Source: Clostridia bacterium DTU030 (lineage in GTDB: Bacteria; Bacillota; DTU030). From it: a stretch of DNA of 35,291 nt. Numbering within the stretch: the first letter of the stretch is position 1; each line of letters opens with the position of its first letter. Below, piece by piece: positions 1 through 35,291 of the stretch. Under the pieces are notes generated by a model. The model made no database searches. It was not told the DNA's origin and saw only the letters and a program-made list of their open reading frames with translations. Made by a program: the position numbers and the translations under genes. The DNA lies in assembly GCA_001513125.1 (NCBI GenBank), contig LFSN01000098.1:8353-43643 (forward strand), given 5' to 3'.

Positions 1-2
1 CC

Positions 3-59
3 TGGATCTTGGGGCAGGTATACCCCGAGACGGGAGGCGAATTGGTAAGTGAAGATTGA
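3..59 (+). CDS. C-terminal tail of an unidentified upstream gene (partial)
   Basis: Only the last 18 codons of a possible gene enter the window, ending at the TGA at 57-59. Of the three forward frames, this one has the most G/C-rich third positions, matching the neighbouring genes. It would overlap the GTG start of fmdD by 11 bases, which suits the overlap style of this operon. The residues visible (ending GGELVSED) are too few to name a family. In other organisms ferredoxin or other fmd/fwd subunits can sit here, but nothing in the sequence shows that. Confidence 0.35.
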   Translation, partial: WILGQVYPETGGELVSED

Positions 60-390
60 AGTTGTTTTGATTACAGGGAGAACTATTAAACAAGGGATGG
101 GTATATACACGGGCAAGGATTCCGTCCTCTACCGGCAGGAGACGGAAACAATTGAGCTCAACGCTGCGGTGCTGGAGGGCCTGGGGGTCGAGGAAGGGGA
201 CCGGGTGCTGGTCAAAACCGCCTTTGGCCAGGGTGTCTTTACCTGCCGCAAGGGCGAGGTGCCGGAGAATGTAGCCTTTATTCCCTACGGCCTGGCGGGC
301 AACAGCCTCATCGGCGCCGGCACCAGCGGGAGCGGCATGCCCAGCTACAAGGGGATAACTGCGGTGGTGGGGAGGTACGAAGATGGCTAA
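49..390 (+). CDS. fmdD: Formylmethanofuran dehydrogenase subunit D (molybdopterin dinucleotide-binding)
   Basis: A 113-residue protein of the FwdD/FmdD type: a stand-alone molybdopterin-dinucleotide-binding beta-barrel domain. In archaeal formylmethanofuran dehydrogenase it clamps the bis-MGD cofactor together with subunit B. The N-terminal 'VVLITGRTIKQG' and the later 'LGVEEGDRVLVKT' stretch are typical of this fold. The start is GTG at 49, with GGGAGG about 11 bases upstream. The stop overlaps the fmdB start by 8 bases, so the two are probably translationally coupled. Naming caution: in methylotroph literature FhcD means the formyltransferase, which is a different protein. As I recall, hydrolytic Fhc complexes have no such MGD-binding subunit, so its presence argues for a cofactor-loaded enzyme. 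Confidence 0.88.
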   Translation: MKIEVVLITGRTIKQGMGIYTGKDSVLYRQETETIELNAAVLEGLGVEEGDRVLVKTAFGQGVFTCRKGEVPENVAFIPYGLAGNSLIGAGTSGSGMPSYKGITAVVGRYEDG

Positions 391-1705
391 GGTAGTAAAG
401 AATGTGGTCTGCACCTTTTGCGGCTCCCTCTGCGACGATTTGGAAATCCACATCGAAAATGACAATATAACCGCCGTCAAGAAGGGCTGTGCCCTCTCCC
501 GGACTAAATACCTTAATGCCCGGGAAGAGGTGGTACCCCTGGTGGAGGGGAAGGAAGCAAGTTTTTCCGCAGCCCTGGAGGCGGCGGTGGAAATTTTGGC
601 CCATGCCCGCCACCTCCTCGTCTACGGCCTGTCCAGCACCTGCTCCGAGGCCCAGGCGGCGGCCGTGGCCCTGGCCGAGACCCTGGGGGCCAGCATCGAT
701 TCCACCTCTTCCGTCTGCCACGGCCCCGGAACCCTGGCCAAGCAGCTGGTGGGCATCCCTACCTGCACCCTGGGGGAAGTGAAAAACCGGGCCGATGTCC
801 TGGTCTTCTGGGGCTGCAACCCGGTGGAGGCCCATCCCCGCCACTTTGCCCGCTATTCGGTCCTGGCCAAGGGCTTGAAGGTGGGCGGCCGCAGGGAGCG
901 GAAGGTGGTGGTGGCCGATGTCCGGAAGACGGCCACGGCCAGGGGGGCCGATCTCTTTTTGCAGCTTGAACCCAACGGGGACTTTGAAGTCCTGACGGCC
1001 CTGCGGGCCCTGATCAACGGCAAGGATATTGTGGGGGAAGGGGCCGGGGGCCTGACCCGGGCCCAGCTGGAAGAGTGCAGCCGGCTCCTCAAGGAGGCCA
1101 GCTACGGCGTCTTCTTCTTTGGGATGGGCCTGACCATGAGCCGGGGAACCCACTACAATGTCAGCCAGGCCCTGGCCCTGGTCCGGGATTTGAACAAGTA
1201 CACCCGCTACTCCGTTATCCCCATGCGGGGCCACGGCAATGTGGCCGGGAGTGAAAATGTCCTGGCCTGGCAGACGGGCTATCCCTTCGCCGTCAACTTC
1301 AGCCGGGGCTATCCCCGCTACAATCCCGGGGAGTTCACCGCCGTGGACCTCCTCCGGCGGGGGGATGTGGACGCCGCCCTGGTGGTGGCGGCCGACCCGG
1401 CGGCTACCTTCCCGGGTCGGGCGGCAGCCGTCCTGGGGGAGATTCCCACTGTCGTCATCGATCCCCACTATTCGGCCACGGCCAAGTTAGCCCGGGTCTA
1501 CCTGCCCTCGGCGGCGGCGGGAATCGGGGCGGCGGGCACCGTCTACCGGATGGACATGGTGCCCCTGCCGGTGAAGAAGTTGCTCAACCTGCCCTATCCC
1601 AGTGATAAGGAGATCCTGGATATGCTGCGGGAGGGGGTGAAGAAATGCTCCGGATCAAGGGAGGCCGGGTCTACGACCCGAAAAATGGCTGGAACGGGGA
1701 AATAA
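383..1705 (+). CDS. fmdB: Formylmethanofuran dehydrogenase subunit B (W/Mo catalytic subunit)
   Basis: A 440-residue catalytic subunit of the FwdB/FmdB family (molybdopterin oxidoreductase superfamily), which reversibly reduces CO2 to formate at a tungsten or molybdenum bis-MGD centre. Near the N-terminus, Cys10-x2-Cys13-x3-Cys17-x18-Cys36 forms a complete [4Fe-4S] motif. The 'SSVCHGPGTL' motif (Cys112) matches the Cys/Sec metal-ligand site of archaeal FwdB. Both sites are intact, unlike what is reported for the hydrolytic FhcB of Methylobacterium. The ATG at 383 has GGAGG upstream and overlaps fmdD by 8 bases. The 3' end overlaps fmdA by 61 bases, so the last 20 residues (after 'GVKKC') are encoded in the overlap and may be a lineage-specific tail. 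Confidence 0.93.
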   Translation: MAKVVKNVVCTFCGSLCDDLEIHIENDNITAVKKGCALSRTKYLNAREEVVPLVEGKEASFSAALEAAVEILAHARHLLVYGLSSTCSEAQAAAVALAETLGASIDSTSSVCHGPGTLAKQLVGIPTCTLGEVKNRADVLVFWGCNPVEAHPRHFARYSVLAKGLKVGGRRERKVVVADVRKTATARGADLFLQLEPNGDFEVLTALRALINGKDIVGEGAGGLTRAQLEECSRLLKEASYGVFFFGMGLTMSRGTHYNVSQALALVRDLNKYTRYSVIPMRGHGNVAGSENVLAWQTGYPFAVNFSRGYPRYNPGEFTAVDLLRRGDVDAALVVAADPAATFPGRAAAVLGEIPTVVIDPHYSATAKLARVYLPSAAAGIGAAGTVYRMDMVPLPVKKLLNLPYPSDKEILDMLREGVKKCSGSREAGSTTRKMAGTGK

Positions 1706-3273
1706 GGGATATCTGCATCAAGGATGGAAAGATAGTGGAAGATCTTCCGGCCGCAGAGGAGGTCATCGATGCCACAGGCCTGGTGGTCATGGCCGGAGGG
1801 GTGGACATCCACGCCCACATAGCCGGGCCCAAGGTCAACACCGGCCGGGTCATCTGCCCGGAGGACCACCGGAGGGATCCTGTGCCCAGAACTGCCCGGA
1901 CCAGGAGCGGTTCCGGCTTTACCACCCCTTCCACCTTTGTCACCGGCTACCGCTACGCCCAGATGGGCTACACCTCCGTCTTTGAAGCGGCCATGCCCCC
2001 CCTGGAGGCCCGCCACGTCCACGAGGAGCTGGCCGACACCCCCATCCTGGACAAGGGGGCCCTGGTCCTGGTGGGAAACAACCACTTTGTCCTCAGTTTT
2101 ATCCGGGAGGGGGACCGGGAGCGGCTCAAGGATTACCTCCTCTGGGTCGTGGAGGCCAGCGGCGCCTACGGCCTCAAGGTGGTAAACCCGGGGGGAGGGG
2201 CCAACTGGCGGCGGCACAGCAATGTCCGGGGGCTGGACGATGCGGTAATCGACTACGGCGTCACCCCCCGCCAGATCATCGAGACTCTCCTGGATGTCAA
2301 TGAGGAACTGGGCCTGCCCCATGCTCTGCACCTTCACTGCAACAACCTGGGCCAGCCCGGCAACCTCCCGACGACCCTGGCCACCATGGACCTGGCCGCG
2401 GGGCGGCGGCTCCACATCACCCACCTCCAGTTCCATGCCTACGGGGAGGGGAAGAAGGGCTACCCCCTCCTTTCGGGGGCCGAGGACCTGGCGGCCGTGG
2501 TCAATGCCAATCCCAACATCACCATCGACGTGGGCCAGGTGGTCTTTGGACCGGCCACCACCATGACGGCCGATGCCCCCCTCCAGTATGAACTCTTCCA
2601 GAAGGGGGGCGGGGACCGCTGGGTCAATAAGGATGTGGAGCTGGAGACGGGCTCGGGAATTGTGCCCATAACCTACAGCCCCAAGAGCTTCGTGGGGGCC
2701 TGCCAGTGGCTCATCGGCCTGGAACTCTTCCTCCTCATTGAAAATCCCGAGCAGGTCTTCCTGACCACCGATCATCCCAACGCCGGGCCCTTTACCGCCT
2801 ATCCCCAGATCATCCGCCTCCTGATGGACCGGGATTACCGGGAGGAAAGGATTGCCCAGCTGCCCAAGAAGGCGGTGGAGGCCACCGGCATCAAAAACCT
2901 GCAGCGGAAATACACCCTGGGTGAGATCGCCGCCATGACCAGGTCCGGCCCGGCCCGGGTCCTGGGCCTGGAAAAGAAGGGGCACCTGGGAGTGGGGGCC
3001 GATGCCGATGTGGTCGTCTACCGGCCCCAGGCCGACTACGAGGCCATGTTTGCCAACCCCCTCTATGTTTTTAAGGAGGGCCAGCTGGTGGTCCAGGAGG
3101 GGCAGATCGTCGCCGCCCCCCGGGGGAAAACCTTTGTCCCCGAAATAAGGGGGGGGAAGGACGTCACTTCCTGGCTGGCGCCCCAGTTTGAACAGTTCTA
3201 CAGCATTGCCCTGGAGAACTACCCGGTGGACCGGGAGTGGTTCTCCCCCTGGGAGGTGGTTCCATGCAAATAG
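1645..3273 (+). CDS. fmdA: Formylmethanofuran dehydrogenase subunit A (dinuclear metal amidohydrolase)
   Basis: A 542-residue amidohydrolase-fold subunit of the FwdA family, which condenses formate with methanofuran (or hydrolyses formylmethanofuran). Metal-site residues are visible: His56-x-His58 in 'VDIHAHIAGP', Lys178 in 'GLKVVNPGG' (the carboxylated lysine position of FwdA), histidines in 'HLHCNNLGQ' (229, 231) and 'THLQFHAYG', and Asp376 in 'LTTDHPN'. The start 'MLRIKGGRVYDPKNG' aligns with the usual FwdA start, so the ATG at 1645 is preferred even though it lies 61 bases inside fmdB. It overlaps the next gene (ftr) by 10 bases. Confidence 0.94.
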   Translation: MLRIKGGRVYDPKNGWNGEIRDICIKDGKIVEDLPAAEEVIDATGLVVMAGGVDIHAHIAGPKVNTGRVICPEDHRRDPVPRTARTRSGSGFTTPSTFVTGYRYAQMGYTSVFEAAMPPLEARHVHEELADTPILDKGALVLVGNNHFVLSFIREGDRERLKDYLLWVVEASGAYGLKVVNPGGGANWRRHSNVRGLDDAVIDYGVTPRQIIETLLDVNEELGLPHALHLHCNNLGQPGNLPTTLATMDLAAGRRLHITHLQFHAYGEGKKGYPLLSGAEDLAAVVNANPNITIDVGQVVFGPATTMTADAPLQYELFQKGGGDRWVNKDVELETGSGIVPITYSPKSFVGACQWLIGLELFLLIENPEQVFLTTDHPNAGPFTAYPQIIRLLMDRDYREERIAQLPKKAVEATGIKNLQRKYTLGEIAAMTRSGPARVLGLEKKGHLGVGADADVVVYRPQADYEAMFANPLYVFKEGQLVVQEGQIVAAPRGKTFVPEIRGGKDVTSWLAPQFEQFYSIALENYPVDREWFSPWEVVPCK

Positions 3274-4148
3274 AGGGCGTAAAGATCAAAGACACCTTTG
3301 CCGAAGCCTTTTCCCTCTACGGCACCCGCCTCATCATCACTGCCATAAATCGGAAGTGGGTCATGGAAGCGGCCCGGAGTGTCACCGGCTTTGCCACCTC
3401 CATCATCGGCTGCGGCTGTGAGGCGGGCATCGAGATGGAACTGGCAGGAGAAGATACCCCCGACGGGCGTCCCGGGGTGGCCGTCCTCATCTTCTCCGTC
3501 TCCCCGGAAGAACTGGAGAAGCAGCTGGTGGCCCGCCTGGGCCAGGCCATTATGACCTGCCCCACCACGGCCTGCTACAACGGCCTGCCCACGGAGAAAC
3601 GGCTGGAGGTCGGGGCCAAGATCCGCTTTTTCGGGGACGGCTGGCAGGCCAGCAAGCTGGTGGGGGAGACCCGCTACTGGCGCATCCCCGTCATGGACGG
3701 GGAGTTTGTGGTGGAGGAAGGTTTCGGCTACTGCAAGGGGGTGGGGGGCGGCAACTTCCTCATCCTGGCCGAGAGCCAGGAGGCAGGCCTGGAGGCCGCA
3801 ACTTGTGCGGTAGAAGCCATGGGGCAGGTGCCCGGGGTAATCCTCCCCTTCCCCGGCGGGGTGGTCAGGAGCGGCAGCAAGGTGGGGTCCAGGTACAAGT
3901 TCCTGACGGCTTCCACCAACACTCCCTACTGTCCCACCCTGGCAGGAAGGGTGGCTTCGGAGCTTCCTCCCAATGTCAACTGTGTCCTGGAGATCGTCAT
4001 CGACGGCCTGAACCTGGAAGCGGTGGAGGAGGCCACCCGGGTGGGGATCAGGGCCGCCTGCCGGCCCGGGGTAGTGGAGATTACCGCCGGCAACTACGGC
4101 GGCAAGCTGGGGAAATACCATATCCATCTCCACAAGGTTATGGGGTGA
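3264..4148 (+). CDS. ftr: Formylmethanofuran:tetrahydromethanopterin formyltransferase
   Basis: A 294-residue protein (the family is usually 296-298) that transfers the formyl group between methanofuran and N5 of H4MPT. The N-terminus 'MQIEGVKIKDTFAEAF' and the following 'ATSIIGCGCEAGIE' stretch match archaeal Ftr and methylotroph FhcD. I chose the ATG at 3264 because GGGAGG lies at 3251-3256 and this start reproduces the family N-terminus. A GTG at 3237 in the same frame would add nine residues not seen in the family. It overlaps fmdA by 10 bases and precedes fmdC by 4 bases, so all Fmd subunits and Ftr are co-expressed. Confidence 0.95.
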   Translation: MQIEGVKIKDTFAEAFSLYGTRLIITAINRKWVMEAARSVTGFATSIIGCGCEAGIEMELAGEDTPDGRPGVAVLIFSVSPEELEKQLVARLGQAIMTCPTTACYNGLPTEKRLEVGAKIRFFGDGWQASKLVGETRYWRIPVMDGEFVVEEGFGYCKGVGGGNFLILAESQEAGLEAATCAVEAMGQVPGVILPFPGGVVRSGSKVGSRYKFLTASTNTPYCPTLAGRVASELPPNVNCVLEIVIDGLNLEAVEEATRVGIRAACRPGVVEITAGNYGGKLGKYHIHLHKVMG

Positions 4149-4152
4149 GAAA

Positions 4153-4974
4153 ATGGCGACACTGCATTTACAACTGAAAGCACAACCGGAAGTCCCCTTG
4201 GAAGCCGACTGTCTTTCCCCTTCGGCCCTGGCGGGGAAGACCCTCAAGGAGATTGCGGCCCAGCCCCTCCTCTACGGCAACGGCCGGGCCCAGCTGGGGG
4301 ATTTCTTCAGCCTGTCCGGGAGCCTGGCCGACGGGCACCTGCACCTGGAAGGGGACCTCTCCCGGGTGAAATATATCGGGGCCGGCATGGAGGGCGGCCT
4401 CCTGACCATTGATGGAACCGTGGGCATGCACCTGGGCTCCGGGATGGCGGGGGGAGAGATCCGGGTCCAGGGGCAGGTGGGCGACTGGCTGGGGGCCGAG
4501 ATGAAGGGCGGCCTCATCTGGGTGGAAGGAAAGGTGGGCCACCTGGCCGGGGCCGGCTACCGGGGAGAAAAGATGGGCATGACCGGGGGGACCATCATTA
4601 TTAAGGGGTCGGCGGGAGACGAGGTGGGGGCCCGGATGCGCCGCGGCCTTATAGTAGTCACCGGGGACTGCGGCGATTTTCCCGGCGTCGAGATGCGGGC
4701 GGGGACTATCATGGTCTGGGGTAAGGGGGCGGCCCGGCCGGGGGCCAACATGCGGCGGGGGACCCTTGTCCTGGCCCACCGGCAGGAGCTCCTGCCCACC
4801 TTTGTCTACAACTGCACCTACCGGCCCGTATTTTTGCACCTCATCTGGCGCCACCTGCAGGAACTGGGGCTGGCCGTGCCGGAACACCTCCGGCAGGCCT
4901 TCTACGAGCGTTATCTCGGTGACATCAATGAAGTGGGGAAGGGGGAGATCCTCCTGTGCCAGAGCTTAAGCTGA
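4153..4974 (+). CDS. fmdC: Formylmethanofuran dehydrogenase subunit C
   Basis: A 273-residue structural subunit of the FwdC/FhcC family. From about residue 60 to 210 it consists of six to seven repeats of roughly 20 residues of the form G-x2-M-x-GG-x-I-x-V-x-G-x2-G (for example 'GAEMKGGLIWVEGKVG'). This is the right-handed beta-helix shared with the C-terminal domain of glutamate synthase. A C-terminal alpha/beta tail follows. In archaeal Fwd and bacterial Fhc this subunit scaffolds A and B. The ATG at 4153 follows the ftr stop by 4 bases, and the 3' end overlaps mch by 19 bases. No iron-sulfur or cofactor residues are expected and none is seen. Confidence 0.93.
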   Translation: MATLHLQLKAQPEVPLEADCLSPSALAGKTLKEIAAQPLLYGNGRAQLGDFFSLSGSLADGHLHLEGDLSRVKYIGAGMEGGLLTIDGTVGMHLGSGMAGGEIRVQGQVGDWLGAEMKGGLIWVEGKVGHLAGAGYRGEKMGMTGGTIIIKGSAGDEVGARMRRGLIVVTGDCGDFPGVEMRAGTIMVWGKGAARPGANMRRGTLVLAHRQELLPTFVYNCTYRPVFLHLIWRHLQELGLAVPEHLRQAFYERYLGDINEVGKGEILLCQSLS

Positions 4975-5918
4975 ACGAAAGGGCCCAGGCTATGGTCCGC
5001 CAGCTGGTTGCCGATAGGGAGAGCCTGGGGATAGAAGTTACCAACCTGCCGGAGGGGAGCCTTCTGGTAGATGCCGGCATCAACTGTCCCGGGAGCCTGG
5101 AGGCGGGGCGCCTCCTGGCCGAGATCTGCCTGGGGGGCCTGGGACGGGTGGAGCTGGTTCAACTCTTCTTTACTGACTTCTGGCTGCCGGGGGTCCAGGT
5201 CACCGTCCAGCAGCCGGCTCTGGCCTGCATCGCCTCCCAGTATGCCGGCTGGGCCCTGAAGGGGGAGGGCTTTTTTGCCTTGGGTTCGGGGCCGGCCCGG
5301 GCCCTGGCGGCCAAGGAAGAGGTATTCCAGGCCCTGGGTTACCAGGAGAATAGCCCGGTGGGGGTTTTGGTCCTGGAGACCCGGAAAGTCCCCCCGGCCG
5401 CTGTGGTTGAGAAGGTGGTGGCGGCCTGCGGCCTTGGGCCGGAGAATCTTTCCCTTCTGGTGGCCCCCACCGCCTCCCTGGCCGGTTCCGTCCAGGTGGC
5501 GGCCCGGGTGGTGGAAACGGGCCTTCACAAGCTGATGGAGCTGGGCTATGATCTAGGCAAGATAACGGCGGCCTTTGGCACCTGCCCCCTGGCCCCCCTG
5601 GCGGCGGAGGATTTAGCGGCCATGGGCAGGACCAACGACGGGGTTTTGTATGGAGGCCGCTGTTTTTATACCGTGACCGACCCAGAGGAGGAGATCGTCG
5701 AGATCCTGCCCAGGGTACCCTCCCTGGCCTCCCGGGATTACGGGACACCCTTCTTGAAGCTCCTGGAGCAGTACGGGGATTTTTATAAGATCGATCCCCT
5801 CCTCTTCAGCCCGGCGGAAGTTGTCATAAATAACACGGCCACCGGGAAGGTCCACCGGGCCGGACGGGTGGCTCCGGACCTCCTCAAGGAGTCCCTGCTG
5901 GGGGTGGCAAAGGATTGA
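4956..5918 (+). CDS. mch: Methenyl-tetrahydromethanopterin cyclohydrolase
   Basis: A 320-residue protein (usual length for Mch) that interconverts 5-formyl-H4MPT and 5,10-methenyl-H4MPT. It shows the family features 'LNERAQAMVRQLV' near the start, 'LVDAGINCPGSLEAGRLLAEICLGGLG', and 'PALACIASQYAGWAL'. The start is GTG at 4956, with a GGGGGAG ribosome site about 10 bases upstream. The gene overlaps fmdC by 19 bases. The stop TGA overlaps the TTG start of the next gene (TTGA). Together with Fmd and Ftr it completes CO2/formyl to methenyl-H4MPT. The next enzymes (Mtd, MtdB or Mer) are not in the window. Confidence 0.94.
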   Translation: MPELKLNERAQAMVRQLVADRESLGIEVTNLPEGSLLVDAGINCPGSLEAGRLLAEICLGGLGRVELVQLFFTDFWLPGVQVTVQQPALACIASQYAGWALKGEGFFALGSGPARALAAKEEVFQALGYQENSPVGVLVLETRKVPPAAVVEKVVAACGLGPENLSLLVAPTASLAGSVQVAARVVETGLHKLMELGYDLGKITAAFGTCPLAPLAAEDLAAMGRTNDGVLYGGRCFYTVTDPEEEIVEILPRVPSLASRDYGTPFLKLLEQYGDFYKIDPLLFSPAEVVINNTATGKVHRAGRVAPDLLKESLLGVAKD

Positions 5919-6796
5919 AGATCGGGATAATAAGCGGGGGCGAGGGCTGGCATGTGCAGAAACTGGCCGGGGCCTTCCGGGAGCGGGGGGCGGAGGTGGG
6001 AACCTACCGCATTACCGCCCTGACGGCCCGGGAAGGCCGCAGGCAGGGGCTCTACTGCCGAAATCAAACCCTGGATGACTGCCATGCCCTCCTGGTGCGG
6101 ACCATCCCCGGGGGCTCCCTGGAACAGATCATTTTCCGGATGGATGCCCTCCACTGCCTGGAAAAGAGGGGGGTCTATCTCTTCAACCCCCCCAAGGTGG
6201 TGGAAAGGACCGTCGACAAATACTACACCACCTCCCTCCTGGCCACGGCGGGCCTGCCCACCCCGCCCACAGTGGTGACGGAAAACTATTCCGAGGCCAT
6301 GGCCGCCTTTGCCGAACTGGGGGAAGATGTGGTGGTCAAGCCCCTCTTTGGCTCCCTGGGCCGGGGGATGGTGCGGGTGACCGACCCCGACACGGCCCAC
6401 CGGGTCTTCCGGGCCCTGGATCTGGGCCGCTATGTCTACTACCTGCAGCAGTTCGTTCCCCATGACAACCAGGATCTCCGGGTCTTTGTCCTGGGGGGCC
6501 GGGTGGTGGGGGCCATGCTCCGGCGGGGGGATTCCTGGAAGACCAATATCGCCCTGGGGGCCCGGCCCCAGGCCGTGACCCTCCGGCCCGAAGAGGAGGA
6601 ACTAGCCCTGGAGGCGGCCCGGGTCCTGGGGGCGGCCTATGCTGGGGTGGATCTCCTCCGGTCCCGGGAGGGGGAGCTCTATGTCCTGGAGGTCAACGGG
6701 ATTCCCGGCTGGCAGGGCCTGCAGGAAGTGTGTGAGGTGGACGTCGCCGGGGAAATCGCTGACTATGTCTTAAAGGAGTTGGCAGGGAGAAGGTAA
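5915..6796 (+). CDS. RimK/MptN-like ATP-grasp ligase, probable cofactor glutamyl ligase
   Basis: A 293-residue ATP-grasp protein. An N-terminal pre-ATP-grasp domain is followed by 'FNPPKVVERTVDKYYTT', the ATP-binding loop 'VVVKPLFGSLGRGMVRV', 'DLRVFVLGGRVVGAMLRRG', and the Mg-binding 'VLEVNGIPGWQGL'. The pattern closely follows methanogen MptN (H4MPT:alpha-L-glutamate ligase). ATP-grasp genes of this type also occur in H4MPT clusters of methylotrophic bacteria. Likely role (inference): ATP-dependent amide-bond formation in the side chain of H4MPT or methanofuran. The TTG start overlaps the mch stop, which indicates coupling. It could also act on another substrate, because RimK-type ligases are diverse. 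Confidence 0.82.
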   Translation: MKIGIISGGEGWHVQKLAGAFRERGAEVGTYRITALTAREGRRQGLYCRNQTLDDCHALLVRTIPGGSLEQIIFRMDALHCLEKRGVYLFNPPKVVERTVDKYYTTSLLATAGLPTPPTVVTENYSEAMAAFAELGEDVVVKPLFGSLGRGMVRVTDPDTAHRVFRALDLGRYVYYLQQFVPHDNQDLRVFVLGGRVVGAMLRRGDSWKTNIALGARPQAVTLRPEEEELALEAARVLGAAYAGVDLLRSREGELYVLEVNGIPGWQGLQEVCEVDVAGEIADYVLKELAGRR

Positions 6797-6810
6797 AGGG
6801 GGTAAAGGGT

Positions 6811-7692
6811 GTGAAACCGGAGGAAGTGGCCAAGGCTGTGGAGCTGGCCTGCATGGTGGAGGTCCTGGCCCCCAAGCCGGGCAATGTAAACCGCTATCAG
6901 GACTTTGTCGATACAACCTGCGAAGATTTTCTCCTCAGTGCCTGGGCCGTCGGCCCGGTCTTTGCCCGGGCCGACAGCCTTTCGGTGGGGGAGTTGATCT
7001 ATCAGGCCCGGCGGGCTGTCCAACGGTATGTGGCGGCCAATACCAATCTGGGCATCATCCTCCTCACGGCTCCCCTGGCCAAGGCGGCCCTCCTGCCAAA
7101 GGACTTACCCCTGCAGGAGCGGCTCCGGCAGGTCCTGGCGGGCCTCACAGTGGAGGACAGCAGATGGGTCTTTGCCGCCATCAGGGAGGCCGGAGCCGGG
7201 GGCCTGGGGAAGGTGGACCAGCAGGATGTCGGCGGGGAACCCAGCCTGCCCCTGCTGGCCGCCATGGAACTGGCCCGGGAGCGGGATACCATAGCTGCCG
7301 AGTACTGCACCGGTTTCCACCACACCTTTACCACCGGCTATCCGGCCCTGCAGGAAGCCCTGGCCCTCCTTCCCGACTGGCGCCTGGCGGTAGTACAGGC
7401 CTTTTTAGTTATTTTGGCCGCCCTGCCCGACACCCTCATCGCCCGCAAGGTGGGCTGGGAGAGGGCCTGGGAGGTGTCCCGCCGGGCGGCGGAGGTTCTG
7501 GCAGCGGGGGGCGTGGCCACAGCGGGGGGGCGCCGGGTCCTGGCCGCCTTCGACAGTTTCTTGCGCCGGGAGGGAAACAAGCTCAACCCCGGTACCACCG
7601 CCGATCTCACCGCTGCCTCCCTGCTGGTGTACTTTTTGGAAGAGGGTTACGATGGCTTTTTCAGGGGAGGGAAATGCTATGATCTTGGCTAA
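6811..7692 (+). CDS. CitG/MdcB-like (triphosphoribosyl-dephospho-CoA synthase family) protein of the H4MPT cluster
   Basis: A 293-residue protein with the hallmarks of the CitG-like family: 'EVLAPKPGNVNRYQDF', 'NTNLGIILLTAPLAKAAL', 'FTTGYPAL', 'DTLIARKVG' and the C-terminal 'GTTADLTAASLLVYFLEEG'. Classical CitG makes the prosthetic group of citrate lyase, but no citrate or malonate lyase genes are nearby. Related proteins are found in archaea and in H4MPT gene clusters of methylotrophs, so a step in H4MPT or methanofuran assembly is inferred, with the reaction unknown. The GTG start at 6811 lies 14 bases after the previous stop, with a purine-rich AAAGGGGG in the gap. The 3' end overlaps folE2 by 14 bases. 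Confidence 0.8.
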   Translation: MKPEEVAKAVELACMVEVLAPKPGNVNRYQDFVDTTCEDFLLSAWAVGPVFARADSLSVGELIYQARRAVQRYVAANTNLGIILLTAPLAKAALLPKDLPLQERLRQVLAGLTVEDSRWVFAAIREAGAGGLGKVDQQDVGGEPSLPLLAAMELARERDTIAAEYCTGFHHTFTTGYPALQEALALLPDWRLAVVQAFLVILAALPDTLIARKVGWERAWEVSRRAAEVLAAGGVATAGGRRVLAAFDSFLRREGNKLNPGTTADLTAASLLVYFLEEGYDGFFRGGKCYDLG

Positions 7693-8644
7693 AGACGTGC
7701 AGAACAGCAAACCACGGGTCCGTGTCAGCCTGAACCGGGTCGGCATCACCGGGATTACCAAGATTATTACCATCGGCAGCGGGGAGCGGGCCAACCTCTT
7801 TTATTCAGAACTGGATCTGTACGTGGATCTTCACCCGGACAGGGCCGGCGTCCACATGTCCCGCTTCGGCGAAGAGATCATTGCCGCCGTGGACGAGGTG
7901 GTGAAACAACGGGCCCTGGATATTGAATCCTTCACCAGCGGCCTGGCAGCGGCCGTCCTGGAGCGGCAGGAGGCCTTCCGGTCCGAGGTTCTGGTCCGGG
8001 CCAAGTATCCGGTAGAGAAGAAGACACCCGTCTCCCGCCTGGCCACCCAGGACATCTGCACCCTCATCGGCATGGCAGCGGCCCGGGAGGGCCGGGGTCG
8101 GGTCCTGGTGGGCGTGGAAGTTGCCGGGCTGACGGCCTGCCCCTGTGCCCAGGAGATGGTCCGGGCCTACACCTGGGATGAGCTCCTGAAGGCGGGCTTT
8201 ACCGTCAAAGAGGTGGAAGAGGTTTTAAAGGTGGTCCCCCTGGCCTCCCACAACCAGCGGGGGAAGGGAACCCTCCTTTTGGGGACCAAAGAGAAGATCG
8301 AAGCCCAGGACCTGGTGGCCATCGTAGAAGAATCCATGAGCTCACCCATTTACGACCTGTTGAAGCGGCCCGATGAGTTCCATGTAATCAAAGAAGCCCA
8401 CCAGCAGCCCCGTTTTGTGGAGGATGTGGTCCGCCACATGGTAGAACAGGTGGTGGAAAGGTTCCCCAATCTGGAAGATGAGGCCTTCCTTTTGGCCAAG
8501 CAGGTGAATTATGAGGGGATTCACAGCTATGACGTCTTTGCCGAAAAGCACGGGACTTTGGGTGAGATCAGAAGGGAGGTGCTCCAGGGAGAGCATGTGA
8601 CCAGGTCCACGGATCTGGCTGCCTGGCTCGATCCCTGGAATTGA
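7679..8644 (+). CDS. folE2: GTP cyclohydrolase, FolE2/MptA type
   Basis: A 321-residue type IB GTP cyclohydrolase, the first step from GTP to dihydroneopterin-type pterins. Family motifs are 'RAGVHMSRFGEE' near residue 56, 'AGLTACPCAQEM' with Cys144 and Cys146 (metal/active-site cysteines), and 'SHNQRGKGTLLL'. The ATG at 7679 is chosen because GGGGAGGG lies at 7664-7671. The longer in-frame ATG at 7652 lies upstream of that ribosome site. It overlaps the CitG-like gene by 14 bases and is followed after one base by the DUF1464 gene. Bacterial FolE2 and archaeal MptA belong to one family. The operon context suggests that this copy feeds H4MPT synthesis, but it may serve folate too. Confidence 0.92.
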   Translation: MILAKDVQNSKPRVRVSLNRVGITGITKIITIGSGERANLFYSELDLYVDLHPDRAGVHMSRFGEEIIAAVDEVVKQRALDIESFTSGLAAAVLERQEAFRSEVLVRAKYPVEKKTPVSRLATQDICTLIGMAAAREGRGRVLVGVEVAGLTACPCAQEMVRAYTWDELLKAGFTVKEVEEVLKVVPLASHNQRGKGTLLLGTKEKIEAQDLVAIVEESMSSPIYDLLKRPDEFHVIKEAHQQPRFVEDVVRHMVEQVVERFPNLEDEAFLLAKQVNYEGIHSYDVFAEKHGTLGEIRREVLQGEHVTRSTDLAAWLDPWN

Positions 8645-8645
8645 T

Positions 8646-9737
8646 ATGGCGCGGGTGGTAGGGATAGATCCCGGTACCGTCAGCTTTGATCTCTTCGGCT
8701 GGGAAGAGGGGGAGGTTTTCCTGGACGCCTCCATTCCCTCCCGGCAGGTTGCCGAGGACCCGGAAGGCATCCTGGCCCTCCTGGAGGAGGGCGGCCCCCT
8801 GGATTACATTGCCGGCCCCTCGGGCTACGGCCTGCCCCTGGTCAGTGTCCGGGAGGTGGGGGAACGGGAAATGTTCCTGATGACCCTGGTGGAGGCCGAG
8901 GAGAGGAAGGAAATCCCCGTCCTGGCGGGGATGGAGAGGATGATCAACTTGGCCCGGGAGCGGGAGCTGCCCCTCTTTTTTACCCCGGCCGTCATCCACA
9001 TGCCCACCGTTCCACCCTGGCGCAAGGTAAACCGCATCGATATGGGGACCACCGACAAGCTCAACTGTGCCATCCTGGCCATTTACGACCAGGCCCGCCA
9101 GTATAATATACCCTATGGGGAGACCTCCTTTGTCCTGGCCGAGGTGGGCGGTGCCTACACCACAGTGGTGGCCGTCCAGGGGGGCCAGGTGGTGGACGGC
9201 ATCGGCGGCTCGGTGGGGGCGCCGGGCTTTCGCTCCCCGGGGGCCCTGGACGGTGAGTTGGCCTACCTTTTGGGGCAGGTCACCAAGGGCACCCTCTTTA
9301 AGGGCGGGGCCCTGGATGTGGCCGGGGATGCAGAGCTCACCCCGGCTGAATTTGCCGCCCGCCTGCAAGGGGGGGATGGGCGGGTGCGGGAAGCCTGGGA
9401 AATGCTGGTAGAAGGGGTGGCCAAGTTTGTGGCCGCCGAGCTGACCCTGGTTCCCGGCGCCCGGGAAATAATCCTCTCCGGCCGTCTGTGCCGGGAGCCC
9501 CTCCTCTTACAGGACCTGGAGGAAAGGCTCCGGCTTCTGGCCCCCGTCCGGCGGGTTACTTCCTTGGCGGCCGAGGCCAAGGAGGCGGCCCAGGGGGCTG
9601 CCCTGCTGGCGGCAGGGCTGGTGGGGGGCGAGACGGCGCCCCTGGTGGAGAACCTGCGGATCCGGGAGGCGGCCGGCACCGTCCTAGATTATATTTGTCC
9701 CTGGGGCAAAGAGCTCAAAGGGAGGTTTGGGATTTGA
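8646..9737 (+). CDS. DUF1464-family ASKHA protein (archaeal-type, function unknown)
   Basis: A 363-residue protein. The N-terminal 'VVGIDPGTVSFDLFGW' looks like an ASKHA-fold phosphate-1 loop. 'VNRIDMGTTDKLNCAILAIYDQA', 'LAEVGGAYTTVVAVQGGQVVDGIGGSVGAPG' and a C-terminal 'REIILSGRLC' complete an actin-like ATPase core. This matches DUF1464, known mainly from archaea and sometimes labelled predicted butyrate kinase. It starts one base after the folE2 stop, and its own stop overlaps the folB TTG start, so it lies inside a pterin-synthesis operon. A kinase or ligase step in H4MPT or methanofuran synthesis is the most economical inference. No catalytic role is demonstrated for the family that I can cite. 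Confidence 0.72.
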   Translation: MARVVGIDPGTVSFDLFGWEEGEVFLDASIPSRQVAEDPEGILALLEEGGPLDYIAGPSGYGLPLVSVREVGEREMFLMTLVEAEERKEIPVLAGMERMINLARERELPLFFTPAVIHMPTVPPWRKVNRIDMGTTDKLNCAILAIYDQARQYNIPYGETSFVLAEVGGAYTTVVAVQGGQVVDGIGGSVGAPGFRSPGALDGELAYLLGQVTKGTLFKGGALDVAGDAELTPAEFAARLQGGDGRVREAWEMLVEGVAKFVAAELTLVPGAREIILSGRLCREPLLLQDLEERLRLLAPVRRVTSLAAEAKEAAQGAALLAAGLVGGETAPLVENLRIREAAGTVLDYICPWGKELKGRFGI

Positions 9738-10099
9738 CAGACCGGATTATTTTGGCGGGGATGAATTTTTGGGGTTACCACGGGGTGCGGCCCGAGGAAA
9801 ACAGCCTGGGGCAGCCCTTTATCATCGATCTGGAACTCTACTTGGATTTGCAGCAGGCCGGCCGGAGCGATGACCTGGAGGACACTGTCAGCTACAGCCT
9901 GGTCTACCGGCTGGTAAAGGAGATTGTGACGGGAAAGCCCCGCCGCCTGCTGGAGAATATTGCAGAGACCATAGCCGCCAGGGTCCTGGAGGAGTTCCCG
10001 GTCCAGGAGGTGCTGGTGCGGGTAAAAAAACCCCACGTCCCCCTGCCGGGGATAGTGGACTATGCGGCGGTGGAGATCCGGAGGGGGAGGACGAGGTGA
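9734..10099 (+). CDS. folB: Dihydroneopterin aldolase
   Basis: A 121-residue protein of normal FolB length, converting dihydroneopterin to 6-hydroxymethyl-dihydropterin. The start 'MTDRIILAGMNFWGYHGVRPEENSLGQ' and the C-terminal 'VLVRVKKPHVPLPGIVDYAAVEI' are typical. The active-site glutamate region (HGV-x-PEE) and the KP-x-VP motif are present. The TTG start at 9734 has GGGAGG about nine bases upstream and overlaps the DUF1464 stop (TTGA). The in-frame ATG at 9761 would remove the conserved first strand. It overlaps folK by 4 bases (GTGA). Confidence 0.92.
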   Translation: MTDRIILAGMNFWGYHGVRPEENSLGQPFIIDLELYLDLQQAGRSDDLEDTVSYSLVYRLVKEIVTGKPRRLLENIAETIAARVLEEFPVQEVLVRVKKPHVPLPGIVDYAAVEIRRGRTR

Positions 10100-10590
10100 A
10101 GGAGGTTTATCTCGGCCTGGGGAGCAACCTGGGGGAGCGGAAGGGCTATATTAAGGGGGCCCTGGCCGGGCTGGCTCGAGCCGGTGTGGCCATTGATGGG
10201 GTTTCCTCCCTCTATGAGACGGAACCGGTGGGCTATACCGACCAACCCCCCTTTTACAATGCCGTGGCCCGGGGCCTTACCGGCCTGCAGCCCCGGCAGC
10301 TTTTAAATGCCGTCCTGGCCATCGAAAAAGAACTGGGCCGCCGGCGGGACATCCGCTGGGGGCCCAGGACCATTGATATCGATATCCTTCTCTACGGCCA
10401 GGAGGTCTTCCAGGAGGAAGATCTCTTAATACCCCACCCCCGCCTGGCCGAACGGGCCTTTGTCCTCATACCTCTCTTGGAACTGGCTCCTTCCCTCTCC
10501 CTACCCGACGGGCGGAAGATAGCTGATCTGGTCAAGGCGGTGGATAGCAGAGGGGTAAAAAGGATTGGTAATCTGGGCTGGCTCCCTTGA
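10096..10590 (+). CDS. folK: 6-hydroxymethyl-7,8-dihydropterin pyrophosphokinase
   Basis: A 164-residue HPPK that activates 6-hydroxymethyl-dihydropterin with ATP to the pyrophosphate used by dihydropteroate synthases. The family signatures are 'YLGLGSNLGERKGYI' at the N-terminus, 'PPFYNAVARG', and 'RWGPRTIDIDILLYG' around residues 87-101, with Mg-binding Asp94/Asp96. The GTG start overlaps folB. It is the last gene of the plus-strand C1/pterin operon. The product could feed both folate and the dihydropteroate-synthase-like H4MPT enzyme encoded on the opposite strand about 1 kb away. Confidence 0.93.
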   Translation: MKEVYLGLGSNLGERKGYIKGALAGLARAGVAIDGVSSLYETEPVGYTDQPPFYNAVARGLTGLQPRQLLNAVLAIEKELGRRRDIRWGPRTIDIDILLYGQEVFQEEDLLIPHPRLAERAFVLIPLLELAPSLSLPDGRKIADLVKAVDSRGVKRIGNLGWLP

Positions 10591-10620
10591 CCTAACAATT
10601 ATTACAGCTGCGAGTGGTAG

Positions 10621-10639
10621 GGGCGACCTGTGGTCGCCC
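10621..10639. repeat. Short inverted repeat after folK
   Basis: An 8-base perfect inverted repeat (GGGCGACC / GGTCGCCC, 3-base loop) lies 30 bases beyond the folK stop. There is no T-run, so it is not a classical terminator on its own. It looks like one of the small palindromic intergenic elements scattered in many genomes. A second imperfect pair (GGGGGAC near 10666 and GTCCCCC near 10704) follows it. Confidence 0.5.
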
Positions 10640-10753
10640 GCCAGGGCATGATAGGAGAGATAAGGGGGACTGTGTACCCATACACCATGGGCCACTTACC
10701 CTGTCCCCCTGTGACCACTCTGTGCCCTTTTTGTAAAAGAAAAAAGGCTCGAT

Positions 10754-11164
10754 TTAGAGCCTATCATGTATACCAAGATACTCTTTTAGGGCTGCCTGAA
10801 GTATTTGCGAGAAATTGACATGGTGTTCTTCCGCGATCTTGTTTAACCAAAATGGAATAGTTAACGTTTTTTTGACTGATTGATTTTCCAAAGCTTCCCT
10901 GTAAACAGGCATAAAGACCTCCACTAAAACCGCTATCTGGTTTGGTTTTAATTCAATTTTATCGATAGAGGTTGGTTCGGGAATGGGTTCATTATCATTT
11001 TCTATACCCCATAGATGAAGAGCCATTGCTTCTTTAGCGTTTTTAAGAGCTTCTTCATTTGTCTTACCACAGGGTAAACAACCGGGTAAATCAGGAAACT
11101 CTATTGTAATGCCATCTGCAGCATAGCTAAATATAGCTGGATAGATATATCGATCTTTTTTCAT
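10754..11164 (-). CDS. hicB: HicB-family antitoxin
   Basis: A 136-residue protein. Its N-terminal HicB-like RNase-H-type domain is visible as 'YPAIFSYAADGITIEFPDLPGCLPCGKTNEEALKNA'. Its C-terminal 'FWLNKIAEEHHVNFSQILQAALKEYLGI' resembles a ribbon-helix-helix DNA-binding segment. It should neutralise HicA and repress the operon. It lies 37 bases downstream of hicA, with an AGGAGTG ribosome site. Base composition is clearly more AT-rich than the flanking cofactor genes, suggesting that the module was acquired. It follows the DHPS-like gene on the same strand but has its own promoter. Confidence 0.88.
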   Translation of the reverse strand: MKKDRYIYPAIFSYAADGITIEFPDLPGCLPCGKTNEEALKNAKEAMALHLWGIENDNEPIPEPTSIDKIELKPNQIAVLVEVFMPVYREALENQSVKKTLTIPFWLNKIAEEHHVNFSQILQAALKEYLGIHDRL

Positions 11165-11201
11165 AATATCACTCCTAAAAATTAATGGGGAAGTAGCAGG
11201 C

Positions 11202-11399
11202 TTATTTGAGTTTTATACCTGCCTGTTTTTCAATGCTCTTTAGCGTTCCTATTGGTATATCCTTAACAGGGTGTGTTATTGTTACTCTGCCGGGTTTGGA
11301 CGTGTGCTTGTATTGATAATGGCTACCTACTGAACCTACCAAATACCATCCGTCTTCTTCAAGTATTTTTATTATTTCTCTTGATGAGTAGGACTTCAT
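11202..11399 (-). CDS. hicA: HicA-family mRNA interferase toxin
   Basis: A 65-residue double-stranded-RNA-binding-fold toxin. The fold elements and the catalytic histidine region 'VGSVGSHYQYKH' (His27) are intact, followed by 'GRVTITHPVKDIPIGTLKSIEKQAGI', all typical of HicA. It would cleave mRNA when free of HicB. The ATG at 11399 has AAGGGGAAG upstream. It is the first gene of the hicAB pair and is read from the promoter at 11424-11452. The length and key residues suggest that the toxin is functional. Confidence 0.9.
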   Translation of the reverse strand: MKSYSSREIIKILEEDGWYLVGSVGSHYQYKHTSKPGRVTITHPVKDIPIGTLKSIEKQAGIKLK

Positions 11400-11423
11400 T
11401 TAACACTTCCCCTTTATATTTAT

Positions 11424-11452
11424 ATAATAACACGTATCTAAATACGTGTCAA
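11424..11452 (-). promoter_or_regulatory. hicAB promoter with embedded palindromic operator
   Basis: Read on the minus strand, a perfect -35 TTGACA (11447-11452) and a -10 TATTAT (11424-11429) are separated by 17 bases. Filling the spacer is a perfect palindrome, ACACGTATctaaATACGTGT (11430-11449, written on the plus strand). It probably binds the HicB antitoxin for autoregulation (inference). Transcription would start about 18-20 bases upstream of the hicA ATG. Confidence 0.82.
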
Positions 11453-11501
11453 AGATATTATTTCTCCGGGCACTTTTCTTTTTGCTTGCCGGGAAATGGG
11501 A

Positions 11502-11522
11502 GGAAGGGGACAGTCCCCTTCC
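11502..11522. repeat. Perfect 21-base palindromic hairpin of the GGGGACAGTCCCC type
   Basis: Ten-base arms (GGAAGGGGAC / GTCCCCTTCC) flank a single A. It sits between the hicAB promoter and the 3' end of the DHPS-like gene, where it could end minus-strand transcripts, although no T-run follows. A related GGGGACAGTC core occurs in the terminator at 18330-18364. Confidence 0.6.
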
Positions 11523-11528
11523 AATAAT

Positions 11529-11558
11529 TGTCAATTGCCAACTGTCAATTGTCAATTG
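11529..11558. repeat. Three copies of TGTCAATTG
   Basis: TGTCAATTG occurs at 11529-11537, 11543-11551 and 11550-11558. The last two overlap the 3' end of the DHPS-like coding region, so the repeat supplies that protein's last residues and its stop codon. Two inverted copies (CAATTGACA) occur at 22892-22907, so this is a dispersed intergenic repeat of the genome. Confidence 0.6.
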
Positions 11559-12870
11559 ATAAATAGCCCCATGCCAGCTCCTGCTCCTGCAAATACTTCT
11601 TCCCCAACTGCAGGGCCAGCTGGGCCTTGTAGAGCTCCCGGCCCAGGTAGAAGGCGTGGCCCGGATCGTCTATTTCCAGCTGGGAAAAGAGCTCATCGGC
11701 TTTAGTTCCCGTAAGATAAATATCCCGGTTAAAGAGGTGGATTTTCCCCTCAGCGGTAAAGATGCGGAAATTGCGGTCCTTTACCAGCCGCTGCATAGCC
11801 GCAAGTTCCTCGCCGCTGTAGCCATCCAGCCGCCTGTCCTTACAGGTAACCAGGTCGTTGGAGAGGTTCTTCGGGGGAGAACCCCTCTTTTTTGCCCGGT
11901 GGACGAGGCGGCGGGCCAGGGCCGCTTCCCGGACGGCACCCCTGGTCCGGTGGGAGGCCTCGGTGGTCAGGACATAGTCGATGCCCAGCTCCACAGCCAC
12001 CCCCATCAGGAGGGCGTTGATCCCGGTGCTGTCGGCATCGGTGAGTTCCGTCACATTGCCGATGCCCATGAGGAAGGGCTTGTCCGGGTATTGCTGGCGG
12101 GCTGCAAAGATGCGGTGGAGGGAGGCGGAAAAACCAAAGTTGATGGGATCCAGGATGGGATCCAGGATAATGGAGGCCCCCGCCCCCTCGGCGGCGGCCG
12201 CATTGGCCACCAGGGAAGCCAGCCCCTGGCCAAAGTCGGGGATGACCACCACGGGGCAGGAAAGCTCCTGGGCCAGGTGGAGGTTGGTAGAGTTGATGCT
12301 GAGGATCATGTCGACCCCCATCCTGCCAGCCCTGAGGATTTCCTCCTCCCGGAAGGAATCCAGGCTGACCCGGAAGCCCTCTTCTTTGAGGGCGAAAATT
12401 ACCTCCTCCAGGTGCGGGAATTCCCTTTCCACACAGGAGCCCAGGTCGATGATATCGGCCCCTTCCTCCCGGTAGTAGCGGGCCCGCTCCCGGATCTGGT
12501 CGGTGGTAAGGTAGGGGGCGTCGACAATCTCGGCCAGGATCTGGGGCACCGTGGGCTCCTCCTGGTTATCTTCCACCTTCTCACCGTAAAAGGCCGGCAG
12601 GTCCTTAAGGTCCTTAGGTCCCTGGACCACCGGCACCCCCAGGTGGCGGGAGAGCTTTTCCAGATCCACCCGGCAGAGGCCGGGGAGGACCACTTGGGAA
12701 TACTCCTGGCAGGGGGGGAGGTTGTGGCAGAGGAAATCGGTATTCATCAGGGCCGCCACGCTGATGTTGAGGGTGACCACCGTGCCCCCCAGTTCGGCGG
12801 GCATCTGGGCCAGGGTGTCCTTGAGGGCCTGGGATGCCAGCCTGCCGGTTACAAATAGGCGTCGAGACAT
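11545..12870 (-). CDS. Archaeal-type dihydropteroate synthase-like protein, probable H4MPT biosynthesis
   Basis: A 441-residue protein resembling the DHPS-related family of methanogens and H4MPT-containing bacteria. An N-terminal domain ('LFVTGRLASQALKDTLAQMP', residues 1 to about 100) precedes a DHPS-like TIM barrel ('RYYREEGADIIDLGS', 'VSLDSFREEEILRA', 'SIILDPILDPINFGF', 'FLMGIGNVTELTDADS'), followed by a C-terminal domain of about 80 residues. Inferred role: joining hydroxymethyl-dihydropterin to a ribofuranosyl-aminobenzene unit in place of p-aminobenzoate. The start at 12870 has GGAGG upstream. An upstream extension to 13041 would read through the flavoprotein gene. It overlaps that gene by 22 bases. 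The final codons lie in a TGTCAATTG repeat. Confidence 0.82.
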   Translation of the reverse strand: MSRRLFVTGRLASQALKDTLAQMPAELGGTVVTLNISVAALMNTDFLCHNLPPCQEYSQVVLPGLCRVDLEKLSRHLGVPVVQGPKDLKDLPAFYGEKVEDNQEEPTVPQILAEIVDAPYLTTDQIRERARYYREEGADIIDLGSCVEREFPHLEEVIFALKEEGFRVSLDSFREEEILRAGRMGVDMILSINSTNLHLAQELSCPVVVIPDFGQGLASLVANAAAAEGAGASIILDPILDPINFGFSASLHRIFAARQQYPDKPFLMGIGNVTELTDADSTGINALLMGVAVELGIDYVLTTEASHRTRGAVREAALARRLVHRAKKRGSPPKNLSNDLVTCKDRRLDGYSGEELAAMQRLVKDRNFRIFTAEGKIHLFNRDIYLTGTKADELFSQLEIDDPGHAFYLGRELYKAQLALQLGKKYLQEQELAWGYLSIDN

Positions 12871-13367
12871 TTTTCCAGTTCCTCCATTCCGGAAACTACT
12901 ATTACCCCGGGAAAACTTTTCAGCCGGGCGGTATTTTCCAGGTCGATGGGCCGGGGAAAGAGCTGCACCATGCCCCGGGGCCCGGGGGAGGTCACCTCCT
13001 CCTCCTGATCGCTGGGCAGGACAATTATGGGCACCCGGCATTTCCCGGCGTGGGCAAAGAGGTTCGTGACGAGGGTGTCGGAGATCCCGGCCACAAATTT
13101 GGCAACGGAATTGGAGGTGGCCGGGGCGATGATCAGGACCTTATAGTAGCCGTTGTAAAAACGGCCGATGACCGGTGCGCTGTAGGCCCCTTCCCGGTAG
13201 AGGCGCACCCCGGGGCCATGGAGCTGTTCCGGGTCAAATTTGTAGATTTTCATAACTTCCACGGCGGCCCGGGAGAGAAAAACATCCACCCGGGGGAGCT
13301 TCCTGATCAGGGCCAGGTTTTCTTCCAGGAAATGGCCGCAGCCCGTTATGCCCCAAGCAATGGTCAC
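12849..13367 (-). CDS. Flavoprotein, dihydromethanopterin reductase (DmrB/AfpA)-like
   Basis: A 172-residue flavoprotein of the homo-oligomeric flavin-containing decarboxylase fold. 'WGITGCGHFLEENLALI' at the N-terminus and 'VLIIAPATSNSVAKFVAGISDTLVTNLFAHAGK' (the flavin-binding PATSN-type motif) match archaeoflavoprotein AfpA and dihydromethanopterin reductase DmrB. Its place just ahead of the DHPS-like gene supports reduction of dihydromethanopterin to H4MPT, the last step of cofactor synthesis. The GTG start at 13367 has GGAG nine bases upstream. An unrelated FMN-dependent decarboxylase (PpcD/UbiX type) is the alternative, but the context argues against it. Confidence 0.82.
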   Translation of the reverse strand: MTIAWGITGCGHFLEENLALIRKLPRVDVFLSRAAVEVMKIYKFDPEQLHGPGVRLYREGAYSAPVIGRFYNGYYKVLIIAPATSNSVAKFVAGISDTLVTNLFAHAGKCRVPIIVLPSDQEEEVTSPGPRGMVQLFPRPIDLENTARLKSFPGVIVVSGMEELEKCLDAYL

Positions 13368-13476
13368 AATTGATCACTCCTTAGAACAATTTAGAGATAT
13401 TTCTCCTTCGCCCCCATGTTTTCCTCCCTCCCCCCCGGGGCGGCAAAATTTTTAGGCAGGAAAAAGAAAAGAGATA

Positions 13477-13505
13477 TTGACATATGACCATTACTCCACT
13501 ATAAT
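13477..13505 (+). promoter_or_regulatory. Consensus sigma-A promoter with inverted repeat before the DUF5320 gene
   Basis: TTGACA (13477-13482), a 17-base spacer and TATAAT (13500-13505) match the full consensus. An inverted repeat CCATTA / TAATGG overlaps the -10 box, and GACCATAATGACC follows shortly downstream. Together these suggest a repressor-binding site. A perfect promoter with such repeats is usually tightly repressed; the regulator is unknown. Confidence 0.8.
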
Positions 13506-13560
13506 GGAAATGAACATAAGACCATAATGACCTAATATCTGGAGGAAAGGGGGTTGGAGG

Positions 13561-13872
13561 ATGCCAGGCTTTGACGGAACTGGACCCATGGGCCATGGCC
13601 CGATGACAGGCAGGGGAATGGGTTTCTGTGTCGGCTATGCCGGTGGCCCCTATGGCTTTGGCCGCAGGCGGCACCGGTGGTTCAGGAGGATAGGGCGGCC
13701 GCGGCGTTTTGCCTGTGGCCCGGCTTGGTACCACCCCTATCCGGCAGCCATGCCTGAACCTACGGCGGCTGAGGAGGCGGCCTTCCTGAAGGAGCAGGCC
13801 CAATTACTGGAAGAGGAACTGAAGGAAATCAAGGACAGGCTGAAAGAGCTGGAAGAGGATAAGGAAGAGTAA
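13561..13872 (+). CDS. DUF5320-family small protein
   Basis: A 103-residue protein with the recognisable start 'MPGFDGTGPMGHGPMTGRGMGFC', a glycine/arginine-rich middle and an acidic coiled-coil C-terminus (residues about 70-103, rich in E, K and L). This matches the DUF5320 family, often found in anaerobes beside NifX/NifB-like iron-molybdenum-cofactor-binding proteins. No function is established. Strong ribosome sites (GGAGGAAAGGGGG, then GGAGG next to the ATG) and a perfect promoter predict high expression when derepressed. A hairpin follows the gene. Confidence 0.72.
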   Translation: MPGFDGTGPMGHGPMTGRGMGFCVGYAGGPYGFGRRRHRWFRRIGRPRRFACGPAWYHPYPAAMPEPTAAEEAAFLKEQAQLLEEELKEIKDRLKELEEDKEE

Positions 13873-13885
13873 TGGGGAATTAGTT

Positions 13886-13910
13886 GGGAGGAGGAGCTAT
13901 TCTTCCTCCC
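13886..13910 (+). terminator. Possible hairpin between the DUF5320 gene and the metallo-hydrolase gene
   Basis: GGGAGGA (13886-13892) pairs with TCCTCCC (13904-13910), followed by the T-rich ATTATTCTTT. It may be a weak or partial terminator that lowers read-through into the next gene. Confidence 0.45.
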
Positions 13911-13936
13911 ATTATTCTTTGAAGGGAGTGGATCTG

Positions 13937-14812
13937 GTGCTGGCAGGAGAAGTTGCTGACCTCCGGGTAATTGCCCTGCTGGACGATTATGCCGGCTTCG
14001 AGACCTCCTTGTATGGCCAACACGGAATTGCCCTCCTGGTCGAGCTGTATTCAGGGGGAGAAACCAGGCGGATTCTGCTGGATACCGGCCAGGAAGCCGC
14101 CCCCATACTCCACAATATGGAAATTCTGGGGATCGATCCGGCTGCCATCGACTGCATCTTTCTCTCCCACTGCCACTACGATCACACGGGGGGCCTGGCA
14201 GGTATCCTCCGGGCCATAGGCAGGGAAATCCCTGTAGTTGCCCACCCGGAACTCTTCCGGGAAAACTACATCCGCAAACCCTTTCTCCGGCACATTGGGG
14301 TCAGCCGGGAAAACAGTCCCGAAGCCATAAGGGCAGCGGGCGGGCATCTCCTCTTGACTGGGGAGGCCTTTGCCCCCATGCCGGGGGTTTTTTCCACCGG
14401 CGAGGTTCCCCGTCGGGTTGCCTTCGAAGATCAGGCCATAGGAACCTATAACCTGGAAGGGGGCCGCCTTACCCTCGATAACCTCAGGGATGACATGTCC
14501 CTGGTGGTCAATGTATCGGGCCGGGGACTGGTTATCCTCACGGGCTGCGGCCATGCCGGCATTATCAATATAATCAACCAGGCCCGGAAAATTGCCGGCA
14601 TCCGGAGGGTGGCGGGGGTAATCGGGGGCTTTCACCTCATTGAAGCCGGGGAAGAACGCATAAGGAAGACAGCCGCCGCCCTGGCCAGGGAGGTGGAAGG
14701 GCTGGTGGTAGCAGGCCACTGTACCGGCCCGGCTGCCTGCAGCGAGCTGGCCCGGGTTCTGGGCGACAGGTTTCAATTGCTCCATGCGGGCAAGACGGTG
14801 GTGTTTTCCTAG
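13937..14812 (+). CDS. Metallo-beta-lactamase-fold hydrolase, MJ0301-like
   Basis: A 291-residue metallo-beta-lactamase-fold protein. The metal motif is in 'CIFLSHCHYDHTGGLAGIL' (His-x-His-x-Asp-His), with further ligand-bearing segments 'LTGCGHAGIINII', 'IGGFHLI' and 'AGHCTGPAA'. This type is commonly annotated as 7,8-dihydropterin-6-yl-methyl-4-(beta-D-ribofuranosyl)aminobenzene 5'-phosphate synthase after methanogen MJ0301, but the family is broad and many members have unknown roles. The GTG start at 13937 has GAAGGGAG nine bases upstream; a TTG at 13919 is possible. Proximity to H4MPT genes makes a pterin role conceivable, not shown. It may share transcription with the DUF5320 gene. Confidence 0.75.
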   Translation: MLAGEVADLRVIALLDDYAGFETSLYGQHGIALLVELYSGGETRRILLDTGQEAAPILHNMEILGIDPAAIDCIFLSHCHYDHTGGLAGILRAIGREIPVVAHPELFRENYIRKPFLRHIGVSRENSPEAIRAAGGHLLLTGEAFAPMPGVFSTGEVPRRVAFEDQAIGTYNLEGGRLTLDNLRDDMSLVVNVSGRGLVILTGCGHAGIINIINQARKIAGIRRVAGVIGGFHLIEAGEERIRKTAAALAREVEGLVVAGHCTGPAACSELARVLGDRFQLLHAGKTVVFS

Positions 14813-14848
14813 GGCCCTCCGCCAGGCTGGGGAGGACATGGCCGCAAG

Positions 14849-14890
14849 GACCCGCCATTTCCGGAATAAGGATCCGGACGGCGGGTTATT
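14849..14890 (+). terminator. Rho-independent terminator after the metallo-hydrolase gene
   Basis: ACCCGCC and GGCGGGT flank an inner TCCGGA-type stem, and the hairpin is followed by TTATTCTTTT. It separates the metallo-hydrolase gene from the feo promoter. Confidence 0.6.
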
Positions 14891-14905
14891 CTTTTGCCAA
14901 AGGCC

Positions 14906-14934
14906 TTGACCGGGGGTTGGGTTAGGGATATAAT
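14906..14934 (+). promoter_or_regulatory. feoAB promoter
   Basis: TTGACC (14906-14911), a 17-base spacer and TATAAT (14929-14934). The Fur-like sites lie just downstream. Confidence 0.75.
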
Positions 14935-14940
14935 GTAATT

Positions 14941-14999
14941 GAAAATGGTTCTCAATGAAGAGATCTGATTTTTAGCCCAGTTAATGAGAATAATTCTCA
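14941..14999 (+). promoter_or_regulatory. Fur-like operator pair upstream of feoA
   Basis: The perfect palindrome TGAGAATAATTCTCA lies at 14985-14999. A second related site, GAAAATGGTTCTCAATGA, lies at 14941-14958. Both resemble Fur boxes and lie downstream of the -10, where iron-loaded Fur would block transcription. This fits ferrous iron uptake genes. Confidence 0.75.
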
Positions 15000-15019
15000 A
15001 TGAATAGGAGGCAGAGAAT

Positions 15020-15262
15020 ATGACCCTGGACCAGGCCCAGCGCGGCCAAGTTTTGCAGATCAGAGACATTAAAGAACAAAGGATGCGGGTACAAGCCCTG
15101 CGTTTTGGTTTGACCCCAGGCTGCACCATCCAGTGTGTGGAAACTCTGCCGGCAGGTCCCGTTATTGTTCGGCGGAACCGCCAGGAACTTGCCCTGGGCA
15201 GGGGCCTCGCCAGGTTGGTGGTAGTAGAACCGGCCGCCGCCGAGGATTCGGGAAGGAGTTGA
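15020..15262 (+). CDS. feoA: Ferrous iron transport protein A
   Basis: An 80-residue SH3-like FeoA protein. 'RGQVLQIRDIKEQRMRVQALRFGLTPGCTIQCVE' followed by 'PVIVRRNRQELALGRGLARLVVVE' matches the family (usually 75-85 residues). It is thought to modulate FeoB at the membrane. The ATG at 15020 has AGGAGG upstream. It is followed by feoB after 5 bases. Confidence 0.9.
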   Translation: MTLDQAQRGQVLQIRDIKEQRMRVQALRFGLTPGCTIQCVETLPAGPVIVRRNRQELALGRGLARLVVVEPAAAEDSGRS

Positions 15263-15267
15263 AGCAT

Positions 15268-17247
15268 ATGTCCCACTGCCACTCCCACAGACCGGCCATA
15301 GAGTTTCCGCCTGGGCGCAGGGTGGTTCTGGTGGGAAACCCCAATGTGGGGAAATCGGTCTTTTTTAATTTTTTAACCGGCATGTATGTAGATGTGTCCA
15401 ACTACCCGGGAACCACCCTGGAGATAGCCCACGGCAGATCAGGGGAAGATGTCATAATAGACACCCCGGGGGTCTACGGGATTTCCTCCTTTACCGATGA
15501 GGAGCGGATTGCCCGGGATATTATCCTCGGTGCCGATGTTGTCCTCAACGTAGTCAATGCCGTCCACCTGGACAGGGACCTCTTCCTGACCCAGCAGATC
15601 ATCGATACGGGGATCCCGGTGGTTGTGGCTCTGAATATGGTCGATGAGGCCCGCCGGGAGGGCATTGCCGTCGATGGGGCAGAACTCTCCCGCCTTTTGG
15701 GTGTCCCGGTGGTGGAAACGGTGGCCGTCGCGGGCACCGGCCTGGAGGAGGTAAAGGCGGCCCTGAACAGGGCCACTTCGGGCCGGCCGACACCGGGTCT
15801 GCCCCCTGCCCTGGCAGAATTGGAGGCCAGGGTGGGGTGCCGGGGGGAGGCCCTGCTGATCCTGGAAGGGGATCCCGTCATCGCCGGCAGGTATGACCTG
15901 CCCCCGGGAGAAGATCAGGAAAAAATCTATGCCGCCCGCAGGGATAGGGTGAACCAGATCCTGGCGGCGGTAGTTTCGGAAACGGAGCAGGGAGCCAGCT
16001 TTGCCACCCGGCTGAGCCGCTGGATGATCCGGCCCCTGACGGGCATTCCCATCCTGGTTCTGGCCCTCCTCCTCATGTATTATGGGGTTGGCTATATAGT
16101 TGCCCAGAATGTGGTGGACTTTCTCGAAGGTGACATCATGGAGGGGATTTACGTTCCGGCGGTCAGCCAGCTGGTGGGCCGCTTTGTTTCCCTGGACTCA
16201 GTTTTGGGCACCATCCTGGCAGGGGAATTTGGCCTGCTGACCATGACGGTGACCTATATCCTGGGTCTTCTCCTGCCCCTGGTGGTGGCCTTCTACTTTT
16301 TCCTCTCCCTCTTTGAAGATTCTGGGTATCTCCCCCGGATTGCCACCCTGGTGGACCGGGTGCTGATGGGGATCGGCCTCAACGGCCGGGCCATCATACC
16401 CATGATCTTGGGTTTCGGCTGTGTCACCATGGGTGTGATAACCACCCGCCTCCTGGGTTCTGATCGGGAACGGCGGATTGCCATCTTCCTCCTGGGCCTG
16501 ATCATTCCCTGTTCGGCCCAGCTGGGTGTCATCACCGGCCTTCTGGCTGGGATCGGGCCCCTCTATGCCGTTGTCTACCTTATCATCATTGTCTCGGTCC
16601 TGGTTATAGTCGGCACCCTGCTCAACGCCCTTATCCCGGGAGAGTCTACGGCCCTCCTCATAGACCTGCCGGCCCTGCGCTGGCCGCGGCTGGGGAATGT
16701 CCTCAAGAAGACCTTTACCAAATCCTACCACTTTATCCGGGAAGCAACGCCCCTCTTTGCCCTGGGAGCTTTGATCATCAATCTCCTCCAGCTGACCGGT
16801 GCCCTGGAACTTATCCAGAATGTAGTGGCACCCATTACCGTGGGCTGGCTGGGCCTGCCCCGGGAGACGGCTACCGTCTTTATCATGGGGGTCATCCGGC
16901 GGGATTTCGGCGCCGCCGGCCTCAGCGCCATGGCCCTGACACCCTTCCAGACCCTGGTGGGCCTGGTTACCATCACCCTCTTCGTTCCCTGTATTGCTTC
17001 CATCATGATCCTCTTCAAGGAGCGGAGCAAGGAGGAAGCCCTTATCATGTGGCTGGGAACCTGGGTGATTGCCTTCATCACCGGCGGCCTATTGAACCAG
17101 CTGGCCCGGATCAGGCCCTTCGGCAGCCCTATGGAGCCCAATTTTGTTCTGGTTGTCCTGGCCTTTGGCCTGATGGTGCTGGGCAGTATCTTCCTTGCCC
17201 GGCGCCTGCGCCCGGAAACCGCCTGGGAAGGGGGTAATGCCAAATGA
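15268..17247 (+). CDS. feoB: Ferrous iron transporter B
   Basis: A 659-residue GTP-dependent Fe(II) transporter. The cytoplasmic G-protein domain shows G1 'GNPNVGKS' (residues 23-30), G2 'NYPGTT', G3 'DTPG' and G4 'NMVD'. It is followed by the gate/core membrane domain with 'LFEDSGYLPRIATLVDR', 'GFGCVTMGVITTR' and a C-terminal set of helices. The N-terminal 'MSHCHSH' is a possible metal-binding lead. The start at 15268 has GGAAGGAG upstream; an in-frame ATG at 15133 lies inside feoA and is rejected. The stop overlaps the next start (ATGA). Confidence 0.95.
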   Translation: MSHCHSHRPAIEFPPGRRVVLVGNPNVGKSVFFNFLTGMYVDVSNYPGTTLEIAHGRSGEDVIIDTPGVYGISSFTDEERIARDIILGADVVLNVVNAVHLDRDLFLTQQIIDTGIPVVVALNMVDEARREGIAVDGAELSRLLGVPVVETVAVAGTGLEEVKAALNRATSGRPTPGLPPALAELEARVGCRGEALLILEGDPVIAGRYDLPPGEDQEKIYAARRDRVNQILAAVVSETEQGASFATRLSRWMIRPLTGIPILVLALLLMYYGVGYIVAQNVVDFLEGDIMEGIYVPAVSQLVGRFVSLDSVLGTILAGEFGLLTMTVTYILGLLLPLVVAFYFFLSLFEDSGYLPRIATLVDRVLMGIGLNGRAIIPMILGFGCVTMGVITTRLLGSDRERRIAIFLLGLIIPCSAQLGVITGLLAGIGPLYAVVYLIIIVSVLVIVGTLLNALIPGESTALLIDLPALRWPRLGNVLKKTFTKSYHFIREATPLFALGALIINLLQLTGALELIQNVVAPITVGWLGLPRETATVFIMGVIRRDFGAAGLSAMALTPFQTLVGLVTITLFVPCIASIMILFKERSKEEALIMWLGTWVIAFITGGLLNQLARIRPFGSPMEPNFVLVVLAFGLMVLGSIFLARRLRPETAWEGGNAK

Positions 17248-17408
17248 CAGGTGGGGAGAAGAAAAAGTGCTCCCGCTGTGGCCTGGTGCTGACATCGGCA
17301 GATCTTCTCCGCTGCCCCCGCTGCCAGCAACTGCTTTATGAACCCGGCTGCAAGGGCAATTGTTCCAGCTGTGGTAGTGGAATGAGAACCTGCCTTGTAA
17401 AGGGGTAG
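17244..17408 (+). CDS. Small zinc-ribbon protein coupled to feoB
   Basis: A 54-residue ORF starting in the ATGA overlap with feoB. It has four cysteine pairs or near-pairs (C-x2-C at 'CSRCG', 'CPRCQ' and 'CSSCG', plus Cys in 'EPGCKGNC'), suggesting one or two zinc or iron sites. It is not the usual FeoC winged helix nor the membrane-anchored FeoB-associated Cys-rich protein, because it lacks a hydrophobic segment. The start codon coupling and conserved-looking cysteine spacing support a real gene. Possible role (inference): an iron or redox sensor or regulator of FeoB. Confidence 0.7.
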   Translation: MTGGEKKKCSRCGLVLTSADLLRCPRCQQLLYEPGCKGNCSSCGSGMRTCLVKG

Positions 17409-17440
17409 GAAGGTTCCTCTCCGGGGCCTTGAAAAACTTC

Positions 17441-17469
17441 TTGCCAGAATGGCCGACGGACACTACAAT
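17441..17469 (+). promoter_or_regulatory. Promoter for the FMN riboswitch / ribU transcript
   Basis: TTGCCA (17441-17446), a 17-base spacer and TACAAT (17464-17469). It lies about 30 bases before the riboswitch. Confidence 0.7.
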
Positions 17470-17497
17470 ATAAGCAGACGGAAAAGCTGATAATTCC

Positions 17498-17642
17498 TGT
17501 CTTCGGGGCAGGGTGAGGGGATAGAAATTGTCCCCAATTCCCGACCGGTGGTGATGCCCCCATGGGGGACGAGCCCAACAGCCTCAACAGCCGATCCGGT
17601 GTGAATCCGGAGCCGCCCGTAAAGTCGGATTGGGCGAAGACA
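17498..17642 (+). ncRNA. FMN riboswitch (RFN element)
   Basis: The P1 stem TGTCTTCG (17498-17505) pairs perfectly with CGAAGACA (17635-17642). Inside are the hallmark RFN segments GGGGCAGGGTG, AATTCCCGACCGGTGGT and GATCCGGTGTGAATCCGGAG. Two variable hairpins complete the fold (the CCCCCATGGGGG stem is clear). When it binds FMN it should favour the terminator directly downstream and shut off the riboflavin transporter gene. Confidence 0.93.
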
Positions 17643-17643
17643 G

Positions 17644-17690
17644 AACCGTATCAGGGTTCGTGCGATCCACAAGCCCCTGATACGGTTTTC
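17644..17690 (+). terminator. Riboswitch-controlled terminator
   Basis: The 13-base arms AACCGTATCAGGG (17644-17656) and CCCTGATACGGTT (17675-17687) are perfectly complementary and end in a TTTT run. The terminator begins two bases after the riboswitch P1 stem, as expected for transcriptional attenuation. Confidence 0.9.
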
Positions 17691-17759
17691 TCCTCTTTGC
17701 CTGCACTGCCCCGGACCAACCGGGGCCTAATTTTTTCTATACAAGAGGGGAGAGTTTTC

Positions 17760-18284
17760 ATGGCGGGAGAAAATTTGCGGAAACTGGTCCTGACAGCCCT
17801 GTTCGTCGCCCTGGTGGCCGTGGCCACCATGGTGATCAATGTCCCCATGGTGGCCACCCAGGGTTTTGTCAATGTGGGTGATACCATGATCTTTGTAGCC
17901 GGGGTTTTCCTGGGACCGGTGGTGGGCCTGCTGGCCGGGGGAATAGGTTCGGCCCTGGCTGATCTTCTGCTGGGTTATGCCCACTGGGCCCCCTGGACCC
18001 TGGTCATCAAGGGGATAGAGGGCCTGGTGGTGGGGCTTTTGGCCCACAGGCCCTTCCAGAAGTACCGGCGTCTGGGCTTCCCTGTCCTTGCCGCCCTGCT
18101 GGTGGCGGCGGCCTGGATGGTTTTTGGATACTATATTGCCGGGGGGATCATGCGGGGTTTTCCCGCCGCCCTGGCCAGCGTGCCGGGCAATATAGTCCAG
18201 GGCCTGGGAAGTATTGTCTTAGCTTTACCGGTGATTTATGCCTTCCGCAGTTTGGCCGACAGGTTTGCCGGCTGGTTCCATTAA
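17760..18284 (+). CDS. ECF transporter S component, riboflavin (RibU-like)
   Basis: A 174-residue integral membrane protein with about six hydrophobic helices. Features such as 'NVGDTMIFVAGVFLGPVVGLLAGGIGSALADLLLGY' and 'WTLVIKGIEGLVVGLLAH' are typical of ECF S-components, which bind vitamins and associate with a shared EcfAAT energising module. The upstream FMN riboswitch makes riboflavin or a related flavin the expected substrate. The ATG at 17760 has GAGGGGAG upstream. The EcfAAT genes are not in the window, as is usual for group II systems. Uncertainty is only over the exact subfamily name. Confidence 0.85.
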   Translation: MAGENLRKLVLTALFVALVAVATMVINVPMVATQGFVNVGDTMIFVAGVFLGPVVGLLAGGIGSALADLLLGYAHWAPWTLVIKGIEGLVVGLLAHRPFQKYRRLGFPVLAALLVAAAWMVFGYYIAGGIMRGFPAALASVPGNIVQGLGSIVLALPVIYAFRSLADRFAGWFH

Positions 18285-18329
18285 AAGGGGTAATTTATAA
18301 TTGCGCATCAATAAACGCCCGGAAAAAGT

Positions 18330-18364
18330 GGGTGGGGACAGTCTAGTCCCGCCCTCTTTTTTTT
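18330..18364 (+). terminator. Terminator after the ribU-like gene
   Basis: GGGTGGGGAC and GTCCCGCCC form a stem with one bulge, followed by TCTTTTTTTT. The core GGGGACAGTC is shared with the palindrome at 11502-11522, suggesting that a dispersed element serves here as terminator. Confidence 0.7.
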
Positions 18365-18421
18365 GCCGTTTAATTTTCGCCCCTGCCGGGCCTGGTGTGC
18401 TGCCGGCGAAGAATGCTGCAT

Positions 18422-18504
18422 TGCATTATCCAACTATTATTTTCTACATTTATCGGAGAGCAATTGAGGCGGCTGCATTAGGGGAAAGGGGCTATAATAA
18501 TGCA
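18422..18504 (+). promoter_or_regulatory. Possible activator sites (TGCATTA repeats) upstream of the sigma-54 promoter
   Basis: TGCATTA occurs at 18422-18428 and 18474-18480, and its inverse TAATGCA at 18498-18504. They lie about 115-200 bases upstream of the -24 element, the usual distance for enhancer sites of sigma-54 activators. The link is inference from spacing. The rest of 18285-18600 holds no gene I can support. Confidence 0.4.
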
Positions 18505-18619
18505 TTTTGGAAGCGGTATGATGCGGCACCGCATTGATTTAGAGCTCCGGGACTTGGAAAAAGGCTAACACATTGGGGAAAAAGGAGGGTAATATGGCAA
18601 ATATATGACAAATAAATAA

Positions 18620-18635
18620 TGGCACAGTAATTGCA
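18620..18635 (+). promoter_or_regulatory. Sigma-54 (-24/-12) promoter
   Basis: TGGCACAGTAATTGCA contains TGGCAC and TTGCA with the exact GG-N10-GC spacing of RpoN promoters. It lies in an AT-rich stretch 160 bases upstream of the first recognisable kinase remnant. No sigma-54 activator gene is in the window. Confidence 0.7.
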
Positions 18636-18794
18636 AGCATATGTCCAATAAAAAGAACAAAGCAAATATAGCGTATATTAAAATATCTGCCCTCGATGGG
18701 AAAACCTGTTGAGAAGCTCTATGAAGCCTCGGCAACGGTGTACTGGGCCGGCCTCGGCATCTGCACCATCTTCCCAGGGCCCAGGCAAGTGTTT

Positions 18795-19859
18795 ACTGCA
18801 AGGACTGGGTTAAGTACTGCCTGACCGGTGAAATCAGCACCGACGAGACGGATCTATTGGGCATCAACAACCCTGAAACCCGTACCTATTCAGAAGAAGT
18901 AATTAAATTAATCGGAATGGAAGATTACAAACACCTGCTGCCGCCCATTATCCGTTCCCATGAAATAGCCGGCTATCACGGCAGAGGCTGCCGAGGCCAC
19001 CGGCCTGAAGAAGGGCACCCCCGTTGCCTCCGGTGCCTGGGACTGTTCCTCCACGGCCCTGGGCGTGGGCGGTGTTAACCCCGGGGATGCGGTATCCATC
19101 CTCGGCACCGCCGGTATCCACCAGGCCGTAGCCGGTGAACCTATTGCCAACAAGGCCTACAGCCTGTATCTCCACGCCGTACCAGGAACCTACCTGATCA
19201 ACTCCATGGCCATGATGGCCGCTTCCTGCCTCAACTGGTTTGAGCGGACCTTCTGCCAGCCCGAAGTCCAGGAAGCACAGGAAAATGGTATCAGCAAGTA
19301 TGACATCATCAACGAAAAGGTAGCCCAGGTTCCGGTGGGGTCCAATGGCGTCATCTTCCTGCCCTTCCTCCAGGGAGAGCGGGCCCCCTTTGTCCGGTCC
19401 GACGCCCGGGGTGAGTTCTTCGGCCTGGGCAACTGGACCACCAAGGACGATATGCTGAGGGCCGTCTACGAGGGGGTTGCCCTGGCCACCCTGGACAACT
19501 ACAATGCCATTGAACAGGGAATTAAGATCGGGGAAGTCTGGCTGGCCGGGGGCGGGGCCAAGAGCAAGGTCTGGGCCCAGATCGTCTCCGACTGCACCGG
19601 CAAAGTCATGAAGATTCCCTACGGCACCGAATTTGGCTGTCGGGGGGCAGCCATGAACGCCGCCATCGCCGCCGGTTTCTTCAACAACCATGCTGAAGCA
19701 GCCGAGGCCATGGTAAAGGTGAACAGGGTCCATGAACCCAACCTGGAAAACACCGCCAGGTACCAGGAGCTCTATGCCATTTACAAAGACCTCATCAAGG
19801 GTCTCTGGGAACCCTGGCGGGACATGTACAACTTTGTGGAGAAGTACCGGGAGGAATAA
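18795..19859 (+). pseudogene. Decayed FGGY-family carbohydrate kinase
   Basis: Recognisable kinase sequence begins about 18795 ('VYCKDWVKYCLTGEISTDETD'), continues to 'IIRSHEIAGY' near 18973, and then shifts frame to 'ITAEAAEATGLKKGTPVASGAWDCSS'. From 19065 an intact 264-residue C-terminal half remains, including 'GDAVSILGTAGIH' and 'EVWLAGGGAKSKVWAQIV'. The N-terminal ~140 residues with the first ATP-binding loop are missing, although 'KPVEKLYEASATVYW' at about 18700-18745 may be rearranged remains. The protein would have phosphorylated a sugar or polyol. At least one frameshift and an N-terminal deletion make it inactive. A sigma-54 promoter still precedes it. Confidence 0.8.
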
Positions 19860-19872
19860 AACGGGCATTATA

Positions 19873-19902
19873 AAGAGGCCGGGGCGGCAGCCCCGGCCTC
19901 TG
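19873..19902. terminator. Hairpin terminator between the two convergent kinase genes
   Basis: The perfect 12-base stem AGAGGCCGGGGC / GCCCCGGCCTCT with a 4-base loop lies between the converging genes. On the minus strand it is followed by TTTATAAT, so it probably ends the intact kinase transcript and may block read-through both ways. Confidence 0.7.
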
Positions 19903-19921
19903 GGATTCAAGGGATTACAGC

Positions 19922-21469
19922 TTATTTAGGCGGCTGCAGGGCGTCGACCTTGGACCAGAGCTTGAAGATCTCGGCCACTGGGCCATTGATAATTTCCTGC
20001 CGGACTTCGAAGAGCTTGTTGTAGAATTCCACATACTCGGGCCTGGGGGTGAAGGTCTTGGTTTCTTCCGTCCAACCCTTGACCGTGGCGATCATATCGG
20101 AGACATAGCCCGTGCCGTGGGCGGCCAGGAGGCAGTTGCCCAGGGCGCCGGTGTCCTGGGTGGTGATAAGGGTGTAGGGCAGGTTCAGCATGTCGGATTT
20201 GATCTGGTTCCAGACGGCCGACTTGGCGCCGCCGCCGACCCCGATGACCCGCTCATAGGTGACCCCCTGCTCTTCCAGGGAGCCCAGGTAGAGGCGGTAT
20301 TCAAAGGCCACCGATTCCATCATGGCCCGCCAGAGATGGGCCTGGTTGTGGCCGGGAGTCAGGCCGAGCCAGGCTCCCTTGGCCTCCGGCCAGGAAGGAG
20401 TCATGGCGCCGGTGAGGTAGGGGACAAAGAGGGCCGACATGGCTCCCGCCGGCACGGTGGCTGCCAGGGAGTCCATCATGGGATAGGCGGCAGTGATGCC
20501 CTTCAAGTTCAGGATCCCATCCCGGTACCAGCCCCGGGCCAGGCCGCCGGAGGAGAGGCAGCCCCAGAGGATGAGTTCATCCCCAAAGACGTGCCTGCTG
20601 GTGACCAGGACCTTGTTGTTTATGGCTGCCTGGAGATCGTCGGTAATAAAGGTCATGATGGAGGCGGTTCCGGCCACGTCGAAGGCCTGGCCGGGCCCAA
20701 TGACCCCGGCACCCAGGGTGGAGACCATCAGGTCCCCGGCACCGGCAACTAGGGGAGTGCCTTCCTTGAGGCCGGTACGGGCAGCCATTTCCTTGGATAC
20801 CCCGCCGATTACCTCCCAGGGGGCTACAACCTTGGGCAGGATATCGGTGGGGACTTCGTAAATTTCAAACTGGCGCTCAGACCAGTTGTTGGTCTTCAGG
20901 TTGAAGCCAACGGTCCAGCCGGAGGCGTGGGACCAGTCGACAAAGGCATCCTCGGCCTTGAGGCCAGCCAACCTGCCCAGGACGAAGGGGGCGATGTTGC
21001 AGAATTTCTTGGCCTTCTTGACGTAGGGCACGTTGTTCTTATAGAGCCACCGCAAAACCATGGGAACACAGTCGGGGCCCATGCCGTGCTTGGCACTCTC
21101 TTCCACCCAGATGGGCTCCGCCGTTTCCTGAATGTAGCGGGCTTCCTCCTTGGCCCGCATATCCAGGTAGGGGATAAAGGGACCGACGGGATTGAAATCC
21201 TCATCGATGGGGACCGTGCCGTCGACAATACCGCTGGCCGAGATCCCCTTTATTGCTTCAGCGGGTACTCCGGATTTTTCGATACACTCGGCGATGCCGT
21301 TAACGACGTTCTCGAAGAAGACCATGGCATCCATTTCCACCCAACCGGGGTTGGGGTAGGAAAAGGAGTTCTCGGCAAAGGCTTCTGCCAGGCAGTTGCC
21401 GTCAACGTCGTAGAGAGCCACCTTGGTTCCCATGGTTCCGCAGTCGAAACCAATGAAGCATGCCTTCAT
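19922..21469 (-). CDS. FGGY-family carbohydrate kinase (xylulokinase-like)
   Basis: A 515-residue protein, full length for the FGGY family. The N-terminal phosphate loop is 'FIGFDCGTMGTKVALYDVDG'. The middle shows 'EGTPLVAGAGDLMVSTLGAG' and 'GQAFDVAGTASIMTF', and the C-terminal domain has 'ERVIGVGGGAKSAVWNQIKSDML'. It transfers phosphate from ATP to a sugar or polyol. The closest-looking groups are xylulokinase-like kinases, but the substrate cannot be read from the sequence. No isomerase or transporter is adjacent. The ATG at 21469 has AGGAGGG upstream. It is related to, but clearly diverged from, the decayed kinase facing it, so the two are not a recent duplication. Confidence 0.88.
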   Translation of the reverse strand: MKACFIGFDCGTMGTKVALYDVDGNCLAEAFAENSFSYPNPGWVEMDAMVFFENVVNGIAECIEKSGVPAEAIKGISASGIVDGTVPIDEDFNPVGPFIPYLDMRAKEEARYIQETAEPIWVEESAKHGMGPDCVPMVLRWLYKNNVPYVKKAKKFCNIAPFVLGRLAGLKAEDAFVDWSHASGWTVGFNLKTNNWSERQFEIYEVPTDILPKVVAPWEVIGGVSKEMAARTGLKEGTPLVAGAGDLMVSTLGAGVIGPGQAFDVAGTASIMTFITDDLQAAINNKVLVTSRHVFGDELILWGCLSSGGLARGWYRDGILNLKGITAAYPMMDSLAATVPAGAMSALFVPYLTGAMTPSWPEAKGAWLGLTPGHNQAHLWRAMMESVAFEYRLYLGSLEEQGVTYERVIGVGGGAKSAVWNQIKSDMLNLPYTLITTQDTGALGNCLLAAHGTGYVSDMIATVKGWTEETKTFTPRPEYVEFYNKLFEVRQEIINGPVAEIFKLWSKVDALQPPK

Positions 21470-21865
21470 GTTTGTCCCTCCTGTTAATTAATAATCGCCT
21501 TTGGCAAGGGTAAATGATTTGGTCAAAGACGGAAATTCCTGCCCTCCTTTCCAATGCGACGATTATGGGTTTAATTCTGCCGGAATAATTGGCAGAATAT
21601 TAAAACACGGGGGACTATGATTAATATTAATATACAATAAATGAATTAAGCCGTCAATAATTATAAATTAAGGAATTATACCTATTATTTATGCAAGAAT
21701 AGTACCAAAGAGTTGTAAAAGTATTGCCGATGATTCTGCCTGGAGGAAAATACCAAGGCCAGGGAGAACCCTATTAAGAATAACTGTTCCCATCTTTGCC
21801 ACTTTGTATTAAGAGCAAAGGGAGTACGAGGAAACAATTGCTAGGGAGAAAGGGAGGTAAGGGAA
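21470..21865. promoter_or_regulatory. AT-rich divergent intergenic region with an inverted repeat
   Basis: This 396-base gap separates the divergent kinase and methyltransferase genes. It is far more AT-rich than its surroundings and must carry both promoters, although I cannot assign clear -35/-10 boxes. A perfect 8-base inverted repeat, ATTCTGCC (21574-21581) and GGCAGAAT (21591-21598), is a candidate operator about 105 bases upstream of the kinase start. No ORF in it is convincing. Confidence 0.45.
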
Positions 21866-22597
21866 ATGGTAAAGGAAAGGGAGCCGGCAAAGTTTGACAA
21901 CTGGGCCGACAAGTATGACCAGTGGTTTCAAACCCCCCGGGGTGCCCTGGTTTATGCCCTGGAAGAGGACCTGATTATGGCCATGGCCCGGCCCCGGGCG
22001 GGGGAGAAGGCCCTGGATGTGGGGTGTGGAACGGGGAACTTCACCCTGGCCCTGGCCGAAAGGGGGCTGGAGCTGTACGGCCTCGATGCCTCGGAAAAGA
22101 TGCTGGCCGTCGCCGCCCGGAAGCTCACCGCCGCCGGCCACCAGGTGGTATTGCAGCACGGGACCATGGAAAAAATTGCTTTAGATGACAATTCCTTTGA
22201 CCTGGTCCTCTGCGTCTCAGCCCTGGAAATATCCCCGCAACCGGAACAGGCGGTGGCAGAAATGTGGCGGGTCACCAGGCCGGGGGGCAGGCTGGTCCTT
22301 GCCGTCTTGAATGCCATCAGCCCCTGGGCCGAAGAGCGGAGCCAGCGGGAAGAGGGCTCCATCTGGGACGATCAGCACTTTTACAGCCCCGAGGAGTTAT
22401 TAGAGCTCCTGGCCCGGGTGACGGGAGTCCCGGCCGGGGAGATAGAGTGGAATTCCTCCGTCTTTTTCGGCCCCCGGCCCACCGATGCTGAGCTGGATAG
22501 GGCCTGGGAATTGGAAAGGGAGGGGCGGGAGAAGAACCCCGGAGGCGGGGCTATGCTGGTCGCCCGGGTTGACAAGCCTCGGAGCAGGGGGAGGTGA
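21866..22597 (+). CDS. Class I SAM-dependent methyltransferase
   Basis: A 243-residue protein with the SAM-binding motif I 'ALDVGCGTGNFTLALAERG' followed by 'LYGLDASEKMLAVAARKL' (motif II acid) and 'FDLVLCVSALEISPQPEQAVAEMWRVTRPGGRLVLAV'. This is the UbiE/COQ5-like Methyltransf_11 pattern. The substrate is unknown. The start 'MVKEREPAKFDNWADKYDQWF' resembles small-molecule methyltransferases. The stop overlaps the ribosome site of the next gene, so the two are an operon. Confidence 0.85.
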   Translation: MVKEREPAKFDNWADKYDQWFQTPRGALVYALEEDLIMAMARPRAGEKALDVGCGTGNFTLALAERGLELYGLDASEKMLAVAARKLTAAGHQVVLQHGTMEKIALDDNSFDLVLCVSALEISPQPEQAVAEMWRVTRPGGRLVLAVLNAISPWAEERSQREEGSIWDDQHFYSPEELLELLARVTGVPAGEIEWNSSVFFGPRPTDAELDRAWELEREGREKNPGGGAMLVARVDKPRSRGR

Positions 22598-22602
22598 AAA
22601 GA

Positions 22603-22869
22603 ATGCGGGTCACCTGTGAATTTTCCCTTTACCCCCTGGGAGACGTAAACCTGGGCCAGGAACTGGATAAGGCCATGGCAGCTGTGGGGGAGACGGGCCT
22701 TGCCTACACGGTGGGCAACATGAGTACCTACCTGGAAGGGGAAGCGGGGGAAGTCTTTGCCGCCCTGGATAAGGCCTTCGCCGCCATCGCTAGGGAGCAG
22801 CGGGTGGTGATGACGGTTACCGTCTCCAACGCCTGCCCGGCAAAGCAGCGAGGCCAGTGTCCCCTTTAA
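22603..22869 (+). CDS. YkoF/MTH1187-like small ligand-binding protein
   Basis: An 88-residue protein of the thiamine/HMP-binding YkoF-like fold: 'VTCEFSLYPLGDVNLGQELDKAMAAV', 'GLAYTVGNMSTYLEGEAGEVFAALDKAF' and 'RVVMTVTVSNACP'. Members bind thiamine-related pyrimidines or have unknown ligands. I chose the ATG at 22603 because GGGGGAGG lies eight bases upstream; the in-frame GTG at 22594 is inside that site. It is co-transcribed with the methyltransferase. The Cys-containing tail 'CPAKQRGQCPL' is a minor oddity. Confidence 0.75.
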   Translation: MRVTCEFSLYPLGDVNLGQELDKAMAAVGETGLAYTVGNMSTYLEGEAGEVFAALDKAFAAIAREQRVVMTVTVSNACPAKQRGQCPL

Positions 22870-22891
22870 CAGTGGACATTGACGGCTTTAG

Positions 22892-22907
22892 CAATTGACA
22901 ATTGACA
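22892..22907. repeat. Two overlapping copies of CAATTGACA
   Basis: This is the inverse complement of the TGTCAATTG repeat at 11529-11558. It lies in the 130-base gap between the YkoF-like and nitrilase genes. The gap also contains the nitrilase ribosome site (AGGGAGG). Confidence 0.5.
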
Positions 22908-23001
22908 GTAATAAAGGCGATAGGTAAGGGGTTACTACAAGGGTTTTACTTGCAGCTTTCGAACTTCTAACCTCTATATTCCAAGGGAGGGTGCGAAGCA
23001 T

Positions 23002-23808
23002 ATGAAGTTAAAAATTGGCCTGGCGCAGATGGACACCGTCCTGGGCCGGGGAGAAGAAAACCGCCGCCGCTTTCAGGAGCTCCTGGAGGAGCTGGCCGGA
23101 GAAGCAGACCTGGTCCTCTTTCCCGAGACCTGGAACCTGGGCTTCTATCCCCAAAAGGTATCCCAGCTGGCAGAGGGGGAAGGGGAAACCACCAAATCCT
23201 TCGTCGCCGGCCTTGCCCGCCGGCACCGGGTGAATATCTGTGCCGGCTCCATTGCCGAAGGGGAGGATGGCAAGCTTTACAATACCAGCTATGTTTTCGA
23301 CCGGCAGGGGGAGCTTATCGGCTGCTACCGGAAAATCCATCTCTTTACCCACGGCAAGGAACACCATCATTTCTCCGCCGGCTCCCGCCCGGGCCTCTTT
23401 ACCGCCGAAGGCATTACATGGGGCCAGCTCATCTGCTACGATATCCGCTTCCCGGAACTGGCCCGGACCCTGGCCCTGGCCGGGGCCCAGGTTTTGCTCA
23501 TCCCCGCCCAGTGGCCCTATGCCCGCCTCCACCACTGGCGCACCCTCCTGATGGCCCGGGCCATAGAAAACCAGCTCTATGTCATCGGCGTCAACAGCTG
23601 TGGCACTATGGTCGGGGGCAGGAAGGCCTGCGGCCATTCCCTGGCCGTCGACCCCTGGGGAGAAATAATGGCCGAAGCCGGGGAAGGGGAAGAAACCCTC
23701 CTTGTTGAATTAGATTTGGCAAGGGTGGAGGAGGTCCGGCGGGAATTTGGCGTTTTTACCGACCGGCGTCCCCAACTCTATGCTTTAGAAGAAGATACTT
23801 TTTTATGA
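23002..23808 (+). CDS. Carbon-nitrogen hydrolase (nitrilase family, omega-amidase-like)
   Basis: A 268-residue nitrilase-superfamily amidase with the complete catalytic triad Glu42 ('LFPETWN'), Lys111 ('CYRKIHLF') and Cys145 ('LICYDIRFPE'). The CYDIRFPE signature and the size suit the NIT2/YafV omega-amidase branch, which hydrolyses alpha-ketoglutaramate or ketosuccinamate. It is followed after 22 bases by an aminotransferase, the same pairing seen in transaminase/omega-amidase (methionine salvage type) modules. An alternative is another N-carbamoyl or amide hydrolase. Confidence 0.85.
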   Translation: MKLKIGLAQMDTVLGRGEENRRRFQELLEELAGEADLVLFPETWNLGFYPQKVSQLAEGEGETTKSFVAGLARRHRVNICAGSIAEGEDGKLYNTSYVFDRQGELIGCYRKIHLFTHGKEHHHFSAGSRPGLFTAEGITWGQLICYDIRFPELARTLALAGAQVLLIPAQWPYARLHHWRTLLMARAIENQLYVIGVNSCGTMVGGRKACGHSLAVDPWGEIMAEAGEGEETLLVELDLARVEEVRREFGVFTDRRPQLYALEEDTFL

Positions 23809-23830
23809 AATTAAAAGGGGTGGAGAAACA

Positions 23831-24958
23831 GTGGAAATCAAGGAATTTATGGTAGAACGCTGGCTCAACACCTTCGAGCTGGGTGCCCACTACAACCTGG
23901 CCGAGACCGATGCCAAGCCCTTTACCCTGGAGGAACTCCTTTCCCTGGGCGACCGGGAAAGGCTCCTGGAGGATTTCCTGGCCATAAAGCTGGGCTACAA
24001 CCCCACCACAGGCTCCGAGGACCTGCGCCAAACTATTTCCCGCCTCTACCAGTCGGTCACCCCTGAGGAGGTCCTGGTTACCAACGGCGCCATCGAGGCC
24101 GACTTTCTTCTGGCCAACGTCCTGGTGGAGCCGGGGGATACGGTAATTGTCCAATTCCCGGCCTACCAGGTCCTCTACTCGGTGGCCGAGGCCCGGGGGG
24201 CCAGGGTCAAGCGCTGGACCATGGACCTGGACAAGGGGTACAGACCGGATCTGGATCAGCTGGCCGAGCTCATCGACGACCGCACCAAGCTGGTGGTCAT
24301 CAACACCCCCCACAATCCCACCGGGGCCGTAATCAGCCGGGAAGATCTGGAGACCATCCTGGGCTGGGCCGAGGAAAGGGGCTTCTGGGTCTTGTCCGAC
24401 GAGGTTTACCACGGCCTGGCCTATGGGGAGGACCTGCCGCCCCTGGCCAGGGATCTCAGCCCCCGGGCCATCAGTGTGGGGAGCATGTCCAAAACCTTTG
24501 GCCTCTCGGGCCTGCGGCTGGGCTGGATAGCCGGACCCGAGGACATCGTCCAGTCCTGCTGGTCCTGGAAGGACTATACCTCCATCAGCTGTTCCCCCCT
24601 CTCCGACTTTCTGGCCCGCCTGGCCCTGGCCAATGTCGACAGGATCTGGGAGCGGAACCTGGCCGTAGCCAGGGAGAACCTCAAGGTGCTATTAGACTGG
24701 TTTGACCAGCACCAGGATTATATAGACTATGTGCCGCCCCGGGCGGGCCTGGTCTGCTTCCCCCGCCTGAATCTGCCCATCTCTACCCAGGAATTCTGCC
24801 GCCGGGCCTATGGGGAAAGGGGAGTCCTTTTGGTTCCCGGCGAGTGCTTCGAGATGCCCGGCCACATCCGCTTCGGCTTCGGCGGCGATCCCGCAGAATT
24901 TGCCGCCGGCCTCCGGGAGGCGGGAGAACTCCTCAAGGAGGTAACGGCCGGCAGGTAG
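23831..24958 (+). CDS. PLP-dependent aminotransferase, class I/II
   Basis: A 375-residue fold-type I aminotransferase. 'YNPTTGSEDLRQTIS', 'VVINTPHNPTGAV' (the PLP-ring Asn), 'WVLSDEVYHGL' (the PLP Asp/Tyr) and 'ISVGSMSKTFGLSGLRLGW' (the Schiff-base Lys) are all present, with a C-terminal 'GHIRFGFGG' carrying the substrate-carboxylate Arg. The GTG start at 23831 has AAGGGGTGGAG upstream. Pairing with the omega-amidase-like gene suggests a glutamine- or asparagine-using transaminase. A role as the methanofuran-pathway transaminase (MfnC-like) is imaginable given the window, but nothing specific supports it. Confidence 0.85.
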   Translation: MEIKEFMVERWLNTFELGAHYNLAETDAKPFTLEELLSLGDRERLLEDFLAIKLGYNPTTGSEDLRQTISRLYQSVTPEEVLVTNGAIEADFLLANVLVEPGDTVIVQFPAYQVLYSVAEARGARVKRWTMDLDKGYRPDLDQLAELIDDRTKLVVINTPHNPTGAVISREDLETILGWAEERGFWVLSDEVYHGLAYGEDLPPLARDLSPRAISVGSMSKTFGLSGLRLGWIAGPEDIVQSCWSWKDYTSISCSPLSDFLARLALANVDRIWERNLAVARENLKVLLDWFDQHQDYIDYVPPRAGLVCFPRLNLPISTQEFCRRAYGERGVLLVPGECFEMPGHIRFGFGGDPAEFAAGLREAGELLKEVTAGR

Positions 24959-24999
24959 GTGGCAACTGGCAGGAGACTTGAAATGGGGGAGGAGTAACT

Positions 25000-25749
25000 A
25001 TGACAGGAAACCATGTTTTCGCTGCTACCATGTACGGCATGCTGGCAGGTGTGGTGGGAACAGGCCTCGGCGGGGTTATCGCCTACTTTTTACCCCGCAT
25101 ACGGGGAAATTTCTTCAGTGCCATTCTGGGCTTTGCCGCCGGGATCATGCTGGCCGTCACCTTTTTGGAGCTGCTCATCGAATCCCTGGCCGGAGCCGGC
25201 CTCCTGCCCACTGTTATGGGTTTGGTCCTGGGCATGGGGGTCTTTTTCCTCCTGGACTGGCTGCTTCCCCACCACCACCCGGTGAAGCCGGAGAGGGAGG
25301 ACAGCAAGGAAGACGAATACCTGCGGAAGGGCCTCCTCCTGGCCGTGGGGATCGCCCTCCACAACTTCCCCGAAGGGATGGCCATCGGGGCCGGCTACGC
25401 CGTGTCCACCAATATGGGCTTGATCTTGGCCCTGGTCCTGGCCCTCCACGACATCCCCGAAGGTTTGGCAGTGGCGGTGCCCATGCAGGCGGCCGGGCGG
25501 CGGAGTGCCGGGGTGTGGGCGGCCTTTTTATCCGGCGTGCCCACGGGTATCGGGGCTTTCTTTGGGGCATACATTGGCGCCATCTCTTCCTTCTGGCTGG
25601 CCATATCCCTAAGCTTTGCCGGCGGGGCCATGCTCTACATCGTCTGCGATGAACTTATTCCCGATGCCTACGAGAGCGGCGACAGCCACGTTGCCATACT
25701 GGGGATCGGCGCCGGCCTTATCCTGGGCCTGCTTTTGATTGCCATATAG
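25000..25749 (+). CDS. ZIP-family divalent metal transporter
   Basis: A 249-residue membrane protein with about eight hydrophobic helices. The signature metal-site motifs 'HNFPEGMAIG' and 'HDIPEGLAVAVP' sit on the paired helices. A cytoplasmic loop of about 25 residues with 'HHHP' and a charged stretch (residues about 85-110) could bind metal. It takes up Zn, Fe or Mn; ZupT-like. It stands 41 bases after the aminotransferase with its own GGGGGAGGAG ribosome site, so it may be in the same transcript. Confidence 0.9.
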   Translation: MTGNHVFAATMYGMLAGVVGTGLGGVIAYFLPRIRGNFFSAILGFAAGIMLAVTFLELLIESLAGAGLLPTVMGLVLGMGVFFLLDWLLPHHHPVKPEREDSKEDEYLRKGLLLAVGIALHNFPEGMAIGAGYAVSTNMGLILALVLALHDIPEGLAVAVPMQAAGRRSAGVWAAFLSGVPTGIGAFFGAYIGAISSFWLAISLSFAGGAMLYIVCDELIPDAYESGDSHVAILGIGAGLILGLLLIAI

Positions 25750-25801
25750 TTGGGCCTGCCCAAGAGGGTGGCCAGAAAAAATAATCAGGGCCTGCCAGTG
25801 C

Positions 25802-25831
25802 TTGCCAGGACCGGGGACTATCTGATAAAAT
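25802..25831 (+). promoter_or_regulatory. Promoter for the class-III aminotransferase gene
   Basis: TTGCCA (25802-25807), an 18-base spacer and TAAAAT (25826-25831). Predicted transcription begins near 25838, just before the palindromic operator. Confidence 0.6.
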
Positions 25832-25844
25832 AGGGAGAAAAGAA

Positions 25845-25864
25845 TGTGTACAATATTGTGCACA
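25845..25864 (+). promoter_or_regulatory. Palindromic operator TGTGTACAATATTGTGCACA
   Basis: A 20-base palindrome with nine of ten positions matching between half sites. It lies directly downstream of the predicted start of transcription and upstream of the ribosome site, where a GntR- or LacI-type repressor would block expression. No regulator gene is adjacent. Confidence 0.6.
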
Positions 25865-25879
25865 AAAGGGGAGATGGCA

Positions 25880-27265
25880 ATGCAAGAAAAGATCTACACC
25901 CTGGAGGAGGCCCTTTCCCTGGGCGCCAGGGCCAATCTTGCCAACCACGAAAGGTATGTCAACCCCGCCCTGGCCAAAATGATGAGCCTGCTGGCCTTTG
26001 ACCGGCCCTTTGCCCGGGCGGAAGGCATGTACGTTTGGGATCAGGAAGGGAACCGCTACCTGGACTTTCTGGGGGGCTACGGCTCCCTTAACCTGGGGCA
26101 CAATCCCCCGGCGGTGGCGGCCGCCCTCGAGGCGGTGGGGGAGATGCCCAACCTCCTGCAGGCTTCCCTAAATCCCCTGGCCGGGGCCCTGGCCTACAAC
26201 CTGGCCCAGATCACCCCGGGGGATCTCCGCCAAACCTTCTTCTGCAACAGCGGCGCCGAAGCCGTGGAGGGGGCCCTGAAAACGGCCCGGATCGCCACGG
26301 GGAAGACCAAAATCATCTACTGCGACGGCGCCTTCCACGGCAAGAGCATGGGGGCCCTGTCCGTGACGGGGCGGAAAAAGTACCAGCATGGTTTCACCCC
26401 CCTGGTCCCGGGCTGTGAGAGCGTCCCCTACGGCGACCTGGCGGCCCTGGAGGAAAAGCTGGCCGCCGGCGATGTGGCCGCCTTTATCGTGGAACCCATC
26501 CAGGGGGAAGGGGGCATCATCTGTCCCCCGGCCGGCTACCTTAAGGGGGCCCGGGAACTCTGCACCAAATATGGGGCCCTCCTCATTGCCGATGAGATTC
26601 AGACGGGCTTTGGCCGGACGGGGACCATGTTTGCCTGCGAGGCGGAAGGGGTGGCCCCCGATATCATGTGCCTGGCCAAGTCCTTGGGCGGCGGCCTGAT
26701 GCCCATCGGGGCCTTCATCACCACCGCGGCCGTCTGGAACAAGGCTTACGGCAGCATGGAAAAATGCACCCTCCACACCTCCACCTTCGGGGGCAACAGC
26801 CGGGCCTGCGCCGCCGGGCTGGCCGTCATCGATACCATCTTAAAGGAAAAGCTGTGCCAGAATGCCGCCACCCTTGGGAGCTACTTCCTGGAGCAGCTGC
26901 GGGCCCTCCAGGAGCGTTACCCCATCATCCAGGAGGTCAGGGGCCGGGGGCTCTTTATCGGCCTGGAGTTTAAGCAGCCCGAGGGAGGGCTGGTGAACCG
27001 GATCACCGGCGGCCTGGTCAACAAGTTTGCCCAGGAATACTCAGGGGCCCTGGTGGCCGGGGAGCTCCGGAACAGGCACCGGATCATAACCGCCTATACC
27101 CTGAATAACCCCAATGTGATCAGGCTGGAACCGCCCCTAATTGTCACCAAAGAGCAGATTGACGAAGTACTCGCCGCCCTCCAGGATATCTTTGAGCGCA
27201 ACAAGAGCATCTTCAGCCTGGCCCTGGCCAGCAGCAAGACGGTGGTGGGCTCCTTCTTGCGTTAG
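25880..27265 (+). CDS. Class-III PLP aminotransferase (putrescine/ornithine type)
   Basis: A 461-residue class-III aminotransferase. Visible motifs are '[17 protein letters not shown]', '[18 protein letters not shown]' (PLP phosphate), '[17 protein letters not shown]', '[17 protein letters not shown]' (PLP Asp) and '[17 protein letters not shown]' (Schiff-base Lys), then '[18 protein letters not shown]'. The pattern is closest to putrescine (PatA-like) and ornithine aminotransferases. The ATG at 25880 is chosen for its spacing to AAAGGGGAG. The ATG at 25844 lies inside the operator at the predicted transcription start. The gene is monocistronic, with its own terminator, and is probably induced through the palindrome. 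A C-terminal tail of about 25 residues (after 'ALQDIFERN') is unusual. Confidence 0.88.
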
Positions 27266-27273
27266 AAAGGGAA

Positions 27274-27301
27274 AACACCGGGATCATTCCCGGTGTTTTT
27301 T
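27274..27301 (+). terminator. Terminator after the class-III aminotransferase
   Basis: The 10-base arms AACACCGGGA and TCCCGGTGTT with a 4-base loop are followed by TTTT. It also separates this gene from the convergent modE-like gene. Confidence 0.88.
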
Positions 27302-27322
27302 GTGTGCCCAGTTGGGGCTCCT

Positions 27323-27676
27323 TTAATCCTGGGGCTGGGAAGGGTGGGGGAAGTATTCCTGGAACAGCCTCCCTATTTCCTCCTCGGCTGCCCGGTGAAA
27401 TTCCTCGAATGCTTCCAGCAGCTGGTATCCCTCTTTGGTCAGCCGGGAGCCGCCGCCCCCGGCCCCGCCGACCTGTTTGGAAACCAGCAGGCAGCCCAGG
27501 CGCTTTTCTGCCTTCCTTATCCGGGCCCAGGCGGTGCGGTAGGACATCTGGAGCTGCTCGGCGGCCTTGTTGATGGAGCCCGTCTCGGCCACGGCCTCAA
27601 GGAGCTGCTCCAGCCCCTCACCTACCAGTGGGTTTCCCCTATCATCCTCGAGCCAGATCTTAAAACCAACTTTCAT
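27323..27676 (-). CDS. ModE-like winged-helix regulator (no ligand-binding domain)
   Basis: A 117-residue protein with the LysR/ModE-type N-terminal winged helix: 'LLEAVAETGSINKAAEQLQMSYRTAWARIRKAEKRLGCLLVSKQVGGAGGGGSRLTKEG'. It lacks the two TOBE (molbindin) domains of full ModE, so oxyanion sensing must occur elsewhere or by another mechanism. It is the last gene of the tup operon, 39 bases after tupC. Likely role: tungstate- or molybdate-responsive control of tupABC, perhaps through the palindrome at 30083-30102 (inference). Confidence 0.85.
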   Translation of the reverse strand: MKVGFKIWLEDDRGNPLVGEGLEQLLEAVAETGSINKAAEQLQMSYRTAWARIRKAEKRLGCLLVSKQVGGAGGGGSRLTKEGYQLLEAFEEFHRAAEEEIGRLFQEYFPHPSQPQD

Positions 27677-27715
27677 TTCCCCTGCTGCCCCTTCCTCTTT
27701 ATGCGCCAGACAATC

Positions 27716-28447
27716 CTAGTAGAACATCTCCCCGGCCAAGAACTCCCTGGTCCTTTTCTGGCTCGGGTTGGTGAAAAAGTTCTCCTTATCGTTGATTTCT
27801 ACCACCCGCCCTTCCTCCAGGAGGCAGATCCGGTCGCCCACCCTTTTGGCCTGGAAGTGGTTGTGGGTAATCCAGACCACCGTCGGTTTCTTTTCCATGT
27901 ATTTGGTCATCATGTCTTCGATTATCCTGATATTATTGGGATCCAAATTGGCGGTGGGTTCATCGAGGAGGATTACCCGGGGCTTAAAGACCAGGGCCCG
28001 GGCCAGGGCCACCCGCTGGGCTTCACCGCCCGACAGGGTGGTACAGGGCCGGTGGAGGAGCTGGGCAATGGACAGCTCCTCGACAATGGCCATTACTTCT
28101 TCCCTATCCACCTTCTGCCCCCTGATCTTGAGGGGGTAGATGATGTTATTCCACACGCTCTCCTTCAACAGGGCCGGGCGCTGGAAAACCGTGGTAATCT
28201 CCCGCATTATTTCCAGGGGCGGGTTAAAGTTTTCCTTTGTATACTTTACGCCGCCGTAATACACTTCTCCTGCCGTGGGCTCCTCCAGAAAATTGAGGAT
28301 GCGCAGGAGGGTGGTTTTCCCTGCCCCGCTTGGGCCCAGCAGGCAGAAGATTTCCCCCCTGTAGAGGGTAAGGTCGTCGATTTTCAGGGTAAAGCCTGGG
28401 TATTCCTTGACCAGCCCTTTGATCTGGTATGTTATCATCTTCTCCAT
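27716..28447 (-). CDS. tupC: Tungstate ABC transporter ATP-binding protein
   Basis: A 243-residue ABC ATPase: Walker A 'LLGPSGAGKTTLLRIL', Q-loop 'VFQRPALL', signature 'TLSGGEAQRVALARAL', Walker B 'VILLDEPTANLD' and H-loop 'VWITHNHFQA'. It powers the TupB permease. The ATG at 28447 has AGAGGA upstream; the longer reading to 28561 runs into tupB and is rejected. The pairing with tupA, tupB and a ModE-like regulator supports the substrate class. Confidence 0.9.
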   Translation of the reverse strand: MEKMITYQIKGLVKEYPGFTLKIDDLTLYRGEIFCLLGPSGAGKTTLLRILNFLEEPTAGEVYYGGVKYTKENFNPPLEIMREITTVFQRPALLKESVWNNIIYPLKIRGQKVDREEVMAIVEELSIAQLLHRPCTTLSGGEAQRVALARALVFKPRVILLDEPTANLDPNNIRIIEDMMTKYMEKKPTVVWITHNHFQAKRVGDRICLLEEGRVVEINDKENFFTNPSQKRTREFLAGEMFY

Positions 28448-28472
28448 GATCCTATCCTCTGCTGCAAGATTT

Positions 28473-29171
28473 TTACCGGGCAAATAGATCCCTTTCCTGG
28501 AGCTGGAGCATGGCCAGGTTGGCCAGGAAGGTGATGGCCAGCAGGATGATGCCAAAGACAATGGCCACGCCGAAATTGCCCTTCCTCGTTTCCAGGACGA
28601 TGGCGGTGGTTAAGACCCTGGTCTTGCCCTCGATGTTTCCTCCCACCAGCATGACGGCCCCCACCTCGGAGATGATCCCCCCAAAGCCGGCGATAATGGA
28701 GACCAGGACGCCGATCCGGGCCTCCTTGATGGCCGCCCAGGCAGCCTGGGCCCTAGTAGCTCCCAGGGCCTTGAGCTGCTGGATGAGATTCTGGTCCACC
28801 GCCATGACGGCGGCCATGGTAAAGCCGGCCACCAGGGGGAAGGCTATGATGGTCTGGGCCATTATCATGGCTTTCACGGAAAAGAGCCAGCCCAAATGGC
28901 CCAGGGGGCCGACGGAGGAGAGGAGGAGAAAGGTAAAGAGGCCGATGACCACCGGGGGAAAGCCCATACCCGTGTAGAGGAGGGCCGTAACTATGGGTTT
29001 GCCCGGAAAATCAGTCAAGCCCAGGAAGGCCCCCAGGGGAACCCCCACCAGGGTGCTGAGGATGAGGGCCACCCCTGTCACGTTGAGGGAGACCATGATG
29101 ATATCCATCACATAGGGGTCCCGGGTTACCAGGAGGTATATGGCTTCCTGGAGACTGGCCAGCAAACTCAC
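28473..29171 (-). CDS. tupB: Tungstate ABC transporter permease
   Basis: A 232-residue membrane protein with five to six helices and the ABC-permease EAA-like loop around 'LKALGATRAQAAWAAIKEARIGVLVSIIAGFG', ending 'EVGAVMLVGGNIEGKTRVLTTAIVLET'. This is characteristic of TupB/WtpB-type oxyanion permeases. The GTG start at 29171 has GAGGCG about eight bases upstream. It lies between tupA (29-base gap) and tupC (25-base gap). Confidence 0.9.
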   Translation of the reverse strand: MSLLASLQEAIYLLVTRDPYVMDIIMVSLNVTGVALILSTLVGVPLGAFLGLTDFPGKPIVTALLYTGMGFPPVVIGLFTFLLLSSVGPLGHLGWLFSVKAMIMAQTIIAFPLVAGFTMAAVMAVDQNLIQQLKALGATRAQAAWAAIKEARIGVLVSIIAGFGGIISEVGAVMLVGGNIEGKTRVLTTAIVLETRKGNFGVAIVFGIILLAITFLANLAMLQLQERDLFAR

Positions 29172-29200
29172 CTAACATCGCCTCACAATAGAATTTTGCC

Positions 29201-30052
29201 TTACCTGGCATTGGGGAAGAAGAGGGGTTGACCGAAATCTTCCGTGCCAAATTGGCCGATCTTGGCCTGGATCTCATCGGAAATAAAGAACTCTACCAGC
29301 TTCATGGCTGCCTCGTGTTTGACGTGGGGGTGTTTTTTCGGGTTGACGGGGATAATGCCGTAGGGGTTGAAGAGATTTTCATCCCCTTCAAAAACTATTT
29401 CCAGGTTGGGCAGGTTATCCTGCATGGCCAGATAAGTGCCCCTGTCCGTCAGGGTAAAGGCCTGCATCTCATTGGCTGCCACCAGGGTATCCCCCATGCC
29501 CTGGCCGATGGAGAGGTACCAGTCTTCACTCTCCACGTCCCGGCCTTCCAGGAGGGCCCAGAGGTTCTTTTCCTTGGTGTGGGTCCCGGAATTGTCTCCT
29601 CGGGAGACAAAATTGATGCCTTCCGCCTCCATATACTCGACCATGGCTTCCAGGGCTTCCTTCAGGCTGCCGCTGGCGGCAACGATCTCGGCCGTACCCT
29701 TGGGGCCTAAGTAGACATAGTCGTTGTACATGACATCCCAGCGCTGGGTCCCGTAGCCTTCGGCGACAAACTGGTCTTCCAGCTCCCGGGCGTGGACCAG
29801 GATGATGTCACAGTCCCCGGACTTGCCGATCTCAATGGCCTGGCCGGTGCCCACGGCAATGACATCGACCTCAATATTGTTGGCCTCTTCGAATTCCGGC
29901 AGGAGGTAATCAAGGAGGCCCGAGTCGTAGGTGCTGGTTGTGGTGGCCAGGATCAGGCTTTCCCCTTCTGCCGGGGCGCCGTTCTCCCCCTGCTGGCAGC
30001 CGGCCACCAGGAGTGCCAAGATCAGTACCACAGCCATTAATACCCTTTTCAC
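29201..30052 (-). CDS. tupA: Tungstate-binding lipoprotein
   Basis: A 283-residue substrate-binding protein with a lipoprotein signal peptide (lipobox 'LLVAGC', Cys19). The start of the mature domain, 'ILATTTSTYDSGLLDYLLP', carries the TTTS oxyanion-binding motif typical of TupA. 'SRGDNSGTHTKEKNLW' and 'YVYLGPKG' are further family features. TupA proteins favour tungstate strongly over molybdate, so the cell probably uses tungsten enzymes. Within this window the formylmethanofuran dehydrogenase is the one evident customer. Confidence 0.93.
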   Translation of the reverse strand: MKRVLMAVVLILALLVAGCQQGENGAPAEGESLILATTTSTYDSGLLDYLLPEFEEANNIEVDVIAVGTGQAIEIGKSGDCDIILVHARELEDQFVAEGYGTQRWDVMYNDYVYLGPKGTAEIVAASGSLKEALEAMVEYMEAEGINFVSRGDNSGTHTKEKNLWALLEGRDVESEDWYLSIGQGMGDTLVAANEMQAFTLTDRGTYLAMQDNLPNLEIVFEGDENLFNPYGIIPVNPKKHPHVKHEAAMKLVEFFISDEIQAKIGQFGTEDFGQPLFFPNAR

Positions 30053-30082
30053 TGTGAACTCCCCCTTTTCCTTTTTTGAGCA

Positions 30083-30102
30083 TTATGTTCGCGCGGACAT
30101 AA
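30083..30102 (-). promoter_or_regulatory. Palindromic operator upstream of tupA (ModE-box-like)
   Basis: TTATGTTCGCGCGGACATAA is a palindrome with nine of ten half-site positions matching. TTATGT and ACATAA separated by eight bases resemble the half sites of ModE boxes. It lies 31-50 bases upstream of the tupA start and overlaps the probable promoter, so it is a good candidate site for the ModE-like protein encoded at the end of the operon. Confidence 0.65.
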
Positions 30103-30178
30103 CACTAGTTCTATTCGCCCTTTATGAATTTTTTCCTGCCGGGAAGATAAAACTTTACCGGGGGCAGGGGAGGCAGAA

Positions 30179-30224
30179 GGGCAAAAAAAGCCCGGGTAGG
30201 AAATTTACCCGGGCTTTTTTGCCC
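30179..30224. terminator. Bidirectional terminator downstream of the amidohydrolase gene
   Basis: GCCCGGGTA and TACCCGGGC arms are flanked by a run of A on one side and T on the other (then GGGC/GCCC), so the hairpin ends in a T-run on both strands. It terminates the minus-strand amidohydrolase gene, which ends just beside it. Confidence 0.9.
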
Positions 30225-30225
30225 A

Positions 30226-31407
30226 CTAGCTTACAGCCTTGCCCCCCTTGAAGACCAGGTGAACCCTGGTTACGGCGTCGATGTCCTCCAGGGGGTTGCC
30301 GTCGACGACCAGCAGGTCCGCCTGTTTGCCCGCCTCGACGGTCCCGATTTGGTCGCTGAGGCCCAGGAGCTCGGCGCCGTTCTTGGTTGCCGCCACGATG
30401 GCCTGCATGGGGGTCATGCCCTCCTGCACCATCAGCTTTAATTCATAAGTATTTTCGCCGTGTTCGTTGAAGGGAGTGCCGGAATCGGTCCCCATGGCGA
30501 TCTTGACTCCCATTTTCAGGGCCAGGCGGAAGCTGGCATTGTGGGTCTCAATGACCTTTTCCGTCTTGGATACGGCATAATCGGGGATACCGGCCTCCCG
30601 GCCCTTGGCCACAATCCAGTAGGGGGCCGCCAGGGTGGGGACCAGGTAGACATTGTTTTCAATCATCATTTCACAGGCCTCTTCGTCCAGATAAATCCCG
30701 TGCTCGATGGAGTCAATCCCGGCCCGAATAGCATTCTTAATGCCCGTCAGGCCCTGGGCGTGGGAGGCAGTAATCTTGCCCGCCTTTTTAGCCTCTTCGA
30801 CGGCAGCCCGCATTTCTTCCTCGGTCAGCTGGGGAGAGCCGGGCTCGACACCGGGGGTCATTACACCGCCGGTGGCCATAATCTTAATGACATCGACCCC
30901 GGCCTTGATTTCCTCCCGGGCCCCTTTGCGGGCTTCGTCGGGTCCGTCCACCTCCCGGCCGATCATCCAGCCGTGACCGCCGGTCATGGTAATCAGCCTG
31001 CCGCTGGCCATAATCCTCGGCCCCTGGGCCAGGCCCTGGGCAATGGCATCCCGCAGGTCCAGGTCAATGTGGTTCTTGCCCCCCATGTCCCGGATGGTGG
31101 TAACACCGGCCTTCAGGGTTTGGAGGGCTTTGCGGGCAGCCTTCAAGGTTGTTGTGGCATCGGAATCCTTGACCAGGCTGGCAAAGGGATCGCTGACGGG
31201 ATCCATGCAGATGTGGACATGGCAGTCGATGAGGCCGGGGAGGAGGGTTTTTCCCGTAAGGTCAATGGCCTCGGCAGCTCCGCTGGTATCAATTTCCCCG
31301 ACCCGGCCCACGGCCTTTATCTTGTCTTCCTCCACTACCACAAGGGCGTTTTCTATGGGTTCTTTCCCGCTGCCGTCGATGAGCAGCATTCCTTGTAAAA
31401 CTAACAT
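30226..31407 (-). CDS. Metal-dependent amidohydrolase (imidazolonepropionase/prolidase-like)
   Basis: A 393-residue amidohydrolase: 'LLPGLIDCHVHICMDP' (His-x-His metal site), 'VDVIKIMATGGVMTPG' (bridging Lys region), 'ITASHAQGLTGIKNAIRAGIDSIEHG' (two His) and 'VKIAMGTDSGTPF' (Asp), then the usual C-terminal 'VEAGKQADLLVVDGNPLEDI'. Such enzymes hydrolyse amide or peptide bonds, often X-Pro dipeptides or cyclic amides. The substrate is unknown. The ATG at 31407 has AGGAGTG about 11 bases upstream; a GTG at 31419 overlaps that site. It lies downstream of a membrane transporter gene on the same strand, suggesting uptake and cleavage of one compound. Confidence 0.87.
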   Translation of the reverse strand: MLVLQGMLLIDGSGKEPIENALVVVEEDKIKAVGRVGEIDTSGAAEAIDLTGKTLLPGLIDCHVHICMDPVSDPFASLVKDSDATTTLKAARKALQTLKAGVTTIRDMGGKNHIDLDLRDAIAQGLAQGPRIMASGRLITMTGGHGWMIGREVDGPDEARKGAREEIKAGVDVIKIMATGGVMTPGVEPGSPQLTEEEMRAAVEEAKKAGKITASHAQGLTGIKNAIRAGIDSIEHGIYLDEEACEMMIENNVYLVPTLAAPYWIVAKGREAGIPDYAVSKTEKVIETHNASFRLALKMGVKIAMGTDSGTPFNEHGENTYELKLMVQEGMTPMQAIVAATKNGAELLGLSDQIGTVEAGKQADLLVVDGNPLEDIDAVTRVHLVFKGGKAVS

Positions 31408-31447
31408 AGGGCGCAGCACTCCTTTAATCTATTATATTTAGGCAGAT

Positions 31448-31477
31448 GGGCAGCCCTTCAAAGAAGAAGGGCTGCCC
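31448..31477. repeat. Perfect 12-base hairpin between the transporter and amidohydrolase genes
   Basis: GGGCAGCCCTTC and GAAGGGCTGCCC flank a 6-base loop, with no T-run on either side. It may stabilise or process the shared minus-strand message, or set the expression ratio of the two genes. Confidence 0.6.
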
Positions 31478-31523
31478 GAAAGCTATCACTTCCGCTATCG
31501 CGGGAAAACTATTTCCCCTATCT

Positions 31524-32699
31524 TTAGAACCAGTTGGCAAAGAGGCCGGCCATGACAACTGAGGCGATGGTAACGGTTATAAATCCGGCGACCAGCATTT
31601 TGGGCAGGATGTGATCTAAGATCTGCTGCCTTTCCTCTTCATTGGTGGCAATGGCTTTGGCGGCCTCGTGGGAGAGGATGAAGGTGCCGGGGAAGCCGAA
31701 GAGGGCAGAGAGGCCGATGGCCGAAGCCATTTCCGGGGTAAGTCCTACCATACGACCCACCAGGGAAGAGGCGATGAAGATACCGATGGCACCTAAAATC
31801 AGGGTTCCTACCAGGGGTGCCAGGAGGCCTGCCAGCATTTCCGGCGTAGCCTGGTTCAGGTTAGTCATGATAATGGCCATAAGGGCGAGGATGGCTAAAC
31901 CAAAGGCGTTGGCCTTGGTTAGGGTATCAGTTTCCAGGAGACCGATTTCGGCAGCGATGATACCGAAGATCAGGGTCATAACATAGGGGTGAATGGGTAC
32001 TCCCGGTATGGCATTGGCCAGGGAGACTGCGGCGTAGGCCACAATGGCCGTCTTGGCAATCAGCACAAAGGAGGTCTGGTACTTCTCAGGCATGGGGGGC
32101 AGTCTAAACTTGAGGACACCATTGTCCATTTCTGCTTTCGGCTGCACTGCTGCTTCCACCTGGGTAAGTTCGCCTGCCACGACCCGCCTTGCTTCCCTGG
32201 TCAGGCAGAAGGAAGCCAGGGGATAGCCGACGAAGCCCTGGACAACTACCAGGAGGGTAGCCAGGACCGAGAGCTCGGTGAGGCCTCTGGCGGCCGCAGC
32301 TTCGGTCATGATAAGACCGGCCACCACACCGCCGGCAATGGGGGGAGCGGCGACGATAGCTATTTCCCGCCCGAAGAGGAGGGTGCCCCCGCCGTAGACC
32401 AGAATTCCGATCCCGACCAGGGCGGCCAGGGCGACCACCACGGTTCTCCACTGGTCCATGAGCTGGCGGATGTTCATCAGGGTACCCATGTGGGTGATGA
32501 GGACCCCGATCATCATGGCACCGAGGCCCTGGAGCTGGGCAATGGTGTTTAAATCATCGGGGAAGATAGTCCAGAAACCAACCAGATAAAAGACAGAGCC
32601 GACAAACAAGACTGAGATCAGTGATTTCGATTTGATCGAGATGATATCGCCGAGGGCGAAGATAGATGACACAATGGCAAAGGCTAACAATGGGTCCAT
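31524..32699 (-). CDS. Polytopic membrane protein, possibly GltS-like Na+/solute symporter
   Basis: A 391-residue protein with about ten to eleven hydrophobic helices. Two glycine-rich segments, 'IVAAPPIAGGVVAGLIMTEAAA' and 'GLTPEMASAIGLSALFGFPGTFILSHEA', occupy similar positions in the two halves, as in inverted-repeat symporters such as the glutamate:sodium (ESS/GltS) family. The central cytoplasmic loop (about residues 175-210) is charged. I cannot assign a substrate. It is transcribed with the amidohydrolase downstream, so the substrate may be the hydrolase's compound. Three AAGTGATA repeats lie ahead of it. Confidence 0.7.
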   Translation of the reverse strand: MDPLLAFAIVSSIFALGDIISIKSKSLISVLFVGSVFYLVGFWTIFPDDLNTIAQLQGLGAMMIGVLITHMGTLMNIRQLMDQWRTVVVALAALVGIGILVYGGGTLLFGREIAIVAAPPIAGGVVAGLIMTEAAAARGLTELSVLATLLVVVQGFVGYPLASFCLTREARRVVAGELTQVEAAVQPKAEMDNGVLKFRLPPMPEKYQTSFVLIAKTAIVAYAAVSLANAIPGVPIHPYVMTLIFGIIAAEIGLLETDTLTKANAFGLAILALMAIIMTNLNQATPEMLAGLLAPLVGTLILGAIGIFIASSLVGRMVGLTPEMASAIGLSALFGFPGTFILSHEAAKAIATNEEERQQILDHILPKMLVAGFITVTIASVVMAGLFANWF

Positions 32700-32724
32700 T
32701 TACTTTTCTCCTTTCTACATCTTA

Positions 32725-32754
32725 AAGTGATATAAGTGATAGGTGGAAGTGATA
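32725..32754 (-). promoter_or_regulatory. Three AAGTGATA direct repeats upstream of the transporter gene
   Basis: AAGTGATA occurs at 32725-32732, 32734-32741 and 32747-32754 (TATCACTT on the coding strand), 26-55 bases upstream of the start codon. Tandem, irregularly spaced repeats in the promoter region suggest a cooperative regulator-binding site. The surrounding 32700-32880 gap is AT-rich and holds no gene. Confidence 0.45.
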
Positions 32755-32880
32755 TTATTATGCCGAAAGCTTCCCCCTCCTCCCCCTTAAAAATAAAAAT
32801 TATTATCTAATTCAACGGAAAAAGAAAAAATCCTTCTTTTATTTTCTGTTTCCCAAAAGAATTTTTCCCCCTTTGTCAGC

Positions 32881-33075
32881 CTAGCCGGCGAAGAGGGATA
32901 AGATCAGTTCTGTCGGATTGGGCAGGGGGATACTGGCTATTACCAGGGAGGCGTAGAGGGTGGCAATTAGCCACAGGGCGGCAAAGGTCAGGAGTTCTCC
33001 CCGCCTTTCCTTTACCAGGAGGCGGGGAATTTCCAGGGCTGCGATTATAATCATGCCGAGCCAGAGAATAAACAT
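32881..33075 (-). CDS. Small two-helix membrane protein of the ger operon
   Basis: A 64-residue hydrophobic protein with two predicted membrane helices (residues about 2-20 and 28-48) joined by a basic loop 'PRLLVKERRGE'. It lies 14 bases downstream of gerAC with a GTAGGAGG ribosome site. Small membrane proteins are common as extra subunits of ger operons and are sometimes called GerD/GerX-like, but this one has no named family that I recognise. A role in germinant-receptor assembly is inferred from context alone. Confidence 0.7.
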   Translation of the reverse strand: MFILWLGMIIIAALEIPRLLVKERRGELLTFAALWLIATLYASLVIASIPLPNPTELILSLFAG

Positions 33076-33089
33076 CTTTGCCTCCTACC

Positions 33090-34274
33090 TCATGATTGGG
33101 GCCTTACCACCAGCCCTCCCCGCTGGATGACCACCCTTACGTCCACATTTACCTTCAGGTTGGGGAAGATTTCCTGCCAGCGGGGTTCCAACCTTTTCCA
33201 TTCCCTGGGGAGTTTGCGGTAGATGAGGTTGCCGAAGCCCAAAAAATCGCTCTCCAATTCCTGGGCCCGCCTTATCACCATGTCCACATCGTTCTTGATC
33301 ACCGTGGCCGTCCGCCGCTCCAGGGAGGCCAGCCTCTCCTTTACTGTAAACAGATCATCGGTTGATGGCTGGTCCTGGACCCGCCCCTGGGCCTCGATCT
33401 GGATGTCGATGGTGACATTATCCCCTTCCACCCGCGGTTTTATAATGCTCCGGGAGCGGAATATTTCTACCACCAGGGGGCGGCGGTCTGTGGGGGCCAT
33501 GACCACCAGGGAGGCCCGGTAGGTCCGCCCCCAGATCCAGTTCCAGCCGGCCGCCTCCCGCTCTTCGATCCAGCCCACCATCCTGTCCTTGACAAAGGCA
33601 GCGCCCCCCGAGAGTTTGGCCGGGTGGGTGGCACCGGTGCTGTCCCCCTTTTCCCCTGTAGCCCGCTCCTCGATACGGCTGATCATCATCTCAAAGCCGG
33701 GCCGGGACAGGGTGGCGATGAGCTCTCTAATTTCCCGGGCCGAGAAGAAGGTCCGCTCAAACATGGTGGTGACAATCTGCCGCCGCAGCCCCTGGCCGCT
33801 GGTTTCTTCCAGGGGAAATTCTGCTTCAAAGAGGGACCGCAGGTCCCCGTCCACCACTACCGGCCGGGCACTGAGGCGGAGCTGTCGCTCCAGCTCGAAG
33901 AGATCTAGTACCGGGGCGATCCCCTCCCGGGCCAGGTTCTCTCCCAGGGCCAGGATGCCGTTGTGGGCCCAGAATAGTTCCCGGCTGGTCTTTAGGGCCA
34001 GGTTCTGCCTGGCTTCAAAGGGGGTGTGGCCCTGGGCCTCCACCACCCAGAAGGGCTTCTTTTCCCCGCCGCCTCCGGATCCCTGGTCCTGGCTGCCCAG
34101 GACCAGGGGGTTGGCTACCTGGACAATAATCTGGTAAAGGCCCGTTTCCGGATGGAGATCAAAGCCGGTGGCAATGACAAAACCCAACAGCTCCGGATCC
34201 CGGCGATTCCAGCAGCCGGTAAGGAGGAGGGCCAAAAGGAGGAAGACTACCAGCAGGGGTCGCCAATTCTGCAC
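33090..34274 (-). CDS. gerAC: Ger(x)C-family spore germination lipoprotein
   Basis: A 394-residue GerAC/GerKC-type subunit of a nutrient germinant receptor. The signal peptide ends in the lipobox 'LLTGCW' (Cys21), followed by the family start 'NRRDPELLGFVIATGFDLHPETGLYQIIVQVANP'. The characteristic 'TSRELFWAHNGILALGENLA' and the C-terminal 'RRAQELESDFLGFGNLIYRKLPREW' are present. It is exported and anchored at the outer face of the spore inner membrane. The GTG start at 34274 follows the gerAB-type gene by 6 bases. It is direct evidence that the host forms endospores. Confidence 0.93.
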   Translation of the reverse strand: MQNWRPLLVVFLLLALLLTGCWNRRDPELLGFVIATGFDLHPETGLYQIIVQVANPLVLGSQDQGSGGGGEKKPFWVVEAQGHTPFEARQNLALKTSRELFWAHNGILALGENLAREGIAPVLDLFELERQLRLSARPVVVDGDLRSLFEAEFPLEETSGQGLRRQIVTTMFERTFFSAREIRELIATLSRPGFEMMISRIEERATGEKGDSTGATHPAKLSGGAAFVKDRMVGWIEEREAAGWNWIWGRTYRASLVVMAPTDRRPLVVEIFRSRSIIKPRVEGDNVTIDIQIEAQGRVQDQPSTDDLFTVKERLASLERRTATVIKNDVDMVIRRAQELESDFLGFGNLIYRKLPREWKRLEPRWQEIFPNLKVNVDVRVVIQRGGLVVRPQS

Positions 34275-34280
34275 CGCCTC

Positions 34281-35291
34281 CTACCTCCTTTGCCTGAACC
34301 CAAAAGAGAGCTGCCGAACCAGATAGGCCAGCCAGGGGGGGATCAGGCCCAGGAGAAACCAGCCCAGGATGTAGGGACCGATGTTGCCTGGGCGGAAGAA
34401 GGTCAGCACCTGGAAGATGTCCTCATAGGCATGGAGGGCAAAGGTCCCCTGGATAACCGCCATGGGAAAGACCAGGGGGCGGTAATCGGCCAGGCCCAAA
34501 AGCTGGGCCAGTCCCCGGGCACCGGAATAGAGGATGACGGCTATGCCCACAAAGACGCCGAAGCCCCAGGCAAAGATGATGGCCGCCTCCACCCGCTGGA
34601 GGTACTCGCTGATCTCAATGGCCCTGGTCATGGTATAGAAGGGAAAGGGGGAGCGGGAGACAAAATCTGGGCCCAGCACACCTACGGTGATGAGGGTCGT
34701 CACCAGGAGGGTGAAACCGGCCCCCGCCATGGCCCAGAGGGCAGTCCTGGTGGCCAGCCGGGGACTGGTGAGGTTGGGGAGCAGGATGGTTAAAACCAAA
34801 AGCTGGGCTCCCACGGCCACGGGGGTTATGGTGGCCTGCAGCACCGGTCCCAGGCCCCGGGCCAGGACCGGCTCCAGGTTCAGGGTCCGGAACTCCGGCA
34901 GGGGCAGGAGGAGGCTGATGGCCAGTATGAAGACAAAGAGGGGAAAGAATACATCGGCCAGCCGGCCCAGGACTTCAATTCCCTCCCGGGCACCGATGGC
35001 AGATATGATGACCATAGTACCGATTATAAAGGGCAGGGGGGTTTCCGTCAAGAAACTGGTTACCAGCATTTCCCCGTAAATGCGGGTATCGGTGGCCGCT
35101 ATGGTCAGGAGGGCCCAGAGGACGACCAGGGCCGGGATTTTCCCCAGCCAGGGCCCCAGGAGCTCCTGGCTGTACTGGACCAAGCTCTGTTCCGGGAAGC
35201 GGGTACCCAGGCCGGCCACCAGGAAGGCGATGCCGGCGGTGCCGAAGAAGGTGAGGAGGGCGGCCAGCCAGGCATCCTGGGCGGCATCGGC
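34281..35291 (-). CDS. gerAB: GerAB-family spore germination permease (5' end cut by window edge)
   Basis: A membrane protein of the amino-acid-permease-like GerAB/GerKB family, open at the window edge. The reading frame continues through position 35291, 24 codons beyond the first in-frame GTG at 35219, with 'QDAWLAALLTFFGTAGIAFLVAGLGTRFPEQSLVQY' typical of helix 1-2 in this family. Ten helices are expected and about nine are visible. It forms the germinant-binding subunit with GerAA and GerAC. The gerAA gene should lie just beyond the window. The C-terminus 'LVRQLSFGFRQRR' is usual. Confidence 0.9.
   Translation of the reverse strand, partial: ADAAQDAWLAALLTFFGTAGIAFLVAGLGTRFPEQSLVQYSQELLGPWLGKIPALVVLWALLTIAATDTRIYGEMLVTSFLTETPLPFIIGTMVIISAIGAREGIEVLGRLADVFFPLFVFILAISLLLPLPEFRTLNLEPVLARGLGPVLQATITPVAVGAQLLVLTILLPNLTSPRLATRTALWAMAGAGFTLLVTTLITVGVLGPDFVSRSPFPFYTMTRAIEISEYLQRVEAAIIFAWGFGVFVGIAVILYSGARGLAQLLGLADYRPLVFPMAVIQGTFALHAYEDIFQVLTFFRPGNIGPYILGWFLLGLIPPWLAYLVRQLSFGFRQRR

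Follow-up and report, generated by a model that had tools for sequence, protein, structure and literature searches.

A predicted CO2-linked H4MPT/methanofuran one-carbon operon in a spore-forming bacterium of the Clostridia

The window, that is, the whole stretch of 35,291 nucleotides analyzed here from contig LFSN01000098.1 of Clostridia bacterium DTU030, begins with six genes, fmdD-fmdB-fmdA-ftr-fmdC-mch, which are all encoded on the forward strand and form a single tight operon (positions 49-5918). This arrangement had been proposed in the original prediction and was confirmed by the NCBIfam and Pfam scores. The gene fmdD/fwdD (49-390) encodes the molybdopterin-dinucleotide-binding subunit of formylmethanofuran dehydrogenase. 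It is the weaker call, with 46 bits for the Pfam model Molydop_binding (cut-off 26.8) and, for the NCBIfam model of tungsten FwdD, 74 bits (cut-off 175). The predicted catalytic W/Mo subunit is encoded by fmdB (383-1705; TIGR03129, 513 bits, cut-off 328) and aligned with chain 5t5i_B of a tungsten formylmethanofuran dehydrogenase in the PDB (E 2e-127). The next gene, fmdA (1645-3273), encodes the amidohydrolase, or formyl-carrier hydrolase, subunit (TIGR03121, 741 bits, cut-off 393; PDB 5t5i_A, E 4e-162), and is followed by ftr for the formylmethanofuran:H4MPT formyltransferase (3264-4148 from the likely start, ORF from 3237; TIGR03119, 436 bits, cut-off 293; domains FTR and FTR_C). The operon is completed by fmdC for the GXGXG subunit C (4153-4974; TIGR03122, 267 bits, cut-off 131) and by mch for methenyl-H4MPT cyclohydrolase (4956-5918; TIGR03120, 389 bits, cut-off 229; PDB 1qlm, E 5e-91). 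Five of the six genes, encoding FmdB, FmdA, Ftr, FmdC and Mch, exceeded the curated equivalog cut-offs of NCBIfam, and fmdABC were clustered with ftr and mch, as is characteristic of the bacterial H4MPT/methanofuran one-carbon module. No FwdF/G-type ferredoxin gene was recognized among the annotated operon genes, which is a point against the interpretation favored below.

Upstream of fmdD, mtdB and a DUF2193 gene were found. In the host, the join between mtdB and fmdD rests on a run of 47 N bases; a genome of the same class, G243, shows this order in ungapped sequence. MtdB resembled the NADP-dependent enzymes 6tge and 1lu9 of the PDB (E 3e-78) and takes the place of the F420-dependent Mtd that is used by archaea. 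The DUF2193 protein is highly conserved (61-78% identity across six homologues). Its structure model, based on a seven-row alignment, was all-helical with a mean pLDDT of 75; Foldseek returned no PDB match at E <= 0.001 for the model, and the best E value of the profile against PDB sequences was only 0.096.

Beyond mch, the gene run continues on the forward strand up to position 10590. It comprises an mptN-like gene for an ATP-grasp ligase (H4MPT glutamate ligase; 5915-6796; NF040720, 261 bits, below the cut-off of 350), a gene for a CitG-like transferase, a recurrent neighbor in H4MPT clusters (6811-7692; CitG, 241 bits), mptA for the archaeal-type GTP cyclohydrolase of the first step of H4MPT synthesis (7682-8644, ORF from 7652; TIGR00294, 302 bits, cut-off 220), a DUF1464 gene with a weak butyrate-kinase-like match (8646-9737; PF07318, 334 bits), folB for a dihydroneopterin aldolase domain (9740-10099, ORF from 9488; TIGR00525, 121 bits), and folK for hydroxymethyl-dihydropterin pyrophosphokinase (10096-10590; TIGR01498, 153 bits). 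After folK an inverted pair follows on the reverse strand. One member encodes a DHPS-like protein with DUF6513 and pterin-binding domains (11545-12873, ORF 11545-13041, the start being placed from a 442-residue protein of a congener; TIGR00284, 197 bits, below the cut-off of 257), which is a candidate for the pterin-coupling step in H4MPT synthesis. The other encodes a flavoprotein of the AfpA/dihydromethanopterin reductase type (12849-13367; TIGR02700, 109 bits, and TIGR02699, 104 bits, both below cut-off; Flavoprotein, 77 bits), a candidate for the final step. Taken together, mptA and the RFAP synthase family scored above their cut-offs, and the mptN-, DHPS- and Afp-type models scored below theirs, which also counts against the favored interpretation. 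A replacement of mfnB by the DUF1464 gene was considered; among 75 loci, seven had only DUF1464, 14 only mfnB, one both and 53 neither, which is suggestive at best, as the loci were cut at unequal lengths.

The cluster belongs to a kind of gene set that is already known in bacteria. The passages of Chistoserdova 2016 (PMC5020050) on its distribution list H4MPT/methanofuran-linked C1 genes for Firmicutes, Synergistetes, Chloroflexi, NC10 and others, and record that a fwdD homologue was retained in Firmicutes; the window agrees with the Firmicutes described there in the kinds of genes, the retained fwdD and an Afp homologue. Genome-level context for Firmicutes is not part of those passages; what is said here on the FmdB residues and on the folate enzymes and MfnB that were not found comes from the present analysis. 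The cluster of G243 has the identical order, and the same relative order, with insertions in some cases, was found in loci from Halanaerobium, Gracilibacter, Synergistota, Chloroflexota, Caldisericota and Desulfobacterota. The notable extension of the known range that had been suggested was thus not supported.

Phylogenies of these proteins had been suggested as a check, and that of FmdA+Ftr placed the operon inside a group of its own phylum and not with archaea. In this tree, the window and four loci of its phylum formed a fully supported group apart from archaea; loci L056, L059, L064, L096, L103, L121 and L129 were skipped by name (several had two copies), and others by length. In the Mch tree, the window grouped with G243, G225 and G148 (support 99).

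The host carries Spo0A (399 bits, cut-off 200), SpoIVB (488 bits, cut-off 305) and Ger genes, the markers of an endospore former. As predicted, germination genes lie in the same window, on the same contig, at 33090-35219 of the reverse strand: GerAC at 33090-34274 (PF05504, PF25198) and a GerAB-type permease at 34281-35219 (TIGR00912, 179 bits, cut-off 140). It was therefore borne out that an endospore-forming lineage has the whole operon from CO2/formyl to methenyl-H4MPT, with an FmdB that looks intact.

FmdB retains all five key cysteines, namely Cys10, 13, 17 and 36 for the [4Fe-4S] cluster and Cys112 as the metal ligand. All five were kept in 35 of 87 FmdB-like copies compared, and five further copies had a TGA, probably encoding selenocysteine, exactly at the metal codon; when the five 45-nt pieces after these codons were folded as RNA in search of SECIS elements, z scores ranged from -1.1 to -2.1. 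FmdA has H56, H58, K178, H231, H260 and D376, which we take to be catalytic residues and which were kept in 84 of 88 copies. A tungstate transporter may be encoded on the reverse strand of the window, comprising a candidate TupC ATPase (27716-28561; ABC_tran, 107 bits), a TupB-like tungstate/molybdate permease (28473-29171; 157 bits, below the cut-off of 320) and a TupA-like binding protein (29201-30052; 231 bits, below the cut-off of 400; tungstate-binding protein 3lr1 of the PDB, E 2e-76). Because the Fe-S and metal cysteines are kept and tungstate-transporter-like genes are nearby, FmdB likely performs redox chemistry between CO2 and the formyl level. One member of the window's own tree group, G076, has an FmdB without the metal cysteine, which speaks against this assignment.

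The archaeal tungsten enzyme FwdABCDFG (5t5i) shares subunits A, B, C and D and the compared residues with the window, but its F/G ferredoxin gene has no recognized counterpart in the operon. The label 'archaeal-type' holds for the active site of FmdB, whereas the gene order and MtdB are bacteria-like. The fwdDBA-ftr-fwdC operon of a serpentinite Actinobacterium has a gene order identical to that of the window; according to the passages of PMC7325909 that deal with it, its FwdB has the [4Fe-4S] domain and Cys118, is described as being without tungstopterin sequence motifs, and likewise lacks fwdF/G. The same passages assign the Actinobacterium a folate Wood-Ljungdahl pathway with ACS and mention no H4MPT synthesis genes, whereas the window's host has H4MPT synthesis genes, and neither ACS nor FTHFS was detected in it.

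The operon is very probably the form that the H4MPT/methanofuran one-carbon module takes in anaerobic bacteria, exchanging C1 units between CO2 and methylene-H4MPT, here in a spore former. From what was observed, namely which genes are present and in which order, their catalytic residues and their position in the trees, we infer the metal, direction, substrate and electron partner as follows. At a site holding tungsten (or molybdenum), FmdABCD would use low-potential electrons to interconvert CO2 and a formyl carrier, Ftr would transfer the formyl group to H4MPT, Mch would yield methenyl-H4MPT, and MtdB would connect methenyl- to methylene-H4MPT with NAD(P), while the downstream genes would provide H4MPT. 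In net terms, the module would most likely oxidize C1 units that stem from serine, glycine or methyl groups, with CO2, NAD(P)H and reduced ferredoxin as products, and could run in reverse for biosynthesis. The formyl carrier is putative because MfnB, for methanofuran synthesis, was not found in the host genome or in eight of 15 other carriers. These data support a redox-active, probably CO2-linked H4MPT module in spore formers, beyond archaea and aerobic methylotrophs.

FTR was found in 17 of 398 genomes surveyed. The 16 carriers tested for Fae, MttB, FolD, FTHFS and MfnB comprised 12 of these 17 and four named genomes; G076 was omitted, as were G047, G133, G153 and G286 (partial, weak matches). 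FolD, FTHFS and MfnB were searched in 27 genomes, of which 18 were covered for endospore markers and 16 for FolP/AcsE. The host genome is 94.9% complete, and any single absence is weak by itself. MfnB was absent from nine of the 16 carriers, present in seven, and Fae was absent from all 16, the host included, which suggests an unrecognized route to the carrier and an unassigned C1 substrate. MttB was rejected as a methyl entry, being present in two of the 16 and not in the host.

It is possible, and we regard it as the minor option, that the module solely fixes CO2 to methylene-H4MPT for serine and thymidylate biosynthesis, as in archaea, and replaces the folate ligase route. The reaction is reversible in archaea, and the host would need another C1 source, as FTHFS was not found and FolD was represented only by a 30-bit match inside a longer protein (contig C70, L184). 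However, this direction requires a costly low-potential donor, and some carriers, among them G243, G308 and Halanaerobium (G398), still have FTHFS as well as FolD.

The principal C1 carrier may be H4MPT. Because FTHFS, a clear FolD, canonical FolP, MetH and an AcsE-type methyltransferase were not found in the host genome and the H4MPT synthesis set is nearly complete, H4MPT could even have replaced folate as the working carrier, with a formyl carrier made without MfnB (furan-free or differently made) and an archaeal-style C1 metabolism in a bacterium. We consider this doubtful. G267 has neither FTHFS nor a clear FolD, yet it also lacks ftr and mch; G243 has both systems; canonical FolP was missing from all eight class members examined, the single-contig genome G021 among them; and in the congener G313 the FTHFS, FolD and AcsE-like genes form one cluster, which a single assembly gap could remove. 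The question is raised whether H4MPT can stand in for folate in a bacterium. Enzymology is possible with the isolate Halanaerobium polyolivorans Z-7514 (L063), which has the related cluster DUF2193-mtdB-ATPgrasp-fmdD-B-A-ftr-fmdC-mch-mptN-citG-mptA-folB-folK and, unlike the host, mfnB and FTHFS; none of six H4MPT-related words occurs in its description (PMC10536098).

It is very unlikely that the complex is an Fhc of the methylotroph type, that is, a formyltransferase/hydrolase giving off formate in the course of formaldehyde oxidation. The subunit types and the B-A-Ftr-C order are shared with Fhc (6s6y) and with loci of methylotrophs, Methylophaga muralis L118 for example, and MtdB is present. 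However, the FhcB-type copies of the methylotroph loci lack the metal cysteine that is kept in the window, which mostly refutes this explanation; the match to FhcB chain 6s6y_B (60 bits, 361 residues) begins only at residue 54, and Fae, which methylotrophs use, was not found in any of the 16 carriers.

Fmd-Ftr-Mch form the methyl branch of the archaeal Wood-Ljungdahl pathway. Such a role is highly improbable here, as no match to the CODH/ACS family CdhC/AcsB (PF03598) was obtained in the 94.9% complete host genome, and searches for FTHFS and for an AcsE-type methyltransferase were likewise negative; among the search controls, two methanogens gave matches, and the 14 control genomes included no acetogen. 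As neither ACS nor FTHFS was found, the host, judged by its genes, is not a Wood-Ljungdahl organism, contrary to the folate route that had been expected.

That archaeal or other DNA entered a Bacillota bin through contamination or misassembly deserves hardly any credence: ftr and mch are patchily distributed, being absent from two congeners and two same-family genomes, and the six operon genes have a GC content of 58-66% compared with 49-59% in the spo0A locus genes, but the Ger genes share contig and GC3 range with the operon, the FmdA+Ftr tree places it within the host's phylum, and misassembly is unlikely because parts of the region are common to G243 and to a congener. The congener contig G334:C40 matches window positions 11523-16985 with 82% nucleotide identity, a distance similar to that of the host's spo0A locus from congener G313 (81-84%).

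All six genes of the run fmdD-fmdB-fmdA-ftr-fmdC-mch proposed in the original prediction were found in place (window 49-5918, plus strand), overlapping or closely spaced, and the Pfam and NCBIfam assignments matched the expected names for all of them. Curated equivalog cut-offs were passed by five of the six, while FmdD was over a Pfam domain cut-off only. The operon extends past mch with mptN-like, citG-like, mptA, DUF1464, folB and folK genes, and 3' of folK lies an inverted pair encoding a DHPS-like protein and a flavoprotein of the AfpA/dihydromethanopterin reductase type. Upstream of the window, the same contig (locus L002) encodes CBS and DUF447 proteins, RFAP synthase (MptG), a sigma-54 regulator, a DUF2193 protein, an MtdB-type dehydrogenase and an ATP-grasp ligase, followed by a run of 47 N, the last of which is the base immediately before the window. 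The DUF2193 protein beside the cluster (L002:4743-6257, numbered as in the contig) has a Cys-rich C-terminus and shows 61-78% identity across six homologues; its predicted structure is all-helical and matched no known fold. Elsewhere in the window, an ECF transporter S component (17562-18284) scored 41 bits for the folate family (cut-off 60) versus 149 bits for the riboflavin-type Pfam family, and Pfam and NCBIfam searches gave no match for two minus-strand ORFs (18948-19910 and 31524-32699).

The window FmdB contains Cys10, Cys13, Cys17, Cys36 and the metal ligand Cys112, and all five key cysteines were present in 35 of the 87 extracted FmdB-like copies. Five others of the 87 have TGA in frame, exactly at the codon for the metal ligand (Gracilibacter, the genomes G308 and G237, a Pirellulales and a Gemmataceae; loci L070, L135, L136, L092 and L093, from Bacillota and Planctomycetota), which probably encodes selenocysteine. 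Among the extracted copies of the phylum (n=14, counting named Bacillota), the metal position was Cys in 10, TGA in 3 and lost in one (G076). The metal Cys was absent from the methylotroph-locus copies; FhcB is not known to be redox-active. One Caldisericota copy (L068) had a Trp aligned at this position, another (L060) was intact. Six FmdA positions that we take to be putative ligand residues (H56, H58, K178, H231, H260 and D376, own numbering) were kept in 84 of 88 copies. The window also carries TupA-like and TupB-like genes with an ABC ATPase (27716-30052); both Tup models stayed under cut-off, and the TupA-like binding protein matched the solved tungstate-binding structure 3lr1. Because the metal and Fe-S cysteines of FmdB are kept and tungstate-transporter-like genes are present in the window, FmdABCD is likely to be a tungsten-dependent, redox-active enzyme.

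Judged from these residues, FmdABCD would interconvert CO2 and a formyl carrier. From family knowledge, Ftr would move the formyl group and Mch would cyclise it, and MtdB, by homology and linked to the operon across the N run, would interconvert methenyl and methylene groups with NAD(P). We favour C1 oxidation as the net direction, with reversible biosynthetic use. In the own genome, neither FTHFS nor MttB was found, nor was the CdhC/AcsB family, for which the controls held two methanogens and no acetogen; Fae was missing from all 16 carriers of the cluster tested, own genome included. MfnB (PF04476) was absent in 9 of these 16, among them the own genome, G243, G230 and G148, the members of the window's tree group that were tested; it was found in none of these four or G225, G345 and G365, and was present in other carriers of the phylum. 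The only Pterin_bind protein of the own genome was the DHPS-like protein of the window, and the only FolD match (30 bits, cut-off 27) lay within a 378-residue frame, of a kind that stands beside true FolD in class-mates.

FTHFS was detected in 24 of 27 genomes, in some as fragments, with both congeners and two genomes of the same family among the 24. In the congener G313, one cluster (L185, contig C29) encodes FTHFS, FchA, FolD, MetV, MetF, an AcsE-like protein, a weakly MtaA-like methyltransferase and an MtgC-like corrinoid protein; this grouping of folate, methyltransferase and corrinoid genes suggests that the cluster serves methyl-group oxidation in the genus. One is tempted to read the H4MPT module as a replacement for this folate cluster in the own genome. 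However, a single assembly gap could conceal the cluster there, and G267, which has neither ftr nor mch, is also without FTHFS and a clear FolD. Among the papers listed in searches of mostly open-access literature, none considered H4MPT in a host of this type jointly with missing folate C1 enzymes, a weak negative.

The genome (1.81 Mb, 144 contigs, 94.9% complete; the window spans bases 8353-43643 of a contig of 45,258 bases) encodes a Spo0A equivalog adjoining SpoIVB in a neighbourhood common to relatives, and the expected spore-germination genes, GerAC and a Ger permease, were recovered in the window. All 18 genomes tested had Spo0A_C; among 14 controls, Bacillus subtilis alone did. The host is probably a member of the Bacillota, a placement to which the named Bacillota with the same cluster lend support. 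A misassembled contig, the alternative named at the outset, is opposed by the class-mate G243, which has DUF2193-mtdB-ATPgrasp-fmdD-B-A-ftr-fmdC-mch-mptN-citG-mptA-DUF1464-folB-folK and the inverted DHPS-like gene in identical order without N, and by a 5.8 kb contig of the congener G334 with 82% nucleotide identity to window 11523-16985, DHPS-like and AfpA-type genes included. As this contig ends before the fmd genes and G334 is 87% complete, their absence there may be an assembly gap. Between the own genome and G313, the spo0A locus is 81-84% identical, a distance similar to that between window and G334 contig. GC3 was 0.72-0.83 for the six operon genes, overlapping the ger genes (0.77 and 0.80), and lower for the spo0A locus (0.55-0.66).

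In a tree of FmdA and Ftr (68 rows, quick method, SH-aLRT support only, long branches for L085 and L145), the window, G243, G230, G148 and G076 formed a fully supported group of five from the same phylum, while PDB 5t5i, a Methanocellales and a Hadesarchaeon fell elsewhere, together with two Caldisericota. The Mch tree again recovered the window group (support 99), with the phylum's sequences in separate groups and weak deep branches. The phylogenetic check that had been proposed thus placed the window with its own phylum and apart from the archaeal FmdA and Ftr, and from sequence comparison we conclude that the operon was acquired or retained before this genus and is not recent archaeal DNA. 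Mch paralogues formed a separate group in the phylum (L011-L019, L021, L023-L025 and L028-L032), often with at least two per genome, and no other window-cluster gene was present in these loci of about 4 kb each.

Mch was found in 25 and FTR_C in 17 of 398 genomes of the phylum; neither was found in the two congeners or in two genomes of the same family, and among the eight genomes listed from the same class G243 alone had both. Because FTR matches come from 11 family codes, with f48 and f79 represented by partial matches only, the trait is patchy but spread within the phylum. The operon had been proposed as a notable extension of the known range, which was not supported: Firmicutes are already listed among bacteria with such genes, with fwdD and Afp homologues kept there (Chistoserdova 2016, PMC5020050), and the Hakuba actinobacterium has the same order, fwdDBA-ftr-fwdC (PMC7325909), so the window operon belongs to an already known kind. 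The Hakuba FwdB is described as having the [4Fe-4S] domain and Cys118 but lacking the tungstopterin motifs (PMC7325909).

In the named-genome scan, the best 80 of 569 matches, giving 79 loci, showed that the cluster occurs, whole or in part, in Halanaerobium, Gracilibacter sp. BRH_c7a, Synergistales, Anaerolineales, Caldisericota, Syntrophaceae, Desulfobacteraceae, Acidobacteria and known methylotrophs. The order fmdD-B-A-ftr-C-mch occurred without intervening cluster genes in Halanaerobium, Gracilibacter, Caldisericota (L060) and Acidobacteria (L073), and pterin-synthesis genes lay between fmdA and ftr in Synergistota (L074, L089), Anaerolineales (L058), Syntrophaceae (L061) and Desulfobacteraceae (L062). 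Four loci (L139, L141, L142 and L143) had the variant order mptG-ATPgrasp-ftr-fmdD-fmdB, L139 with a second ftr further along. A MAG record titled Klebsiella pneumoniae (L095), a title that is probably wrong, has an fhc cluster of the methylotroph type; its sister is a Gammaproteobacteria MAG from Lake Baikal.
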